Source of the DNA: Rubrivivax gelatinosus IL144
GTDB lineage: Bacteria > Pseudomonadota > Gammaproteobacteria > Burkholderiales > Burkholderiaceae_C
Length of the DNA stretch: 64,000 nt
NCBI RefSeq assembly: GCF_000284255.1
Contig: NC_017075.1
Span: 1,674,001 to 1,738,000, forward strand
Direction: 5' to 3'
A program made the position numbers and the translations under genes. A model generated the notes under the pieces. That model did not search any database and had not been told where the DNA came from. It saw only the letters and a list, made by a program, of their open reading frames with translations. This document shows positions 1 through 64,000 of this stretch, one piece after another. Numbering within the stretch: the stretch's first letter is position 1; every line of letters starts with the position of its first letter.

Positions 1-143
1 TGCTCTACGACGGCCGCATCGTCGGCCTGGATACCCGGGTCTGGGGCACCTGGCTGATGTGGATCGCCGCGGTGATGACCGTCTGGTCGATGGTCTACTA
101 CCTGCAGCGCGCGATTCCCGAGATCCGTGCCAAGGTGCGCTGA
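1..143 (+). CDS. pgsA: CDP-diacylglycerol-glycerol-3-phosphate phosphatidyltransferase, C-terminal end (partial)
   Basis: Only the last 46 codons are in the window; the frame is open from position 3 and ends at TGA 141-143. The peptide contains a membrane-type segment (WLMWIAAVMTVWSMVYYLQ) followed by a short basic tail ending IRAKVR, which matches the final helix and tail that I recall for proteobacterial PgsA. PgsA makes phosphatidylglycerol-phosphate at the inner membrane. The call rests on this short tail and on its position upstream of a HU gene and tRNA, so another CDP-alcohol phosphatidyltransferase or a different membrane protein cannot be excluded. Confidence 0.65.
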   Translation, partial: LYDGRIVGLDTRVWGTWLMWIAAVMTVWSMVYYLQRAIPEIRAKVR

Positions 144-270
144 AGACCGCGCCGCGCGTCGGCGCTTGGGCGGCGTCCGGCGCACCTGACCCATAATCCG
201 CGGCCTCGCCGCCCGCCCGGCCCACGAAGCCGTGCCGGCGACCCGCACGAACCACACGAGGAATAACGAC

Positions 271-543
271 GTGAACAAGACGGATCTGATCGCCCACATC
301 GCCCAGCAGGCGGACCTGTCCAAGGCCTCGGCCACGCGCGCTCTCGAAGCCGCGCTCGAAGGCGTGCAGACCGCGCTGAAGAACGGCGACAGCGTCGCGA
401 TCGCCGGCTTCGGCACCTTCGAGGTCTCCGAGCGCGCCGCGCGCACCGGCCGCAACCCGCGCACCGGCGAGGCCATCGAGGTCAAGGCCGCCAAGGTTCC
501 GAAGTTCCGTCCGGGCAAGGCCCTGAAGGACCTGCTCGGCTGA
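271..543 (+). CDS. hupB: HU-family DNA-binding protein
   Basis: A 90-residue nucleoid protein of normal HU length. It starts [13 protein letters not shown], carries the GFGTFEV turn and the DNA-arm signature [12 protein letters not shown] (about residues 61-72), and ends [10 protein letters not shown]. It binds and bends DNA as a dimer. The GTG at 271 is chosen because it gives the canonical MNKTDLI start and has a GAGGA ribosome site at 258-262; the frame is open further upstream to 232, but that extension is not HU-like. A CATAAT hexamer at 192-197 could be a -10 element. The gene stands alone between pgsA and tRNA-Val. Confidence 0.95.
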
Positions 544-554
544 AGTCTCCAGCC

Positions 555-630
555 GGGTGCTTAGCTCAGTCGGTAGAGCGGCGCCCTTACAAGGCGTAGG
601 TCGGCGGTTCGAACCCGTCAGCACCCACCA
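555..630 (+). tRNA. tRNA-Val (anticodon TAC)
   Basis: Full cloverleaf of 76 nt with the 3' CCA encoded. The acceptor stem GGGTGCT pairs with AGCACCC. The D-arm is GCTC/GAGC. The anticodon loop is CTTACAA with anticodon TAC (valine). The T-arm contains GGTTCGAAC. It lies 11 bp after the HU stop and is followed by a strong terminator. Confidence 0.95.
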
Positions 631-679
631 AGGACCAGGCATCGGCGCGGCATAGAATGCCGCGCCGACCGCCCACCCG

Positions 680-707
680 GAAGGCGAACCGCGGTTCGCC
701 TTCTTTC
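680..707 (+). terminator. Rho-independent terminator after tRNA-Val
   Basis: GAAGGCGAACC (680-690) and GGTTCGCCTTC (693-703) form a perfect 11-bp stem with a 2-nt spacer, followed by TTTCG. It separates tRNA-Val from ppiD. Confidence 0.7.
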
Positions 708-757
708 GCTTCAGGGCCCCGTCTTTCGCCGTCACGGCCCTCCCATCCCTCACAACG

Positions 758-2665
758 ATGTTCGATTTCGTCCGCAACCACTCGCGCCTGGTGCTGGGCA
801 TCATGGTGCTGCTGATCTTCCCGTCGTTCATCTTCTTCGGGATCCAGGGCTACACCCGCTTCACCGAGGGCGGTGCCGTGACGGTGGCCAAGGTCGACGG
901 CCAGTCGATCTCGCGCGCCGAATGGGACGCCGAGCACCAGCGCAACGTCGACCGCCTGCGCCGCCAGCGCCCCGACGTCGACGCCAAGCTGCTCGAGACG
1001 CCCGAGATGAAGCGCGAGACGCTCGACGGTCTGGTGCGCGACCGCGTGCTGATCGCCACGGCCCGCCAGTACCACCTCGTGCCCGACGACGCGCGCCTGC
1101 AGCGCCTGTTCGTCACCGACCCGCAGTTCGCCGGCCTGCGCAACCCCGACGGCAGCGTCAACCGCGAGATCCTCGCCGCCCAGGGCATGAGCGTCGAGGC
1201 CTTCGAGCAGCAGCTGCGCCAGGAGTTCGGCATGCAGCAGGTGCTGGGCGCGGTCGCCCAGTCCTCGTTCACGCCGCCGGCCGTCGCCGCGACCTCGCTG
1301 GACGCGCTGCTGCAGCGCCGTGCGGTGCAGATCCAGCGCTTCGACGCCAACGCCTTCCGCGCCCAGGTGACGCCGGCCGACAGCGACCTTCAGGCCTATT
1401 ACGACGCGCACGCCGCCGAGTTCCGCGCGCCGGAACAGGCGCAGATCGAGTACGTCGTGCTCGACCTCGCCGCGCTCGCCAAGGACGCCTCGGTGCCCGA
1501 GGAAGACCTGCGCCGCTACTACGAAGAGAACGCCAGCCGCTACACGCAGGCCGAGGAGCGCCGCGCCAGCCACATCCTGGTGAAGGTCGACCCGTCGGCG
1601 CCGGCCGACGAGAAGAAGGCCGCCAAGGCACGCGCCGAGCAGCTGCTCGCCGACGTGCGCCGTTCGCCGAACTCGTTCGCCGAAGTGGCACGCAAGAACT
1701 CGCAGGATCCGGGCTCGGCCGCACGCGGCGGCGACCTCGACTTCTTCGGCCGCGGCATGATGGCCAAGCCTTTCGAGGACGCGGTCTACGCGATGAAGCC
1801 GGGCGAGATCAGCAACGTCATCGAGACCGACTTCGGCTACCACATCATCACGCTGACGGGCATCCGCGGCGGGCAGAAGAAGTCCTTCGAGTCGGTGCGT
1901 GCCGAGGTCGAGCAGGAGGTCCGCCGCACGCTGGCGCAAAAGCGCTACGCCGAGGCCGCCGAGACCTTCACCAACACCGTCTACGAGCAGTCCGACAGCC
2001 TGAAGCCGGTGATGGACAAGCTCAAGCTGCAGAAGCAGACCGCCACCGTGATGCGCCAGCCGGCCCCGGGCGCGGCCGGCGCGCTGGCTTCGGCCAAGCT
2101 GCTCGAGGCCGTGTTCTCCGACGACTCGGTGCGCAACAAGCGCAACACCGACGCCGTCGAGATCGGCCAGAACCAGATGGCGTCGGCGCGCATCGTCAGC
2201 TACTCGCCGGCGCGCACGCTGCCGCTGGCCGAGGTGCGCGACCGCGTGCGCGAAGCCGTCGTCGCGCAGAAGGCCGCGACGCTGGCCAAGGCCGAGGGCG
2301 CCAAGCGTGTCGAGGCGCTGAAGAAGACGCCGAACGAGGCGCTGCCGATCTCGCTGACGGTCTCGCGTGCCCAGCCGCAAGGCCTGCCGCGCCCGATCAT
2401 GGAAGCCGTGCTGCGCGCCGATCCGAAGAAGCTGCCGGCCACCGTCGGCGTCGACCTCGGCACCCAGGGCTACGCCGTCGTGCGCGTCACGCAGGTGATG
2501 GCGCGCGAAGCCGAGCCGGCCACCGACGCGATGCTGCAGCAGCAGCTCGCCCAGACCTGGGCCACCGCCGAGGCGTTGGCCTACCTGGACGCGCTGAAGC
2601 GCCGCACCAAGGCCGAGATCAAGGAAGCCGCGGTTGCCGCCGCGAGCAAGTCGACCACTCCTTGA
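758..2665 (+). CDS. ppiD: PpiD-type periplasmic peptidyl-prolyl cis-trans isomerase / SurA N-terminal domain protein
   Basis: A 635-residue membrane-anchored chaperone for newly exported proteins, the usual PpiD length. Residues 12-30 form one signal-anchor helix ([18 protein letters not shown]). A SurA-type N-terminal chaperone region follows ([19 protein letters not shown] onward). A single parvulin domain lies at about residues 268-370, with the diagnostic [11 protein letters not shown] start, [12 protein letters not shown] centre and FGYHIITL end. The C-terminal third is a second chaperone lobe. It stands alone between two tRNA genes; the start ATG follows a weak purine stretch. Its product probably assists outer-membrane protein folding with SurA and Skp, by family knowledge. 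Confidence 0.92.
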
Positions 2666-2688
2666 TAACGGCACTTTCGCGCTATACT
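2662..2688 (+). promoter_or_regulatory. Probable promoter of tRNA-His
   Basis: TATACT at 2683-2688 is a good -10 hexamer, with TTGATA at 2662-2667 as a possible -35. The 15-nt spacing is shorter than ideal. The -10 is placed 17 bp before the tRNA, as expected for a tRNA promoter. Confidence 0.5.
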
Positions 2689-2704
2689 CTCGTTTCTTTG
2701 CTGC

Positions 2705-2781
2705 GGTGGCTGTAGCTCAGTTGGTAGAGTCCCAGATTGTGATTCTGGTCGTCGTGGGTTCGAGTCCCATCAGCCACCCCA
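2705..2781 (+). tRNA. tRNA-His (anticodon GTG)
   Basis: A 77-nt tRNA with the extra G-1 at 2705 typical of tRNA-His, then GTGGCTG pairing with CAGCCAC. The anticodon loop is ATTGTGATT with anticodon GTG. The T-arm contains GGGTTCGAGTCCC, and CCA is encoded at 2779-2781. Its last 17 nt belong to the left attachment repeat of the genomic island, so the island insertion preserved the tRNA sequence. Confidence 0.95.
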
Positions 2782-2788
2782 CCGAATA
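2765..2788 (+). repeat. attL: left 24-bp attachment repeat in tRNA-His
   Basis: The 24 bases from 2765 (TCCCATCAGCC...) to 2788 (...CCGAATA) occur identically at 23592-23615. The first 17 are the 3' end of tRNA-His including CCA; the last 7 are downstream. This is the classic core of a tyrosine-integrase attachment site, and the integrase gene begins about 110 bp inside. Confidence 0.9.
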
Positions 2789-2805
2789 CCGTTAGCGCAC
2801 GCAAG

Positions 2806-2837
2806 GCCTTGATTCCCAACGGAATCAAGGCTTTGTT
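2806..2837 (+). terminator. Terminator for tRNA-His carried by the island
   Basis: GCCTTGATTCC (2806-2816) and GGAATCAAGGC (2821-2831) form an 11-bp stem with loop CAAC and the T-rich tail TTTGTTG. It resembles the terminator after attR at 23633-23663 (core TTCC/GGAA and the surrounding order are shared), suggesting that the island brings a substitute for the displaced tRNA-His terminator. Confidence 0.75.
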
Positions 2838-2896
2838 GCTTCTAGGCTAAACAGCGGTTGCAACACGGTCTGTCACCCAACCTTGTGGAACAGACC

Positions 2897-4624
2897 ATGA
2901 AAGCCATCGCCGAAAACATCTACACCCGCGGCCAGCACGGCATCCAGTACGTGCGCCGTCGCATCCCGGCCGCCATCCGTGCGGCCTATCCCGCCAAGCA
3001 GACGCACATCGTGCGCAGCCTGGGCACTGCCGACCGCCGCTTGGCCAAAGGGCTCGCCAACGCCGAGCTCGCGCGCATCGACGCCGAGTTCAAGCTCAAG
3101 AGCCAACAGCTCGAACTGAGCCGGGCCTCCTTGTCGGCCAAGCGCATCGCCAAGCTCGACGACGAGCAGCTCAAGGGTATCGCCCGTTTCTGGGTGCGGC
3201 AGGTGCTGCTGGCCGACGACCAGCGGCGCCAGGCCGGCCTGGACGATGCCGAGTTCGACGAGCTGGGTGCCGAGCTGTCCGAGCAGCGCGCGCAGCTCGG
3301 TCGCATGCTGGCCCAGGGCAAGAGCATGAGCATGTTCCCCGCCATGCACGGCTTCCTGCACCTGTGCGGCCTGGACTTCGCCCCCGATGAGGCGGAAGCC
3401 AAGCGTGCCGCCTACGTGTTCCTTCGTGCCGTCGTCGAGTCGGTCGACCATCGCCTCGGCCGTCAGCGTGGTGACCTGGTCGATACCGAGGTGGTCGCGC
3501 CGGAGGTGCCGCATCCGCTCCCCGCCGCGGCGCCCGAGCGCGCTCCGGCGAACCTGCGCGCGCCCACCTGGGAGGCGGTCTTCGAGACGTGGCGCGACTA
3601 CGTCGAGAACCGTCCCAAGCCGACGACCATCGCCTCGCAGACTGCCTGGCGTGACCTGCGGGGCTTCGCCGAGGGGCTGGGTGTTCGTCACCCTGGCGCT
3701 GTCACACCCGAACAGATGACCGCCTTCGCCGAGCGCATGCGCGAACGTGGGCTTGCGGTGCCGACCATCAACGAACGCATTCTCAAGGTCCGAGCCATCT
3801 ACAAGATTGCCGTGGGCAAGCACGTGCTGAAGGACAACCCTGCGGCCGGCACCATCGGCTTCAAGCAGGCAGCGGCCCGGCAGCGGCAGAAGCGCCGACT
3901 GTCGTTCGACGCGGCTGACCTGGGCGCCCTGTTCGGCTCGCCCGTGTTCACCGAGCACAAGCGGTCGGTGGGCCAGTCGGGCGAGGCCAGCTACTGGCTC
4001 CCGGTGCTCATGTTCTACACGGGCGCTCGGCCCGAGGAACTGGCTGGCTTGGCCCTGAGCGACCTGCAGCACGACGAGAAGCTGGGCTGGTACCTGAACC
4101 TAATCGACCGGCCCAGCGATGAAGACGCCGACCTGTTCGAGGACGGCGATGTTCCGCAGTCGCATCGGCGGACCCTGAAGAACGCACCGTCGGTGCGTCG
4201 TGTGCCGGTGGCGCAGGAGCTCATCGACCTGGGCCTGCTGCGCTATGCGGAGTGGGTGCGCCAGCGCGGCGCCGCTGTGCTGTTCCCGACGCTGACGAAG
4301 GACAGTCACGGCAAGCTGTCTGGTTCGTTCTCCAAGTTCTTCGGCCGCTACAAGCGTGCCGTGGGCATCACGGACAGCCGCAAGGTGCTGTACTCGTTCC
4401 GGCACACCATGAAGGACATGCTCGAGGCGGCAGCCGTGCCGTCCAAGTACCTGAAGCGGCTGATGGGCCATACCACCGGGGACGGCGCCATCACCGACGG
4501 CTACGGTTCCGACCTGCCGTTCGAGCTGCTGGTCGAGCAGTTCCGCAAGGTCCGCTTTCCTGCCTTGGCCGCCAAGCCGTGGCAGCCAGGGCAAGGCTAC
4601 GTGAGCCTCAAGGTCGAGGCCTGA
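2897..4624 (+). CDS. int: Site-specific tyrosine recombinase (island integrase)
   Basis: A 575-residue integrase that would catalyse integration and excision at the tRNA-His site. The N-terminus (NIYTRGQHGIQYVRRRIP) looks like the DUF6538 domain found before many phage-type integrases. A SAM-like core-binding region lies at about residues 225-320. The catalytic domain has the expected pattern: R378 in GARPEEL, HxxK starting at H503 (SFRHTMK), H525 in MGHTTG, and nucleophile Y536 (DGYG). The ATG at 2897 is preferred to the in-frame TTG at 2858 because MKAIAENIYTRG is the usual family start; the ribosome site is weak. A strong bidirectional terminator follows the stop. Its position beside attL fits an island integrase. 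Confidence 0.93.
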   Translation: MKAIAENIYTRGQHGIQYVRRRIPAAIRAAYPAKQTHIVRSLGTADRRLAKGLANAELARIDAEFKLKSQQLELSRASLSAKRIAKLDDEQLKGIARFWVRQVLLADDQRRQAGLDDAEFDELGAELSEQRAQLGRMLAQGKSMSMFPAMHGFLHLCGLDFAPDEAEAKRAAYVFLRAVVESVDHRLGRQRGDLVDTEVVAPEVPHPLPAAAPERAPANLRAPTWEAVFETWRDYVENRPKPTTIASQTAWRDLRGFAEGLGVRHPGAVTPEQMTAFAERMRERGLAVPTINERILKVRAIYKIAVGKHVLKDNPAAGTIGFKQAAARQRQKRRLSFDAADLGALFGSPVFTEHKRSVGQSGEASYWLPVLMFYTGARPEELAGLALSDLQHDEKLGWYLNLIDRPSDEDADLFEDGDVPQSHRRTLKNAPSVRRVPVAQELIDLGLLRYAEWVRQRGAAVLFPTLTKDSHGKLSGSFSKFFGRYKRAVGITDSRKVLYSFRHTMKDMLEAAAVPSKYLKRLMGHTTGDGAITDGYGSDLPFELLVEQFRKVRFPALAAKPWQPGQGYVSLKVEA

Positions 4625-4659
4625 TGGCAGGGCGCCGGGTCCACCGGCGCCGCACAAAG

Positions 4660-4697
4660 CAAAGCGGCACCAGGCCCGATGGCTTGGTGCCGCTTTG
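4660..4697. terminator. Bidirectional terminator between int and the DUF927 gene
   Basis: A 16-bp stem, CAAAGCGGCACCAGGC (4660-4675) with GCTTGGTGCCGCTTTG (4682-4697), with one G-T pair and a 6-nt loop. It sits between two convergent genes. Confidence 0.75.
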
Positions 4698-4728
4698 TAC
4701 GTGGGGACACGCCCCGTCAGCGCTTCAC

Positions 4729-6558
4729 TCAGACCACCCACTCGCCTCGCGCCGTAGCGCTCGCGCCTGCCGGCTGTCGCGGTGTCGGGGCATCTTCGTC
4801 GTTGACGCTCGGCGGGTTGCTAATAGCGGCCGGGGCCGGCACCAGCACCGCCTTCACGCTGACGCCTGCGAAGCGCTGCTGCCCGCGCGTTGCGCCAGGC
4901 AGCGTCAACAGTGCGGCCTTCCAGGTGCCTCGCGCCCACGCCGTGCCCTGGAACAACTGCCGGGCGCCGACGTGGTGCTCGGACGACGCCACTGCCAAGG
5001 TCCAGGCCTCGCGCTGGCGGTCGAACAGGGCCCGCACGCCCAGCATGGCCAGGTGCTTTTCCAGCGCCGCCAGGGTGTTACGGTCGGCGTCGCCAGACAC
5101 CAGCGTCTGCAGCGCCTCGCGCACCCGGGTGTAGAGCTTGGCGGTCTTGCCGTCCGCTTCGACCCGAACCACCACCTTGCGGTCCAGCATCGCGCCGAGG
5201 CAGGCTTCGCCGTGCGACTCGTGCTCGTCCTGCGGCACCACGTTCAGCCCCCACTGCGCAATCAGCGCAGCCAGGTCGCGCAGCGGCGGCACGGTGTCGT
5301 GTTTCAGGGCGATGTAGCCGGCCAGCAGCGGGCTCCACGTGTCGGCTCGCCGGTCAGGGTGCCCGATGTCTTGCAGCATGCGGTGCACCGCTGCACGGGC
5401 GTCGCGCATCACCTGCCAGCGAGCTACCAGCAGGCGCCGCAGCCGCGCGCCCAGCTCACCGGGCTGCACACCGCTGGCCGGGTCCAGCAGCGGGCTCTTC
5501 GTCATCCCCGCACGCTGCTTCGGCACCATCGACAGCCGCACCGAGCGGCTTTCCAGCGCCGGTTCGAGCTCGGGCAGGTGGATGCCGCAGAGCACCACAC
5601 CGGCCGGCGCGTTGAAGTACTGCACCTTGCCGCCGATGACACGCGAGAACTTGCCCTTGCCCGGTGTCTTGGTGAAGCCGCTGTTGAACACCTCGGCCAG
5701 CTTCAGCATTTCGCCCTTGCTGACCTTCAGCGGCTCGAACTCGTCGCAAATCATCGCCAGCGACGAGTCTTTCACCGCGTGCAGCACCTGCGCCACCGTC
5801 GGAACGCCGTCACGCCGTACCGCCTGCCTGCCGAGCAACGCAGTCTGCAGGTCCACCCAGGTGGTCTTGCCCGACCCGCGTTCCGCCGTGACGATGAGCG
5901 AAGGGCTGTGCGGCAGAACCGCCCCCATCGCTGCGCTGGCCAGCCAACCCAGCGACACCGCCGCGCCGTGCTGCTGCTCGAAGCCGAACGACTCGAAGGT
6001 GCTTTCGACCAGGTGCACATCGGCTGCCGATGCCGAGGGCGTCGAGTCGTCGAAGCCGAGACTCTCGCCCGCCACGTACACGCGCTGCTTGGTGGGCGTG
6101 GTGTCCACCGGCGTGCCAGTTTCGTCGTAGACCGCCAGGCCGTAGTGGACGACCAGTTTGCCGTCGTCCTCGTACAGGCCCGGGCCGCGGACCGTTTCGG
6201 CCTGCGCAGGCCCGAACTCGTCGCAGCCCAGCCGGATTTCCTCGGCCAGCACGTCCGACGCGAAAACGCGTTTGCGGGTCTTCGGGTCCATCGTGCCGTA
6301 GTGGTCGAGGCAGTACGCCGCGCCGAGCTTGGTCAGCAGCGTCGCTTCGTCCAGCTTGCCGCTCAGCGTGACGAGCTGGCCGGTCTTACGGGAGAGGACG
6401 CGGTAACTGCCGTTCAGGTCGTAGCCCGCGACATCGAAGCCGCCGCCGGGGTGAATCAGCTCAGCGCGGGAAGGCGAGGGCGGCACCGCCTTCAGTGCCG
6501 GGGCTGCCGCAGCCTTGTGGCTGCCGAACAGTGCGCTCAGGATTTTGTTGTTGCTCAT
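4729..6558 (-). CDS. DUF927-type P-loop ATPase, probable replication or helicase-like protein
   Basis: A 609-residue protein. Residues about 40-160 hold the region resembling DUF927 (FDVAGYDLNGSYRVLSR onward), and residues 225-234 form a Walker A (AERGSGKTTW). A Walker B-like ICDEFEPL follows, and an arginine-rich stretch (LESRSVRLSMVPK) may supply an arginine finger. DUF927 ATPases are common in phages, satellites and integrative elements and are related to superfamily-3-type helicase/primase proteins, so a role in element replication is likely but not shown. No primase active site is visible. The gene is convergent with int. A GGAG sits about 8 nt before the ATG. About 590 bp of non-coding, hairpin-rich DNA lies upstream. 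Confidence 0.75.
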   Translation of the reverse strand: MSNNKILSALFGSHKAAAAPALKAVPPSPSRAELIHPGGGFDVAGYDLNGSYRVLSRKTGQLVTLSGKLDEATLLTKLGAAYCLDHYGTMDPKTRKRVFASDVLAEEIRLGCDEFGPAQAETVRGPGLYEDDGKLVVHYGLAVYDETGTPVDTTPTKQRVYVAGESLGFDDSTPSASAADVHLVESTFESFGFEQQHGAAVSLGWLASAAMGAVLPHSPSLIVTAERGSGKTTWVDLQTALLGRQAVRRDGVPTVAQVLHAVKDSSLAMICDEFEPLKVSKGEMLKLAEVFNSGFTKTPGKGKFSRVIGGKVQYFNAPAGVVLCGIHLPELEPALESRSVRLSMVPKQRAGMTKSPLLDPASGVQPGELGARLRRLLVARWQVMRDARAAVHRMLQDIGHPDRRADTWSPLLAGYIALKHDTVPPLRDLAALIAQWGLNVVPQDEHESHGEACLGAMLDRKVVVRVEADGKTAKLYTRVREALQTLVSGDADRNTLAALEKHLAMLGVRALFDRQREAWTLAVASSEHHVGARQLFQGTAWARGTWKAALLTLPGATRGQQRFAGVSVKAVLVPAPAAISNPPSVNDEDAPTPRQPAGASATARGEWVV

Positions 6559-6869
6559 GTTGAAGTCTCCAAAGACGAAAGCCCTGCCGGCGACGCCGCC
6601 GGCAAGGCTTGATGTGTGAGGGGGAGCGCTGCCGAAGACTCAGGCAGCGCAAGTCGGCAGCTCAAGGCCAGAACGGCTGGAGCATGCGGGGCACGAGGTG
6701 CCCAACGCCGAGCCCGTCGAACGGGTGGCGTCTACTGGCGCACCACGGAGCTGTGGGGCCAGGCCTTGGAAGTTGGGAGTTGGCTTGTCGGCGCCGACCC
6801 CAGGGCGCGAAGGCTAGTTAGTCTGTTCTAAGCGCGGGTCTGGGGTATGCCGACAGGCAGGGATTTTTA

Positions 6870-6918
6870 AAGAACACGACCCCGATGCCACCAGCTTGGG
6901 TGGGGGGAGCGTGTTCTT
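6870..6918. repeat. Long inverted repeat / hairpin
   Basis: Outer arms AAGAACACG (6870-6878) and CGTGTTCTT (6910-6918) are exact complements. Inside are CCCC/GGGG and CCACC/GGTGG, with a GATG bulge and a 6-nt loop, giving about 18 pairs. There is no T-run after either arm, so it is not a typical terminator; an origin, operator or RNA element is possible. Confidence 0.6.
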
Positions 6919-7009
6919 GCGCGGGAGGTGCGCTGATGAAGTAGGAGCCGAACTGTATCGCCGCCGCGCAGCTTGGCAAGGCAATAGTTCACGGCCGGCC
7001 TTGGTGGCA

Positions 7010-7041
7010 GACCGTCACCGGCGACCGTCTTGCAGACCGTC
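7010..7041 (+). repeat. Three iteron-like GACCGTC repeats
   Basis: GACCGTC occurs at 7010-7016, 7023-7029 and 7035-7041, at 13- and 12-bp spacing, close to one helical turn. Such phasing is typical of protein-binding arrays including replication iterons; chance is possible because the motif is short and GC-rich. Confidence 0.35.
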
Positions 7042-7218
7042 GCCCAGGCCGAGACGGTAGAAGCAGACGCTTCCACCGTGGGGGAGCGGGGCACCCCGGC
7101 TCACGGTCGCTAGGGCGACACGCCGTGTTTCGGGCTGGACGCCCTGTTGGGCGACACGCAAAACTGCCCCCCTGGCGTCATTGAGAACTGACCCCCTTCG
7201 CTGACGAAGGAGAGGTCG

Positions 7219-8523
7219 ATGGAGGAAGTGTTCCAAGCTCAGCCGGTCCAACGAGGCCCGGGGAGCGACACGATGCTGGCGCCACAGGAGGTGCAGAAGA
7301 TGCTGGCGCTGCAGGCGCTGGGATGGGGAGCCAAGCGCATCAGCCGGGAACTGGGCTGCAGCCGCAACACGGTGCGCGAGTACCTGCGGCAAGGCGGCTG
7401 GCGGCCGATGCGCACGACGCACCGCGAGAGCGTCCTGGAGCCGCACCGGCAGTGGCTGGCCGAGCGGCTGCGGCAGCACCGCGGCAACGCCGACGTCGTG
7501 CGCCAGGACCTGCAGCGAGAGCTGGGCATCCGCGTGAGCCTGCGCACCGTCCAGCGTGCCGTCGAGCCGCTGCGTCGGGAGTTGCGGGCCGAGAGCGTGG
7601 CCACAGTGCGCTACGAGACCGCGCCCGGCCAGCAACTGCAAATCGACTTCGGCAGCACGTCAGTCATCGTGGACGGCGAGCCGCTGCGCATCCACCTGTT
7701 CGTCGCCACGCTCGGCTACAGCCGGCGCTGTCACGTCGCCGTCTTCCTGCATGAGCGCCAGTCGTCGTGGCTGCACGGCCTGGAAGGCGCCTTCCGGCGC
7801 TTCGGCGGCGTGCCGCACGAAGTCCTGCTGGACAACGCCAAGCCGCTGGTCACCGAGCACAACGCGCAGACGCGCGAGGTGCGCTTCAACGACCGCTTCC
7901 ACGCGTTCTGCCGTTACTGGGACTTCACGCCGCGGGCCTGCGCGCCGTATCGCGCGCGGACCAAGGGCAAGGACGAGCGTGGCGTCGGCTACGTCAAGCG
8001 CAACGCCATCGCCGGGCACCGCTTCGCCAGCGTCGAGGAACTGCAGGCGCACCTGGAGCGCTGGGTGCGCGAAGTCGCCGACGTGCGCATCCACGGCAGC
8101 ACCGGCGAGCCGCCGCTGCAGCGCTTCGAGCGGCACGAGCGCGCCGCGTTGCGGCCGCTGCCGTCCAAGGCGCCGTTCCTGCAGGTGCGCGAGGTCACGC
8201 GGCGCGTGCACACCGACGCCTGTATCGAGCTGGACACCAACCGCTACAGCGTGCCGTGGCGGCTCATCGGCGAGACGGTCACCGTCGTCGTCGCCGAGCG
8301 TCAGGTGCGAGTGCTCTACGCCGGCCAGGAAGTGGCCTGCCACGCGCAGAGCGCGCTGCGGCGCTGCAGCGTCATCGAGCGCAGCCACCTGGTGGGCATC
8401 GTCGGCGGCCAGTTGGCCGGGATGACGTGGCTACCGAAGATGCCGCCGCCGATAGCCCCGGTGCCTGGCGAGTTGCAGCGCCCGCTCGATCAGTACGAGG
8501 CCGTCGCCGGAGGAAGCTGGTGA
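7219..8523 (+). CDS. istA: IS21-family transposase IstA
   Basis: A 434-residue DDE transposase. The N-terminal helix-turn-helix (WGAKRISRELGCSRNTVRE) lies at about residues 36-55. The rve/DDE catalytic core has aspartate in LQIDFGS, a second aspartate in EVLLDNAKPLV and the acidic residue in the GKDERGVGYVKRNAI stretch. A C-terminal beta-barrel region recognises DNA ends. The ATG at 7219 has a strong AAGGAGAGG site. The stop overlaps the istB start (8521-8525), the usual translational coupling. It acts with IstB in transposition of this element. Confidence 0.95.
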   Translation: MEEVFQAQPVQRGPGSDTMLAPQEVQKMLALQALGWGAKRISRELGCSRNTVREYLRQGGWRPMRTTHRESVLEPHRQWLAERLRQHRGNADVVRQDLQRELGIRVSLRTVQRAVEPLRRELRAESVATVRYETAPGQQLQIDFGSTSVIVDGEPLRIHLFVATLGYSRRCHVAVFLHERQSSWLHGLEGAFRRFGGVPHEVLLDNAKPLVTEHNAQTREVRFNDRFHAFCRYWDFTPRACAPYRARTKGKDERGVGYVKRNAIAGHRFASVEELQAHLERWVREVADVRIHGSTGEPPLQRFERHERAALRPLPSKAPFLQVREVTRRVHTDACIELDTNRYSVPWRLIGETVTVVVAERQVRVLYAGQEVACHAQSALRRCSVIERSHLVGIVGGQLAGMTWLPKMPPPIAPVPGELQRPLDQYEAVAGGSW

Positions 8524-9323
8524 TGGCCGCGTCGAAGAAGACCGAGGAACTCGACGCGCTCGAGCCCATGCTTACGCGGCTCAAGCTCACCGCCATCCGA
8601 GACCAGCTCGACACGCTGTTGGACCAGGCCGCGCGGGCCGAGCTGAACCTGCGCGAGGCGCTGTCGATGCTGTGCGCGGCCGAGGTCGCCCGCAAGGACG
8701 AGCGGCGCATCCAGATGGGCATGTCCATCGCCAAGTTCCCCTGCGTGCGCACGCTGGAGGGCTTCGAGTACGACGCGCAGCCGTCGGTGGACCCCAAGCA
8801 GATCCGCGAGCTGGCCACCTCGCGCTGGGTTGCCAACGGCGACAGCGTGCTGCTGCTCGGGCCGCCCGGCGTCGGCAAGACGCACCTGGCTGTCGCTCTC
8901 GGGCGCGAGGCCATCGTGCGCGGCTACAGCACGCTCTTCGTGCCAGCGACGAGCCTGGTGACGCAGCTGGTGCGGGCGCACGTCGAAGGCCGGCTGGAGG
9001 AGAAGCTCGTGCACTTCGCCAAGCCCAAGCTGCTGGTCGTCGACGAACTCGGCTACCTGCCGTTCGAGGCCAACGCCGCACACCTGTTCTTCCAGCTCGT
9101 AAGCCGCCGCTACGAGCGCGGCTCGATGCTCGTGACCAGCAACCGCTCGGTGGCCGAGTGGGGCGGCGTCTTCGGCGACGCCGTCGTCGCCACCGCCATC
9201 CTCGACCGGCTGCTGCACCACAGCCACGTCCTCACCATCCGCGGCGACAGCTACCGGCTGCGGACCAAGCGCCGCTCCGGCCTGGTTAACCAGGCCGGAG
9301 CGAACCCCGCAACAACCAACTGA
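8523..9323 (+). CDS. istB: IS21-family helper ATPase IstB
   Basis: A 266-residue AAA+ ATPase, full family length. It has a helical N-terminus (LDALEPMLTRLKLTAIRDQL), Walker A GPPGVGKTHLA and Walker B LLVVDELGYLP, and ends with a sensor region TSNRSVAEWGGVF. It assembles on target DNA and stimulates IstA. The start ATG overlaps the istA TGA. The reading frame is intact, so the element may still be mobile. Confidence 0.95.
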   Translation: MAASKKTEELDALEPMLTRLKLTAIRDQLDTLLDQAARAELNLREALSMLCAAEVARKDERRIQMGMSIAKFPCVRTLEGFEYDAQPSVDPKQIRELATSRWVANGDSVLLLGPPGVGKTHLAVALGREAIVRGYSTLFVPATSLVTQLVRAHVEGRLEEKLVHFAKPKLLVVDELGYLPFEANAAHLFFQLVSRRYERGSMLVTSNRSVAEWGGVFGDAVVATAILDRLLHHSHVLTIRGDSYRLRTKRRSGLVNQAGANPATTN

Positions 9324-9385
9324 ACCACCACCCGGGGGTCACTTCTGGATGTCGCCGGGGGGTCAGTTCTCGATGTCGCTTGACA

Positions 9386-9832
9386 CGCCCTCATCCCCTT
9401 GCCAATGCCGCGCCCCATCCCGCTGCCTCTGCACGGCAGAGCCAACGGGCGGGCAACCCGCGCGCTGCTTGCCTTTGGTGTCGCTGTTCGCGCCATCCGC
9501 AGGCGCCTCCTGAACGTCAGCCATCGCCCGGGTTGCCCGCCCGCTTTCAGCGGGTGGGGCGGGGCTTCGCCCCCACTGCGTCACCGGCCCGTGGGCGGGC
9601 CTGATTTCGCTGGGGCGAAACCTGACTTGCGGCGCCCCCTGCCGCGCGTTGACCGTGTGGGCACGGTGCAACGCACGGGGCTGCGGCTGGACGCCTTGCC
9701 CCACGTCCTACGGCGTGGCACCTGCACACGCTGGCGCGCGATAACGCCGATGTCGATTCGACCGGCGTAATGCAGCAATTCGGCCGGTATCCTTGTCGGT
9801 TACGTCATGCAATAACCGAACGGGAGCACGTC
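9386..9832. other. Non-coding stretch upstream of the restriction-modification operon
   Basis: About 450 bp between the IS21 right end and the methylase start, with no gene I can support. It contains GC-rich inverted repeats, for example TTTCG/CGAAA around 9606-9622, and the operator-like CGGTTA/TAACCG pair at 9797-9818. It is probably the continuation of the region interrupted by IS21. Confidence 0.5.
9797..9818. promoter_or_regulatory. Possible operator before the methylase gene
   Basis: CGGTTA (9797-9802) and TAACCG (9813-9818) are perfect 6-bp inverted repeats separated by 10 bp, 14 bp before the proposed start. Restriction-modification operons are often autoregulated from such a position; no control protein gene is visible nearby. 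Confidence 0.35.
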
Positions 9833-12625
9833 TTGGCCACCAAGAAGAGCGCAGCCACGCCGCAAAGCCAAACCACCGACTACCAGCACGCCCAGCAGGC
9901 CACCCAGCGCCCTGATGTCGGCGTGCAGGACCAGTTCAACACCAAGAAGCCGCCGAAGACCTACCGCTACGACAGCAGCCTGGACCCGGCGCTGAGCTGG
10001 GACGAGAACCGCGACCGCGACTTGGCCGAATGGCTGCTGGGACTGGTGCAGCGCTGCGCCACCGAAGGCGAGGCGGCGGTGTTCACCGCACCGCAGGTGT
10101 GGGCCGGCGGTGGCGTGCAGGTGCAGTCGCTGAAAGCGGCGGCCGACCTGCTGCAGGCGTTGAGCCAGCCCTTCCTGAACTGGGCCGGCAAGGCCGAGCG
10201 CCACCAGATTTCAGTGCCCACGGTGCCGCTGTTCGTGCACGAGCGGCACTCGACCAAGGCCATCTTGGAAGGCATCAAGCACCGCAAGGCCAAGGGCACC
10301 ACCTACGACCTGTTCGGCGACGGTGGCGGGTTGGACGTGACCGATAAGCTCGATGCTTACGAGCATAAGGGACCTTGGCAGAACCGAATGATTCTCGGGG
10401 ATAGCCTGCAGGTGATGAATTCACTGCTGGAGTTCGAGGGGCTCGGTGGCCAAGTCCAGATGATTTATATGGACCCACCTTATGGGGTTCGTTTTGGCTC
10501 GAACTTTCAACCGTTTGTCAGAAAGCGCGAGGTCAAGCATGGCGGCGATGCTGATATGTCTCGCGAGCCGGAGATGGTTAAGGCGTACCGGGACACATGG
10601 GAACTCGGTCTTCACTCGTACCTGACCTACTTGCGCGACAGGCTGCAGCTTGCCAAAGAGCTTCTTCATGACAGCGGGAGCATCTTTGTTCAGATTTCAG
10701 ATACCAACCTGCACCATGTCCGGGAGGTCATGGATGAAGTTTTTGGTCAAGACAACTTTCTTGGTGTCATTGCATTCAAGAAGGCTACTGGATTAACCAG
10801 TGACTTGGTTCCCAGCATTTGTGACTTCTTGGTGTGGTACGGCAAAAATAAGTCGATGGTCAAGTTTCGGCGCCTGTTCGTCCCGCAGGACTTGAAAGAG
10901 GAGGTCCAGGGGGAGTTTCGATACGTTCAGCTTGAGGACGGGAGTCATCGAACGCTGACAAAGGCTGAAAAGGAAAATCCGGAGCTAATTGATACCACAA
11001 GGCTCTTCCGAACCAACTCCGCGGTCTCGCCGGGCGTCCGCGCCAACACCACAGGAGGATTCGAGTTTCGAGGCCTGAAGTTTGATTCAGGACCAACGAG
11101 GAACTGGAAGACGACTATTCCCGGGATGCTTCGCTTGGCAGAAGTTGGGCGACTTATCTTGCAGGCTGGGGCGACGCGTATCTATAAGCAGTTTTGGAAC
11201 GACTTCCCGTTTGTACCGCTATCAAATGCCTGGTTGGATGTGCGGTCAGAGCAAGACAAGCTCTATGTGGTGCAGACGTCGGTCGAAGTAGTTAAGCGAT
11301 GCATTCTGATGGCGACTGACCCGGGCGACCTAGTTTTCGACCCTTGCTGCGGGTCCGGTACTACCGCCTTTGTTGCAGAGCAGTGGGGGCGCCGCTGGAT
11401 TACTTGTGATACGTCCCGAGTTCCTCTTGCTCTAGCTCGGCAGAGATTGCTCACGGCGACCTTTCCCTACTACGAGCTCAAGAATCACGCAGCTGGACCG
11501 CAAGGTGGTTTTGTTTACAAGCGGAAGCAGAATCGCAAAGGAGAGGAATCCGGTGGCTTGGTCCCACACATTACCTTGAAATGTGTTGCAAATGACGAAC
11601 CGCCTGCTATGGAGGTGTTGGTAGACCGTCCGGAGGTGAACGATAAGGTCACGAGAGTCGCAGGCCCCTTCGTTGTGGAGGCAACGATTGCTCCCGCGCA
11701 GACGGTCGAGATGAATGACAGCGTTCAGCCAGGGCGTGAAGTCCAGAGCTTGGATGCCGCCTTGGGTGATGCCGATGCTGCCAACGGCGGCCTGCCGCTT
11801 CAGGTAGCCGAACCCGCAGGCAGGTACTCGGACCCCGCGACGCACATCGAGCGCATGACCCAGGTGTTGCGCCAGTCCAAGACGCTGCGCCTGCCCGGCA
11901 ACCGTGAACTGGTGCTGGCCGACATTCGCCGTATGACCGACAGCGAGGCCATCCATGCCGAGGGCCTGGACGCCGAGGGCAACCGTATCGCTGTGGTCTT
12001 CGGCCCGGAGGACGGCGCCATCTCGTCCGACGTGGTGTTCGAGGCCGCCCGCGAGGCCTACTTCCTGAAGTTCCCGCACCTGTACTTCTTCGGATTCGCC
12101 ATCCAGGCCAAGGCTCGCGAGCTGCTGGAAGACCGCGCCAAGCTGCGCGTGCCCTGCACCTACGTCACGGTGACGCCGGACGTGGCCATGAGCGACCTGC
12201 TGAAAACCAGCCGCGCCAGCGAAATCTTTTCGGTCACGGGCCTGCCCGATGCCGTGGCGCGCAAGACCGGCAAGAAGAACGACGATGGCGCCGACCTGTA
12301 CGAGGTTGAACTGCGCGGCCTGGACATCTTCAACCCGGCCACGATGGACCAGGAGGACATCCCTGCGCAGAACCTGCCGGCGTGGATGCTGGACACCGAC
12401 TACGACGGCATGTGCTTCTACGCCACCCAGGTCTTCTTCCCCAAGACCGCCGCGTGGGACAACCTGCAGAAGTCGCTGAAGGCCGACTTCGACCCGTCGG
12501 TGTGGGAGCACCTGGCCGGCACCGTGAGCGAGCCGTTCCCCATCGGGCCGAAGCGCCGCGTGGCAGTGAAGGTCATCGACGAGCGCGGTAACGAGCTGAT
12601 GCGCGTGCTGGAGGTGAAGGCATGA
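9833..12625 (+). CDS. Beta-class (type III Mod-like) N6-adenine DNA methyltransferase
   Basis: A 930-residue DNA methylase from the proposed TTG at 9833, which has GGGAG at 9822-9826; an ATG at 9770 in frame would add 21 unlikely residues. The catalytic motif DPPY is at residues 214-217, and the AdoMet motif DPCCGSGTT is at about 503-511. The catalytic-first order with a long target-recognition segment between them is the beta class seen in type III Mod subunits. It would protect host DNA. The C-terminal 350 residues are an extra domain. Its stop overlaps the next start (ATGA), so it is in one operon with the DUF3883 and helicase-nuclease genes. The middle of the gene (about 10340-11750) is visibly AT-richer than its ends, suggesting replacement of the specificity region. 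Confidence 0.9.
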   Translation: MATKKSAATPQSQTTDYQHAQQATQRPDVGVQDQFNTKKPPKTYRYDSSLDPALSWDENRDRDLAEWLLGLVQRCATEGEAAVFTAPQVWAGGGVQVQSLKAAADLLQALSQPFLNWAGKAERHQISVPTVPLFVHERHSTKAILEGIKHRKAKGTTYDLFGDGGGLDVTDKLDAYEHKGPWQNRMILGDSLQVMNSLLEFEGLGGQVQMIYMDPPYGVRFGSNFQPFVRKREVKHGGDADMSREPEMVKAYRDTWELGLHSYLTYLRDRLQLAKELLHDSGSIFVQISDTNLHHVREVMDEVFGQDNFLGVIAFKKATGLTSDLVPSICDFLVWYGKNKSMVKFRRLFVPQDLKEEVQGEFRYVQLEDGSHRTLTKAEKENPELIDTTRLFRTNSAVSPGVRANTTGGFEFRGLKFDSGPTRNWKTTIPGMLRLAEVGRLILQAGATRIYKQFWNDFPFVPLSNAWLDVRSEQDKLYVVQTSVEVVKRCILMATDPGDLVFDPCCGSGTTAFVAEQWGRRWITCDTSRVPLALARQRLLTATFPYYELKNHAAGPQGGFVYKRKQNRKGEESGGLVPHITLKCVANDEPPAMEVLVDRPEVNDKVTRVAGPFVVEATIAPAQTVEMNDSVQPGREVQSLDAALGDADAANGGLPLQVAEPAGRYSDPATHIERMTQVLRQSKTLRLPGNRELVLADIRRMTDSEAIHAEGLDAEGNRIAVVFGPEDGAISSDVVFEAAREAYFLKFPHLYFFGFAIQAKARELLEDRAKLRVPCTYVTVTPDVAMSDLLKTSRASEIFSVTGLPDAVARKTGKKNDDGADLYEVELRGLDIFNPATMDQEDIPAQNLPAWMLDTDYDGMCFYATQVFFPKTAAWDNLQKSLKADFDPSVWEHLAGTVSEPFPIGPKRRVAVKVIDERGNELMRVLEVKA

Positions 12626-13707
12626 CGGCGCCCCTGCTGGTGCTCCGCGTCGGCTACATGGCGCGTTACGACGGGCCCGACACCATCACCGGCGGCGGCG
12701 CCTACATCACCGCCAATGGCGTGGGCGGCGAGGTCTTCAACTTCAAGCCGAGCCGGGGCAAGTGCTATGGCTACGCGATGAGCCTGCACTTCGCGGGTGT
12801 GAACCTGCGCCGACTAGATGACTCGCGCACCTGGTCGCGTGGCGACGAGCTGGCAGGCGTGGACGTGGTGTTCATCGCCAAGCGGCCCGGCGTGGGCCAG
12901 GTCGTCGTGGGCTGGTATCGCAACGCCACCGTGTTCCATCAACAGTACCGCGTGCGACGGGGCAGCATCCCGGGCATGGCGCCAATGGCGGGCATGTCAG
13001 CCGAGGGCGCCGATACCAGGCGTCAGTTTCTGTGCGTGACCAGTGCGGAGAACGCGTTCTTGCTGCCCGAGGACGAGCGGACCTTCGAGGTGCCCGCCGC
13101 GCAGGCCGGGCACAAGGGGTTCCCGGGCCAGTCCAACGTCTGGTACCCCGGCCACCACGGTGACCAGCCGGGGGTGAAGGCGTTCGCCAAGAAGTTGCAG
13201 CGCTACATCGACACCGCCGCAGCGCAGACACCGGACGACGACGAAGAGCCAAGCAACGGCAGCGGGAAGGGCGGCAGACGAAACGGTCGGCCCGATACGG
13301 CACACAACGCCGCCGTCGAGCAGGCTGCCGTCGATGCCGTGACCGCCCGGCTGGAAGGTCAAGGCTACCTGGTTGCATCTGTCGAGGCGGAGAACAAGGG
13401 CTGGGACCTGGAAGCCACCAAGGGCAAGAAGACGCTCTACGTCGAGGTGAAAGGGACCGCCGGGGCCGCCATCTACTTCGAGCTCACCCCCAACGAGTAC
13501 CGCCGGTTGAGGGAACACGCCGAACGCTATCGCGTGTGCGTGGTGTGCGATGCGCTGGGCGCGCCTCGGGTCTTCGACCTGCTGCCGAGCGAGGGGGCTG
13601 ACGGCTGGGAACTGCGCAGCGAAGACGGCGAGGTCTACGTCCCGCTGATGGAGCGCATCGCAGCCATCGGCGCTGAGGTGCGGCAGGACGAGGAGGCTGC
13701 AGCATGA
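12622..13707 (+). CDS. DUF3883-domain protein, accessory of the restriction operon
   Basis: A 361-residue protein. The C-terminal part (about residues 225-340) matches the DUF3883 pattern: ENKGWDLEATKGKKTLYVEVKG followed by YFELTPNEYRRL, a PD-(D/E)xK nuclease-like fold with D in GWDL and ExK in YVEVKG. The N-terminal 200 residues are not recognised. It overlaps both neighbours by 4 bp, so it is translated with the methylase and helicase-nuclease. It may be a nuclease or a DNA-sensing subunit of the system. Small in-frame proteins of this type between mod- and res-like genes are not part of the textbook type III organisation. Confidence 0.75.
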   Translation: MTAPLLVLRVGYMARYDGPDTITGGGAYITANGVGGEVFNFKPSRGKCYGYAMSLHFAGVNLRRLDDSRTWSRGDELAGVDVVFIAKRPGVGQVVVGWYRNATVFHQQYRVRRGSIPGMAPMAGMSAEGADTRRQFLCVTSAENAFLLPEDERTFEVPAAQAGHKGFPGQSNVWYPGHHGDQPGVKAFAKKLQRYIDTAAAQTPDDDEEPSNGSGKGGRRNGRPDTAHNAAVEQAAVDAVTARLEGQGYLVASVEAENKGWDLEATKGKKTLYVEVKGTAGAAIYFELTPNEYRRLREHAERYRVCVVCDALGAPRVFDLLPSEGADGWELRSEDGEVYVPLMERIAAIGAEVRQDEEAAA

Positions 13708-16700
13708 GCCAAATCAACGCCGTCGAAGCGCCCATCATCAACAGCCCCTACGACCCGCCGGCCTTCCACTGGCACATCGAAGAGGGCAAGCACCCGGAGA
13801 AGCGGCCAGGCCGGCGCTTGGCCTCGTACTTCTTCCGCGTGCCCGACCGCGCGGCGCGCGGGCGCAAGGCCAAGGGCCAGCAGTCGCTGCTGGACGACGC
13901 ATCCAAGGGCCAGGAATACCTGCTGGACCTGGCCAACCTCATCCGCCAGCGGCTGCAGGAGTGGCGCGAGCGCGACTATGCCGGCGCCACCAAGGTCACG
14001 CGGGAACTGCTGGAACTGTGGCGCTCGCCTGACCGTTCGCAGCGGCTGTTCTTCGCCCAGCTCGAAGCAGTGGAGACGGTGCTGTTCCTGGTGGAGGGGC
14101 CGGACGACCTGAAGCAGGGCATCAACGTGCCCAGCGACGAGCCAGGCGACGACGCCAAGGCCGAGGGCTACAAGGCCTTCGTGCGCTATGCGCTGAAGAT
14201 GGCCACGGGCAGCGGCAAGACCACGGTGATGGGCATGCTGTCGGCCTGGTCCATCCTGAACAAGGTGGCCCAGCCGCAGGCCTCGGCCTATTCGGACACG
14301 GTGCTCATCGTGTGCCCGAACGTCACCATCCGCGACCGCCTGCGCGAGCTCGACCCCAACCTGGACGAGCTCAGCCTGTACCGCACCCGGCAACTGGTGC
14401 CGCTGCACCGCATGCCGGACCTGCGCAAGGGCGAGGTCTTCATCACCAACTGGCACAACCTGGAGCGCCGCGAGCTGACCGACGTGAACGGCACGTCGGC
14501 CAAGGTGGTGAAGCGCGGCGTGCCGGTGGAGAAGCTGCGCACCGTGAAGGTGGGCGGCAAGGACGCGGTGACCGAGGCCGACATCCGGCAGCAGGCGCTG
14601 ACCGGGGCCTTCGACATCCTGCGCGAGCTGCGGGACAACAAGGGCCAGCTCACCGGCTTCGAGGTGAAGGAGGTGCGCTACTACGAGAGCGACACCGCCT
14701 TCCTGCGCCGTGTGCTGGGCAACCGCAAGGGGCGCAGCTCGGCCATCCTGGTGATGAACGACGAGGCCCACCACGCCTACCGGCGCGGCAAGCTCGACGC
14801 CGAGGACACCTTCGCCATCGACGAGGAAACGGCCGAGGTAGATGCCCGCGAGGCGACGGTGTGGATTGAAGGCCTGGACCGCATCAACAAGGCGCTGGGC
14901 GGCCGGACCAACGGCGTGCGGCTGTGCGTGGACCTGTCGGCCACGCCGTTCTTCATCCAGGGCAGCGGCAACGAGGTGGGCAAGCCCTTCCCGTGGGTGG
15001 TGTCCGACTTCAGCCTGCTGGAGGCCATCGAAGCCGGCTTGGTGAAGATTCCGCAGCTCCCCACCCAGGACATCGGCGGCACCGAGACGCCGGCCTACTT
15101 CAACGTGTGGCGGTGGGTGCAGGAGATTGCCGAGAAGGAAGGCCACAGCGGCAAACTCACGCCCGACGTGCTGATGCGCTACGCCACGCAGCCCATCGTG
15201 CAACTGGCCGACGAGTGGCGCAAGACGGCCGAGCAGTGGTCGGCGCAGTTCAAGGCCGGCCACCGCAAGACCGACGTGCCGCCGGTCTTCATCATCGTGT
15301 GCCGCGACACCGCGCTGGCCAAGGAGCTGTACGACTGGCTGGCCAATGGCAACCCCACCTACGGCGCGGCGCCTGAGCAGTTCCGCAACGCCCCGGGCCG
15401 GGAATGGACCGTGCGGGTGGACAGCAAGGTGGCCGAGGACATCGCGGAAGGCGGCGGCAAAAACGATGAGGCGCGGCGCCTGCGCTTCGTGCTGGAGACC
15501 ATCGGCAAGACCGGCTGGCCGGGCAACAAGGTGCCCGAAGAGTACGTTGCCATGGTCGAGAAGCACAACCGCAAGGCCCTGGAGGACGACGACAACGGCC
15601 TGGTGACCATCGACGCCAGCGTGCCGCCCGGCCGCGACGTGCGCTGCATCATCAGCGTGGCCATGCTGTCCGAGGGCTGGGACGCCACGACCGTGACGCA
15701 CGTGGTGGGCCTGCGCCCCTTCGGCTCGCAACTGCTGTGCGAACAGGTGGTCGGCCGGGCGCTGCGGCGCACCTCGTACGCGGTGGACGAGGCCACCGGC
15801 TTCTTCCGCGAGGAGACGGCCAAAGTCTTCGGCGTGCCCTTCGAGCTCATCCCGTTCAAGGTGGAGGGCGGTGCCCAGCAGCCGCCGTCACCGCCGGCCA
15901 ACCAGATTTACGCCGTGCCGGCCAAGGCACAGTACGAGCTGGCCTTCCCGGTGGTGGAGGGCTACACCGACCCCGGCGTGACCCGGCTGACCATGGACTG
16001 GCCCAAGGTGCCGACCTTGGAGCTGAACCCCATGACGGTGCCGGACGTGACGCTGATGAAGGGCCTGACCACGCAGGACGGTGCCCTGGCCGCCTACGGG
16101 CCTGGCGCGGCCGACGTGGTGAACCTGGACCAGTGGCGGGCTAAGGTGCGGGTGCAGCAGGTGGCCTTCACGATGGCCAAGGTGCTGACGCAGCAGTGGC
16201 TGGCCGACCGTGGCGATGTCATCCCCACGCACCGCCTGTTCCCGCAACTGCTGGGCTACACGACCCGGTTCCTGGCCGAGAAGCTGAAGCTGTCGGGCAA
16301 CCGGGCGCCGCAGGACGTGGCACTGAACCCGTACTTCCAGCAGGCGGTGGGCATCCTGTTCGACTCGCTGGTGCCGGTGGACGAGAGCGGCAAGACGCAG
16401 GAGCGGCCCATCATCGTGCCGGGCCCGGCGGGCGAGCGCTCGACGCGACACGTCGAGTTCTTCACCGGGCGGCAACCCTGGCCGGTGCAGAAGTGCCACC
16501 TGAACGCCATCGTCGCGGACACGAAGACCTGGGAGCAGGCAGCGGCCACCGCACTGGACGCCCACGAGGGTGTCGCCAAGTGGGTCAAGAACGACCACCT
16601 GGGCTTCATCGTGCCGTATCGCAAGGACGGCATCCGCCGCCGCTACCTGCCCGACTTCATCGTGGACCTGACGACGGGCGAGCGCCTGATGGTCGAGGTG

Positions 16701-16859
16701 AAGGGCCAGCCCGGTGACGCCGAGGTGAAGGCCCAGGCCGCGCACCGCTGGTGCACCGCCGTCAACAACGACGGGCGCTTCGGGCGGTGGAGCTATCACA
16801 TCGTCCGGCAGCCGCCGGACCTGATGAAGCTGCTCGACAAGCTGACTGGCGTCATCTGA
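13704..16859 (+). CDS. Type III-like restriction subunit: superfamily 2 helicase with C-terminal PD-(D/E)xK nuclease
   Basis: A 1051-residue protein. Walker A ATGSGKTT starts at residue 167 and the DEAH box is at 353-356. Helicase motif VI is in LLCEQVVGRALRR after motif V-like SEGWDATTVTHVVG. A C-terminal nuclease motif has D984 (LPDF) and E998-V-K1000 (MVEVKG). Together these are the translocating and cutting parts expected of a Res subunit, probably dependent on the upstream methylase for specificity. The ATG overlaps the DUF3883 stop. A long hairpin 14 bp after the stop probably ends the operon. It resembles the restriction endonuclease group NCBI calls the BPTD_3080 family, but I cannot confirm this without a search. 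Confidence 0.88.
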   Translation: MSQINAVEAPIINSPYDPPAFHWHIEEGKHPEKRPGRRLASYFFRVPDRAARGRKAKGQQSLLDDASKGQEYLLDLANLIRQRLQEWRERDYAGATKVTRELLELWRSPDRSQRLFFAQLEAVETVLFLVEGPDDLKQGINVPSDEPGDDAKAEGYKAFVRYALKMATGSGKTTVMGMLSAWSILNKVAQPQASAYSDTVLIVCPNVTIRDRLRELDPNLDELSLYRTRQLVPLHRMPDLRKGEVFITNWHNLERRELTDVNGTSAKVVKRGVPVEKLRTVKVGGKDAVTEADIRQQALTGAFDILRELRDNKGQLTGFEVKEVRYYESDTAFLRRVLGNRKGRSSAILVMNDEAHHAYRRGKLDAEDTFAIDEETAEVDAREATVWIEGLDRINKALGGRTNGVRLCVDLSATPFFIQGSGNEVGKPFPWVVSDFSLLEAIEAGLVKIPQLPTQDIGGTETPAYFNVWRWVQEIAEKEGHSGKLTPDVLMRYATQPIVQLADEWRKTAEQWSAQFKAGHRKTDVPPVFIIVCRDTALAKELYDWLANGNPTYGAAPEQFRNAPGREWTVRVDSKVAEDIAEGGGKNDEARRLRFVLETIGKTGWPGNKVPEEYVAMVEKHNRKALEDDDNGLVTIDASVPPGRDVRCIISVAMLSEGWDATTVTHVVGLRPFGSQLLCEQVVGRALRRTSYAVDEATGFFREETAKVFGVPFELIPFKVEGGAQQPPSPPANQIYAVPAKAQYELAFPVVEGYTDPGVTRLTMDWPKVPTLELNPMTVPDVTLMKGLTTQDGALAAYGPGAADVVNLDQWRAKVRVQQVAFTMAKVLTQQWLADRGDVIPTHRLFPQLLGYTTRFLAEKLKLSGNRAPQDVALNPYFQQAVGILFDSLVPVDESGKTQERPIIVPGPAGERSTRHVEFFTGRQPWPVQKCHLNAIVADTKTWEQAAATALDAHEGVAKWVKNDHLGFIVPYRKDGIRRRYLPDFIVDLTTGERLMVEVKGQPGDAEVKAQAAHRWCTAVNNDGRFGRWSYHIVRQPPDLMKLLDKLTGVI

Positions 16860-17221
16860 AACGACGTCACGCCGTAACGGTGCCGGGTGACCACCACCCG
16901 GATACCGTTACCGCGTGACCACCACCCACGAATAACCAAAGTCCTTCAGACCAGAAGCGGTTGCAGAAAACCTGTTCTGAGAACCGAAGAAGAAGCCGCC
17001 CTGCGGGCGGCTGTCGCCCGGTGAAGAGCACCCGCAAGGCAGGGGGGCCTGGGCTGGGGGCGACGCGAGGGCGGGCCTGGCCCGCCCCGTGTCAGGCAGG
17101 CTGAAGCCTGCAGAAGCGCGCGAGTGTGACGAGCGTCTGGCCCGGTGCCGGGCTCAAGTCCCTGCCCGTCGGGCCGATACCTGCGTGACGGAAGGCACCG
17201 GCCCAACAGTCACAAACTCTC
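16860..17221. other. Non-coding region after the restriction operon
   Basis: No gene is supported. It holds the 16874-16911 hairpin, a second stem GCCGCCC/GGGCGGC (16995-17011) and GC-rich repeats. A second copy of GTGACCACCACCC (16887-16899 and 16915-16927) overlaps the first hairpin. Confidence 0.5.
16874..16911 (+). terminator. Probable terminator of the restriction operon
   Basis: GTAACGGT...CCGGGTG (16874-16889) pairs with CACCCGG...ACCGTTAC (16895-16911), about 15 pairs with one small interior mismatch and a 5-nt loop. There is no T-run, so it may instead be an operator or an mRNA 3' stabiliser. Confidence 0.45.
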
Positions 17222-17674
17222 ATGCCCCAACGCTCGTACACCTGGTTGCTGCTGACCTTCGCCGGGGCCTTCCTGTTCTTCGGCGGCTTGCTGTTCAACC
17301 CGGGCATTCGTGTCTTCGGCAAGCCGGTGGACCTCTTGGCCATTCTGGTCGGCCCCGTGGTGTTCCTGGTCGGTGTTGTCTGGGCGCTGGTGCTTGCGGT
17401 GCAGAGCCTGCGCGGGCCAGGCAGCCTGAGCCAGCGCCTGGGCTTGACTGCCCCTGCGAGGTACGCCCCAGGCGATGACGACGACGGTCACCGCCGGCGG
17501 CACGGCAGCAATGACCGCCGCGGGCCGGCGGTCAACGTTGACGGTACGCCCATGGCCACCGGCCATGTGGACGTGAACGGGAATGCCTATGGCTTCTCCG
17601 ACCACCGTCACGATGCTGGCGGCTTCTCCAGCGGCGGTTCGTTCGGCGGCGGATTCAGCAACTCTCGTTGGTGA
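17222..17674 (+). CDS. Small two-helix membrane protein with Gly/Ser-rich tail
   Basis: A 150-residue protein of unknown function. Two hydrophobic helices lie at about residues 7-25 (WLLLTFAGAFLFFGGLLF) and 38-63 (LLAILVGPVVFLVGVVWALVLAV). A polar, Asp/His/Arg-rich stretch follows, and the tail is FSSGGSFGGGFS. The ATG at 17222 gives a natural N-terminus (MPQRSYTW). Its 3' end overlaps the convergent winged-helix gene by 67 bp. It is the only plus-strand gene between the restriction operon and the regulators. I do not recognise a family. Confidence 0.6.
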   Translation: MPQRSYTWLLLTFAGAFLFFGGLLFNPGIRVFGKPVDLLAILVGPVVFLVGVVWALVLAVQSLRGPGSLSQRLGLTAPARYAPGDDDDGHRRRHGSNDRRGPAVNVDGTPMATGHVDVNGNAYGFSDHRHDAGGFSSGGSFGGGFSNSRW

Positions 17675-18105
17675 CCGCCATCCGTCGCTGATGGCGCTGC
17701 CCTCTGAGCCAGCGCGCGGCGCTGCTGCCGCGCCAGCTTGCGTGACGTGATTTCGGCTGCACCGTCCTTGATGCGCTGGCGGTCGGGGCACAGGAACAGC
17801 ACCTTGAAGCCTTGGCCAAGCGGCTCTCGGCGGATGAGGCCCAGCGTTTCCAGGTCAGCGAGATGGCCGCGGACAGCCCGCTCGTCCTTGCCCGTGAGCT
17901 TGGCGATGTGCGGCCCAGCGTAGGTCGTGTTTCCCTCGTAGTGGCAGGAGGCGAGAGCGAGGTACACATACATGGCCGCGTTGTCGATGCAGTCGACCAC
18001 GTTGAACAGCATCGCCCGCGGCAGGCAGAAGTACCCGCCCTTGCCGTAGCGCTCGAACCAGCGGTCGTTCTCGGTGCTGGCGATGCGGTTGCGAGGGCGC
18101 TTCAT
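17608..18105 (-). CDS. Winged-helix DNA-binding protein, possibly a replication initiator or regulator
   Basis: A 165-residue protein. The centre (about residues 55-95) reads as a winged helix: a helix around HIAKLTGKDERAVRGHLADLETLGLIRRE, then a wing with GFKVLFLCP. The N-terminus (ENDRWFERYGKGGYFCLPRAML) resembles helix-turn-helix proteins of plasmids and islands. The C-terminus is Pro-rich and disordered. Its start overlaps the AlpA-like gene stop (ATGA), so the two form an operon, and its 3' end overlaps the convergent membrane-protein gene. Regulation of excision or replication is the likely role (inference). Confidence 0.65.
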   Translation of the reverse strand: MKRPRNRIASTENDRWFERYGKGGYFCLPRAMLFNVVDCIDNAAMYVYLALASCHYEGNTTYAGPHIAKLTGKDERAVRGHLADLETLGLIRREPLGQGFKVLFLCPDRQRIKDGAAEITSRKLARQQRRALAQRAAPSATDGGHQRELLNPPPNEPPLEKPPAS

Positions 18106-18293
18106 GCCTGGCCCCCTTCGGTGAGCTCGCGTTCCAGCCAGGCTTCAACCTCGGCCACGTCGAAGAACGACAGCCGGCTGCCTGCCAGGTGGCGCGGGGC
18201 GGGGAATGCGCGCTGCGCAATCCAGTTTTCCAGGGTGCGGGTCGAGACGCCGAGGGCTTCGACCAGCGCGGACTTGGGGATGAACTTGTCCAT
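18102..18293 (-). CDS. AlpA/MerR-type excisionase-like regulator
   Basis: A 63-residue helix-turn-helix protein. The segment PKSALVEALGVSTRTLENWIAQRAFPAPRHLAGSR is the AlpA/excisionase pattern, followed by FFDVAEVEAWLERE. Small proteins of this class activate integrase or excision genes in satellites such as P4 and in islands. The start at 18293 is chosen because GGAG lies just upstream and the product then begins MDKFIPKSAL; the frame continues open upstream to 18530 without family similarity. Its stop overlaps the winged-helix gene start. Confidence 0.8.
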   Translation of the reverse strand: MDKFIPKSALVEALGVSTRTLENWIAQRAFPAPRHLAGSRLSFFDVAEVEAWLERELTEGGQA

Positions 18294-18387
18294 CGAGATG
18301 CTCCAGGTGACGGGTGCGCCCGTCGGGCGAAGCGCGGCGGAACTGCCGGCTCGATGGAGTGAAGCCCCCCGTTTTAGCCTTCGCGCA

Positions 18388-18409
18388 ATGACGCGCAGGC
18401 ACTCGGGAC
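18388..18409 (+). repeat. Imperfect direct repeat, copy 1
   Basis: 22 bases, ATGACGCGCAGG... ending CGGGAC, match 19392-19413 at 20 of 22 positions. The pair brackets the winged-helix gene 18464-19357. Confidence 0.55.
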
Positions 18410-18463
18410 GGCGGTGGCCGGCGAGACGGTGGCTAGACAGTGGACCTACCACCGGAAGCCACC

Positions 18464-19357
18464 ATGAAAGTCTCGACCTCCGACTTGCAGGGCGTGCTGG
18501 GCGCCACGCCCGCCGCCGCGCCACCATCACGCGCGCCGCGACAAACCAACAGCCGCAGCGGGCGCGAGCAGGCCCGCATCAACGAGCTGAAGTGCATGCG
18601 TGTCGTCGCCCACCATGGACACGTCCGCATCGCCGAGCTGGCCCGCGCCGTCTGGCCCAAGGCGCGATACGCCGAGCAGGTCAGTAGGCGCGTTGCCAGC
18701 CGGCTGGTCGCCGAGGGCCTGCTGCTGGAACGCCGTAACGCGCTGGGCTCGCGCAGCCTGTGCCTGACCCGTGTCGGCGCAACCTGGCTGGAGGCCCGGG
18801 GCATCGAGGCGCAGCACACGCTAGACCTGTCGAGCGTGTCCGGCAGCACTTTCTTCCACCGAACTCTCGCCACGCGTTACCTCATTGAACGCCAGGTCGA
18901 GGGCTTCCAGACCGCAGGGGAGTACCTGCTGCTGCGGCGCAAGGCGCCGTTCCCGGTGGACCGGATGGTGAAGATGCTGCGCAAGATGCCAGACGGTGCT
19001 GTCTGGCAGCGCCGCGCCGACGGGCCGGCGACGGTGGAGGTGTGCGAGGTCGAGGCCGCCCGCAAGGCGCTGCCGCAGCTCGCGGCCTGCCTGCGGTGGG
19101 CAGAGCTCGTCGGCCAGCCGCTCGACCAGGCCGGCGCCTACCGGCTTGGAGGCTTGGTCTTCGTCTACGACCGCGAGCTGAACCATGCCCGCCGCATCCT
19201 GCTGGCCGCGACTTCGCTGTGGGGCCACCGACCCTTGCAGGAACGCGTAACGCTGGAACGCCGGGTCAAGCTCGTCGCGGTCGAGCTGCGCGACCCGCTG
19301 GTGTGGGTCGGTTCCAGCGTGACGACGTTACACGACCTGAGGCAGCGCGCCGTTTAA
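18464..19357 (+). CDS. Winged-helix protein, replication-relaxation-like
   Basis: A 297-residue protein. Residues about 45-105 form a winged helix: ARINELKCMRVVAHHGHVRIAELARAVWP, then QVSRRVASRLVAEGLLLERR and a wing with SRSLCLTRVG. The remainder contains FFHRTLATRYLI and a Glu-rich strand (TVEVCEVEAARK), as in replication-relaxation family proteins of mobile elements, which also have a nuclease-like core. The match is by eye only. The ATG at 18464 is used because the product then begins MKVSTSDL. It is divergent from the AlpA-like gene, followed by a terminator at 19496, and flanked by the 22-bp direct repeat. Confidence 0.55.
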   Translation: MKVSTSDLQGVLGATPAAAPPSRAPRQTNSRSGREQARINELKCMRVVAHHGHVRIAELARAVWPKARYAEQVSRRVASRLVAEGLLLERRNALGSRSLCLTRVGATWLEARGIEAQHTLDLSSVSGSTFFHRTLATRYLIERQVEGFQTAGEYLLLRRKAPFPVDRMVKMLRKMPDGAVWQRRADGPATVEVCEVEAARKALPQLAACLRWAELVGQPLDQAGAYRLGGLVFVYDRELNHARRILLAATSLWGHRPLQERVTLERRVKLVAVELRDPLVWVGSSVTTLHDLRQRAV

Positions 19358-19391
19358 AACCTGGGAGCTACCCTAGGTAGACCCTCAGACG

Positions 19392-19413
19392 ATGACCCGC
19401 AGGCAATCGGGAC
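19392..19413 (+). repeat. Imperfect direct repeat, copy 2
   Basis: Second copy of the 22-base repeat at 18388-18409, with two substitutions, 34 bp after the stop of the winged-helix gene. Confidence 0.55.
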
Positions 19414-19495
19414 CAGCTGATTAGGCGCGTTCCCGCGCGCCCGTTCGTGGCCTCGGCCCCGTCCGGAAAATGCACTGTACGGCCCCGCAAGGGGG

Positions 19496-19525
19496 GAGAG
19501 GCGCCTTCGGGCGCCTCTCTTGTTT
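19496..19525. terminator. Bidirectional terminator between the winged-helix gene and RT1
   Basis: GAGAGGCGCC (19496-19505) and GGCGCCTCTC (19510-19519) form a perfect 10-bp stem with a stable TTCG loop and tail TTGTTT. It lies between convergent genes and ends just after the end of the extended RT1 frame at 19541. Confidence 0.8.
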
Positions 19526-19540
19526 ACGACCGTTGCCAGG

Positions 19541-19702
19541 TTAGGTCGCCCGCGCCACGGGTCGAAGAATCTGCGCGGCCTCTTGCTGGCGTCCACGCAG
19601 CTGGCGGCCGAGCTTCGCTCGCTCATCGCCGTCTGCGGCGACGTATGCGGAACGGGTCTCATGCAGCTTTCGATGGCGCTCGTTTGGCAGCCGCAGTTCT
19701 TA
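19541..19702 (-). pseudogene. In-frame continuation of RT1 beyond a TAA: probable RT thumb region
   Basis: After the TAA at 19700-19702 the same frame runs for 52 codons to a TAA at 19541-19543. The peptide begins ELRLPNERHRKLHETRSAY and continues DERAKLGRQLRGRQQEAAQ. This looks like the segment following the VTG motif in retron RTs (xLPxxRxRKL, then a helical DERxxLxxxLxGRxxEAAQ). One substitution in the TAA codon would restore a 293-residue enzyme. It may be a nonsense mutation, a sequencing error or a recoded stop. Confidence 0.7.
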
Positions 19703-20422
19703 ACCGACGATGACCGCGCCGGTGACACTCTTAGGCGCGCCGGCAGCGAAGGTGGCCGACTTCTTGCCCTTGGACTTCAAGCCATGGCGAGCAATGAGCA
19801 TGCGTACTTCACCCAGTAGGCGCTTCGTGGCGTTCGGACCTGAGAGCGCGATGTCATCGACGTAGATGGTCAGTTTGCAGCCTGAGGCAACTGCGAGCTT
19901 GGCGATGTCCTCGAACAGCCCCCTCGCGGCGAAGAATGCCACCCGGCCGCTCAGCGGACTTCCGGTAGGCAGATGCAGTTGCCTGTAGCAACAGATGTCG
20001 GCCAGCCGGTCCGCGACATCGGCGGCGCACTCGAAGTCGCGCACGAACATCCGGAACACCATGGCCCGGGTCACGCTTGGATAGAACTTGTTGATGTCGG
20101 TCTTGATGACCGGGTGGTTACCGAGGTGCTGCCGCGCGTTGTCCGCATACGAACGGCCCTTCTGCGAGAACACGTAGTCCGGGACCTCAATGCGTGCGAG
20201 CAGGTCGGCGATGACCTTGTGCACTGCCGCCATCCAATGGATGGGCGCCTGGATTTCCCGGTCCTTCGGCCCCTTCCAGACCCGAAAAGATTCGGCAGCC
20301 AGAAGGTCCGTCACCGACTCCCATTTGACGCCGATGACGTCCTCAAACCGCCCCTTGCCGCGCAAGCGGAAGAGCGGCGACTGATTCAGCGCGTAGGCCT
20401 TACGCGGCGCGCTCGACGGCAT
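19700..20422 (-). CDS. Retron-type reverse transcriptase (RT1), ends early at a TAA
   Basis: A 240-residue RNA-directed DNA polymerase as read. The two retron hallmarks are visible: NARQH at residues 95-99 (NAxxH) and VTG at 233-235. The first catalytic Asp is in KTDINKFYPS, the QG/SP region is LPTGSPLSG, and the active site is YVDD at 187-190. The ATG at 20422 has AGGAA five bases upstream and overlaps the XRE gene by 23 bp; a TTG at 20443 is an alternative. It is shorter than typical retron RTs because the thumb-like segment lies after the TAA (see 19541-19702). It is the last gene of a minus-strand operon: small peptide, XRE, RT. It would be expected to copy a dedicated non-coding RNA, probably from the structured leader 20899-21168. 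Confidence 0.85.
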   Translation of the reverse strand: MPSSAPRKAYALNQSPLFRLRGKGRFEDVIGVKWESVTDLLAAESFRVWKGPKDREIQAPIHWMAAVHKVIADLLARIEVPDYVFSQKGRSYADNARQHLGNHPVIKTDINKFYPSVTRAMVFRMFVRDFECAADVADRLADICCYRQLHLPTGSPLSGRVAFFAARGLFEDIAKLAVASGCKLTIYVDDIALSGPNATKRLLGEVRMLIARHGLKSKGKKSATFAAGAPKSVTGAVIVG

Positions 20423-20708
20423 CGCGTTCCTGAAGCCACTCAAGCAGCCTCAGTATCTTGTCCGCCGCCGCCACCCGCAGCTTCGCCCCGGGCTTTCGGT
20501 CCTCATTGATGGACTCCGAGAACAAGAGGATGGAGGACACGGGCATCTTGAAAACCTCGGAATACCGCTCCAGCAGGTCCAGCCCGGGCGTCTTGTCGCC
20601 TTTCTCCAGCTCGCTCAGGTACGAGTTGGAAATCCCAAGGCGCTTGGCCAGCTCCACTTGGGTGTACTGGTGGTAGGTCCGAAGCAGCTTCAGGGCGCGA
20701 TTCAACAT
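20400..20708 (-). CDS. XRE-family helix-turn-helix regulator of the RT1 module
   Basis: A 102-residue Cro/C1-type protein. Residues about 5-60 form the fold: LKLLRTYHQYTQVELAKRLGISNSYLSELEKGDKTPGLDLLERY, with the recognition helix around NSYLSELE. The C-terminus (about 75-100) is a helix with LRLLEWLQERDAVE. The start at 20708 has GAGAGG upstream; the frame is open to 20765, but that part is not XRE-like. It lies 37 bp after the small gene and overlaps RT1 by 23 bp. It probably represses the operon through the palindrome at 21211-21227; alternatively it is an effector-like HTH as in some retrons. Confidence 0.88.
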   Translation of the reverse strand: MLNRALKLLRTYHQYTQVELAKRLGISNSYLSELEKGDKTPGLDLLERYSEVFKMPVSSILLFSESINEDRKPGAKLRVAAADKILRLLEWLQERDAVERAA

Positions 20709-20745
20709 GGCATGCCTCTCGAATTTGAAATAAAGGGGTGACGAA

Positions 20746-20898
20746 TCACCGAAGCAGGAAGTCAATCAGCTTGGCGACCATCGAGACGAGCCGGACCACC
20801 GCGGTGGCCAGGCGGAACGTCTCGGGACGCACCCACCAGGACTTCTTGCGTTGCTTCTTCGTCGCCCGCCGCTGAGGAGGCTTCAGAACGTCACTCAT
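20746..20898 (-). CDS. Small cationic amphipathic/membrane peptide of the RT1 module
   Basis: 50 codons. The N-terminus is strongly basic (RRATKKQRKKS), followed by WWVRPE and a helix from about residue 27 to 50 with R29, R36, K43 and R50 exactly seven residues apart, so the charges fall on one face. The core AVVRLVSMVAKLIDFL aligns with ALVQLITAIVNAVFNY of the RT2 partner. It starts behind GAAAGGAATCGTC, an AAAGGA ribosome site. It is the first gene of the RT1 operon. A toxin-like membrane-active effector or an RT/RNA-binding partner is possible. It is too short for any confident family call. Confidence 0.65.
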   Translation of the reverse strand: MSDVLKPPQRRATKKQRKKSWWVRPETFRLATAVVRLVSMVAKLIDFLLR

Positions 20899-21168
20899 GA
20901 CGATTCCTTTCGGCTGCACCAAACAACGCACACGGGATGTGTGCGCCGTGGCTGTCGCCCGCAACCGAACAGAGCAAAGCGGCGAGTTGACCCCCTTCAC
21001 TTCCAGATGCCTGCCCGGGGTCGCCCGGGCAGGCTCGCACCGGCCCCAACCGTACCGCGCACCGGAGGACCGGCACCGTGCGGCGTGGGCTTGCGAGTAG
21101 TTAGAGCCTTTCGGCCCCACAGGGTGCTGTAGCACCCCAACAGTCGACAGTTATCTCTGTCAGCCTCG
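20899..21168 (-). ncRNA. Candidate structured leader RNA of the RT1 module (possible msr-msd)
   Basis: About 270 nt between the proposed transcription start and the small gene. Read on the minus strand it holds successive hairpins: GACAG/CTGTC, GGGTGC/GCACCC with loop TACA, GGGCC/GGCTC capped by a GAAA tetraloop, a wobble-containing GTGCCGG/CCGGTGC, an 11-bp GCCTGCCCGGG/CCCGGGCAGGC with loop CGAC (around 21008-21033), TCGCC/GGCGA, and CGCACAC/GTGTGCG. Retron RNAs precede the RT genes and are similarly folded. I could not find convincing a1/a2 end repeats inside the transcript. Confidence 0.5.
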
Positions 21169-21174
21169 GGGCGG

Positions 21175-21204
21175 AGTGTAGCCGAAGAACTTCGCCCAGC
21201 GCAA
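21175..21204 (-). promoter_or_regulatory. Probable promoter of the RT1 module
   Basis: On the minus strand TTGCGC (21204-21199) and TACACT (21180-21175) are separated by 18 bp. Transcription would begin near 21168, just before the structured leader. The palindrome 21211-21227 lies immediately upstream of the -35. Confidence 0.5.
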
Positions 21205-21210
21205 GTTGTG

Positions 21211-21227
21211 TTTCGCTGTCAGCGAAA
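21211..21227. promoter_or_regulatory. 17-bp palindromic operator candidate
   Basis: TTTCGCTGTCAGCGAAA is a perfect palindrome of 8-bp arms around a central base. It sits between the divergent RT1 operon and ardC, next to the RT1 promoter, which is an ideal position for a dimeric XRE repressor such as the product of 20400-20708. Confidence 0.65.
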
Positions 21228-21435
21228 TTTCGATATGACCCTGCTAAGGGGTCTCCCCTCGCGCCGCGCAACCGTCCGCACGCTGCGGCGTGCCCTCCGG
21301 CCTGGCATCCCCAGCTTCCTGTCGTGCAGCCGGGGTGTGCCCCTTCCAGGCCTGCGGCGGTTGCGCTCTTCTACCCCCGGTCTCGCCGACGGGCACGGGG
21401 TGCCACACGCACCCCCAGCCCTAAAGGAGCAAGTC
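21228..21435. other. ardC upstream region
   Basis: About 210 bp with no gene. Contains small GC-rich hairpins (for example GGGG-TCT-CCCC around 21250). No clear promoter hexamers were seen. A good ribosome site AAAGGAGC lies at 21423-21430. Confidence 0.4.
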
Positions 21436-22341
21436 ATGGAAGGCAAGCAACAGCAGCGCGACCTCTACGCCGAGGTCACCCGTCGAATCGTCGAGGCCCT
21501 GGACCGGGGCGTCCGCCCCTGGTCGTGCCCGTGGTCCCGTGGCGCCGCCAGCGGCGGCATGCTGCCCCGCCGGCACGGCGGCGAGCCGTATCGTGGCGTG
21601 AATGTTCTGCTGCTGTGGGGCGCAGCGATGGAACGCGGCTTCACATCGCGCACCTGGTTGACCTACCGCCAGGCCGAGGCGCTGGGCGGGCAGGTTCGCA
21701 AGGGCGAGCGCGGCACGATGGTGGTCTATGCCGGTCAGTTCAGCCCCAGCAAGGAGGGCACCGAGGCGGTCGAAGGCGAAGCCCCGGCACGGCGGGCGGT
21801 GGCTTTCCTGCGCAGCTACACGGTCTTCAACACCGAGCAGGTGGATGGGCTGGCTGCGCCAGCCGCACCCGAGGTGCCCGCGGCCATCCAGCCCGACGCC
21901 GACGCGCTGGCCCTGGTGGCGCGGGCAGGCGCGACGGTTCGCCACGGCGGCGACCGCGCGTTCTACGCACCGGGGCCTGACCTCGTGCAGATGCCCGATG
22001 CTTCGCGTTTCCGCGATGCCGCCGCGTACTTCGGCACCCTGGCGCACGAGCTCGTGCACTGGACCGGCCACCCGGACCGCCTGGCGCGCCAGTTCGGCCA
22101 GCGCTTCGGCGACCAGGCCTACGCGATGGAAGAGCTCGTTGCCGAGCTCGGCGCCGCCTTCGTGTGCGCCGGCAGCCGGCTCAGCCCGGAACCGCGTGAG
22201 GACCATGCCGCGTACCTGGCCGCGTGGCTGGCCGTGCTGAAGCACGACAAGCGCGCCATCTTCACCGCCGCCGCTCAGGCCCAGCGGGCGGCCGACCTGC
22301 TGTGCGGCGTCGAGTCGGCGCAGGTCGAGGGCAGCCCGTAA
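21436..22341 (+). CDS. ardC: ArdC-family antirestriction protein
   Basis: A 301-residue protein. The N-terminal ssDNA-binding domain starts DLYAEVTRRIVEALDRGVRPW and contains PYRGVNVLLLW and KGERGTMVVYAG; it ends near residue 135 with YTVFNTEQV. The C-terminal metallopeptidase-like domain has HELVH (H204, E205, H208) and a downstream acidic MEELVAELGAAF. ArdC proteins protect incoming DNA from host restriction during transfer. The ATG at 21436 has AAAGGAGC upstream; the frame is open to 21208 without family similarity. It lies between two minus-strand RT modules and ends at a perfect bidirectional terminator. Confidence 0.93.
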   Translation: MEGKQQQRDLYAEVTRRIVEALDRGVRPWSCPWSRGAASGGMLPRRHGGEPYRGVNVLLLWGAAMERGFTSRTWLTYRQAEALGGQVRKGERGTMVVYAGQFSPSKEGTEAVEGEAPARRAVAFLRSYTVFNTEQVDGLAAPAAPEVPAAIQPDADALALVARAGATVRHGGDRAFYAPGPDLVQMPDASRFRDAAAYFGTLAHELVHWTGHPDRLARQFGQRFGDQAYAMEELVAELGAAFVCAGSRLSPEPREDHAAYLAAWLAVLKHDKRAIFTAAAQAQRAADLLCGVESAQVEGSP

Positions 22342-22372
22342 CGCGAAAGGCGCCCATCGGGCGCCTTTCGCG
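22342..22372. terminator. Bidirectional terminator between ardC and RT2
   Basis: CGCGAAAGGCGCCC and GGGCGCCTTTCGCG form a perfect 14-bp stem with a 3-nt ATC loop. It begins directly after the ardC stop and 15 bp before the RT2 stop. Confidence 0.85.
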
Positions 22373-22387
22373 GACATGTCCGGCCTG

Positions 22388-23149
22388 TCAGGGCAACGAG
22401 TCCGCCTGAACCGGGTTCACGCTGCGCACGTAGCCCTGAATGCCCGCGCGTTGCAGTTCGCTCGTCGAGGCCTGGAAGGCTTCACGAAACTCGGCCAGCT
22501 TCGGTGGCAGGACCGAAAGCGGAGTACCTGCCGCAAGTTCGATGTTGAACGCGGAGATGGTTGCCGCCGGGCCCTGTTCCTTGTCGTCGCTGAAGGCGAG
22601 GCGCGACCGCTGCGCTTTGGTCTTCATCGTCGTCAGCACGTCACCTAGTTCTTCGGGGTCGTTACCCGACACGATGATGTCGTCGACGTACACGGTGACG
22701 ACGACGCTGTTCTCGCGATGCAGTTGGTCGAGGTACTTGCCCAGCCCGCTTTTGTGCAACGCGAGCGAGGCCAGCAGCGGCGACTGGACGAACCCATATG
22801 GCAGGATTTGCCGGGCTGGGTCTTCGGGATGTTGAACCGTGCTCGCCGTTGCAATCCGTCTGGCCTCCGCGTGGCTGACGAACTCCTTCAGCACGCGCGA
22901 GATGCGGGAGCGACTGACTGAGCCGAAGAAGTCGGCGATGTCGACCTTGACGAAGCAGGTGCTTCGTTGGTGGCGCATCAGTGCGGCGACGTGGCCTCCC
23001 TGCCGCAGGTGAAAGTAGTAGCTTGGGGCCTTCCAGTGGGACTCGACGAGCTCTTTGACCTCGACGCCCTCTGCGCGCGCTTCAGGGGAAGGCTCGAAAA
23101 CCCAACGACCTGGCTTTCGCTCAAACTTGTGCAGCCACTTCGCGGGCAT
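22388..23149 (-). CDS. Second reverse transcriptase (RT2), non-retron type
   Basis: A 253-residue RNA-directed DNA polymerase. The first catalytic Asp is D70 in VKVDIADFFGS, the SP region is YGFVQSPLLASLAL, and the active site is YVDD at 154-157. FSDDKEQ and ISAFNIEL follow, and the thumb-like end GIQGYVRSVNPVQA closes the protein. Neither NAxxH nor VTG is present, so it is not a canonical retron RT; it is more like the unassigned or DRT-type RTs used in phage defence (inference). No extra maturase, nuclease or integrase domain is seen. Its start lies 29 bp inside the preceding small gene, implying translational coupling; no clear ribosome site of its own was found. Confidence 0.85.
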   Translation of the reverse strand: MPAKWLHKFERKPGRWVFEPSPEARAEGVEVKELVESHWKAPSYYFHLRQGGHVAALMRHQRSTCFVKVDIADFFGSVSRSRISRVLKEFVSHAEARRIATASTVQHPEDPARQILPYGFVQSPLLASLALHKSGLGKYLDQLHRENSVVVTVYVDDIIVSGNDPEELGDVLTTMKTKAQRSRLAFSDDKEQGPAATISAFNIELAAGTPLSVLPPKLAEFREAFQASTSELQRAGIQGYVRSVNPVQADSLP

Positions 23150-23264
23150 TGGCTAGCTGATAGTTGAAGACCGCGTTCACGATGGCAGTGATGAGTTGCA
23201 CAAGTGCAATGCCCATCCCAAACCAATCGCGAACAGGGCGGTCGTTGGGACGTTTCTTCTTCAT
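23121..23264 (-). CDS. Small basic, single-helix membrane peptide of the RT2 module
   Basis: 47 codons: MKKKRPNDRP, then WFGMGIALVQLITAIVNAVF, a hydrophobic helix at about residues 14-33, and a polar tail. The helix aligns with that of the 50-residue RT1 partner (polar Q23 and N30 match R36 and K43 there). It starts behind GAAAGGAATCGTTGAG, the same 12-base leader sequence as the RT1 partner. The gene overlaps RT2 by 29 bp. Function unknown; a membrane-acting effector controlled by the RT is a reasonable hypothesis. Confidence 0.65.
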   Translation of the reverse strand: MKKKRPNDRPVRDWFGMGIALVQLITAIVNAVFNYQLANAREVAAQV

Positions 23265-23315
23265 CTCAACGATTCCTTTCACAACCCTGGCGCGCCCAGC
23301 GCGCAAGCGCGCGGA

Positions 23316-23344
23316 TATTCAGCTAACCAATATGGCGCTGCCAA
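23316..23344 (-). promoter_or_regulatory. Probable promoter of the RT2 module
   Basis: On the minus strand TTGGCA (23344-23339) and TGAATA (23321-23316) are 17 bp apart. The 5' leader would be about 45 nt and contains a GCGCG/CGCGC hairpin (around 23297-23310) before the ribosome site. Confidence 0.4.
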
Positions 23345-23591
23345 CAGGGATACACCAAGTTGACCAGGACGCCTACAGGAGGTCACAGAGTGACAGTGAA
23401 AGGTGACTGCAGGTAGCCGGGGGGCCGCCTACCGCCAGGGCACCGCAAATCTAGCACATCGGTCCCGGGTTTGGCGACCTTGCCAGGCGCTTGCCGTGCG
23501 CTCGGTCCTGTCACACAATCTGATGCACAGACCTGTGTTGCGTCGGCTCTAAGTGCCTGTGAGAGCTGGGGTTTCGCGGTGGCCAATGGTC
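23345..23591. other. Non-coding end of the island between the RT2 promoter and attR
   Basis: No gene is seen. On the minus strand there are hairpins GTCAC/GTGAC (around 23383-23395) and GGTAG/CTACC (around 23410-23431), and the palindrome CACAGACCTGTG at 23525-23536. It could hold integrase arm sites or an RT2-associated RNA. Confidence 0.4.
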
Positions 23592-23615
23592 TCCCATCAG
23601 CCACCCCACCGAATA
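23592..23615 (+). repeat. attR: right 24-bp attachment repeat
   Basis: Exact copy of 2765-2788, including the 17 bases of the tRNA-His 3' end, without the rest of the tRNA. It marks the right end of the island. Confidence 0.9.
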
Positions 23616-23632
23616 AGCGGCAACGCACAAAA

Positions 23633-23663
23633 TGCCTGATTCCCCTGGAATCAGGCATTTTTT
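23633..23663 (+). terminator. Original chromosomal terminator of tRNA-His
   Basis: TGCCTGATTCC (23633-23643) and GGAATCAGGCA (23647-23657) form an 11-bp stem with a 3-nt loop and a six-T run. Its place just after attR shows that it was the tRNA-His terminator before the island entered. Confidence 0.85.
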
Positions 23664-23811
23664 CTTTGTGCGTTCCGAAAGTTGTCGCACGGGCTGTGAG
23701 ACGGCCCGGTGTCACGACGCTCGATGAGCGAACCGGCGGACGCAAGGTGCTGCATCCCTCGCGCCACACGCTGAAGGTCCGCCTGGGGCAGGCGGGTGTC
23801 CCGCCTAAGTA

Positions 23812-24459
23812 CTAGCGCGGCTGATCCTTCCCGGTGGCGCTCAGCACGGTGTCGGCGTCCAGGCCGTAACCCCGCAGCCACAGGTCGACGCCCTGAGACA
23901 CCGTCGTGCGAACCGTTGTCGCCGGCGGCATGTCGCGATAGACGCCGAGCTGGCGCTTCTCGCGCAGTTCGGATTCCACCAAGGCCTTGAAGTGCCAGGC
24001 CGCCGTCATGGCGTCCACATCGGCGCGCCCTTGCGCGGCCAGCAGCTTCGCGAGGAAGTCGCGCATCTTCCCCCAGCCCTTCGAGATGCCTTTCTCGAAG
24101 ACCAGGCGGCCGACGTCGCTGCGATCCCCTTCGGCGATGGCCATGCGGCCGAAGGCCACCATGTCGGGCGACAGCAGGCCTTCGATGTACTGCACGCCGA
24201 TGTTCACGAGGACCTCGCGCAGCGGGCCCGGGCGCTCGAGGTGGTCGAACACCGAACCCATGAGCCGATGAGCGGAGCGGTCCATGACCGCCACGAACAG
24301 CTCTTCCTTGGAGCTGAAGTAGTTGTAGAGCGTGGCCTTGGAGCCTCCGACTCTCTGGGCGATCTCTGCCATGGAGGCCTTGTCGAAGCCCACCTCCTCG
24401 AACACCCCGGCCGCGACGTTGACGATGTGCTGTCGGCGCTCTTCGCTCTTGGTACGCAT
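23812..24459 (-). CDS. TetR/AcrR-family regulator, likely repressor of the adjacent RND pump
   Basis: A 215-residue protein with the TetR N-terminal helix-turn-helix at about residues 25-52 (SMAEIAQRVGGSKATLYNYF) and a C-terminal AcrR-type ligand domain (LREVLVNIGVQYIEGLL onward). It is divergent from the efflux operon beginning at 24680 across a 220-bp gap, the standard arrangement for local repression relieved by a pump substrate. The start at 24459 gives MRTKSEERRQHIV. It is the first chromosomal gene after the island. Confidence 0.9.
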   Translation of the reverse strand: MRTKSEERRQHIVNVAAGVFEEVGFDKASMAEIAQRVGGSKATLYNYFSSKEELFVAVMDRSAHRLMGSVFDHLERPGPLREVLVNIGVQYIEGLLSPDMVAFGRMAIAEGDRSDVGRLVFEKGISKGWGKMRDFLAKLLAAQGRADVDAMTAAWHFKALVESELREKRQLGVYRDMPPATTVRTTVSQGVDLWLRGYGLDADTVLSATGKDQPR

Positions 24460-24679
24460 GGGAGTCGGTCCCGCAATCGGTAGTTCGGGGGCGGGCTGAA
24501 GCGGCTCCGGCCTGGGTGCGGGATTGTGCCCGCCCCGCCGGCCGCCGGCGGCCGGCGCCGGGCGTGGACTCCGTCACGGCCTCGGCCCCCAAGTCCGCGT
24601 TGCCGAGCAGGGAGTCGCGAAACCCAATAAGATACCGTACAGTTCAGTTTAGAAAAGCTCTCGGCCGGAGTGCCCCACC
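24460..24679. promoter_or_regulatory. Divergent TetR/RND control region
   Basis: The AT-richer part, AATAAGATACCGTACAG at 24627-24643 and the following TTCAGTTTAG, stands out from GC-rich surroundings. The half-sites ACCGTAC and GTTCAGT resemble an imperfect repressor operator overlapping the promoter of the pump operon. I could not place -35/-10 hexamers with normal spacing. Confidence 0.4.
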
Positions 24680-25870
24680 ATGTCTCACACCCCCTTCACC
24701 AAAAGCGTGCCGGCTGCTGCCGCCGCCACCGCCATCGTCTTGCTGACGGCCTGCGGCAAGCCGCCCGCCGGCGGTCCGCCGCCTGCACTGGCCGTTCCCC
24801 AGGTGGGTGTCGTCACGGTGCAGGCCCAGGCCTTGCCGATCACGCGCGAACTGCCTGGCCGGGTGACGGCGGAGATGGTCTCGGACGTGCGTCCGCAAGT
24901 CGGCGGCATCGTGCAGCGCCGTGCCTTCATCGAAGGAAGCCTGGTCAAGGCCGGCGACCTGCTCTACCAGATCGACCCCGCGACCTATCAGGCGACGGTC
25001 GATTCGGCCCAGGCGGCGCTGGAGCGTGCCGAAGCCACCCTGGTCAGTGCCCGGCTGAAGGCCGAGCGTTACGGCGAGCTGGTGAAGATCAGGGCCGTCA
25101 GCCAGCAGGACGCCGATGACGCCGCCGCCGCCTTGCTGCAGGCGCGTGCCGACGTCAATTCCGCCCGGGCGGCCCTGGCCACCGCCCGCATCAACCTGTC
25201 CTACACGCGGGTCAGTGCCCCGATCTCCGGCCGGGTGGGGCGGTCCTCGGTGAGCCCGGGGGCGCTGGTCACGGCCAACCAGACCACCGCGCTGGCGACC
25301 GTGCAGCAGCTCGATCCGATCTACGTCGACGTCACGCAGCCCAGCGCGGCGCTGCTGCGGCTCAAGCGCGCGCTCGAGGCCGGTCAGCTCAAGCATGCGG
25401 GTGCCGACGCCGCCAAGGTGGATCTGCTGCTGGAAGACGGCAGCCGCTACCCCCTGGCAGGCAAGCTGAAGTTCGCTGAAGTCTCGGTCGACCCGACCAG
25501 CGGCGCCGTGACCATCCGGGCCGAGTTCCCGAACCCCAAGGGCGAACTGCTGCCGGGCATGTACGCGCGCGCCGTCGTCCAGCAAGGCGTCGCCGAGCAG
25601 GCCATCGCCGTGCCCCAGCGTGCCATCGTGCGCGACACCAAGGGCGACCCCACCGCATACGTCGTCACGCCGGACAACAAGGTCGAGCTGCGTTCGCTGC
25701 AGACGGGGCAGACCATCGGGGACCGCTGGATGGTGACATCGGGCCTGAAGGCCGGCGACCGCCTGGTCGTCGACGGGCTGCAGAAGATCCGTCCCGGTCA
25801 GACCGTGGAGGTGCTGCCCGCCGGCGCCGGGCCCACTCCGCCGCAAGCCGCTTCGGCCGCCCGTTCCTGA
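24680..25870 (+). CDS. RND efflux periplasmic adaptor (AcrA/MexA family)
   Basis: A 396-residue lipoprotein adaptor that bridges the inner-membrane pump and the outer-membrane channel. The signal peptide ends at lipobox LTAC, with the lipidated Cys at residue 25. The HlyD-type barrel/lipoyl start is ITRELPGRVTAEMVSDVRPQVGG, the helical hairpin includes the ALERAEATL stretch, and the second lipoyl half has INLSYTRVSAPISGRVG. It ends with a beta-barrel and membrane-proximal domain. It is the first gene of a three-gene operon, 24 bp before the pump. Confidence 0.93.
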   Translation: MSHTPFTKSVPAAAAATAIVLLTACGKPPAGGPPPALAVPQVGVVTVQAQALPITRELPGRVTAEMVSDVRPQVGGIVQRRAFIEGSLVKAGDLLYQIDPATYQATVDSAQAALERAEATLVSARLKAERYGELVKIRAVSQQDADDAAAALLQARADVNSARAALATARINLSYTRVSAPISGRVGRSSVSPGALVTANQTTALATVQQLDPIYVDVTQPSAALLRLKRALEAGQLKHAGADAAKVDLLLEDGSRYPLAGKLKFAEVSVDPTSGAVTIRAEFPNPKGELLPGMYARAVVQQGVAEQAIAVPQRAIVRDTKGDPTAYVVTPDNKVELRSLQTGQTIGDRWMVTSGLKAGDRLVVDGLQKIRPGQTVEVLPAGAGPTPPQAASAARS

Positions 25871-25894
25871 CCCCGCGCTGGAGACGCACACATC

Positions 25895-28800
25895 ATGGCT
25901 CGCTTCTTCATCGAACGGCCCGTCTTCGCCTGGGTCCTGGCCATCGTCACCATGCTGGCCGGCATCCTGTCGATCAAGGCGTTGCCGGTCGCGCAGTACC
26001 CCAGCATCGCGCCGCCTTCGATCGCCATCTCGGCGACCTACCCGGGCGCTTCCGCCAAGACCCTGGAGGACACGGTCACCCAGGTCATCGAGCAGAAGAT
26101 GCAGGGGCTGGACCGCCTGCTCTACATGAGCTCGACCAGCGACTCGACCGGCAACGTGTCGATCACGCTGACCTTCGAGAACGGCACCAATCCCGACACC
26201 GCCCAGGTGCAGGTGCAGAACAAGCTCGCGCTGGCCACGCCGCTGCTGCCTCAGGCGGTGCAGTCGCAGGGCGTCAAGGTCACCAAGTCTTCCAGCAGCT
26301 TCCTGGCCGTGCTGGCCTTCATCTCCGAAGACGGGAAGATGAGCAGCGCGGACATGTCCGATTACGTCGCCTCCTCCGTACAGGAGCCGATGAGCCGTGT
26401 TCCCGGCGTCGGCGAGACCCAGCTCTTCGGGGCGCAGTACGCGATGCGCATCTGGCTGGACCCCAGCAAGCTCAACCAGTACAAGCTCACCCCGGCCGAC
26501 GTCAGCGCCGCCATCCAGGCGCAGAACGCGCAGGTCTCGGCTGGCGAGTTCGGCGGTGCCCCATCGCTCAAGGGCCAGCAACTGAATGCCACCATCAATG
26601 CCCAGACGCGGCTGCAGACGGTGGACGAGTTCAATCAGCTCCTGCTGCGCACGCAGACCGACGGCTCGCAGGTCTTCCTGTCGGACGTCGCGAGGGTGGA
26701 ACTCGGCAGCGAGAACTACGCCATCAGCGGCACCTTCAACGGCAAGCCGGCCATGGGCCTGGCCCTGAAGCTCGCGACGGGGGCCAATGCGCTGGACACC
26801 ATCAAGGCCGTCGAGGCCAAGATGGACGAGCTTCAGCCCTACTTCCCCGCGGGCATGAAGGTGGTCAAGCCGTACGACACGACGCCTTTCGTGCGCATCG
26901 CCGTCGAGGAGGTGGTCAAGACCCTGGTCGAGGCCGTCGTGCTGGTGTTCCTGGTCATGTACCTGTTCCTGCAGAACTTCCGCGCCACGCTGATCCCGAC
27001 GATCGCGGTGCCGGTCGTGCTGCTGGGCACCTTCGGCGTGCTGATGGCCGCCGGCTTCAACATCAACACCCTGACGATGTTCGCGATGGTCCTGGCCATC
27101 GGCCTGCTGGTCGACGACGCCATCGTGGTCGTGGAGAACGTCGAGCGGGTGATGAGCGAGGAAGGGCTGTCGCCGAAGGAAGCGACCAAGAAGTCCATGA
27201 ACCAGATCACCGGGGCGCTGGTGGGCGTCGCCCTGGTCCTCGCGGCGGTGTTCGTGCCGATGGCGTTCTTCGGCGGCTCCACGGGTGTGATCTACCGCCA
27301 GTTCTCGATCACCATCGTCTCGGCGATGGCGCTGTCGGTGCTGACCGCCCTGGTGCTGACGCCGGCCCTGTGCGCGACCTTGCTCAGGCCGGTGGAAAAA
27401 GGGCACGCCGAGGCCACGTCCGGATTCTTCGGCTGGTTCAACCGCAACTTCCGCCGCAGCAGCGTCGCCTACGGCGGCGCGGTGCGCCACGTGCTGCACC
27501 GCAGCCGCCGCTACCTGCTGATCTACGGCGTTCTGTCGCTGCTGGTGGTGGGCGCCTACATCAAGCTGCCCAAGGGCTTCCTGCCCGACGAGGACCAGGG
27601 CACCGTCTTCACGCTGGTGCAGTTGCCGCCGACCGCCACGTCCGAGCGGACCAGCGAAGTGCTGGCGGCGGTCGAGAAGCACTATCTGGTCGACGAGAAG
27701 GACGCCGTCGAGTCGACCTTCGCGGTCAGCGGCTTCAGCTTCGCCGGCCGCGGCCAGAACATGGGCCTGGTCTTCACGCGGCTGAGGCCCTGGGACGAAC
27801 GCAAGAGCGCAGATCTCAAGGCCAGCGCCGTGGTGGCGCGTGCGCAGCAAGCCTTCACGCTGATCCGCGACGCCTCGGTGTTCGCCATCATCCCGCCGGC
27901 CGTGTCCGAGCTGGGCAACGCCACCGGCTTCGACCTGATGCTGCAGGACCGGGGCAACCTGGGACATGCCGCGTTGATGGACGCGCGCAACCAGCTGCTG
28001 GGCATGGCGTCCCAGGAGAAGGGCCTGGCCGGCGTGCGGCCCAACGGCATGGACGACAAGCCGCAGTACGTGCTCAGCATCGACAAGGCCAAGGCCACGG
28101 CGCTCGGCCTGTCGGTGGCGGACATCAACGCGGTGCTGTCGGCCGCCTGGGGCAGCGCCTACGTCGACGACTTCATCGACAAGGGCCGGGTCAAGAAGAT
28201 CTATGTCCAGGGAGATGCCGCCTACCGAATGGTGCCTGAGGACCTGAGCCGCTGGTACGCGCGCAACAGCGCCGGTCAGATGGTGCGCTTCGACACGTTC
28301 GCCAGCGGCCACTGGACGTCCGGCTCGCCGCGCCTGGAGCGATACAACGGCGTCTCGTCGGTGGAGATCCTGGGAATGGCCATCCCCGGCATGATGTCCA
28401 GCGGCGAGGCCATGTCCAAGATGGAGGAACTGGTCGCGCGCCTGCCCAAGGGCATCGGCTACGAATGGACCGGCTTGTCGCTGCAGGAGCGGCAGGCGGG
28501 CTCGCAGGCGATGATGCTCTACGCGCTGTCGGTGCTGATCGTCTTCCTGTGCCTGGCGGCGCTGTACGAGAGCTGGGCGATCCCGTTCGCGGTGATCCTG
28601 GTCGTGCCGCTGGGCGTGCTGGGCACGCTGGTGGCGGCTCTTCTGACCTGGAAGCTCAACGACGTGTACTTCCAGGTCGGCCTGCTGACGACCGTCGGCC
28701 TGGCGAGCAAGAACGCCATCCTGATCATCGAGTTCGCCAAGGACCTGGTGGCCCAGGGCCGCAGCCATATGCAGGCGGCGGTGGAGGCCGCCCGGCTGCG

Positions 28801-29056
28801 TCTGCGGCCGATCATCATGACCTCGCTGGCCTTCGTGCTGGGCATCGTGCCGCTGGCGCACAACAACGGCGCCGGCTCCGGCGCTCAGAACGCGCTGGGC
28901 AATGCCGTGATCGGCGGCATGCTCACCGGCACCTTCCTGGCGATCTTCTTCGTGCCGCTGTTCTTCGTGGTCGTCATGCGGCTGTTCGACCGGCGTCCCG
29001 CGCCGGACGCCGCGGCGTCCTCGGGCGGCCAACCCACCGTGACGGAGGTGCGTTGA
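25895..29056 (+). CDS. RND multidrug efflux pump, HAE-1 family (AcrB/MexB-like)
   Basis: A 1053-residue proton-driven pump, full length. It begins [18 protein letters not shown] as AcrB-type pumps do. The proton-relay residues D407 and D408 (LLVDDAIVV) and K939 (LASKNAIL) are present in transmembrane helices 4 and 10. Two large periplasmic loops lie between helices 1-2 and 7-8, and the second half restarts near [29 protein letters not shown]. It would export hydrophobic or amphiphilic compounds with its adaptor and the channel encoded 1 bp downstream. Confidence 0.95.
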
Positions 29057-29057
29057 G

Positions 29058-30521
29058 ATGCGCCGCTTGCTGACTTCCCCCACGCTCCTCGCCACGGCGG
29101 CGCTTGCCCTGCTGGGCGGCTGCAGCCTGATGCCCGTCTACGAGCGGCCGCCGCTGCCGGTGGCGGACCACTACCCGGCGCCGGCCACGCCCGCGGCGAA
29201 CTCCGTGAGCGCCGCCGAACTCGGCTGGCGCGACTTCTTCGCCGACGAGCGCCTGCGTGAACTCATCGGCCTGGCGCTGGACAACAACCGCGACCTGCGG
29301 GTGGCCGTGCTCGGCATCGAGAAGTCCCGCGCGGCCTACCGCATCCAGCGGGCCGACCTGTTCCCCGGTGTCAACGCGACAGCCGCGGGCACCGGCACCC
29401 GCACCCCGGCGGAGCAGACCGGCACCGGCCAGGCGGCGGTCAGCCATGCCTACAGCGCCGGCATCGGCTTCTCGGCTTACGAGCTGGACCTGTTCGGCCG
29501 CGTGCGCAGCCTCAACGAGCAGGCCCTGCAGGCCTACCTCGGCACCGCCGAGGCGGCGCTGAGCACGCGCATCAGCCTGGTGGCCGAGGTCGCCGGCGAC
29601 TACCTGACCCTGGCCGCCGACCAGGCCCTGCTGGACCTCGCCCGCCGTACGCTGGAGTCCCGCCAGGCGACGCTGGAGCTGACCGAGCGCGCCTACGCGC
29701 TGGGCTCGTCGTCCGAGCTGACCCTGCGTCAGGTGCAGAGCAGCCTGGAGTCGGCGCGGGTGGACGTCGCGGCCTACACGGCCCAGGTCGCGCAGGACCG
29801 CAATGCCCTGGCCCTGGTGGTCGGCACCGAGGTGCCGGAGCGTCTGCTGCCGCCGGCGCTGCCGCAGGTGCTGCCCCGGGTCTTCGGCGCCGGCGACCTG
29901 CCGCTGGGCCTGCCTTCGGACCTGCTGGCGCGCCGGCCCGACATCCGCTCGGCCGAGCACACGCTGCAGGCCGCCAACGCCAACATCGGCGCCGCACGCG
30001 CGGCGTTCTTCCCGCGCATCAGCCTGACGGCCTCGGCCGGCTACAGCAGTTCCGAGCTGAGCCAGCTGTTCAAGAGCGGACACGGCGGCGGCTGGACCTT
30101 CTCGCCCGGGCTGTCGCTGCCCCTGTTCGACGCCGGCAGCAACCAGGCCACGCTGGACAGCGCCAAGGCCGAGCGCGACATCGCCGTGGCCAGCTACGAG
30201 AAGACCATCCAGTCCGCCTTCAAGGAGGTGGCCGACGCCTTGGCGGTGCGCGCCACGGTCAGCGACCGCCAGTCTGCCCAGGCCCGGCTGGTCGACGCCA
30301 CGCAGCAGAGCCTGCGCCTGTCCGACGCGCGCTTTCGCATGGGGGTGGACAGCTACCTGGACGTCCTGGACGCCCAGCGCAGCCTGTACAGCGCCCAGCA
30401 GGGCCTGATCAGTGTCGAGCTGGCGCGGGCCAACAACCTGGTCACCCTCTACAAGGTTCTGGGTGGCGGCTGGACCGAGCAGACCGCGGCGCAAGCGCCT
30501 GCCGAGCCGGCACGTCGCTGA
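29058..30521 (+). CDS. RND outer-membrane factor, NodT family lipoprotein (OprM-like)
   Basis: A 487-residue outer-membrane channel. The signal peptide ends at lipobox LGGC (Cys about residue 22). Two OEP repeats follow, the first from about residue 65 ([24 protein letters not shown]) and the second from about 280 ([20 protein letters not shown]), typical of TolC/OprM. It starts 1 bp after the pump stop, so it is translationally coupled. Confidence 0.94.
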
Positions 30522-30534
30522 CGGTGGCGACGCC

Positions 30535-31227
30535 ATGGGTGCCCGGCGCGCAGCCTCCGGCCTCAAGGCGCAGCAGGCCGACGAGACCCGGCAGCGCCTG
30601 CTCGATGCTGCCGGTCGCGTCTTCGTCGAGACGAGTGTGGCCTCGGCCACGCTGGAGGCGATCGTGCGGTCGGCCGGGCTGACGCGCGGGGCGCTGTACT
30701 GGCACTTCGACGGCAAGTCCAGCCTCCTGCAGGCGCTGCTGCAGTCGCGGCGGCTGCCCCTGGAGCAGCTGGCACCCGAGGACATGCGCAGGGCACCGGC
30801 GCCGACCCTGGCGCGGGCGGTGGCCGAAACCGTGTCCGATGCTCGCCACCGCGAACTCTGCCAGCTGCTGGTGCGCAACCCCGACGTGCCCGAGGTGCGC
30901 GAACGCATCCTGCTGGCGCGCTGTCGCCTGCAGCGGGCCATCCAGCGGGCGCTCGGCACGCGGCAGGCGGCGGCGCGGCATCTGGGATGGCCCGTGCGCG
31001 CCTGCGTGATCGGCACGCTGGCCGAGTGGCTGGAGCTGCCGCCGCCGGCCGGCGTGGACGTCGACGGGCTGGCGGCCGTGCTCGAGCAGGCGCTGGGCGT
31101 TTCGCGCCAGCCCGATGCTCCGCATCCGTCCCCGTGCGGCGTCGTTCAAGAGGACGGCATGCGGCCTTCGTCGGTGCTGCCGCCGCCCTGCGCGCACTGG
31201 GCCGGGCGCTACTGCGGCAAGCGCTGA
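30535..31227 (+). CDS. TetR/AcrR-family regulator downstream of the RND operon
   Basis: A 230-residue protein with a TetR helix-turn-helix near residues 30-55 (ATLEAIVRSAGLTRGALYWHF), identical in style to AcrR/TtgR pump repressors, and a TetR_C AcrR-like domain after it. It lies 13 bp after the channel gene, probably co-transcribed, giving the pump a second regulator besides the divergent one. The ATG at 30535 is used; the open frame upstream belongs to the channel gene region. Confidence 0.88.
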   Translation: MGARRAASGLKAQQADETRQRLLDAAGRVFVETSVASATLEAIVRSAGLTRGALYWHFDGKSSLLQALLQSRRLPLEQLAPEDMRRAPAPTLARAVAETVSDARHRELCQLLVRNPDVPEVRERILLARCRLQRAIQRALGTRQAAARHLGWPVRACVIGTLAEWLELPPPAGVDVDGLAAVLEQALGVSRQPDAPHPSPCGVVQEDGMRPSSVLPPPCAHWAGRYCGKR

Positions 31228-31269
31228 GCGCACTCGCGTCCTCGGGCTCGCCGCCGGTGCCCGCCCTGC

Positions 31270-32130
31270 GTGCCGCAGGCGGAGGCCGTGGCGAACCCCG
31301 TCGCGGTGCAGGCGAGCCCTTCGGCGCCGCCGCCGTCGCCGCCCCAGGCCCACCCGTCGCGGGCTTCGGTCCGGCAGCTGAACACGGCCTCGCCCGAGGA
31401 TCTGTACGCGATCTATCGCGCGGGCCTGGAGTCGGACTCGGTCGAAGCCAAGTTCATCGCCAGCGAGGCCGTGGGTCATTGCCTGCTGTCCGTGCACGAC
31501 GTCCACGCCGGGCTGGCGATGGCCGACGCACAGATCAAGGGCGATATCGAACTGGCCAGGACCCAGCTTCGCGATCGCTGCAAGCTCTTCTACGGCGAGT
31601 CGCCGCAGGCGCTGCGGGCCGGGCGCAAGGCGCTGCACGATGCCGTGTACGGCCCGGACTCTCCGATAAGCTCGGTCGCACTCGACTTGCCGGATGACCC
31701 GGGCGACGCCCAGGTCCGGCAGGTCAGGGCGGCCCTGTCCCGGACCCTGCAGCGCGACGGCGGTGACGCGCTGCCGTGGGCCGGGGGGGCTTTGTCCGAC
31801 TGGCTGCAGTTCCTACAGCAGCACCCGGACCAGGCTGCCGGACTGGACGAGACGCTGAGGGAAGGCGCGACCCTGGGCGAGGCCGTGCTGCTGGCCAGCT
31901 GCACGCTCGGCGGCCATTGCGGCCGCGGCACGCTGCTTCAGTTGATGTTCTGCATGCAGATGGGCCGCTGCGACGCGGTCGACGCGACCGTCGTCGCCGG
32001 CGCGGAGGACGCGCCGGCTGCCGAGCGCATGCAGGCCCAGGCTGCGGTGATCGCCGAGGCGATCCGCACCGGGCGGCTGTCGCGGCTGGGGCTGCCGGCC
32101 GCACGGCCTCCCGGTCTTCGGGGGCCTTAG
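31270..32130 (+). CDS. Hypothetical protein, helical
   Basis: A 286-residue protein from GTG 31270. The N-terminus is Pro/Ala-rich and low-complexity to about residue 35. The rest is helical with conserved-looking cysteines (GHCLLSVHD, RDRCKLFYGE, ASCTLGGHCGRG, FCMQMGRCD), suggesting a secreted or disulphide-bonded protein. No signal peptide is seen with this start. The frame is the same as that of the upstream TetR gene and has no stop between 31228 and 31270, so the true start is uncertain. Its stop overlaps the convergent barrel gene by 4 bp. Family not recognised. Confidence 0.6.
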   Translation: MPQAEAVANPVAVQASPSAPPPSPPQAHPSRASVRQLNTASPEDLYAIYRAGLESDSVEAKFIASEAVGHCLLSVHDVHAGLAMADAQIKGDIELARTQLRDRCKLFYGESPQALRAGRKALHDAVYGPDSPISSVALDLPDDPGDAQVRQVRAALSRTLQRDGGDALPWAGGALSDWLQFLQQHPDQAAGLDETLREGATLGEAVLLASCTLGGHCGRGTLLQLMFCMQMGRCDAVDATVVAGAEDAPAAERMQAQAAVIAEAIRTGRLSRLGLPAARPPGLRGP

Positions 32131-32666
32131 AACGCGAAGTTCGCGCCGAAGGTCGTCTGGCCGACGTAGGGCTTGGCGTCGAACGCGTTGACGAAGCGGT
32201 AGCGCTCGTAGCCCAGGCGCAGCGAGGTCTTCTGGTTCAGGTCGTACTGCAGGCCGGCGCCGACCTTCAGCGCCGGGCTGTTGTCGGTGCCGTCCGAGGT
32301 CTTCAGGTGGCCTTCGGCGACGCCCAGGCTGCCCAGCACCGACCACTTCGGCACGAACTCGTAGCTGGCGACGCCGTCCAGGAACACGCCCTGGGCCTTG
32401 GCGGTGCCGCCGGTGCCGTCTGCGTGCGAGCGGCCGAGGTTGAAGTAGCCGCCTTCGACGGCGAAGTTCGGCGTCACGTGGTAGCCGCCATAGAGCTTCA
32501 GGCCCGGGCCCGAGCCGCCGTCACCGCCGCCGAAGCCGTTGATGCGGCTGCTGTAGTCCGGTGCGCTCAGCGCGCCGCCGACGTACAGCCCTTCGGCGTG
32601 CGCGACGCCGCCGATGCCGGCCAGCAGAGACATGACGACGAGGGGCTTGGCGAAACGAGTGGACAT
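32127..32666 (-). CDS. Outer-membrane beta-barrel protein, OmpW/OmpA-like
   Basis: A 179-residue protein with a signal peptide (RFAKPLVVMSLLAGIGGVAHA, cleavage near residue 25). Alternating strands follow (LYVGGALSAPDYS, GLKLYGGYHVTPNFAVEGGYFNLG), and the protein ends with aromatic residue F, the outer-membrane assembly signal (TTFGANFAF). This is the eight-stranded porin-like fold of OmpA-like/OmpW proteins. The start at 32666 follows AAGGAAAG; the longer frame to 32735 is rejected. Role in the envelope is not specified by the sequence. Confidence 0.85.
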   Translation of the reverse strand: MSTRFAKPLVVMSLLAGIGGVAHAEGLYVGGALSAPDYSSRINGFGGGDGGSGPGLKLYGGYHVTPNFAVEGGYFNLGRSHADGTGGTAKAQGVFLDGVASYEFVPKWSVLGSLGVAEGHLKTSDGTDNSPALKVGAGLQYDLNQKTSLRLGYERYRFVNAFDAKPYVGQTTFGANFAF

Positions 32667-32798
32667 CTTGCTTTCCTTCTTCGATGTCGCACCGGGGATC
32701 GATGCGATGGCTCCACTGTGCGAGCCGCGCTGCAAGCCGCGGTTTCGTCGCGCCGTGCCGGGCGTTACGCGTGTAGCCCGTGCTGCAACGCGGCGTCT

Positions 32799-35360
32799 TC
32801 AGCCGCGCAGCGCCCGCGCGATGGCCCGCGCGAGCTCGGCGCGCGTCAGCGGCTTGGCCAGCGTCACCGTGATGCCCGCGCCGGCCGCACGCTGCTCGAA
32901 CTGCGGCCCGCCCCAGCCGCTGGCCAGCACCACCGGCAGCCCGGGGCGCAGCGCGTGCACCGCCTGCGCCAGCGCGGTGCCGCTCAAGCCGGGCATCAGC
33001 TCGTCGGTCAGCAGCAGCGCGTAGCGCTCGGGTTCGGCCTCGAAGCGGCGCAGCGCTTCGGCGCTCGACGCGGTGCCGAAGGGTTCGTAGCCCAGGCCGG
33101 CCAGCAGCTCCGACGCCAGGTCGACCAGCGCCGGCTCGTCGTCGACGACGAGCAGCGCCTGGCCGTCGCCCATCGGCAGCGTGGCGGTGTCGTCGGCCGC
33201 CGCGTCGTCGGCCACCGCCTCGTCGCACCACGGCAGGTAGAGTTCGAAGCGTGTGCCCTGGCCGGCGCGCGTGTGCAGGTCGATCGCGCCGCCCAGGTCG
33301 ACGACGACGCCGTGCACCACCGCCAGCCCCAGCCCGGTGCCGCGATGCGTGCCGCCAGCGCCGCCCGCGCTGCGGGTCGTGAAGAAGGGTTCGAACAGAT
33401 GCGGCAGCACCTCGGCCGGGATGCCGGTGCCCTGGTCCTCGACGACCAGGCGCACGTAGCGGCCGGGCGCCAGGCGGCCGTCGAACAGGCGGCGTTCCTC
33501 GGCGAGCTCGACGCGGTCGAGCGCCACGCCCAGCGTGCCGCCTTGCGGCATCGCCTGCAGGCCGTTGGTGCAGAGGTTCATCACCGCCTCGAAGACCGCG
33601 GTCGCGTCGCCGCGCACGACGGCGTCGGGGGCCTGGCGCTGCTGCTGCAGCGAGGTGCCGGCCGGCAGCTGCGAGGCCAGCAGCTTCAGCACCTCGTCGA
33701 CCACCGGCTGCAGCCGCAGCGGCACGCGCGAGCGCGGCGCGCCGCGGCTGAAGGCCAGGATGCGTTCGACCAGCGCCTTGCCGCGCTGTCCGGCCTGCAG
33801 CACGCGCTCGACCGGGCGGGCGGCGGCGGAATCCGGCGGCAGGCCGTCGCGCGCGATCTCGCCGTAGCCGATGACCGACGCGAGGATGTTGTTGAAGTCG
33901 TGCGCGACCCCGCCGGCCAGCGTGCCCAGCGCCTCCATGCGCCGGGCGCGGCCCAGTTCGTCCTCGAGCCGCTGCCGTTCCTCGCGCGCCTGCACCTCGT
34001 CGCTGACATCGATCGCGGTGCCGCTCAGCAGCACGCCTTCCGGGCCGGCGACCGCCAGCCCGCGCGTGCGCACGTGGCGCCAGCCGCCGTCGGGCGTGCG
34101 TACGCGGAACACGCGGTCGAAGGCGCCCTGGCGGCCGGCAGCATGTTCGACGAAGGCCGCGCGCAGCGGCTCGACGTCCTCAGGGTGCAGCAGCGCGGTG
34201 GCCACCGGGCCGTCGTGCACTTCGGCATCGCGCGCCAGGCCGAGCAGTTCCTTCATGCGCGGAGACAGGTAGCTGTGGCCGGTGGCGGGGTTCCACTCCC
34301 AGGCGCCTTCCTGCGCCGCCTGGAAGGCGCGCAGCGTGCGCGCCTGCTCGGCTTCCAGCGCCGCCTCGCTGGCCCGGCGGCGCGCCTGCTCGCACGCGTT
34401 GCGCACGCCCATCAGCAGCGTCACCAGCAGCGCCGAGCCGGCGAAGCCGCCGACCAGCCAGGCCTGGCGTGTCCACGGCGCCAGCGCCGCGGCGCGGCTG
34501 CGCGAGACCACCAGCAGCAGCGGCGCGCGCGCCAGCGCCCGGGCCGCGACCAGCCGGCGCTCGCCGCCGGGCAGCTGCAGCTCGCGCGTCCGGGCGCGCT
34601 GCGGGTCGTCCCAGAGGCCGTGCGCGGCGTCGTCCTGGGCCCATTCGCGCGAATGGTCGCCGGGGCCGTCGGCGACCAGGCCGAGGTCGCGGCGGTAGAT
34701 CGCCATGCGCGTGTCGGCCGACGGCGACAGGCGGTCGAAGTCGCGGTCGAGGAAATCGGGCGCCGCCTCCAGCATCACGACGCCGCCGAAGCGGCCGTGC
34801 GCGTCGCGCCAGTCCATCGCCACGCTGATCGACGGTGGGTCCTCGGGCCGCAGCACGTGCGGCAGGCTCAGGTGCAGCGCGCCGGTGGCGCCGTCGCGCG
34901 CGGCGACGAAGAACTCGTGTGCGGCCAGCGGCGCGGCCGGCGCGGTGTCGGCATGCGACGAGGCGATGCGCCGGCCCTCGGCGTCGGTGATGTCCAGCGC
35001 GCGGAACTGCGGCAGCCCGGCGACGTGGGCGCGCAGCAGCGCGTCGGCGCCGGGGGTGCCGGGGGCGATCAGGCCGCGCGCGAGTTCGTCGCGTGTCGTG
35101 CCCAGCGCCGCGGCGGCGGCTTCCAGCGTGGCGTCGGCCTGCGCCGCCATCGCGCCGGCCAGCGAGGCCAGCTCACGCTGCTCGGCCTCGACGACCTGGC
35201 GGCGCGTCGACCAGAGCTGGCCGACGACCGCCAGCGCGACGACCAGCTCGATGGCCAGCAGCACGCGCAGCGAACGGCTGCGCAGCAGCGTCGCCCAGGC
35301 GCCGGCGGCTGCCGGCGCGGCGGGCAGGGCAGGCGCTACAGTCTCGGCCGTCAGTTCCAC
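32799..35360 (-). CDS. Hybrid sensor histidine kinase with PAS and receiver domains
   Basis: An 853-residue membrane sensor. A first transmembrane helix at about residues 33-50 and a second near 295-315 enclose a periplasmic Cache-like sensor. A PAS domain (about 340-460) contains EWNPATGHSYLSPRMKELLG. HisKA has the phosphoacceptor H in GGVAHDFNNIL, followed by a HATPase with DQGTGIP and GTGLGLAVVHG. A C-terminal receiver starts LLVVDDEPALVD with Asp in LLTDELMPG. It is divergent from an OmpR-type regulator with only 14 bp between starts, so the two are likely partners. The signal is unknown. Confidence 0.92.
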   Translation of the reverse strand: MELTAETVAPALPAAPAAAGAWATLLRSRSLRVLLAIELVVALAVVGQLWSTRRQVVEAEQRELASLAGAMAAQADATLEAAAAALGTTRDELARGLIAPGTPGADALLRAHVAGLPQFRALDITDAEGRRIASSHADTAPAAPLAAHEFFVAARDGATGALHLSLPHVLRPEDPPSISVAMDWRDAHGRFGGVVMLEAAPDFLDRDFDRLSPSADTRMAIYRRDLGLVADGPGDHSREWAQDDAAHGLWDDPQRARTRELQLPGGERRLVAARALARAPLLLVVSRSRAAALAPWTRQAWLVGGFAGSALLVTLLMGVRNACEQARRRASEAALEAEQARTLRAFQAAQEGAWEWNPATGHSYLSPRMKELLGLARDAEVHDGPVATALLHPEDVEPLRAAFVEHAAGRQGAFDRVFRVRTPDGGWRHVRTRGLAVAGPEGVLLSGTAIDVSDEVQAREERQRLEDELGRARRMEALGTLAGGVAHDFNNILASVIGYGEIARDGLPPDSAAARPVERVLQAGQRGKALVERILAFSRGAPRSRVPLRLQPVVDEVLKLLASQLPAGTSLQQQRQAPDAVVRGDATAVFEAVMNLCTNGLQAMPQGGTLGVALDRVELAEERRLFDGRLAPGRYVRLVVEDQGTGIPAEVLPHLFEPFFTTRSAGGAGGTHRGTGLGLAVVHGVVVDLGGAIDLHTRAGQGTRFELYLPWCDEAVADDAAADDTATLPMGDGQALLVVDDEPALVDLASELLAGLGYEPFGTASSAEALRRFEAEPERYALLLTDELMPGLSGTALAQAVHALRPGLPVVLASGWGGPQFEQRAAGAGITVTLAKPLTRAELARAIARALRG

Positions 35361-35374
35361 CGCCCAAGTCTGTC

Positions 35375-36133
35375 ATGTCCGTCGACGCCACCGATTCGCC
35401 GCTGCCCCTGCCGCACGTGCTGGTGGTCGACGACGACCCTTCGATCCGCGAGCTGCTGCAGCAGTACCTGGGCGACCACGACCTGCGCGTGACGGTCGTC
35501 GAGAGCGGGGCGCGCATGATGGCCGTCTTCGACGAGCAGGCGATCGACCTCGTCGTGCTGGACCTGCGCCTGCCCGGCGAGGACGGCATGCAGCTCGTGC
35601 GCCGGCTGCGCGAACGCGCGATGCTGCCGATCGTGCTGCTCACCGGCCGGGCCGAGGAGGCCGACCGCGTGATGGGCCTGGAGTTCGGCGCCGACGACTA
35701 CGTCACCAAGCCGTTCAGCCCGCGCGAGCTGCTGGCGCGCATCCGTGCCCAGCTGCGCCGCAGCACGCTGGCGGCGCAGGCGGCCGAAGCGCCGGCGCGC
35801 GAGGACCGCCGCCGTGCCTTCCGCTTCGCCGGCTGGGAGCTGAACCTGCGCACGCGCCGCCTGATCTCGCCCGACGGCGCGCAGGTCGAGCTGAGCAACC
35901 ACGAGTTCAACCTGCTGGCCGCGTTCTGCGGCGCGCCGCAGCGGGTGCTCAGCCGCGACCAGCTGCTCGCGATGTCGCGCCTGAACGGCGCCGAGGTCTA
36001 CGACCGCACCGTCGACGTGCAGGTGCTGCGGCTGCGCCGCAAGCTCGAGGCCGATCCCTTCCATCCGACGCTGATCGTCACCGAACGCGGCGCCGGCTAC
36101 CGCTTCGACACGCCGGTCGAGACGCTGGTCTGA
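35375..36133 (+). CDS. OmpR-family response regulator
   Basis: A 252-residue two-domain regulator. The receiver has acidic pocket VDDDP, phosphoacceptor Asp in VVLDLRLPGEDG and Lys in VTKPFSPREL. A winged-helix domain (about residues 145-245) follows with NHEFNLLAAFCGAPQRVLSRDQLL, RTVDVQVLRLRRKLE and ERGAGYRF. The ATG at 35375 is chosen because MSVDATDSPLPLPHVLVVDDD is the natural receiver start. It is expressed divergently from the hybrid kinase, which probably phosphorylates it. Confidence 0.94.
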   Translation: MSVDATDSPLPLPHVLVVDDDPSIRELLQQYLGDHDLRVTVVESGARMMAVFDEQAIDLVVLDLRLPGEDGMQLVRRLRERAMLPIVLLTGRAEEADRVMGLEFGADDYVTKPFSPRELLARIRAQLRRSTLAAQAAEAPAREDRRRAFRFAGWELNLRTRRLISPDGAQVELSNHEFNLLAAFCGAPQRVLSRDQLLAMSRLNGAEVYDRTVDVQVLRLRRKLEADPFHPTLIVTERGAGYRFDTPVETLV

Positions 36134-36630
36134 CGCGCCAGGCGCATCAGCGCCCAGGCGACCAGGCCGCCGGCGGCCACCGCCAGCAGCAGGCTCAGCG
36201 GGATGACGGCGTCGCTGGCCGGAGCGGGTGGCGGCGCGGCGGCGTGCGTGCTGCCCAGCCGTTCGAGCTGCAGGTCCAGTGCGCGCACCGCATCGGGCCG
36301 GGCGAAGGGCAGGCCGGGCGCCAGCCGCCGCGCCGCGGACAGCTCGTCCTGGGCCGGCCCGAACAGGCCTTGCCGCGCCAGCAACTCGGCGTCGACGTAG
36401 TGCGCCTGGGCGTCGTCGGGATGGGCCTGCAGCACGCGGCCGAGCTGGCGCCGCGCTTCGTCGAGATGGCCGGCCTGCACGCTGCGGTCGACCTGCTCCA
36501 GCGTGGCCGCTGCCGCCGGCTGGGCGGCCGCGACGTGGACCAGCAGCGCACAAGCCGCGGCCAGCAGCACGGTGGCCGGCAGGCAGAGACGGTGCAGGCG
36601 AGAGGGCGTGGGACGGGCGGCAGTGGCCAT
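36097..36630 (-). CDS. TPR-repeat protein with signal sequence and C-terminal membrane helix
   Basis: A 177-residue protein. The N-terminal hydrophobic stretch LCLPATVLLAAACALLVHVAAAQ could be a signal peptide or anchor. One or two TPR units follow (VQAGHLDEARRQLGRVLQAHPDDAQAHYVDAELLARQGLFGPAQDEL), then a Pro/Ala linker and a C-terminal helix PLSLLLAVAAGGLVAWALM. The start at 36630 has GGAGG just upstream. Its 3' end overlaps the response regulator gene by 37 bp in the convergent orientation. A periplasmic scaffold role is likely; no specific partner is evident. Confidence 0.7.
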   Translation of the reverse strand: MATAARPTPSRLHRLCLPATVLLAAACALLVHVAAAQPAAAATLEQVDRSVQAGHLDEARRQLGRVLQAHPDDAQAHYVDAELLARQGLFGPAQDELSAARRLAPGLPFARPDAVRALDLQLERLGSTHAAAPPPAPASDAVIPLSLLLAVAAGGLVAWALMRLARQTSVSTGVSKR

Positions 36631-36763
36631 GGCTCCTCCGGGCGGTGGCGCCGGGCCACGGGGCCCGGACGGGTCACTGTGCGCATCCCGGTGCAAAGAA
36701 CGATTGCGCGGCGCGCCGCGGCCGATGACAACTGCAACCGAATCCCGACAGGGACTCGCGCCC

Positions 36764-37138
36764 TCAGGCGTCTTCGTCGGCCTCGATCGTCAGGCGCAGC
36801 CGTTCGCCGCCGCCGCATTCGACGAAGGCCTGCAGCCGCAGTTCGCGCCCGACCGGCACGTCGCGGCGGAAGCGGTAGTCCAGGCCGTCGTATCGGCCGG
36901 CGGGATCGGTGGCGATGCGCCGCGACCACTGCAGCTCGCCGTCGGCCAGCACCCGCAACTCGTGCCAGGGCTCGCGTGCGCCGGGGCGGGGCCGCACGCT
37001 CATCGTCACCGAGATCTCGAAGCGGCGCTCGCGGCGAGCGTCGGCGGGCACGACGAGCAAGGCGTCGGCGCGGTCGCCGGCGTCCAGGCGCCAGTGTTCG
37101 GGGCGCGGGGCGGGGTCGGGGCGGGCGGCAGGGGTCAC
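36764..37138 (-). CDS. Hypothetical protein, predicted beta-rich
   Basis: A 124-residue protein with regular beta-type alternation (RFEISVTMSVRPRPG, WHELRVLADGELQWSRRI, DYRFRRDVPVGRELRLQAFVECGGGERLRLTIEADEDA). No signal peptide or membrane helix. It lies alone between the TPR gene and the SUI1 gene. Family not recognised. Confidence 0.5.
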   Translation of the reverse strand: MTPAARPDPAPRPEHWRLDAGDRADALLVVPADARRERRFEISVTMSVRPRPGAREPWHELRVLADGELQWSRRIATDPAGRYDGLDYRFRRDVPVGRELRLQAFVECGGGERLRLTIEADEDA

Positions 37139-37275
37139 GGCGCGGTGCAGTGCGGGAACGGGCCGGGAGCGTAGCGCAGCGCCGCGCCCGATGCATGGGC
37201 CCGGGCGGCGCGCGTTTATGCTCGCGCGATGACCTCGACGAAGCCGAACCCGACCCGGCGCCCACGATGGGCGCG

Positions 37276-37644
37276 ATGAGCGATCGCCGCCGCAGCGGCG
37301 CCGGCGGTCTGGTCTATTCCACCGACAGCGGGCGCATGTGCCCGGCCTGCCGCCTTCCGCTGGCCGACTGCGCCTGCCGCGCGCCCAAGGCCACGCCTGC
37401 CGGCGACGGCATCGTGCGCGTCGGCCGAGAAACCGCCGGCCGCGCGGGCAAGGGCGTGACGGTGGTGCGCGGGCTGGCGCTCGACGCCGCCGCGCTGGAC
37501 ACGCTGGCGCGGCGCCTGAAGGCGCACTGCGGCAGCGGCGGCACGGCGCGCGACGGTGTCATCGAGATCCAGGGCGAGCACCGCGACAAGGTGCAGGCCT
37601 TCCTCCAGCAAGAAGGCTGGACGGTGCGCCGCAGCGGCGGCTGA
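37276..37644 (+). CDS. SUI1/YciH-family translation factor-like protein
   Basis: A 122-residue protein. The N-terminus has a Cys cluster (CPACRLPLADCAC) in the short linker seen in bacterial YciH. The SUI1 fold follows: GRETAGRAGKGVTVVRGL, then LDTLARRLKAHCGSGGTARDGVIEIQGEH and a C-terminal VQAFLQQEGW. Bacterial YciH proteins affect start-codon selection; their exact role is uncertain. Two in-frame ATGs are possible (37267, 37276). A 16-codon frame from ATG 37229 ends at a TGA (37277-37279) that overlaps the 37276 ATG, suggesting coupling, so 37276 is used. Confidence 0.88.
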   Translation: MSDRRRSGAGGLVYSTDSGRMCPACRLPLADCACRAPKATPAGDGIVRVGRETAGRAGKGVTVVRGLALDAAALDTLARRLKAHCGSGGTARDGVIEIQGEHRDKVQAFLQQEGWTVRRSGG

Positions 37645-37672
37645 GCACGCTGCGGCCTCGGCAACGACCGAC

Positions 37673-37927
37673 TCAGGTCGCCGGGCTGGTGATGCCCAGG
37701 CAGTTGTTGCAGCGGCCCAGGCCGCGCAGGCGCGGATCGGGCTTGCCGTCGCCCGTCTTGAAGTTGGCGTGGCACTTGATGCACACGTACATCTTCGAGC
37801 TGGACATCATCGGCTTGACGCCGGGTTCGGCATTCGGACGGGCAGCGGTGTACTCGGCCTGGGTCTGACGGAGTTTCGGGCCTTGTGGGGCGGAATTGGA
37901 CGGTGCTGCGGAACGGCGGGTGGCCAT
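37673..37927 (-). CDS. Small Cys-motif protein (CxxCH and CxxC)
   Basis: An 84-residue protein. The first half is polar and low-complexity. The second has CIKCHANF and, 19 residues later, CNNCLG. CIKCH fits a c-type heme motif, but there is no signal peptide and a second CxxC follows, so a zinc ribbon is the better reading. Short proteins of this kind are common in Burkholderiales. It is convergent with the SUI1 gene and divergent from the DUF3422 gene. Confidence 0.6.
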   Translation of the reverse strand: MATRRSAAPSNSAPQGPKLRQTQAEYTAARPNAEPGVKPMMSSSKMYVCIKCHANFKTGDGKPDPRLRGLGRCNNCLGITSPAT

Positions 37928-38070
37928 GGCGCTTTATCGGGGGCTCGGGGGCCTCGTGCTATCGCTAACCCCTTATTGTCCGCTGAAATGGAGGCACTCC
38001 GCTGCTTGATCCGTGTCGCCTCGATCGATCAGGGGGGATGCCATACTTCGCAACCCTCAGGTCACCTCTG

Positions 38071-39360
38071 ATGCCGCAGCTTCCACCCGACTATCCAGGT
38101 CGTTTCGAACTCGCCGACGAAGTCCACGCCCGGCCGCCCGAGCCTCTGGAACTGCCGTCGCGTGCGACCTATGTGGCCGTGATGGTCGACCCGGTCGATC
38201 GCGAGTCCGAACGCGCCCACGTCGTGCGTCTGTTCGAGGCTTTCGGCGTCGAGCCGCCGGATGCCGGGCTGACACAGTTCAGCGCTTCGCTGGGCGAGCT
38301 GCGCATCAAGTGGGAGCGCCACGGCGAGTTCTCCGGCTACGTCTTCCTGCTGCCGGGCCTGAGCCCGACGCCGTTCACCGAGCCGGCGACGACGCGCCTG
38401 CCGGCCGGCTGGCTGGAGACGATTCCCGGCCAGACCATCGTCGCCGCGCACGCCAAGCTCGTCGCCGGTGCCGAGGCGGTGCCCGATCCGCAGGCCCTCA
38501 GCGACCACTTCGCCGGCAACATCGTCGTCGGCTCGTCGATCGGCGAGGGCGCGGGTTACGCCTTCACCGACTTCAAGATCCACGCCGACGGCTGCGCGCG
38601 TTTCGTGCTGATGGACCGCGGCCTGACGCCGCGCCAGGCCGGCCGCATGCTGCAGCGCCTGCTGGAGATCGAGGCCTACCGCATGCTCGCGCTGCTGGCG
38701 CTGCCGATGGCGCGCGAGCAGCTGCCGCGCATCGTGCAGATCGAACGCTCGCTCGAGACGCTGACCGGGGCCATCGCCCACGAAGGCGCCGACGAGGAGC
38801 GGCTGCTGCAGGAGCTGACGCGCACCGCGGCGCAGATCGAGCACGAGCTCACCGCGACCCAGTACCGCTTCGGCGCCACGCGCGCCTATGCCGAGCTGGT
38901 GCGCACCCGCATCGCCGAGTTGCGCGAGGTACGCATCCCCGGCACGCAGACCATCGAGGAGTTCATGGCCCGGCGCTTCACGCCGGCCGTGGCCACCTGC
39001 AACACCGTCTCGCAGCGCCTGCACGAGCTGGCCGACCGCGTCGCCCAGGCCAGCGGCCTGCTGGCCACGCGCGTGGGCATCGCCCGCGAGAAGCAGAACC
39101 AAGCGCTGCTCGCGTCGATGAACCGGCGCGCGCAGCTGCAGCTGCGGCTGCAGAAGGCGGTCGAAGGGCTGTCGATGGCGGCCATCGTCTACTACGCCGC
39201 CGGCCTCGTCGGCTACGTCGTCAAGGGCGGCAAGGCCGCCGGGCTGCCGCTGGACGCCGAGCTGATCGTCGGCCTGTCGATCCCGGTGCTGGCCGGCGTC
39301 GCCTACCTCGTGCTGCGGCGCGCCCGCCGCCACCTCGCCTCCAGCGAGCGTGATTCCTGA
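38071..39360 (+). CDS. DUF3422 family membrane protein
   Basis: A 429-residue protein starting MPQLPPDYPGRFELADEVHARPPEPLELP, the recognisable DUF3422 start. The central part is a long helical/coiled region (GAIAHEGADEERLLQELTRTAAQIEHEL). Two C-terminal transmembrane helices follow (MAAIVYYAAGLVGYVV and LIVGLSIPVLAGVAYLVL). The start at 38071 is chosen over the in-frame 38038 on the family N-terminus. Function unknown. It lies 33 bp upstream of bchI, possibly co-transcribed. Confidence 0.85.
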   Translation: MPQLPPDYPGRFELADEVHARPPEPLELPSRATYVAVMVDPVDRESERAHVVRLFEAFGVEPPDAGLTQFSASLGELRIKWERHGEFSGYVFLLPGLSPTPFTEPATTRLPAGWLETIPGQTIVAAHAKLVAGAEAVPDPQALSDHFAGNIVVGSSIGEGAGYAFTDFKIHADGCARFVLMDRGLTPRQAGRMLQRLLEIEAYRMLALLALPMAREQLPRIVQIERSLETLTGAIAHEGADEERLLQELTRTAAQIEHELTATQYRFGATRAYAELVRTRIAELREVRIPGTQTIEEFMARRFTPAVATCNTVSQRLHELADRVAQASGLLATRVGIAREKQNQALLASMNRRAQLQLRLQKAVEGLSMAAIVYYAAGLVGYVVKGGKAAGLPLDAELIVGLSIPVLAGVAYLVLRRARRHLASSERDS

Positions 39361-39393
39361 AGAACTCCGACCCTCCTGAAAGCCCGTTTCCTC

Positions 39394-40389
39394 ATGAAGT
39401 TGACGTATCCCTTCTCGGCCATCGTCGGCCAGGACGAGATGAAGCTCGCCATCCTCATCGCCGCGGTGGACCCGAGCGTGGGCGGGGTGCTGGTCTTCGG
39501 CGACCGCGGCACCGGCAAGTCGACCGCCGTGCGTGCGCTGGCGGCGCTGCTCCCCAAGATGAAGGCCGTCGTCGGCTGCCCCTACAACCGCGACCCGGCG
39601 CTCGAGCCTGCCGACGCGCCCAAGCCCAAGACGCACCAGGTGCCGGTGCCGGTCGTCGACCTGCCGCTGGGTGCCACCGAAGACCGCGTCGTCGGCGCGC
39701 TCGACCTGGAGCGTGCGCTGTCGCAAGGCGTCAAGGCTTTCGAGCCCGGCCTGCTGGCGCGCGCCAACCGCGGCTTCCTGTACATCGACGAAGTCAACCT
39801 GCTCGAAGACCACCTGGTCGACCTGCTGATCGACGTCGCCGCCTCGGGCGAGAACGTCGTCGAGCGCGAAGGCCTGTCGGTGCGCCACCCCGCGCGCTTC
39901 GTGCTGGTCGGCTCGGGCAACCCGGAAGAAGGCGAACTGCGGCCGCAGCTGCTCGACCGTTTCGGCCTGTCGGTCGAGGTCAAGACGCCGACCGACATCC
40001 CGGTGCGCATCGAGATCGTGCGCCGCCGCGACGCCTTCGAACGCGACCCCGAGGGCTTCACCGAGAAGTGGAAGGCCGAGGACGACAAGATCCGCCGCCG
40101 CATCCTGGCCGCGCGCAAGCGCCTGGAAGACGTGCAGGTGCCCGACGCGGCGCTGGAGCGCGCCGCCCAGCTGTGCATGAAGCTCGGCACCGACGGCCTG
40201 CGCGGCGAGCTGACGCTGATGCGTGCCGCGCGCGCGCTGGCCGCGATCGACGGCGACAAGGCCGTCGGCGACAGCCAGCTGAAGCGCATCGCCGCGCCGG
40301 CGCTGCGCCACCGCCTGCGCCGCAACGTGCTCGACGACGCCGGTTCCACGGTGCGCGTGGATCGCGCGGTGCAGGAACTGTTCGCCTGA
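39394..40389 (+). CDS. bchI: Magnesium chelatase ATPase subunit I
   Basis: A 331-residue AAA+ ATPase, normal BchI length, starting MKLTYPFSAIVGQDEMKLAI. Walker A GDRGTGKST is at residues 36-44, Walker B is GFLYIDEVNLL, and sensor and arginine-finger motifs lie in GSGNPEEGELRPQLLDRFGL. With BchD and BchH it inserts Mg2+ into protoporphyrin IX, the first committed step of bacteriochlorophyll synthesis. The stop overlaps the bchD start (TGATG), so the two are translationally coupled. No bchH or other photosynthesis gene is in the window. Confidence 0.95.
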   Translation: MKLTYPFSAIVGQDEMKLAILIAAVDPSVGGVLVFGDRGTGKSTAVRALAALLPKMKAVVGCPYNRDPALEPADAPKPKTHQVPVPVVDLPLGATEDRVVGALDLERALSQGVKAFEPGLLARANRGFLYIDEVNLLEDHLVDLLIDVAASGENVVEREGLSVRHPARFVLVGSGNPEEGELRPQLLDRFGLSVEVKTPTDIPVRIEIVRRRDAFERDPEGFTEKWKAEDDKIRRRILAARKRLEDVQVPDAALERAAQLCMKLGTDGLRGELTLMRAARALAAIDGDKAVGDSQLKRIAAPALRHRLRRNVLDDAGSTVRVDRAVQELFA

Positions 40390-42134
40390 TGTCCTCCAAG
40401 GCCTGGGAAGACGCCACGCTGGCGGCGGCGGTGTTCGCCGTCGACCCGGCGGGCATCGGCGGCGTGCACCTGCGCTCGCCGGCCGGCCCGGTGCGTGACC
40501 GCTGGCTCGCGGCGCTGTCGCGCGCGCTGCCGGCGCCGCCGCGGCGCATGCCGGTGGGCATCGCCGACGACCGCCTGCTCGGCGGCCTGGACCTCGCCGG
40601 CACTCTGCAGGCCGGGCGCCCGGTCGCGCAGCGTGGCCTGCTCGCCGACGCCGACGGCGGCGTCGTGCTCGCGGTGATGGCCGAGCGCCTGCCGCCGGGC
40701 ACCGCGGCGAAGATGGCCGCGGTGATGGACCGCCAAGAGGTCGTCGTCGAACGCGACGGCGTCGCGCTCTCGCACCCGACACGTTTCGGCGTCGTCGCCT
40801 TCGACGAAGGCGGCCCCGACGACGACCCGGTGCCGATCGCGCTGACCGACCGCCTGGGGCTCAAGCTCGACTTCACGCAGATCCCGCCGCGCGAGGCGCC
40901 GGAGATCGACTTCGGCGACGTCTCCGACGCGCGCGCGCTGCTGCCGCGCGTGCGCTGCGGCGACGAGGCGCTGCAGGCGCTGGTGCAGGCCGCCGTCGCG
41001 CTGGGCATCGCCTCGCTGCGCGCGCCGCTGCACGCCTTGCGCGTGGCCTGCGCGCACGCCGCGCTGAACGGCCGCGAGACCGTCGAGGCCGAGGACGCCG
41101 CCGCAGCAGCGCGCCTGGTGTTCGCGCCGCGCGCGACGCAGCTGCCGGCGCCGCCCGAGCAGGAAGCCCCGCCCGAGGAGCCGCCGCCTCCGCCGCCGGA
41201 TCAGCAGGACCCGAACCAGGACCCGCCACCGCCGGACGACGAGCAGCAGGCCGAAGAGCTGAAGGGCCCGATGGAAGACCAGGTGCTCGACGCCGTGCTC
41301 GCGTCGCTGCCGCCGGCGCTGCTGGCGCAGATGCAGGCCGACTACGCCTCGCGCGAACGCGCGCGTTCGTCGGGCAAGTCGGGCGCGCTGCACAAGGGCG
41401 GCCACCGCGGCCGGCCGTCGGGCATCCGCCGCGGCGAGCCCAAGGCCGGCCAGCGCCTGAACCTGATCGCGACGCTGCGCGCTGCCGCGCCCTGGCAACG
41501 GGTGCGCGGCGCCATCAAGCCGCGTGTGCAGGTGCGGCCCGACGACTTCCACGTCACGCACTACCGCCAGCGGCGCGAGACGACGACGATCTTCGTCGTC
41601 GACGCCTCGGGCTCGTCGGCGCTCAACCGCATGGCCGAGGCCAAGGGCGCGGTCGAGCTGCTGCTGGCCGACTGCTACGTGCGGCGCGACAAGGTGGCGG
41701 TGATCGCCTTCCGCGGCAAGGCCGCCGAACTGCTGCTGCCGCCGACACGTTCGCTGGTGCGCGCCAAGCGCAGCCTGGCCGGCCTGCCCGGCGGCGGCGG
41801 CACGCCGCTGGCGGCGGCCGTCGATGCCGCCGGGGCGCTGGCCGAGTCGATCCGCCGGCGTGGCGACACGCCGCTGGTGGTCTTCCTGACCGACGGCCGC
41901 GCCAACGTCGCGCTCGACGGCACCGGCGGGCGCCCCAAGGCCGAGGCCGATGCGCTCGACGCGGCCAAGCGCATGCTGGCCAGCGGCGCGGCGACGATGC
42001 TGATCGACACTTCGCCGCAGCCGGCGGCGCAGGCGCGCAAGATCGCCGGCGCGATGCAGGCCACCTACATGCCGCTGCCTTACGCCGGCGCGCAGACCCT
42101 GTCGCAGGTGGTGCGCGCACGCGCCGGTGGCTGA
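40389..42134 (+). CDS. bchD: Magnesium chelatase subunit D
   Basis: A 581-residue protein. The N-terminal half is a degenerate AAA+ domain (GGLDLAGTLQAGRPVAQRGLLADADGG) without a proper Walker A. A Pro/Glu/Asp-rich hinge (about residues 255-300) follows. The C-terminal vWA/integrin-I domain has the metal-binding MIDAS DASGS starting at D405. This is the BchD arrangement; it pairs with BchI as the platform for BchH. It overlaps bchI by 1 bp and bchO by 8 bp. Confidence 0.95.
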   Translation: MSSKAWEDATLAAAVFAVDPAGIGGVHLRSPAGPVRDRWLAALSRALPAPPRRMPVGIADDRLLGGLDLAGTLQAGRPVAQRGLLADADGGVVLAVMAERLPPGTAAKMAAVMDRQEVVVERDGVALSHPTRFGVVAFDEGGPDDDPVPIALTDRLGLKLDFTQIPPREAPEIDFGDVSDARALLPRVRCGDEALQALVQAAVALGIASLRAPLHALRVACAHAALNGRETVEAEDAAAAARLVFAPRATQLPAPPEQEAPPEEPPPPPPDQQDPNQDPPPPDDEQQAEELKGPMEDQVLDAVLASLPPALLAQMQADYASRERARSSGKSGALHKGGHRGRPSGIRRGEPKAGQRLNLIATLRAAAPWQRVRGAIKPRVQVRPDDFHVTHYRQRRETTTIFVVDASGSSALNRMAEAKGAVELLLADCYVRRDKVAVIAFRGKAAELLLPPTRSLVRAKRSLAGLPGGGGTPLAAAVDAAGALAESIRRRGDTPLVVFLTDGRANVALDGTGGRPKAEADALDAAKRMLASGAATMLIDTSPQPAAQARKIAGAMQATYMPLPYAGAQTLSQVVRARAGG

Positions 42135-42960
42135 AGACCGCCGCTTCGTCAACGCCGCCGGCCTGCGCTGGCACGTCGAACGTTCCGGGCGCGGCCCGGG
42201 CACGATGCTGCTGCTGCACGGCACCGGTGCGTCGGCGCACAGCATGGCGGCGCTGGGCGAACGCCTGGCCTGGCGCTGGCGCCTCGTCGCGCCTGACCTG
42301 CCGGGCCACGGCGAGACCAGCCGGCCGACGCCCGGGCAGCTGACGCTGCCCGGCATGGCCGCCGCGGTCGGCGCGCTGCTGGCCGAGATGAAGCTAGCAC
42401 CCGACGTCGTCGTCGGCCACTCGGCCGGCGCCGCGGTCGCGGTGCGCATGGTGCTCGACGGGCTGGTGAAGCCCTCGGTCGTGGTGTCGATCAACGGCGC
42501 CTTCCTGCCGTTCGGCGGCCGTGCGGCGGCGCTGCTGTCGCCGCTGGCGCGGCTCCTGTACGCGCAGCGCTGGGTCTCGCACCTGTTCGCGCGCCGCGCC
42601 GAGGATCCGGCGGTCGTGCGCCGCTTGATCGAAGGCACCGGCTCGCACCTGGACCAGGACGGGCTGGACGCCTACCGGGCGCTGATGACACGCCCCGGCC
42701 ACGCCGAGGCCGCGCTGGGCATGATGGCCCACTGGGACCTGAGCACGATGGAGCAGGATCTGCGCCGTTTCCCGGTGCCGCTGTGGCTGATCACCGGGCT
42801 GCGCGACCGCGCGGTGCGGCCGTCGCAGGCGCGGCGCGTGGCGGCGCTGTGCCCGCGTGCGCTCTTGCTGCCACTGCCAGGTGTCGGCCACCTTGCACAC
42901 GAGGAAGCCCCCGACGCCGTCGCTCGCCTGCTCGGGACGCTGCCGTCGCCAGCGGTATAA
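42127..42960 (+). CDS. bchO: Alpha/beta hydrolase BchO
   Basis: A 277-residue alpha/beta-fold hydrolase with oxyanion region LLLHGTGASAH, nucleophile Ser in VVGHSAGAAVA and a C-terminal His in GVGHLAHEEAP. BchO is a conserved partner of bchI-bchD in purple bacteria, thought to support magnesium chelatase, though its exact reaction is not established. The GTG at 42127 overlaps bchD and gives MAEDRRFVNAAGLRWHVE, a typical start. The intact reading frames of bchI, bchD and bchO argue that the pathway is, or recently was, functional. Confidence 0.9.
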   Translation: MAEDRRFVNAAGLRWHVERSGRGPGTMLLLHGTGASAHSMAALGERLAWRWRLVAPDLPGHGETSRPTPGQLTLPGMAAAVGALLAEMKLAPDVVVGHSAGAAVAVRMVLDGLVKPSVVVSINGAFLPFGGRAAALLSPLARLLYAQRWVSHLFARRAEDPAVVRRLIEGTGSHLDQDGLDAYRALMTRPGHAEAALGMMAHWDLSTMEQDLRRFPVPLWLITGLRDRAVRPSQARRVAALCPRALLLPLPGVGHLAHEEAPDAVARLLGTLPSPAV

Positions 42961-42993
42961 ACGCCCGACGCATCCGTTTCCGAGGAGTACCCG

Positions 42994-44523
42994 ATGCACC
43001 AGACCCTGGAGGCGCTGCTGCGGGCCGGCGCCGAAGACGCCGTCGCGCTGGCCGCTCCCGGCCGCGCGCCGCTCAACTACCGCGGCCTTCGCGCGCAGAT
43101 CGCCGGCACCGTTTCGACGCTGAACACGCTGGGCGTGGGCCGCGGCGACCGCGTCGCCATCGTGCTCGCCAACGGCCCCGAGATGGCGAGCTGCTTCGTC
43201 GCCTGCGCCAGCGGCGTCGCCAGCGCGCCGCTGAACCCGGCCTACCGCGCCGAGGAGTTCGAGTTCTACCTGTCGGACCTGCGCGCCAAGGCGCTGATCG
43301 TCGAACGCGGCAGCGCCTCGCCGGCGGTGGCGGTCGCCGAACGCCTGGGCGTGCGTGTGCTCGACCTCGTCGTCGCCGACGGCGCGCCGGCCGGCAGCTT
43401 CACGCTGGTGCCGCGCGACGGCTCTGCCGCCAGCACGCCGACGGCCGACGGCGGCGAGGCCCAGCCCGGCGACGTCTCGATGGTGCTGCACACCTCGGGC
43501 ACGACCTCGCGGCCGAAGATCGTGCCGCTGTCGCAGGCCAATCTGGCGGCGTCGGCGCAGCACATCCGCGACACGCTGCAGCTGACGCCGGCCGACGGCG
43601 GGCTCAACGTGATGCCGCTGTTTCACATCCACGGCCTGATCGCCGGCGTGCTGGCGCCGCTGTCCGCGGGCTCGCGCATCTTCTGCACGCCGGGCTTCGA
43701 CGCGCTGAAGTTCTTCGGCTGGATGGACGAGGCCGCGCCCACCTGGTACACGGCGGTGCCGACGATGCACCAGGCGATCCTCGGCCGCGCGCGGCGCAAC
43801 GCCGAGGTCATCGCGCGGCATCCGCTGCGTTTCCTGCGCTCGTCCTCGTCGTCGATGCCGCCGCAGGTGATCCGCGAACTCGAAGAGGTGTTCGGCGCGC
43901 CGCTGATCGAGGCCTACGGCATGACCGAGGCCACGCACCAGATGGCCTGCAACCCGCTGCCGCCGGCCGTGCGCAAGCCCGGCAGCGTCGGCCCGGCGGC
44001 GGGGCCCGAGATCGCGATCATGGACGAGCACGGCACGCTGCTGCCGCGCGGCGCGGTCGGCGAGATCGTCATCCGCGGCCCCAACGTCACCGCCGGCTAC
44101 GAGTCCAACCCCAAGGCCAACGCCGAGGCCTTCACCAACGGCTGGTTCCGCACCGGCGACCAGGGCACGCTGGACGCCGAGGGCTACGTCACGATCACCG
44201 GGCGCTTGAAGGAGATCATCAACCGGGGCGGCGAGAAGATCAGCCCGCGCGAGATCGACGAGATCCTGATGGACCACCCGGCCGTCGCCCAGGTCGTGTG
44301 CTTCGGCATGCCGCACCCGAAGCTGGGCGAGGAGGTCGCCGCCGCCGTCGTGCCGCGTGAAGGCCAGCAGCCCAGCGAACGCGAGCTGCAGGACTTCGTC
44401 GCCGCGCGTGTCGCCGACTTCAAGGTGCCCAAGCGCATCCTGTTCATGGCCGAGATCCCCAAGGGCGCGACCGGCAAGCTGCAGCGCATCGGCATGGCCG
44501 CCAAGCTGGGGCTGGGCGGATGA
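42994..44523 (+). CDS. AMP-forming acyl-CoA ligase (oxalate/Pcs60-like)
   Basis: A 509-residue adenylate-forming enzyme. The P-loop-like A3 motif is MVLHTSGTTSRPKIVPL and the A5 motif is YGMTEATHQMACNP. GWFRTGDQG and the C-terminal LKEIINRGGEKISPREID follow, and the catalytic Lys is in KGATGKLQR near the end. The centre (VMPLFHIHGL, TWYTAVPTMHQAIL) resembles oxalyl-CoA synthetases of the Pcs60/AAE3 type, so oxalate or a small carboxylate may be the substrate. It overlaps panE by 4 bp and follows bchO by 33 bp. Confidence 0.9.
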   Translation: MHQTLEALLRAGAEDAVALAAPGRAPLNYRGLRAQIAGTVSTLNTLGVGRGDRVAIVLANGPEMASCFVACASGVASAPLNPAYRAEEFEFYLSDLRAKALIVERGSASPAVAVAERLGVRVLDLVVADGAPAGSFTLVPRDGSAASTPTADGGEAQPGDVSMVLHTSGTTSRPKIVPLSQANLAASAQHIRDTLQLTPADGGLNVMPLFHIHGLIAGVLAPLSAGSRIFCTPGFDALKFFGWMDEAAPTWYTAVPTMHQAILGRARRNAEVIARHPLRFLRSSSSSMPPQVIRELEEVFGAPLIEAYGMTEATHQMACNPLPPAVRKPGSVGPAAGPEIAIMDEHGTLLPRGAVGEIVIRGPNVTAGYESNPKANAEAFTNGWFRTGDQGTLDAEGYVTITGRLKEIINRGGEKISPREIDEILMDHPAVAQVVCFGMPHPKLGEEVAAAVVPREGQQPSERELQDFVAARVADFKVPKRILFMAEIPKGATGKLQRIGMAAKLGLGG

Positions 44524-45527
44524 AGATCACGATCGTCGGCGCCGGCGCGATCGGCGGCTATCTGGGCGCACGGCTTTCGGCCGCGGGCGAAGACGTCAGC
44601 TTCATCGCGCGCGGGCGCAACCTGGAGGCGATCCGCGCGCGCGGCTTCCGCCTGATCCTCGAAGACGGCAGCGAACTCGCGGCGCCCGAGGCACGCGCTT
44701 TCGAGCGCACCGAGGACGCCGGGCCGCAGGACGTCGTCGTGCTGGCGGTCAAGGCGCACCAGGTCGCCGACCTGCTGCCCGGGCTGCCGGCGCTGCTGGC
44801 GCCGCACACCAGCGTCGTCACGATGATCAACGGCGTGCCCTGGTGGTACTTCCACAAGCTCGCCGGCCCCTACGAAGGGCGCCAGCTGCAGAGCGTGGAC
44901 CCGGGCGGACGCATCGCCGCGGCGATCGCGCCGGAGCGCATCCTCGGCGGCATCGTCTACCCGGCGGCCGAGCTCGTCGAGCCGGGGCTGGTGCGTGTCG
45001 TCGAAGGCAACCGCTTCACGATCGGCGAGCCCGACGGCAGCCGCAGCGAACGGGTCGAGGCGCTGTCGCAGGCGCTGATGAAGGCCGGCTTCAAGGCGCC
45101 GGTGGCGCGCGACATCCGCGCCGAGCTCTGGGTCAAGCTCTGGGGCAACCTGTGCTTCAACCCGATCAGCGCGCTGACGCACGCGACGCTGGAAGACATC
45201 ACCCGCTTCGGCCCGACACGGGCGCTGGCCGCCGCGGCGATGGCCGAGGCCCAGGCGGTGGCCGAGGCGCTGGGCGTGCGTTTTCGCATCACGCTGGAGC
45301 AGCGCCTGGCCGGTGCCGAGGCGGTGGGCGCGCACAAGACCTCGATGCTGCAGGACGTCGAACACGGCCGCGCGCTGGAGCTGGAGGCGCTGGTCGGCGC
45401 GGTGGCCGAACTCGGCCGTATCGTCGGCCGGCCGACGCCGACGGTGGATGCGCTCTACGCGCTGGCCTCGCTGCTGGCGCGCACGCTGGCGGCACAGAAA
45501 GGCCGGCTGGCGCTGCAGCCGGCCTGA
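44520..45527 (+). CDS. panE: 2-dehydropantoate 2-reductase (ketopantoate reductase) family
   Basis: A 335-residue oxidoreductase. The Rossmann motif GAGAIGGYLGARL is at residues 7-19, followed by NADPH-site RGRNLEAIR. VVVLAVKAHQ and the catalytic Lys region ELWVKLWGNLCFNPISAL are as in PanE. It would reduce ketopantoate in pantothenate/CoA synthesis, or a related 2-keto acid. It overlaps the acyl-CoA ligase stop (ATGA) and is followed by a terminator. Confidence 0.88.
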   Translation: MKITIVGAGAIGGYLGARLSAAGEDVSFIARGRNLEAIRARGFRLILEDGSELAAPEARAFERTEDAGPQDVVVLAVKAHQVADLLPGLPALLAPHTSVVTMINGVPWWYFHKLAGPYEGRQLQSVDPGGRIAAAIAPERILGGIVYPAAELVEPGLVRVVEGNRFTIGEPDGSRSERVEALSQALMKAGFKAPVARDIRAELWVKLWGNLCFNPISALTHATLEDITRFGPTRALAAAAMAEAQAVAEALGVRFRITLEQRLAGAEAVGAHKTSMLQDVEHGRALELEALVGAVAELGRIVGRPTPTVDALYALASLLARTLAAQKGRLALQPA

Positions 45528-45542
45528 GGCGGCCCAAAGAAA

Positions 45543-45564
45543 AACCCCGCCGGACGGCGGGGTT
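45543..45564. terminator. Terminator after panE
   Basis: AACCCCGCC and GGCGGGGTT form a perfect 9-bp stem with loop GGAC, flanked by A-rich and T-containing sequence. It also faces the convergent stress-protein gene. Confidence 0.8.
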
Positions 45565-45587
45565 CAACACGAAATCGGAGCGTGCGT

Positions 45588-46022
45588 TCAGCGCACGACC
45601 AGCACCGGCAGCGTGCTGTGCGTCAGCACCTTCTGCGTCTCGCTGCCCAACAGCAGCGCGCTGACGCCGCGGCGGCCGTGCGAGGCCATGACGATCAGGT
45701 CGCAGTTCTGGTTCGTCGCGTGTTCGATGATCGCTTCCCAGGGGTGCAGCGCCTCGATCGTGTGGCCGCTGCAGGGCACCTTGACGGCGCCGGCGGCCTC
45801 GATGACGGCCTTCACGCGCGACGAGGCGATGCGTTCCTGCGCGTCGTAGAACTCCTGCGGCGGCACCGGCTGCATCTCCGAGATCGCGCTGTACGGGAAG
45901 GGCTCCTTGACGCCGATGACGAACAGTTCGGCGCCGGCGAGCTGGGCCAGCTCCAGAGCCGTCTGGACCGCCTTGGCCGTGATCTCGGAGCCGTCGGTGG
46001 GGACCAGGATGCGCTTGTACAT
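45588..46022 (-). CDS. UspA-type universal stress protein
   Basis: A 144-residue single-domain Usp. It starts MYKRILVPTDGSEITAKAV and contains the nucleotide-binding tail MASHGRRGVSALLLGSETQKVLTHSTLPVLVVR, matching the ATP-binding G-x2-G-x9-G(S/T) pattern. The start at 46022 has AAGGAG upstream; the longer open frame reads into the neighbouring gene region and is rejected. It sits between two terminators and is probably monocistronic. Confidence 0.93.
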   Translation of the reverse strand: MYKRILVPTDGSEITAKAVQTALELAQLAGAELFVIGVKEPFPYSAISEMQPVPPQEFYDAQERIASSRVKAVIEAAGAVKVPCSGHTIEALHPWEAIIEHATNQNCDLIVMASHGRRGVSALLLGSETQKVLTHSTLPVLVVR

Positions 46023-46099
46023 GGAGACTCCTTGGGGTTCGATGTTTCGAGTGTTCTGCAGGGTCGGCGTTCCTGCAAGCGGGATCGGATTGATGAACG

Positions 46100-46936
46100 T
46101 CAGCCGCGGGCGATCGGCCGCGAGGGATCGCGGCACCACTCGCTCCACGAGCCGGGATACAGCCGCATGCCCTCGAAACCGGCATGCGCCATCGCCAGCA
46201 GGTTGTGGCAGGCGGTGACCCCGCTGCCGCACTGCAGCACCACCTGCTCGGCCGGCGTCGCCCAGCGTTCGATCTCGGCGCGCAGCAGCGGCGCCGGCTT
46301 GAAGCGGCCGTCGGCCTGCAGGTTGTCCTTGAAGCAGCGGTTGGTCGCGCCCGGGATGTGGCCGCCGACCGGGTCGATCTGCTCGACCTCGCCGCGGAAA
46401 CGTTCGCCGGCGCGCGCGTCGACGACGCGCACGTGGCCCAGCGCGGCCAGCAGCGACTCGGCGGTGATCGTCGCCATCGCCGGTTCGCGGGTCATCGGGT
46501 AGGGCGGGCGGGCGGCCAGTGCGGCGGTCGCGGTCACGAGTTCGCCGCCGGCGGCCGTCCAGGCGGCCGGGCCGCCGTCGAGCACCGCGACCTTCTCGTG
46601 GCCCAGCCACTTCAGCATCCACCAGGCGCGCGCCGCGTACGGGCCGCCCTGGGCGTCGTAGCAGACGACCTGGGTCTCGGGGGCGATGCCCCAGGCGCCG
46701 ACGGTCGCGGCGAAAGCCTCGCGCGTGGGCAGCGGATGGCGGCCGTGGCTGCCGTCGCCCTTGGGGCCGGACAGGTCGCGCTCCAAGTGGGCGTAGATCG
46801 CGCCCGGCAGGTGGCCGGCGGCGAAAGCACGTTCGCCGGCGGCCGGGTCGCCGAGGTCGAAGCCGCAGTCGAGCACGACGATGCCGGCCGGCGCGGCGCG
46901 CAGGTCCTCGGCGCTCACGAGGGTGGTGAAGCTCAT
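46100..46936 (-). CDS. Sulfurtransferase with two rhodanese domains (SseA-like)
   Basis: A 278-residue tandem rhodanese. The first, inactive domain begins VSAEDLRAAPAGIVVLDCGFDL. The second has the active-site loop CGSGVTA with the catalytic Cys, as in 3-mercaptopyruvate sulfurtransferases. CH2 motifs PGAIYAHLERDLS and IPGATNRCFKD are present. Its start overlaps the EamA permease stop by 4 bp, so it is the last gene of a three-gene operon. Confidence 0.9.
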   Translation of the reverse strand: MSFTTLVSAEDLRAAPAGIVVLDCGFDLGDPAAGERAFAAGHLPGAIYAHLERDLSGPKGDGSHGRHPLPTREAFAATVGAWGIAPETQVVCYDAQGGPYAARAWWMLKWLGHEKVAVLDGGPAAWTAAGGELVTATAALAARPPYPMTREPAMATITAESLLAALGHVRVVDARAGERFRGEVEQIDPVGGHIPGATNRCFKDNLQADGRFKPAPLLRAEIERWATPAEQVVLQCGSGVTACHNLLAMAHAGFEGMRLYPGSWSEWCRDPSRPIARG

Positions 46937-47856
46937 CTCAGGTCTCCGTGGATGTCCGTGGAAGAGGTGACGCGCGGCGTGCGTGCCAGCCAGGTGGCGG
47001 CGATGCCGGCGCCGACGATCAGCGCCATGCCGGCCAGCGCCGACAGCGTGACCGGGTCGTCGAACAGCCAGACGCCGAAGCCGAAGGAGAACACGATGCC
47101 CAGGTATTGCAGCACCGCGTTGGTCATCGCCTGGCCGATCGCGTAGGCGCGTGTCAGCATCAGCTGTGCCGCCGAAGCGAGCGCGCCGGTGGCGAGCAGC
47201 AGCAATGCGCCGCGCAGGGTGTGCGGATGCGGCCCGCCGCCGACGAGCATCAGCAGCGCACCGGCCGCGACGCCGGCGACGGAGAAGTAGAAGACGATGC
47301 GTTCTTCGGGCTCGCCGGCCTGACCCAGCGAACGCACGTGCAGATAGGCGCGCGCCGACAGCAGCCCCGACACCAGTCCGGCCAGACCGTGCAGCAGCTG
47401 GCGTGTCTCGAGCGTGGGTTGGAGGATCAGCGCGACGCCGCCGAAACCGGCCAGCACCGCGATCACCAGCCTCGCGTCCGGCCGCTGGCCGCTGCCCCAG
47501 GCGGCGCCGACGACGAAGACCGCGACCCACACCGACGAGGTGTAGTTCAGCGTCATCCCGGTGGCCAGCGGCAGCGCGCCCAGGGCGTAGAACCACAAGC
47601 ACATGCCGCCGAGGCCGGCGGCGCTGCGCTGCAGGTGCAGCCAGGGCACGCGCGTGGCCAGCGACGTGCGGCCGGCGCGCAGCATCAGCGCCATCAGCAC
47701 GACGCCGACGGCCGAGCGGTACATGACGATCTCGCCGGCGCCGTACTGCGCCGAGGCGAGCTTGACGCACAGCCCCATGGCCGCGAACAGGAAGGCGGCG
47801 CCCGTGATCAGCAGGGGCGCGCGCAGCGGCCCGGGGGCCGCGCGCGTGCGGCTCAT
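46933..47856 (-). CDS. EamA/DMT-family permease
   Basis: A 307-residue membrane protein with ten predicted helices in two EamA halves, the first beginning LLITGAAFLFAAMGLCVKLAS with the R in MYRSAVGVVLM. The C-terminal half has SAAQLMLTRAYAIGQAMTNAVLQYLGIVFSF. Members export or import small metabolites. Overlaps with the Rieske gene (4 bp) and rhodanese (4 bp) make one operon; its substrate may be linked to the oxygenase. Confidence 0.9.
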   Translation of the reverse strand: MSRTRAAPGPLRAPLLITGAAFLFAAMGLCVKLASAQYGAGEIVMYRSAVGVVLMALMLRAGRTSLATRVPWLHLQRSAAGLGGMCLWFYALGALPLATGMTLNYTSSVWVAVFVVGAAWGSGQRPDARLVIAVLAGFGGVALILQPTLETRQLLHGLAGLVSGLLSARAYLHVRSLGQAGEPEERIVFYFSVAGVAAGALLMLVGGGPHPHTLRGALLLLATGALASAAQLMLTRAYAIGQAMTNAVLQYLGIVFSFGFGVWLFDDPVTLSALAGMALIVGAGIAATWLARTPRVTSSTDIHGDLR

Positions 47857-48965
47857 CGTGCGAGCTTCATCTGCCGCCGGTACCACTCGTGGAACTGTTG
47901 CATGCCGTCTTCCATCGGGCTCTGGTAGGGCCCGACCTCGTTGTCGCCGCGCTCCATCAGCGCGCGGCGGCCGGCGTCCATTCTCTCCGCGATCTCGTCG
48001 TCCTCGACGCAGGTCTCCATGTAGGCGGCCTGCTGGGCCTCGACGAACTCGCGCTCGAACAAGGCGATCTCCTCGGGGTAGAAGAACTCGACCAGGTTCA
48101 GCGTCTTGCGCGGGCCCTTGGGGAACAGCGAGGACACGACGAGCACGTGCGGATACCACTCGACCATGATCGTCGGGTAGAGCGTCAGCCACACCGCGCC
48201 CTGCGCCGGCGGCTGGCCGGCGCGGTAGGCGAGCAGCGCGTCGTGCCAGCGGCGGTAGACCGGCGAGCCCGGCCGCGCCAGCGCCTGGTGCACGCCCACC
48301 GTCTGCACCGAGTGGTGCGCGCCGAACTCCCAGCTCAGGTCGTTGCAGGTGACGAACGAGCCCAGCCCCGGGTGGAACGGGCCGACGTGGTAGTCCTCGA
48401 GGTAGACCTCGATGAAGGTCTTCCAGTTGTAGTCGCACTCGTGCACCACGGCGCGGTCGAAGACGTAGCCCGAGAAGTCGAGCAGCGGCTGCGGCGCCAT
48501 GCCGGCCAGGTCGGCGGCGATGTCGCGCCCGTTGTCCTCGAACAACAGCCCGTTCCAGGCGCGCAGCGGGTACTGCTTCAGGTTCAGGCAGGGGTCTGCG
48601 GGGAAATGCGGCGCGCCGACGAGCCGGCCTTCGAGGTCGTAGGTCCAGCGGTGCAGCGGGCAGACGATGCCGCCCTGGGTGCGGCCGCGGCCCTTGAGCA
48701 TGATCGCCTGGCGATGCCGGCAGACGTTGGAGACGAGCTCGATGCCGCGTTCGTGGCGCACCAGCGCGCGGCCCTCGCCTTCGTGCACGAGGGCGTGGTA
48801 GTCGCCTGTGGCGGGGACGGCGAGCTCGTGGCCGACGTAGCGCGGTCCGGCATCGAAGATGAGTTTCTGTTCCTGCTGGAACAGACCCTCGTCGAAATAA
48901 CTGGTGACGGGAAGCTGAGACGTGCTTCGCTCGAGAGCTTCGAGACTGATGCTCAGGTCAGACAT
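47853..48965 (-). CDS. Rieske non-heme iron oxygenase, alpha subunit
   Basis: A 370-residue ring-hydroxylating oxygenase-type protein. The Rieske cluster ligands are CRHRQ and CPLHRW (about residues 77-99). The catalytic domain has the mononuclear iron motif EDYHVGPFHPG with two His. No beta subunit or ferredoxin gene is nearby, so it is probably of the single-subunit class. The start at 48965 (MSDLSISLEALERS) is family-like. It is the first gene of an operon with a permease and rhodanese. Substrate unknown. Confidence 0.88.
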   Translation of the reverse strand: MSDLSISLEALERSTSQLPVTSYFDEGLFQQEQKLIFDAGPRYVGHELAVPATGDYHALVHEGEGRALVRHERGIELVSNVCRHRQAIMLKGRGRTQGGIVCPLHRWTYDLEGRLVGAPHFPADPCLNLKQYPLRAWNGLLFEDNGRDIAADLAGMAPQPLLDFSGYVFDRAVVHECDYNWKTFIEVYLEDYHVGPFHPGLGSFVTCNDLSWEFGAHHSVQTVGVHQALARPGSPVYRRWHDALLAYRAGQPPAQGAVWLTLYPTIMVEWYPHVLVVSSLFPKGPRKTLNLVEFFYPEEIALFEREFVEAQQAAYMETCVEDDEIAERMDAGRRALMERGDNEVGPYQSPMEDGMQQFHEWYRRQMKLAR

Positions 48966-49190
48966 GATCCGAGGGGATCCTCCGTGACGGATGTCCAAAC
49001 CCCCGCCCGGTGGCCCCGCGGGCGGGCATGGCGCCTGACGCTCGACGCCCCTCGGCGGCGTCGCATGGTTTCGTCAGGCGAACCGAACATTGTACCGGCC
49101 GGGGTGCCCGCGGTCCGGGGCAGGTGGAGTGCCCGAGCGCGGCAGTCCCGTGTGTCTAGAATGCCCGGCTTGCTGTCACGTTCCCACCGA

Positions 49191-49421
49191 ATGTCGTCCG
49201 TCCCCGCCCCGCAGGAGCCCGCCAGCTACGAGGAAGCCGTCGCCGAACTGGACCGCCTGGTCCAGCGCATGGAGACCGGCCAGATGCCGCTGGACCAGTT
49301 GCTCGACGGCTACAGGCGCGGCAGCGAACTGCTGACCTTTTGTCGTAACCGGCTGCAGGCGGTCGAGGAACAGGTCAAGCTACTTGACGATGGACAGCTG
49401 AAGACATGGAGCGCACCCTGA
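49191..49421 (+). CDS. xseB: Exodeoxyribonuclease VII small subunit
   Basis: A 76-residue XseB protein. The core [42 protein letters not shown] is the diagnostic helical signature; it pairs with XseA in exonuclease VII. The ATG at 49191 ([12 protein letters not shown]) is used; an ATG at 49161 is possible. It overlaps ispA by 16 bp, the usual xseB-ispA-dxs order. Confidence 0.94.
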
Positions 49422-50296
49422 ACTTCGATCACTGGGCGCGACACCAGCTCGACGCGGTGGAAGCCGCACTCGAGACCTGGGTTCCCGAAGATGCCCCCGC
49501 CGGCCTCGGCGAGGCGATGCGCTACGGCGTGCTCGACGGCGGCAAGCGGCTGCGGCCGCTGCTCGTGCTCGCCGCCTGCGAGGCGCTGGGCGGTTCGCGC
49601 GAAGCCGCGCTGCGCAGCGCCGCGGCGGTGGAACTGATCCACGCCTACTCGCTGGTGCACGACGACATGCCCTGCATGGACAACGACGTGCTGCGCCGCG
49701 GTAAGCCGACGGTGCACGTGAAGTACGGCGAGGCCCAGGCGATGCTCGCCGGCGACGCGATGCAGGCGCTGGCCTTCGAGATCCTCACCCCCGACGAAGG
49801 CGTCGAGCCGGTGCTGCAGGCACGCCTGGTGCGCCTGCTGGCGCGCGCCGCGGGCCACGCCGGCATGGCCGGCGGCCAGGCGATCGACCTCGCCAACACC
49901 GGGCGGATGCTCGACGAGGCGACGCTGCGCGAGATGCACCGCAAGAAGACCGGCGCGCTGCTGCTGGCCAGCGTGCAGATGGGGGCGGCCTGCGGTTCGC
50001 CGACGCCCGCCACCTGGCAGGCGCTGTCGGTCTACGGCGAAGCGATCGGTCTGGCCTTCCAGGTCGTCGACGACATCCTCGACTGCACCCAGGCCTCCGA
50101 CAAGCTCGGCAAGACCGCCGGCAAGGACCAGGAGGCCAACAAGCCGACCTACGTCTCGGTGCTCGGCCTGGAGCCCGCCCGCCGCTACGCGCAGGAACTG
50201 CGCGCGCAGGCGCTCGCGGCGCTCGAGCGCAGCGGCCTGGCCGATGTCGCGGCCCTGGCCGCGATCGCCGACAAGGTGGTGGAACGCGAGAACTGA
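49406..50296 (+). CDS. ispA: Farnesyl diphosphate synthase
   Basis: A 296-residue polyprenyl synthase. First Asp-rich motif DDMPCMDND and second VVDDILD, with GGKRLRPLL binding the diphosphate. It makes C15 (or C10/C15) precursors for quinones, carotenoids and, in phototrophs, bacteriochlorophyll tails. It overlaps xseB and precedes dxs, which feeds the same pathway. Confidence 0.94.
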
Positions 50297-50404
50297 ACTG
50301 ACGGCTTGATCCCCGTTGCCGGCCGTTGGGAGGCGGACGGCGGCGGGAGCGGTTCGTGGTGCCGTCATCGGCGCCGCGGCTCGTCCAGCGCGGTGGAAAC
50401 TGAC

Positions 50405-52291
50405 ATGAGCAAATATCTCGATTCGATCCAGACGCCCGCCGACCTGCGCCGCATGTCGCGCAGCGACCTGCCCGGGCTCGCGCGCGAAGTGCGCGAGTTC
50501 GTGCTGAACACCGTCAGCCAGACCGGGGGTCACCTCGGCAGCAACCTGGGCACGGTGGAACTGACGGTCGCGCTGCACTACGTCTTCAACACGCCGCACG
50601 ACCGCATCGTCTGGGACGTCGGCCACCAGACCTATCCGCACAAGGTGCTGACCGGCCGGCGCGAGCGCATGCACACGCTGCGCCAGCTCGGCGGCATCGC
50701 CGGCTTCCCGCGCCGCGACGAGAGCGAGTACGACACCTTCGCCACCGGCCACAGCTCGACCAGCATCAGCGCCGCGCTGGGCATGGCGCTGGCGGCCAAG
50801 CAGAAGGGCGAGGACCGCAAGGCCATCGCCGTCATCGGCGACGGCTCGATGACCGCCGGCATGGCCTTCGAGGCGCTGAACAACGCCGGCGTGCCGCATG
50901 CCGGCGTCAACGCCGACATCCTCGTCGTGCTCAACGACAACGACATGTCGATCAGCCCGCCGGTGGGCGCGCTGAACAAGCACCTGGCGCGGCTGATGAG
51001 CGGCAACTTCTACGCCGCCGCGCGCGAAGGCGCCAAGGCCGTGCTGAAGGCCGCGCCGCCGCTGTTCGAGCTGGCGCGCCGCTTCGAGGAGCACGCCAAG
51101 GGCATGGTCGTGCCGGGCACGATCTTCGAGGAGTTCGGCTTCAACTACGTCGGCCCGATCGACGGCCACGACCTCGACGCGCTGATCCCGACGCTGGAGA
51201 ACCTGCGCAACAAGAAGGGCCCGCAGTTCCTGCACGTGGTCACGAAGAAGGGCTACGGCTACAAGATGGCCGAGGCCGACCCGGTCAAGTACCACGCCGC
51301 CAGCGGCCGCTTCAACCCGGCCGAGGGCTTCCCCAAGAGCAGCGGCGGCAAGCCGACCTTCACCCAGGTCTTCGGCCAGTGGCTGTGCGACATGGCCGAG
51401 GCCGACGAGCGCCTCGTGGGCATCACGCCGGCGATGCGCGAAGGCTCGGGCATGGTCGAGTTCCACAAGCGCTTCCCGCGCCGCTACCACGACGTCGGCA
51501 TCGCCGAGCAGCACGCGGTGACCTTCGCCGCCGGTCTGGCCTGCGAAGGGCTCAAGCCCGTGGTCGCGATCTACAGCACCTTCCTGCAGCGCGCCTACGA
51601 CCAGCTGGTGCACGACGTCGCGCTGCAGAACCTGCCGGTGGTCTTCGCGCTCGACCGCGGCGGCATCGTCGGTGCCGACGGCCCGACGCACGCCGGCGTC
51701 TACGACATCGCCTTCATCCGCTGCATCCCGAACTGCGCGCTGCTCGCGCCCAGCGACGAGAACGAGTGCCGCCAGGCGCTGACCACGGCCTACCGCCGCG
51801 ACCAGCCGGTGGCCGTGCGCTACCCGCGCGGCAGCGGCTGCGGCGCCGAGATCGAGACCGGCCTCAGCGAATGGGAGTGGGGCAAGGGCGTCGTGCGCCG
51901 CGAAGGCCAGCGCATCGCGATCCTGGCCTTCGGCACGCTGCTGCACCCGGCGCTGGCCGCCGCCGAGAAGCTCGGCGCGACGGTCGTCGACATGCGCTTC
52001 GTGAAGCCGATGGACGAGGCCCTGGTGCTCGAGATGGCGCGCCGCCACGAGGCCCTGGTCACCGTCGAGGAAGGCTGCGTGATGGGCGGCGCCGGCAGTG
52101 CGGTGCTCGAATGCCTGGCCGCCGCCGGGGCGACGACGCCGGTGCTGCAGCTGGGCATCCCCGACCGCTTCGTCGAACACGGCGACCCGGCCAAGCTGCT
52201 GTCCATGCTGGGCCTGGACGCCGCCGGCATCGAGGCCTCGATCCGCAAGCGCTTCGGCAGCCGCCCGGCGCTGGCCGCGGTCAACGGCTGA
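50405..52291 (+). CDS. dxs: 1-deoxy-D-xylulose-5-phosphate synthase
   Basis: A 628-residue thiamine-diphosphate enzyme, full Dxs length. It has [12 protein letters not shown] at the start, cofactor motif [16 protein letters not shown], and the transketolase-type central domain [17 protein letters not shown]. Rate-limiting entry enzyme of the MEP isoprenoid pathway. The ATG at 50405 gives [11 protein letters not shown]. It lies 108 bp after ispA and has its own terminator at 52311. Confidence 0.96.
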
Positions 52292-52310
52292 TCCGCCTGC
52301 CACCCGACGA

Positions 52311-52336
52311 CGAAGGCCGCCTGCGGGCGGCCTTCG
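52311..52336 (+). terminator. Terminator after dxs
   Basis: CGAAGGCCGCC (52311-52321) and GGCGGCCTTCG (52326-52336) form an 11-bp stem with a 4-nt TGCG loop, followed by CCTTGATT. It separates dxs from folE2. Confidence 0.7.
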
Positions 52337-52407
52337 CCTTGATTGAACGCTGCGTGGAAACCCTTGCACCGACCGTTGCGCCGAACGCAGGCATCATTCA
52401 GTCCGAG

Positions 52408-53208
52408 ATGACGAACCTGACCGACGCCCTCCACATCCCCGACACCCAGAGCGCACGCGACGAGCGCCACGTCGCGATCCAGCGCGTCGGCGTCAAGGAC
52501 GTGCGCTATCCGCTGCAGCTGCGCGTCGCCGGCGCGGTGCAGTCGACGGCCGCGTCCTGGACGCTGGACGTCGCGTTGCCGGCCGAGCAGAAGGGCACGC
52601 ACATGTCGCGCTTCGTCGCCTGGCTGGACGCGCTGGACGAGCCGCTGGACGCCGCCGCGCTGGCGCGCCGCCACGCGACGATGCTCGAGAAGCTGGGCGC
52701 GCGCGAAGGCCGCGTCGAGGCCGCGTTCTCGTTCTTCCTGAGAAAGCGCGCCCCGGTCTCCGGTCTGCAGAGCCTGCTCGACTACCAGGGCCGCTGGATC
52801 GCCGAGACGCGACTGGACGGCGAGACGACGAAGACGACGCTGTGGGCCGAGGTCGCGGTGCCGGTGAAGAGCCTGTGCCCGTGCTCCAAGGAGATCTCCG
52901 ACTACGGCGCGCACAACCAGCGCTCGATCGTCACGATCCGCATCGAGCTGCTGCAGCCGGTCGAGTGGCACGAACTCGTGCGTTTCGCCGAGGACGAGGC
53001 TTCCAGCGAGATCTGGCCGATGTTGAAGCGCGGCGACGAGAAGTGGGTCACCGAGCGGGCCTACGAGAACCCGAAGTTCGTCGAGGACCTGGTGCGCGAC
53101 GTCGCGCTGCGCCTGAACCGCGACGCGCGCATCGGCCGCTACGTGGTCGACGTCGAGAACTTCGAGTCGATCCACAACCACTCGGCCTGGGCGCGAATCG
53201 AACGCTGA
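52408..53208 (+). CDS. folE2: GTP cyclohydrolase FolE2 (type IB)
   Basis: A 266-residue zinc-independent GTP cyclohydrolase, first step of folate and related pterin synthesis. The signature [17 protein letters not shown] is present, and the start [31 protein letters not shown] is typical. The ATG at 52408 is used; the frame is open farther upstream but overlaps the dxs end. It is convergent with fliR, separated by a short hairpin. Confidence 0.95.
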
Positions 53209-53225
53209 GGCGGCCGCAGGCCGCC
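53209..53225. terminator. Short hairpin between folE2 and fliR
   Basis: GGCGGCC and GGCCGCC with a 3-nt loop lie in the 21-bp gap between the convergent folE2 and fliR stops. There is no T-run, so it is a weak terminator. Confidence 0.45.
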
Positions 53226-53229
53226 GAGG

Positions 53230-53991
53230 CTACTGGAACAAGGCCAGCAGCCGCTCCAGCGCGACGGTGAACGGCGCCTGCATGCCCGGCAGCGTCAGCA
53301 GGATGCCCAGCAGGCCGACGCCCAGCGTGATCGGGAAACCGACGGCGAAGACGTTCATCTGCGGCGCCACGCGCGACACCGCGCCGAGCACGATGTTGAC
53401 GAACAGCAGCATCGCCAGCAGCGGCAGCGCGATCCACAGCCCGGTCGAGAAGATCTCCGCGGCCCAGAGGTGCGGCCGCGCTTCCTTCAGGAAGGCGAAG
53501 GGTTCCGGCCCGACCGGAAACGCCGTGAAGCTCTGCACCAGCGCGGCGATGACCAGCAGGTGGCCGTTGATGACGATGAACAGCCACGCGATCGTCGTGC
53601 CGTAGAAGCGGCTCGTCGCGGTGGCGGTGCCGCCGCGGATCGGGTCGAAGAAGCCGGCGAAGTTCAGCCCCATCTGCAGGCCGATGATCTCGCCGGCGAA
53701 CTCGACGGCGGCGAAGACGACGCGCACCGCGAAGCCCATCGACAGCCCGATCAGTACCTGCTGCACGATCAGCACGAAGGCGATCGGCGAGTCCAGCGGC
53801 ACCGGGTCCACCGGCGGCATCGAGGGCTGGGCGGCGAAGGCGATGAGCCCGGCCAGGCCGATGCGCACGCGTGTCGGCACGGTGCGCGTGCCCAGCACCG
53901 GCATCGCGGTGAACAGCGCCAGCGCGCGCAGGAAGGGCCAGATCAGCGGCGTGATCCAGCCGAGGATCTGCGCTTCGTCGAAGCTGATCAC
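53230..53991 (-). CDS. fliR: Flagellar export apparatus protein FliR
   Basis: A 253-residue multi-helix inner-membrane component of the type III export gate. Family segments include WPFLRALALFTAMPVLGTRTVPTRVRIGLA and EFAGEIIGLQMGLNFAGFFDP. It is the last gene of the operon running from fliF; it lies 22 bp after fliQ. Confidence 0.95.
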   Translation of the reverse strand: MISFDEAQILGWITPLIWPFLRALALFTAMPVLGTRTVPTRVRIGLAGLIAFAAQPSMPPVDPVPLDSPIAFVLIVQQVLIGLSMGFAVRVVFAAVEFAGEIIGLQMGLNFAGFFDPIRGGTATATSRFYGTTIAWLFIVINGHLLVIAALVQSFTAFPVGPEPFAFLKEARPHLWAAEIFSTGLWIALPLLAMLLFVNIVLGAVSRVAPQMNVFAVGFPITLGVGLLGILLTLPGMQAPFTVALERLLALFQ

Positions 53992-54013
53992 GCGCGGCCC
54001 GTCGGTACGGCGT

Positions 54014-54283
54014 TCAGCCGACCACGCTCGGGATCGACTGCAGCGTGCGCTGCAGGTACTCGACCAGCGTCGTGATCATCCACGGCCCGGCGAAGCCGAG
54101 CACGGCGCCGGCGGCGACGATCTTGGGCACGAAGCTGAGCGTGGCCTCGTTGATCTGCGTGGCCGCCTGCAGCACGCTGACGACCAGGCCGACGGCCATC
54201 ACGACCAGCAGCACCGGGGCGGACACGAGCAGCAGCAGGTACAGGCCCTGCTGGCCCATCGAGAGGACTTGTTGTGCGTCCAT
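54014..54283 (-). CDS. fliQ: Flagellar export apparatus protein FliQ
   Basis: An 89-residue two-helix protein, full FliQ length. LLLLVSAPVLLVVMAVGLVVSVLQAATQINEATLSFVPKI is the characteristic core. It forms the export gate with FliP and FliR, in order between them. Confidence 0.96.
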   Translation of the reverse strand: MDAQQVLSMGQQGLYLLLLVSAPVLLVVMAVGLVVSVLQAATQINEATLSFVPKIVAAGAVLGFAGPWMITTLVEYLQRTLQSIPSVVG

Positions 54284-54294
54284 GCGGGCGGCTT

Positions 54295-55056
54295 TCAGGT
54301 GACGAAGGAGGAGGCGAGCGAGCCGAGCAGCAGGTTCCAGCCGTCGGCCAGCACGAAGAGCATCAGCTTGAACGGCAGCGCCACCAGCACCGGCGACAGC
54401 ATCATCATCCCCAGGCTCATCAGCACGCTCGCGACGATCATGTCGATGATCAGGAACGGGATGAAGATCATGAAGCCGATCTGGAACGCGCTCTTCAACT
54501 CGCTGGTGACGAAGGCCGGCACCAGCACGCGCAGCGGCACGTTCTCGCTCTTTACCTCGGCCGGCAGCTTGGCCAGCTTGGCGAAGAGCTGCACGTCGCT
54601 CTGGCGCGTCTGCTTGAGCATGAACTCGCGCATCGGCACCTCGCCGCGCTTCAGGGCTTCGTCGAAGGCGATCTGGTTCTCCGAGAAGGGCTTGTAGGCC
54701 TGGTCGTAGACGCGGTCCAGCGTCGGCGACATCACGAAGAAGGTCAGGAACAGGCTCATCCCGATGATGACCTGGTTCGGCGGTGCGGCCTGCGTGCCCA
54801 GCGCCTGGCGCAGCAGCGACAGCACGATGACGATGCGCGTGAAGCCGGTCATCAGCAGCAGCGTCGCCGGGATGAAGGACAGCGCGGTGAAGAACAGCAG
54901 CGTCTGGATCGGCACCGAGTAGCTGGCGCCGCCCGGGCCCTGGCCGACGAGCAGCGGCAGGCCGCCGCCCGGCGCCTGCTGGGCGAAGGCCGCGGCTGCC
55001 GGCAGCGCCAGCAGGGCGGCCGTGCCGAGCGCGCGGACGAGGCGGTCAGCGCGCAT
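54295..55056 (-). CDS. fliP: Flagellar export apparatus protein FliP
   Basis: A 253-residue export-gate protein with an N-terminal signal sequence ([20 protein letters not shown]). The family signature [33 protein letters not shown] and the C-terminal [21 protein letters not shown] are present. The start at 55056 ([11 protein letters not shown]) is used; it overlaps fliO by 11 bp. Confidence 0.95.
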
Positions 55057-55399
55057 CGTGGTCCCCGCGGCCCTGCAGTCGGCCGAGCATCTGGCCGAAA
55101 GGCGTGGCCGCGCCATTGGCCGGCGTCGGCGCTTCGTCCTGCGGCGCCATCGTGTGCAGCGTGCTGATCGAGCCCGGCGTCACGCCGAGCACCAGCCAGC
55201 GGCGCTCCTCGCCGCTGCCGACCTCGACGGTGACGATGCGCTGCGTGTTCGACAGCGGCAGCGCGGCGACGGTGCGCATGCCGGCCGACGAGGCGTTGCG
55301 GCCCATCGGCGTGCGCCGCAGCAGCCACAGCGCGACCGGGATCAGCGCGATGACCGCAGCGAAGGAGAAGAGGGCGCCGAGTCCGGCGGAAGCATCCAT
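55046..55399 (-). CDS. fliO: Flagellar biosynthesis protein FliO
   Basis: A 117-residue protein with one N-terminal helix ([23 protein letters not shown]) and a small cytoplasmic domain containing [22 protein letters not shown] and [15 protein letters not shown], the FliO/FliZ pattern. It stabilises FliP assembly. It overlaps fliP and lies 8 bp after fliN. Confidence 0.92.
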
Positions 55400-55407
55400 G
55401 AGGGTCC

Positions 55408-55842
55408 TCAGGTGCGCGACAGGCGGCGCATGCGTTCGCTGGGCGTGACGATGTCGGTGAGCCGGATGCCGAACTTGTCGTTGACGACGACCACCTCGCC
55501 CTGGGCGATCAGGTAGCCGTTGACGAGCACGTCCATCGGTTCGCCGGCCATCGCGTCGAGCTCGACGACCGAGCCCTGCGCGAGCTGCAGGATGTGCTTG
55601 ATCGGGATGCGCGTGCGGCCGAGTTCGACGGTGAGCTGGACGGGGATGTCCAGGATCATGTTGATGTCGTTGCCCGAGCCGGAAGTGGGCGCCGACGTGC
55701 TGAAGTTCGTGAACGCCGCCGGCGCCACCGTCTCGGCCGGCCCGCGCACCTCGGAGGCGACCTCGGGTTCCTTGCTCTCGGCGAGCGCGGCCGCCCACTC
55801 CGCGGCCATGCGGTCCTCTTCGGACATGTTGGTGTCAGCCAT
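55408..55842 (-). CDS. fliN: Flagellar motor switch protein FliN
   Basis: A 144-residue C-ring protein. The N-terminus is acidic and variable; the SpoA domain begins DIPVQLTVELGRTRIPIKHILQLAQGSVVELD and ends LVNGYLIAQGEVVVVNDKFGIRLTDIV. Overlaps fliM by 8 bp. Confidence 0.96.
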   Translation of the reverse strand: MADTNMSEEDRMAAEWAAALAESKEPEVASEVRGPAETVAPAAFTNFSTSAPTSGSGNDINMILDIPVQLTVELGRTRIPIKHILQLAQGSVVELDAMAGEPMDVLVNGYLIAQGEVVVVNDKFGIRLTDIVTPSERMRRLSRT

Positions 55843-56839
55843 GGTTTTGCTCTCCGAGCCAGCCCACGTTCGAGCTGGTCAGCAGTCGGTCGATCTTGAT
55901 CGCGTAGCGGCCGTTGGACGTGCCGTAGTGACAGTCGAAGACGGGCACGCCGTCCACCTTCGCCTGGATCATCGGGTCGAGGTCGAGCTCGATGAAGTCG
56001 CCCGGCTTGAACGACAGCAGCTGCTCGACGGTGGCCGGGGCGTGGCCCAGCTCGGCGACGAGGTCGACCTCGGCGGCCTGGATCTGGTGCTTGAGCAGGT
56101 TGACCCAGCGCCGGTCGGGTTCGGCCGAGTCGCCCTGGATCGTCGAGTACAGGACGTCGCGGATCGGCTCCAGCGTCGAGTACGGGATGCAGAAGTGCAC
56201 CGAGCCCGAGGTGTCGCCGATCTCCAGCGTGAACGCGGTGGAGACGACGATCTCGCTGGGCGTGGCGATGTTGGCGAACTGCGGCTGCATCTCCGAGCGC
56301 TGGTACTCCAGCTCGAGCGGGTAGATGCCGTGCCAGGCCTTCTTGTACTCGCCGATGATGCATTCGACGAGGCGCAGGATGACGCGCAGCTCGGTCGGCG
56401 AGAAGTCGCGGCCCTCGATGCGCGTGTGGAACTTGCCGGCGCCGCCGAACAGCGCGTCGATGACGGCGAAGACCACGTTCGGGTCGCAGACGATCAGCCC
56501 CGAGCCGCGCAGCGGCTTCACCGACACGAGGTTGAAGTTCGTCGGCACGACGATCTCGCGCAGGAAGGCGCTGAACTTCTGCACCTTGATGCCGCCGATC
56601 GAGACTTCCGGCGACTTGCGGATCAGGTTGAACAGGCCGACGCGGATGTTGCGGGCGAAGCGCTCGTTGATCACCTCCATCGTCGGCATGCGTCCGCGGA
56701 CGATGCGCTCCTGGGAGGAGAGGTCGTAGTCGCGGATGCCGCCGGCGGTCTGCTCTTCCTGCTCGAGCTTCTGGCTTTCGCCGGTGATGCCCTGCAGCAG
56801 TGCGTCGACTTCGTCCTGCGAGAGGATCTGCTGGTTCAT
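55835..56839 (-). CDS. fliM: Flagellar motor switch protein FliM
   Basis: A 334-residue C-ring protein. The N-terminal CheY-binding motif LSQDEVDALLQGITGE is intact, the middle domain has EVINERFARNIRVGLFNLIRKSPEV, and the C-terminal SpoA part ends the protein. It controls motor direction in response to phospho-CheY. Confidence 0.96.
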   Translation of the reverse strand: MNQQILSQDEVDALLQGITGESQKLEQEEQTAGGIRDYDLSSQERIVRGRMPTMEVINERFARNIRVGLFNLIRKSPEVSIGGIKVQKFSAFLREIVVPTNFNLVSVKPLRGSGLIVCDPNVVFAVIDALFGGAGKFHTRIEGRDFSPTELRVILRLVECIIGEYKKAWHGIYPLELEYQRSEMQPQFANIATPSEIVVSTAFTLEIGDTSGSVHFCIPYSTLEPIRDVLYSTIQGDSAEPDRRWVNLLKHQIQAAEVDLVAELGHAPATVEQLLSFKPGDFIELDLDPMIQAKVDGVPVFDCHYGTSNGRYAIKIDRLLTSSNVGWLGEQNHG

Positions 56840-56849
56840 CGAGCGGGTG

Positions 56850-57452
56850 TCACTGGATGATGAAGTTCGAGAAGTGAACGGCCGAGATCGGCATCTCCTC
56901 TTCCTTCTTCTTTTTCTTCTTCTTCGGCTTGTCCTCGTCGGCAGCGGCGGCCTCGTCGGAGGGTTCCTCGACCTCGTAGCCCATCGCGCGCGAGGTCTCG
57001 CGGCGCACCTGCTCGGCGAACTTGGCCTTGCCTTCGCGGTCGGAGAGCTGGGCGGCGGTCTTGTCGGCCAGCGCCATCAGGATGTTGTTGCGGATCGCCG
57101 GCATGTAGGCCTTGATCGTGTCGCCCATGTGGGCGTCGGCCACTTCCAGCGTGATGCCGACCTGGGCATAACGCTCGGCGTCGCGGTCGGCGAGGTTCAC
57201 GGTGAACGGGTCCAGCGGCACGAAGGTCGGCGCGGCCTTGGGGTCGTGCTTGGCGGCGGCCTTGGCGGGAGCGGCCTCGTCGGCGGTCTCCTCGGTGTCG
57301 GCGGCCTTCTTCTTCATCATGAAGACCGCGGCACCACCGCCGATCGCGAGCACGGCGACGAGCGCGCCGACGATGATCAGCAGCTTCTTCTTGCCTTTCT
57401 TCGGCGCGACCGCGTCGGTTGCGGCGGCAGCGGCGGGGGCGGCGGTGGCCAT
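56850..57452 (-). CDS. fliL: Flagellar basal body protein FliL
   Basis: A 200-residue single-pass protein. A short cytoplasmic tail and helix KLLIIVGALVAVLAIGGGAAVFMM are followed by the periplasmic FliL domain (FVPLDPFTVNLADRDAERYAQVGITLEV). It has an unusual Lys/Glu-rich insertion with a run of Lys (PKKKKKKKEEE) before the C-terminus. It stabilises the stator. It lies 10 bp before fliM. Confidence 0.93.
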   Translation of the reverse strand: MATAAPAAAAATDAVAPKKGKKKLLIIVGALVAVLAIGGGAAVFMMKKKAADTEETADEAAPAKAAAKHDPKAAPTFVPLDPFTVNLADRDAERYAQVGITLEVADAHMGDTIKAYMPAIRNNILMALADKTAAQLSDREGKAKFAEQVRRETSRAMGYEVEEPSDEAAAADEDKPKKKKKKKEEEMPISAVHFSNFIIQ

Positions 57453-57606
57453 CGGACGGACTCCTTCCAGTCGGGACCCCGTCGTGGCCAGGCCGGCCTT
57501 CGACGGGTTTGGAAGGAATTATTCGGGCCGCGGCCCGCGGCGAAAGCGCCGATAAGCGGCCCGAAAGCCCGGCTTAAACCGCTGGCGCCGGACGCGCCGG
57601 GCCGGC

Positions 57607-58707
57607 TCAGGCGTAGGTGTCGAGCACGCCGCGCGTGCGCCGCTGCGGTGCCGCGGCCAGCGCGGCGTCGTCGCCGGACTCGCCGCCGCGCGCGCCGGCG
57701 ACGCCGGCCGGGCCGCGGTTGCCGGGTTCGCCGCCGGCGTCTCGTTCGCCGCCCTGGCGCTGCTCGAAGACGCCGCCGCCGGTGAGCGTCAGGCCGGCTT
57801 CCTGCAGCGCGCTGGCCAGGCTGGGCAGCGCCTGCTCGAGCGCCTGGCGGGTGTCGGCCTGCTGCGCGGCCATCACGACCTGGGCGTTGTTGCCTTCGAC
57901 CTGGATCTGCACCGTGATCGGGCCCATCTCGGCCGGGTTGAGCTGCAGCCGCGCTTCCTGCACGCCGTCGCGCAGCATCACGCTGACCTGGGCCGACAGC
58001 CCGGGCGCGAAGTCCGGCGAGCCCACCGGCGCGGCGATCTGGCCGGCGTAGGGCGTGGCGGTGGCAGCGGCGCGTGCGTCGGGGGCGGCGGCCTGCTGCG
58101 CCGGCGCCTGCGCGGCCTGCGGGCTGAAGGCGGCCAGTTCGGCGCGGAAGTCGGCACGGCGCTCGCCGCCGGCGGCTTCGGCCGGCGCGGCCTTGGCCTC
58201 GGCGGCACCGGCCTTCAGCGCTGCGGCGAGATCGGTCTTGGCACTCGCGGCACCGGTGTGGCCGCGGCCGGCAGCGGCGGTGCCGCCGGCGGCTTCGCCT
58301 TCGCTGCGCGTGGCGCCGCCGCGGGCGGCGTTGCCTCGGGCTGCGGCGGCCGCGGCGCGGGCCGCCGGATTCAGCAACCCGGCCAGCAGCGCCGAGACGT
58401 CGCCGGGGGCCGTGTCCTCGTCCTCGCCCTCGGCGTCGGCCTTGCGCGTGTCTGTCTCGTCCTTCGCCGCCTTGCCGTCGTCGGCGCGCTTGGTTTCGCT
58501 GCCGGGCTTGTGCGCGGCCTTGTTCTCCTGGGCGCGGTCGTTGCGGTCGGCCTGGCGGGCCTCGGCGCGGCGTGCGCCCTGGCCGTCGTCGGCGGCGCGG
58601 CCCAGTTCGCGGGCGAAGGCCCCGGGCTCGGTGTTCTGGCGCGCGGCCGTCTGCGGCGCCGGTGCGGCGGGGGACGGGTTGACGTTGGCGATGGCGGCGG
58701 TCGTCAT
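57607..58707 (-). CDS. fliK: Flagellar hook-length control protein FliK
   Basis: A 366-residue protein. The N-terminal two thirds is a low-complexity Ala/Arg/Glu-rich ruler. The C-terminal FliK domain contains QVSVMLRDGVQEARLQLNPAEMGPITVQIQVEGNNAQVVMAAQQADTRQALEQALPSLASALQEAGLTL. A 154-bp gap separates it from fliL. Confidence 0.93.
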   Translation of the reverse strand: MTTAAIANVNPSPAAPAPQTAARQNTEPGAFARELGRAADDGQGARRAEARQADRNDRAQENKAAHKPGSETKRADDGKAAKDETDTRKADAEGEDEDTAPGDVSALLAGLLNPAARAAAAAARGNAARGGATRSEGEAAGGTAAAGRGHTGAASAKTDLAAALKAGAAEAKAAPAEAAGGERRADFRAELAAFSPQAAQAPAQQAAAPDARAAATATPYAGQIAAPVGSPDFAPGLSAQVSVMLRDGVQEARLQLNPAEMGPITVQIQVEGNNAQVVMAAQQADTRQALEQALPSLASALQEAGLTLTGGGVFEQRQGGERDAGGEPGNRGPAGVAGARGGESGDDAALAAAPQRRTRGVLDTYA

Positions 58708-58725
58708 GGCGGTCGGGCGGTTGGA

Positions 58726-59181
58726 CTAGTGCTGGGCCGATTCGGCCTGGCTGGCGCGCCAGCGGATCTGCTGGGCGGTCTCGTCGGTCTGGCGCTGGTC
58801 GCGGCGGGCCTGCACGCGCTGGCGCTCGAGCTCGCGGCGTTCGATCAGCTTGCGCACCGAGGCGACACGGGTCTCGGCGGCGACCAGGCGCTGGCGCAGG
58901 CGCTCGAGGTTGGCCTTGGCGGTCTCGATCTGCTGCTGCTGCTGCACCAGGGCCTCGTCGATGCGGTCGCCGAAGCTGCGGTAGCAGTGCAGGATCTCGA
59001 CCGCGCCGAGCTGGCGGAACTGCGTCGACCAGCGGTTCTGGTACTCGCCGCGGTAGCCGTCGAGCTGCTCGGCCTGCGCCTGGGCGCGGCGGGCGTGTTC
59101 CTCGGCGCGCTGCACGGCGGCCTGGATCTGGTCGCGCTCGGACTCGGCTTGTTCGAGCAGGGTGGCCAGGGCGGTGCTCAT
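58726..59181 (-). CDS. fliJ: Flagellar export chaperone FliJ
   Basis: A 151-residue coiled-coil protein with heptad-rich sequence throughout (LATLLEQAESERDQIQAAVQRAEEHARRAQ), the expected FliJ size. It works with FliI and FliH in the export ATPase complex. It follows fliI by 1 bp. Confidence 0.9.
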   Translation of the reverse strand: MSTALATLLEQAESERDQIQAAVQRAEEHARRAQAQAEQLDGYRGEYQNRWSTQFRQLGAVEILHCYRSFGDRIDEALVQQQQQIETAKANLERLRQRLVAAETRVASVRKLIERRELERQRVQARRDQRQTDETAQQIRWRASQAESAQH

Positions 59182-59182
59182 G

Positions 59183-60592
59183 TCAGGTCCTCACGATCGC
59201 GAGCAGTTCCTCGCGGCTGGCGTCCAGGTCGGCGCATTCGCGCATGTCCTGCTGCAGCAGCGCGACGATCTGGCCGTGCAGGCGCACGGCGGTGTCGAGT
59301 TCGGCGTCATGGCCGGGGGCGTAGGCGCCGAGCTGGATCAGGTCGCGCGCCTTGTTGTACTTGGCCAGCAGCTGGCGCAGCTTGCGTGCGGCGACGATGT
59401 GCTCCTGCGGCGCCACCGAGGTCATCACGCGCGAGATCGAGCGCTCGACGTCGATCGCCGGGTAGTGGCCCGACTCGGCGAGTTCGCGCGACAGCACGAT
59501 GTGGCCGTCCAGGATGCCTCGCGCCGCGTCGGCGATCGGGTCCTGCGGGTCGTCGCCTTCGGTCAGCACGGTGTAGAACGCGGTGATCGAGCCGACGCCG
59601 TTCAGGCCGTTGCCGCTGCGTTCGACGAGCTGCGGCAGCTTGGCGAAGACGCTGGGCGGGTAGCCCTTGGTGGCCGGCGGCTCGCCGATGGCCAGCGCGA
59701 TCTCGCGCTGCGCCATCGCGTAGCGCGTCAGGCTGTCCATCAGCAGCAGCACGTGCTGGCCGCGGTCGCGGAAGTGCTCGGCGATCGCCGTGGCATAGCT
59801 CGCGCCCTGCATGCGCACCAGCGGCGGTGCGTCGGCCGGCGCGGCGACGACGACGCTGCGGCGGCGGCCTTCGTCGCCGAGGATGTCCTCGATGAACTCC
59901 TTGACTTCGCGGCCGCGCTCGCCGATCAGGCCGACGACGATGACGTCGGCGGCGGTGTAGCGCGCCATCATGCCCAGCAGCACCGACTTGCCGACGCCGG
60001 TGCCGGCGAACAGGCCCAGGCGCTGGCCGCGGCCGACGGTGAGCAGGGCGTTGATCGAGCGCACGCCGGTGTCCAGCGCCTGGCGCACCGGGTCGCGGTC
60101 CATGGCGTTGATCGGGCGGCGGATCATCGGCTGGGCGTGCACGTCGGCGATCGGGCCGCCGCGGTCCAGCGGGTGGCCGTGCGAGTCGACGACGCGGCCC
60201 AGCAGTCCCTCGCCCATCGGCAGGTGCAGGCCGCGGTCCTCGCTGCGCCGCCAGGGGTGGTTCTCGACGCCGAAACGCGGCGGCACGCGCGGCGCCGGGC
60301 GCGGGATGACGCGCGCGCCGCTGGCCAGGCCGTGCAGGTCGCCGGTGGGCATCAGGAAGGCGCGGTCGCCGTTGAAGCCGACGACCTCGGCCAGCACCGG
60401 CGGCTGCCCCGGCTGGCGGATCTCGCAGATCGAGCCGACCGGGACGCGCACGCCGGCGGCCTCGAGCACCAGCCCGGTGACGCGCAGCAGCGTGCCCACC
60501 GCTTCCAGCGGCTGCGGCGCGGCGGCGAAGTCCTGCAGGTCGGCCAGGTAGCGCGACCACTTGCGCGCGCGGGTGTCGGCGACCGGGGTCAT
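59183..60592 (-). CDS. fliI: Flagellum-specific export ATPase FliI
   Basis: A 469-residue ATPase. Walker A is [15 protein letters not shown] and Walker B is [13 protein letters not shown], with the FliI/YscN signature [18 protein letters not shown]. It drives release and unfolding of export substrates. The start at 60592 ([12 protein letters not shown]) is chosen; the open frame extends much further upstream only because fliH overlaps in another phase. Overlaps fliH by 4 bp. Confidence 0.96.
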
Positions 60593-61311
60593 GGCGTCGG
60601 CTCCCAGGGCTCGTCGCTGCCCAGCACCGAGGCGGCCTGGGTCCAGCGCGAGGCGATGCGCGCGTCGATCGAGCCGACGTCGGAGTCGACCAGCACGCCG
60701 CCGCGTTCGATGGTCTCGTCGGCCAGCAGCCGCGCGCCGCGCGCCGTCAGCGCCTCCTCGGCGCCTTCGGCGACCAGCGGCAGGTCGTTGGGGTGCACGC
60801 GCACGGTGATGTGGCGTGCGCTCAGCAGCACGTTGTTGACGGCCTCGGCGGCGACGCGCGCCACCAGCGAGGGGTCGACGCGCAGCTCGCTGCGCAGCAC
60901 CTGGCGCGCCAGCTGCACCGCGGTGCGGGCCACGGCCTCGGCGATCTCGGCGTCGAGCCGGTCGAGCTGGGCGTTGAAGCTGTTGACGACGGCGCCGACC
61001 TGCGAGGTCGCCTGCGCCGCGAAGCTCTGCTTGAAGCCTTCGAGCGCGACCAGCCCGTCGCGGTAGCCGTCGTGGTAGCCGGCCTGGCGCGCGGCGGCGA
61101 TCTTCGCCTGCCATTCCTCGGGCGTCGGCTCGGGCGGCGCGACCGGTTCGGCCGGCATCTCCGGCTCGGGCTCGCCGTGGAACGAGCCCGGCTTCCAGGC
61201 GGCGAAGTCGCCCAGCTCCTCGCGCGGGATGAAGCGCGTGTAGGCGCTCGCCGGCTTGCTGCCCTGCGGCGGCGGGACGTTGCGGAACCCGTGTTTAGAC
61301 GAACTGCTCAT
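60589..61311 (-). CDS. fliH: Flagellar assembly protein FliH
   Basis: A 240-residue regulator of FliI. The N-terminus is Pro/Glu-rich, and the C-terminal FliH domain has [45 protein letters not shown] followed by [11 protein letters not shown]. The ATG at 61311 is preferred to the GTG at 61317. Overlaps fliG by 17 bp. Confidence 0.94.
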
Positions 61312-62302
61312 CACCACCGCTGCTCAGCATGATCTGCCCTTCGTCGGCGAGGCGGCGGACGGTCTTGAGCATTTCCTTCTGTTCGGCCTCGACCTCGGAC
61401 AGCCGCACCGGACCGCGCGACTCGAGGTCTTCGCGCAGCGTCTCGGCCGCGCGAGTGGACATGTTCTTGAAGATCTTCTCGCGCAGGCCCGGCGTGGCGC
61501 CCTTGAGCGCGACGATCAGCGACTCGGACTGCACCTCGCGCAGCAGCGCCTGGATGCCCTTGTCGTCGATCTTCTCCAGGTCGTCGAAGGTGAACATGTT
61601 GTCCATGATCTTCTGAGCCAGCTCGTTGTCGGCCTCGCGCACGAAATCGAGCACCGAGGTCTCCACCGAGCTTCCCAGCATGTTGAGGATCTCGGCGGCC
61701 GCCTTGACGCCGCCGAGCGTGCTCTTTTTCATGCGATCGCCGCCGGCGAGCACCTTGCTCATCACTTCGTTGAGGTCCTTGAGCGCCGCCGGCTGGATGC
61801 CGTCGAGCGTGGCGATGCGCACCAGCACCTCGTTCCTCTGGCGCTCGGTGAACTGCTTGAGCACTTCGGCGGCCTGGTCGAACTCCAGGTGCACCAGGAT
61901 CGCGGCGACGATCTGCGGGTGCTCGTGGCGCAGCAGCTCGGCCACCGAGCTGGCGTCCATCCACTTCAGGCTCTCGATGCCGGTGACGTCGCTGCCCTGC
62001 AGGATGCGGTCGATCAGCAGCGCCGCCTTGTCCTCGCCCAGCGCCTTGCGCAGCACCGACTTCACGTACTCGTCGGTGTCGGGCACGAGGATGTGCTCGC
62101 GCTCGGCGACCTCGGTGAACTTCTCCAGGATGGTGTCGACGCGCTCGCGCGGCACGGCCTTCATCTTGGCGATCGTCTCGCCCAGGCGCTGCACTTCCTT
62201 CGGGGCGAGGTGCTTGAAGACCTCGGCGGCCTCCTCCTCGCCCAGCGACATCAGCAGGATCGCGGCGTCTTCCAGCCCTTCGTCGTCCATCGGCGCAGCC
62301 AT
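61295..62302 (-). CDS. fliG: Flagellar motor switch protein FliG
   Basis: A 335-residue C-ring protein with three FliG domains. The middle-domain EHPQ motif (RHEHPQIVAAILV) that binds FliM is intact, and the C-terminal domain carries the charged torque helix in DDKGIQALLREV. Starts 12 bp after fliF. Confidence 0.96.
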   Translation of the reverse strand: MAAPMDDEGLEDAAILLMSLGEEEAAEVFKHLAPKEVQRLGETIAKMKAVPRERVDTILEKFTEVAEREHILVPDTDEYVKSVLRKALGEDKAALLIDRILQGSDVTGIESLKWMDASSVAELLRHEHPQIVAAILVHLEFDQAAEVLKQFTERQRNEVLVRIATLDGIQPAALKDLNEVMSKVLAGGDRMKKSTLGGVKAAAEILNMLGSSVETSVLDFVREADNELAQKIMDNMFTFDDLEKIDDKGIQALLREVQSESLIVALKGATPGLREKIFKNMSTRAAETLREDLESRGPVRLSEVEAEQKEMLKTVRRLADEGQIMLSSGGDEQFV

Positions 62303-62314
62303 CGGATTCTCCCG

Positions 62315-63979
62315 TCAGGCGGTTTCGCCGCTGACCCAGCCGCGCACGATGTTCGCGACGGCGGCCGGGTTCTCGCGCGCCAGCTTGCGCGCGGCTTCGA
62401 GCTTGTCGTTGGAGCGCGGGGCCTCCAGCGCCGGCAGCTGGTCCGGGCCCGGCAGCGCGGCGTCGCCGTCGACGAGCTCGTCGACCGTCTCGCCCTTGAG
62501 CGGCTCGGGCTTGGCGGTGGCGGCCTTGATCGCCGGGCGGATCAGCGTGAAGGCGACGATCAGCGCGACGAGCACCAGCGCCGCCGGCGTCGCGCCGCTG
62601 CGCAGCAGGTCCAGCACCCAGGGCTGCTGCCACAGCGGCACTTCCTCGGCCTCGGGCGCCTTCTCGACGCGGAACGGGGCGTTGACCACGCGCACCGAGT
62701 CGCCGCGCTCCTTGCTGAAGCCGATGCCCTGCTCGACGAGCGAGGTCAGCTTGTCCAGCTCTTCCTGCGACAGCGGCGTGCTCGTCGGCTTGCCCTTGGA
62801 GTCGGTGCCGGTGCGGTGGTTGACGACGACCGCGGCGTTCAGGCGGCGCACGATGCCGGTGGCGCCGCGCACCACGCGCACCGTCTTGTCGACTTCGTAG
62901 CGCGTCTCGGCGTCGCGCTGGGCGTTGCCGCCGCTGGCGCCGCCGTTCGTGGCCTGCAGCGCTTGCGCCGTGCCGTTGATCGGCGCCGAGGCCGGCACCG
63001 GCGGCTGGTTGCTGACCGCGCCGGGCACGCCGGTGGGCGTGTTGGCGCCGGGGCGGTTGGACTCGGAGACGCGCGAGGCGCGCACCGCGGCGGCGTTCTC
63101 GCCCTGGTTGGGCTTGAACTCCTCGGAGGTCTGCTCGGTCTGCGAGAAGTCGACCTCGGCGGTGACGGTGGCGCGCAGGTTGTCGCGACCGACCACCGGC
63201 TCGAGCAGGTCGTTGACGCGGCGCAGATAGGTCGCCTCGACCTCGCGCACGTACTGCAGCTGCTGGGTGTCAAGGCCCTGGGCGCTGTTGTCCTGGTTGG
63301 ACAGCAGCGTGCCGTCGCCGTCGAGCACGCTGACCGCCTTGGCGGCGAGCTCGGGCACGCTGGAGGACACCAGGTGCACGATGCCGGCGAGCTGGGCGCG
63401 GTCCAGCGTGTGGCCCGGGCGCAGCGTCAGCACGACCGAGGCCGAGGGCTTCTGCTGCTCGCGGAAGAAACCGTTCTGGTTGGGCAGCGCCAGGTGCACG
63501 CGCGCCGTCTCCACCGACGACAGCGTCTGGATGGTGCGCGTGAGCTCGCCTTCGAGCGCACGCTGCAGGTTGATGCGTTCCTGGCCCTGGGTCTGGCCGA
63601 AGGCCGTCTTGTCCAGCAGTTCGTAGCCGGTGATCGAGCCCTTGGGCAGGCCGGCGGCGCTGAGCTTCAGGCGCAGGTCGTAGACCTGGTTGGCCGGCAC
63701 CATGATCGTGCCGCCGCCTTCGCTGAAGCGGTAGGGCACGTTCATCTGGGCCAGCTTCTCGACGATGGCGCCGCCGTCCTTCTCGCCGACGTTGGCGAAG
63801 AGCACGCGGTACTCCTCCTGCTTCAGCGACATCGCCAGCACGACGACGATGGCCAGCAGCGCGGCGATGCCGACGCCGGCCATCACCTTGGTCTTCATCG
63901 GCAAGGCCGCGAGTCGCGCCACGAATCCGGGCGGGGTCTCGGGCACGAGCGGGGGTTGCGCAACGACGGCAGTCTCCAT
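62315..63979 (-). CDS. fliF: Flagellar MS-ring protein FliF
   Basis: A 554-residue MS-ring protein. A transmembrane helix at about residues 33-50 (VMAGVGIAALLAIVVVLAM) is followed by the ring-building domains (EYRVLFANVGEKDGGAIVEKLAQMNVPYRFSEGGGTIMVPAN) and the helix pair QGQERINLQRALEGELTRTIQTL. A second transmembrane helix at about 450-470 and a FliG-binding C-terminus end the protein. First gene of the operon in this window; upstream sequence is outside, so the promoter cannot be judged. Confidence 0.96.
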   Translation of the reverse strand: METAVVAQPPLVPETPPGFVARLAALPMKTKVMAGVGIAALLAIVVVLAMSLKQEEYRVLFANVGEKDGGAIVEKLAQMNVPYRFSEGGGTIMVPANQVYDLRLKLSAAGLPKGSITGYELLDKTAFGQTQGQERINLQRALEGELTRTIQTLSSVETARVHLALPNQNGFFREQQKPSASVVLTLRPGHTLDRAQLAGIVHLVSSSVPELAAKAVSVLDGDGTLLSNQDNSAQGLDTQQLQYVREVEATYLRRVNDLLEPVVGRDNLRATVTAEVDFSQTEQTSEEFKPNQGENAAAVRASRVSESNRPGANTPTGVPGAVSNQPPVPASAPINGTAQALQATNGGASGGNAQRDAETRYEVDKTVRVVRGATGIVRRLNAAVVVNHRTGTDSKGKPTSTPLSQEELDKLTSLVEQGIGFSKERGDSVRVVNAPFRVEKAPEAEEVPLWQQPWVLDLLRSGATPAALVLVALIVAFTLIRPAIKAATAKPEPLKGETVDELVDGDAALPGPDQLPALEAPRSNDKLEAARKLARENPAAVANIVRGWVSGETA

Positions 63980-64000
63980 GGCCGGCGATTCTTCGCTGGC

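Follow-up and report, generated by a model that had tools for sequence, protein, structure and literature searches.

A compact reverse transcriptase with a structured RNA and a small peptide gene, probably of a retron-like type, beside a type VI retron in Rubrivivax gelatinosus

Our analysis has shown that a compact reverse transcriptase (RT2) of Rubrivivax gelatinosus IL144 belongs to a widespread family that has no name in the databases searched, and that the cassettes of this family have three conserved parts in a conserved order: a structured RNA with paired ends, a gene for a small peptide and the RT gene. The family looks like a new kind of retron in which the small peptide is the sole partner protein. 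RT2 lies, together with a second RT (RT1), in the 64-kb stretch of DNA that was analysed (the window). The explanation that we favour, and that we consider reasonably probable when taken as a whole, is that the locus comprises two adjacent retron-type cassettes in a single mobile-looking stretch, the RT2 cassette being retron-like, of a distinct and unnamed type, with a membrane-active peptide as its likely effector.

Results

The open reading frames of the window place both RTs and both small genes on the minus strand, where a sequence-only reading of the DNA had put them. RT1 (19700..20422) was assigned to the type VI retrons by PADLOC (RT_VI, E = 2.2e-66, 222 bits; second-best family 6.8e-30) and groups with 19 other type VI RTs in a tree. 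Upstream of it on the same strand are a gene for an Xre-type DNA-binding protein, HTH_VI (20400..20708; PADLOC HTH_VI 7.4e-36, Pfam HTH_3), and pep1 (20746..20898), a 50-codon small auxiliary peptide gene identified from its reading frame and a census of type VI loci. Such a small gene was present at 40 of the 41 type VI loci with an HTH gene, and at 20 of 21 when only loci outside profile building were counted. Judged by sequence, RT1, the HTH gene and pep1 are a type VI retron, a class (RT_VI plus HTH_VI) that reportedly comes from the retron classification of Mestre et al. 2020. The small gene of RT1 had been taken for an undescribed partner; however, "small auxiliary proteins" are already ascribed to type VI retrons in the accessible part of PMC8541194. 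Pfam and PHROGs searches with pep1 gave no match. The peptide of another type VI locus, L122, is covered by PHROG families 15287 and 5826, to which no function is assigned.

The RT_VI profile match runs on through one stop at the end of RT1, and this position is open in the close relatives L013 and L015. RT1 has probably been cut short by a premature stop in the present genome, leaving the retron broken, with sequencing error as a possible cause. Neither this stop nor the RNA of the RT2 cassette had been remarked on in the sequence-only reading. The region upstream of the type VI retron (20899..21200, minus strand, limits approximate) is the putative site of its RNA. Alignment of the nearest relatives showed it to be partly conserved with hairpins, and the RT2-type RNA model R1 had no match there.

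RT2 (22388..23149, minus strand) is a 253-residue RT (Pfam RVT_1, 64 bits; 461 database matches) with an intact YVDD motif, and its gene overlaps the end of the second small gene. It falls in a separate clade of compact RTs of about 250 residues; support was 100/99 for each of the RT2 and type VI clades in a tree that includes one very long branch (ret_L084, probably a wrong frame). No PADLOC or NCBIfam family fits this clade well. The best PADLOC model for RT2 was RT_VI at 53.8 bits, a near tie with a CRISPR-associated RT model (53.6 bits), and NCBIfam gave only sub-threshold retron matches. The catalytic residues are kept in all 96 family members counted, from which 11 of 107 loci had been left out as short, broken or cut. 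VTG is present in 1 of these 96 and NAxxH in 5; we take these two to be the hallmark motifs of retrons. The earlier observation that only RT1 carries retron motifs was borne out, as RT1 has NARQH and VTG and RT2 has neither.

Retron RTs are the nearest structures to the predicted RT2 fold (pLDDT 97.1), and a profile search matched the RT2 family to retron RT chains at an E-value of about 2e-11. Close behind in the fold ranking was a CART-CAPP RT domain, no more than 0.3 Z below the twelfth retron row, and group II-like RTs and DGR RTs came no more than 0.7 Z below that row. These neighbouring folds, the near-tied CRISPR-associated score and the near absence of NAxxH and VTG were all counted against the retron reading of RT2. 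Cassettes of the RT2 type also occur on plasmids and viral contigs; scans of viral contigs with single proteins found no match, whereas alignments used as the query did. When about 700 nt on each side of 96 RT2-type loci were searched for an HTH gene with a profile built on four HTH proteins of type VI, no match fell below an E-value of 0.12.

Upstream of the RT2-type peptide gene lies a conserved RNA of 140-210 nt, the two ends of which form a strongly covarying stem of 7-8 bp. Its copy in the window (23278..23450, minus strand) is the only match to R1 in the 64 kb (109.8 bits), a score to be read with the fact that this row belonged to the training alignment. The a2-like 3′ arm of the terminal stem (23285..23291) pairs with the a1-like 5′ arm (23434..23440), which is followed by UAG (23429-23431); both arms are on the minus strand and covary. 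Across 25 sequences, 96.6% of the cells of this stem are paired and five of the seven pairs have changed on both sides. The count of further pair types in alignment A2 was within the range of shuffled alignments (307 of 500 as high). After a1, AG is present in 25 of 25 beta-, gamma- and zetaproteobacterial rows and the preceding U in 24 of them. We do not claim a conserved branch G, since it is found in only 18 of the 30 alphaproteobacterial rows.

The RNA was found in 33 of 34 viral loci outside model building, with models made from genome and plasmid loci; one RNA model was also run against 64 loci with type VI or other RTs and matched none. Eighteen of the 67 genome loci are absent from alignments A2 and A3. 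Some are near-duplicates or have little DNA upstream, L064, L068 and L077 are fragmentary or broken, L038, L041, L043 and L050 are divergent, and L013 is represented by the window's own row. Searching 16 of the omitted loci (all but L013 and L077) recovered the RNA in 12, among them L038 and L041 with weak matches, and gave no match in L043, L050, L064 and L068. Apart from two tRNAs and a miRNA hit attributable to chance, Rfam returned nothing. A putative extended -10-like promoter element lies just upstream of the RNA (23449..23458, minus strand), where the aligned nearest relatives have a similar TGCTAG-AT stretch. The promoter-like element, the RNA, the peptide gene and RT2 apparently share one transcript.

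The RNA might instead be a type I-like antitoxin or a 5′ regulator of the peptide, with a separate role for the RT and no templating of DNA. RNA-controlled small hydrophobic toxins are a known kind of system (PMC8309996), and the modelled RNA ends only 13 nt before the start codon of the peptide gene in the window. However, RNA and RT occur together across loci, and the RT has kept its catalytic residues throughout the family. Retron RNAs have a terminal a1/a2 pairing, which the RNA upstream in the RT2 cassette has as well. We give the antitoxin or regulator reading the least weight of all the alternatives and regard it as very improbable.

The peptide gene of the RT2 cassette, pep2 (23121..23264, minus strand; 47 codons), encodes a basic start, one hydrophobic helix and a conserved Asn-Tyr near the end. 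A frame of roughly 40-65 residues directly precedes the RT at 95 of 105 RT2-type loci (L064 and L077 were left out of this census). The peptide profile was positive at 67 of 77 loci outside profile building, some of them near-copies of rows used, and at none of 2765 control segments at an E-value of 0.01. The RT2-type peptides have a pooled pN/pS of 0.47 over 11 pairs. Both small frames are beyond chance and are real, conserved partners of their RTs, although the RT2-type locus counts are not independent events because many loci are near-copies (e.g. L145-L147; L156, L158, L159 and L171). The small gene of the RT2 cassette tends to be overlooked by annotation; it was listed, as "hypothetical protein", in two of nine annotated records with enough upstream DNA, where the plasmid gene tables were incomplete.

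Pfam and PHROGs gave nothing for pep2 except one PHROG match at E = 0.076, and no peptide matched a toxin family well. With the Pfam TisB_toxin model, a single match (E = 0.028) was obtained among 20 type VI peptides, and the 29 RT2-type peptides gave none at E-values up to 1. Net charge in eight RT2-type peptides ranged from -1 to +7, and Trp is present in a minority of the family. Structure prediction of peptide and RT together had been proposed as a check; the natural fusion that was modelled gave no confident docking (pLDDT 41-62 in that part). The lack of a good toxin-family match, the peptides that are not basic and the absence of docking were counted against the toxin-effector reading.

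Alternatively, pep2 may be a partner of the RT and no effector, either as a folding or RNA-binding cofactor or as a translation-coupled leader; any defence would then be due solely to the DNA product. At most of the loci with frame ends read, the peptide gene runs into the start of the RT gene or adjoins it; in L145-L148 the peptide frame is continuous with the RT, and in L007 the coordinates put the Asn-Tyr codons over a possible RT start. Asn-Tyr is nevertheless retained without such an overlap in L022 and L034, and in type VI, where the peptide is comparable in size and character, the HTH gene lies between the peptide gene and the RT gene. Fusion of an effector to the RT also occurs in some retrons, as in single-gene PADLOC models. 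We consider the partner reading unlikely, though it deserves some weight.

The sequence-only reading had gone further and aligned the helices of pep1 and pep2, which raises the possibility of a single system defined by a homologous peptide common to two RT lineages. That alignment proved weaker than claimed: of its 16 positions, 3 are identical and 9 score positively (total 15). Both peptides do begin with a basic stretch and contain one helix, their profiles compare at P = 0.0027, and the best ungapped 16-mer scores 25, a value that was reached only 6 times when the pep2 helix was shuffled 1000 times. However, 95 of 580 cross-family pairs reach or exceed this score, BLASTP found no match between the two, and hhalign gave their families a probability of 11%. 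The two RT clades are also separate, and the RT2-type RNA model matched no type VI locus tried. We regard a shared peptide as improbable. The part of the interpretation that stands is that each RT has its own conserved, tiny helical partner: families of roughly 40-65 residues do accompany two separate RT clades.

Discussion

Based on the anatomy of the RNA, the RT fold and the intact YVDD motif, we predict that RT2 binds its own RNA, primes within it and uses a section of it as template for a short single-stranded DNA. By analogy with retrons, the resulting RT-RNA-DNA particle would hold the co-encoded peptide inactive. The size, hydrophobicity and basic start of the peptide and the carriage by prophages suggest that a phage would disturb the particle, so that the freed peptide would enter the inner membrane and stop the cell, amounting to abortive infection. 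That RT2 founds an unnamed retron type of Proteobacteria, plasmids and prophages, with a membrane-active peptide of roughly 40-65 residues as effector, is a proposal to which we give slightly less than an even chance. In a bolder variant, the conserved Tyr of the peptide, not a branch G, may prime DNA synthesis where the RNA lacks the G.

The closest comparison is with type VI retrons. The RT1 cassette agrees with them in its RT, its HTH gene and its small auxiliary gene, and the RT2 cassette resembles them in its order, with a small basic helical peptide first and the RT last, and in being carried on viral contigs. In contrast, RT2 has no HTH gene, scores far below RT1 against RT_VI and belongs to another clade with an RNA of its own. 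The retrons with solved structures (Ec86/Eco1, Ec83, Eco7/Ec78, Eco8 and Eco2) have a large effector and longer RTs, whereas RT2 is without NAxxH and VTG and has a peptide of roughly 40-65 residues as its partner. The effector of Ec48-like type IV retrons has two transmembrane segments. For both these and RT2, an effector acting on the membrane has been proposed, but in the comparison by RT score RT2 reaches only 33.8 bits against PADLOC RT_IV, and the RT2 peptide is one short helix. TisB-like type I toxins likewise have a short hydrophobic helix with plausible membrane action, as the sequence of the RT2 peptide suggests; to our knowledge, they have no RT partner. DRT2 and DRT9 are defence RTs with an RNA, a pairing that they have in common with the RT2 cassette.

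Retron effectors have so far mostly been enzymes or larger membrane proteins, and we know of no smaller one than the RT2 peptide would be. The open-access literature searched held no description of the RT2 cassette, nor did the accessible parts of PMC12548924 and PMC8934634; the 2020 catalogue of Mestre et al. may include the clade under another label.

Conclusion

If the proposal is correct, retron RTs would, with type VI, have been coupled twice to tiny peptide toxins. With its effector of about 50 residues, the family would offer a minimal and easily synthesised tripartite defence, and it would supply more compact RTs for DNA production in cells (RT of about 250 residues, RNA of about 170 nt). 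The restraint of a bare helix by an RT-msDNA particle would also become directly testable.

Results

All genes of both retron-like operons lie on the minus strand. The first operon comprises pep1 (20746-20898), an Xre-type HTH gene (20400-20708) and RT1 (19700-20422), and the second pep2 (23121-23264), which overlaps RT2 (22388-23149); an ArdC-type antirestriction gene is encoded between them on the opposite strand. Both operons are also present in the nearest relatives, Ideonella alba (L013; DNA 99.8% identical across 4.2 kb) and Roseateles subflavus (L015; 93.7% across 4.1 kb). Among the genes around both cassettes (13704-22341) are this ArdC-type gene, a large helicase-like frame that we take to resemble a type III restriction subunit and, presumably, a small AlpA-like frame. 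These surroundings resemble those on a mobile, defence-rich element.

RT1 matched PADLOC's RT_VI profile (2.2e-66) and the HTH of its operon matched HTH_VI (7.4e-36). Among 43 type VI loci with sufficient upstream DNA, 41 carried an HTH, and 40 of those 41 had a small helical peptide frame upstream of it; the frame was present in 20 of 21 loci outside profile training, some of them near-copies. Because such a frame is found in 40/41 HTH-bearing loci, pep1 represents the small gene that normally accompanies a type VI retron. The peptide partner that the sequence-only reading assigned to RT1 is real and conserved, but it is not undescribed: small auxiliary proteins have been noted for type VI retrons (PMC8541194). 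RT1's stop falls inside the RT_VI match. Since the profile runs on past it and the frame is open at this position (19700) in both L013 and L015, the window's copy is probably inactive or misread, through recent loss or a sequencing error.

Two other RT loci were observed to differ in arrangement. At L083 (900-1502), an Xre-type HTH-like frame precedes an RT_VI match, and upstream of it the short peptide is replaced by a 79-aa frame whose C-terminal segment is hydrophobic, possibly a further variant. At L085 (1076-2430), the RT scores nearly equally on RT_V and RT_VI and lies downstream of a 108-codon frame whose end is hydrophobic.

RT2's best PADLOC score was 53.8 bits (RT_VI), almost level with other families, and its NCBIfam matches were far below cut-offs. 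Judged by these scores, RT2 is absent from the catalogues searched (PADLOC and NCBIfam). A protein search with RT2 retrieved 461 matches with an E value of at most 1e-3; among the 120 listed, named ones were called reverse transcriptase or hypothetical protein, and none retron. The family sample consisted of 67 genome loci (one genome per species), nine plasmid records (six regions opened), 34 viral contigs and 13 Klebsiella phage records, 12 of equal length. In a tree of 68 RTs, including one long-branched row flagged by a warning, the 33 RT2-family members fell into one group and the 20 type VI RTs into another, both with support of 100/99. Among the 96 full-length RTs from 107 loci, [YF]xDD occurred in 96, VTG in one and NAxxH in five; the catalytic residues are kept. 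Within the window's class, 2 of 274 genomes carry the family at E 1e-20, one of them being the genome of the window itself; RT_VI, in a looser set at E 1e-10, is matched in 23/274. The cassette is matched in 33 of 5426 complete E. coli genomes, with at least 80% of it covered in 28; the E. coli member encodes a 57-aa 'hypothetical protein', then a 257-aa RT. In E. coli CV839-06 (L176, 2852-3975), a complete cassette was observed between ogr and ssrA amid P2-type prophage genes.

A short frame recurs ahead of RT2-family RTs. In most cases it has a basic start, and it carries one helix and an almost invariant Tyr that is usually part of Asn-Tyr. A profile found this peptide in 95/105 loci (67/77 outside the training set) and in none of 2765 control segments of the same loci at E 0.01 (three at E <1), which bears out the proposal of a small conserved partner for RT2. 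Several of the ten loci missed have a similar frame in the right position with a weaker score. Pooled pN/pS over eleven separate pairs was 0.47 (single pairs up to 1.27), the pattern of a gene that is both translated and selected. The peptide is real. In L145-L148 (about 2348-3259), the reading frame of the peptide continues uninterrupted into that of the RT, as a naturally occurring fusion or read-through.

A relationship between pep1 and pep2, which their alignable helices had suggested, was not demonstrated. BLASTP found nothing and profile comparison gave a probability of 11%, although P was 0.0027; the observed score was reached by 6/1000 shuffles, but by 95/580 cross-family pairs. By 18-mer, pep2 is more hydrophobic (0.69; pep1 0.44) and pep1 more amphipathic (moment 0.52; pep2 0.28). 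Distant homology is possible, and convergence of small helices would be enough to explain the likeness.

DNA upstream of the RT2-family peptide is also conserved. In alignments of 25 beta/gamma/zeta (A2) and 30 alphaproteobacterial (A3) sequences, RNAalifold found, unprompted, a stem pairing both RNA ends. It has seven pairs in A2 (96.6% of cells paired; both-sided changes in five) and eight in A3 (95.4%; six). Covariation scores exceeded all 500 shuffles, which ignore kinship among sequences, and all slid controls, which do not; further pair types in A2 showed no excess over shuffles (307/500 as high). These results demonstrate that the predicted RNA ends covary as a stem. UAG directly follows the first arm in 24/25 A2 rows (CAG in one), as at the classical retron branch site; of the alphaproteobacterial rows, 18/30 have the G.

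Of two covariance models made from these alignments, R1 matched 32 of 34 viral loci (none in training, several near-copies of one another) and R2 one further, each slightly upstream of the RT; L169 was matched by neither. The models matched 12 of 16 searched genome loci outside the alignments, several being near-copies of training rows, and gave no match in L043, L050, L064 and L068. R1 matched a single place in the window and also, scoring 51.6 bits, the copies from E. coli and Klebsiella phage; at E up to 1 it gave no match in the 64 loci that carry type VI or other RTs.

Discussion

The upstream RNA is the decisive new part of the RT2 cassette, and comparison across loci establishes the putative ncRNA, peptide and RT as a conserved unit. 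In the open-access literature covered, the only mention that we found concerns a diagnostic marker: an S. Typhi gene that is reportedly 99% similar to the RT of E. coli (PMC4409374). Passages from accounts of P2-phage hotspots (PMC9122126, PMC9519451) do not name the cassette.

RT2's predicted fold is retron-like. We propose that RT2 would make short DNA off its RNA, that the resulting particle would hold the peptide in check, and that the peptide would be set free upon phage infection. Peptide action is the weakest link here, and the main rival explanation is that the peptide serves as a cofactor. We place the cassette outside type VI. It has the same anatomy as retrons in general but differs by its divergent RT and unusually small partner, and we therefore class it as a retron variant.
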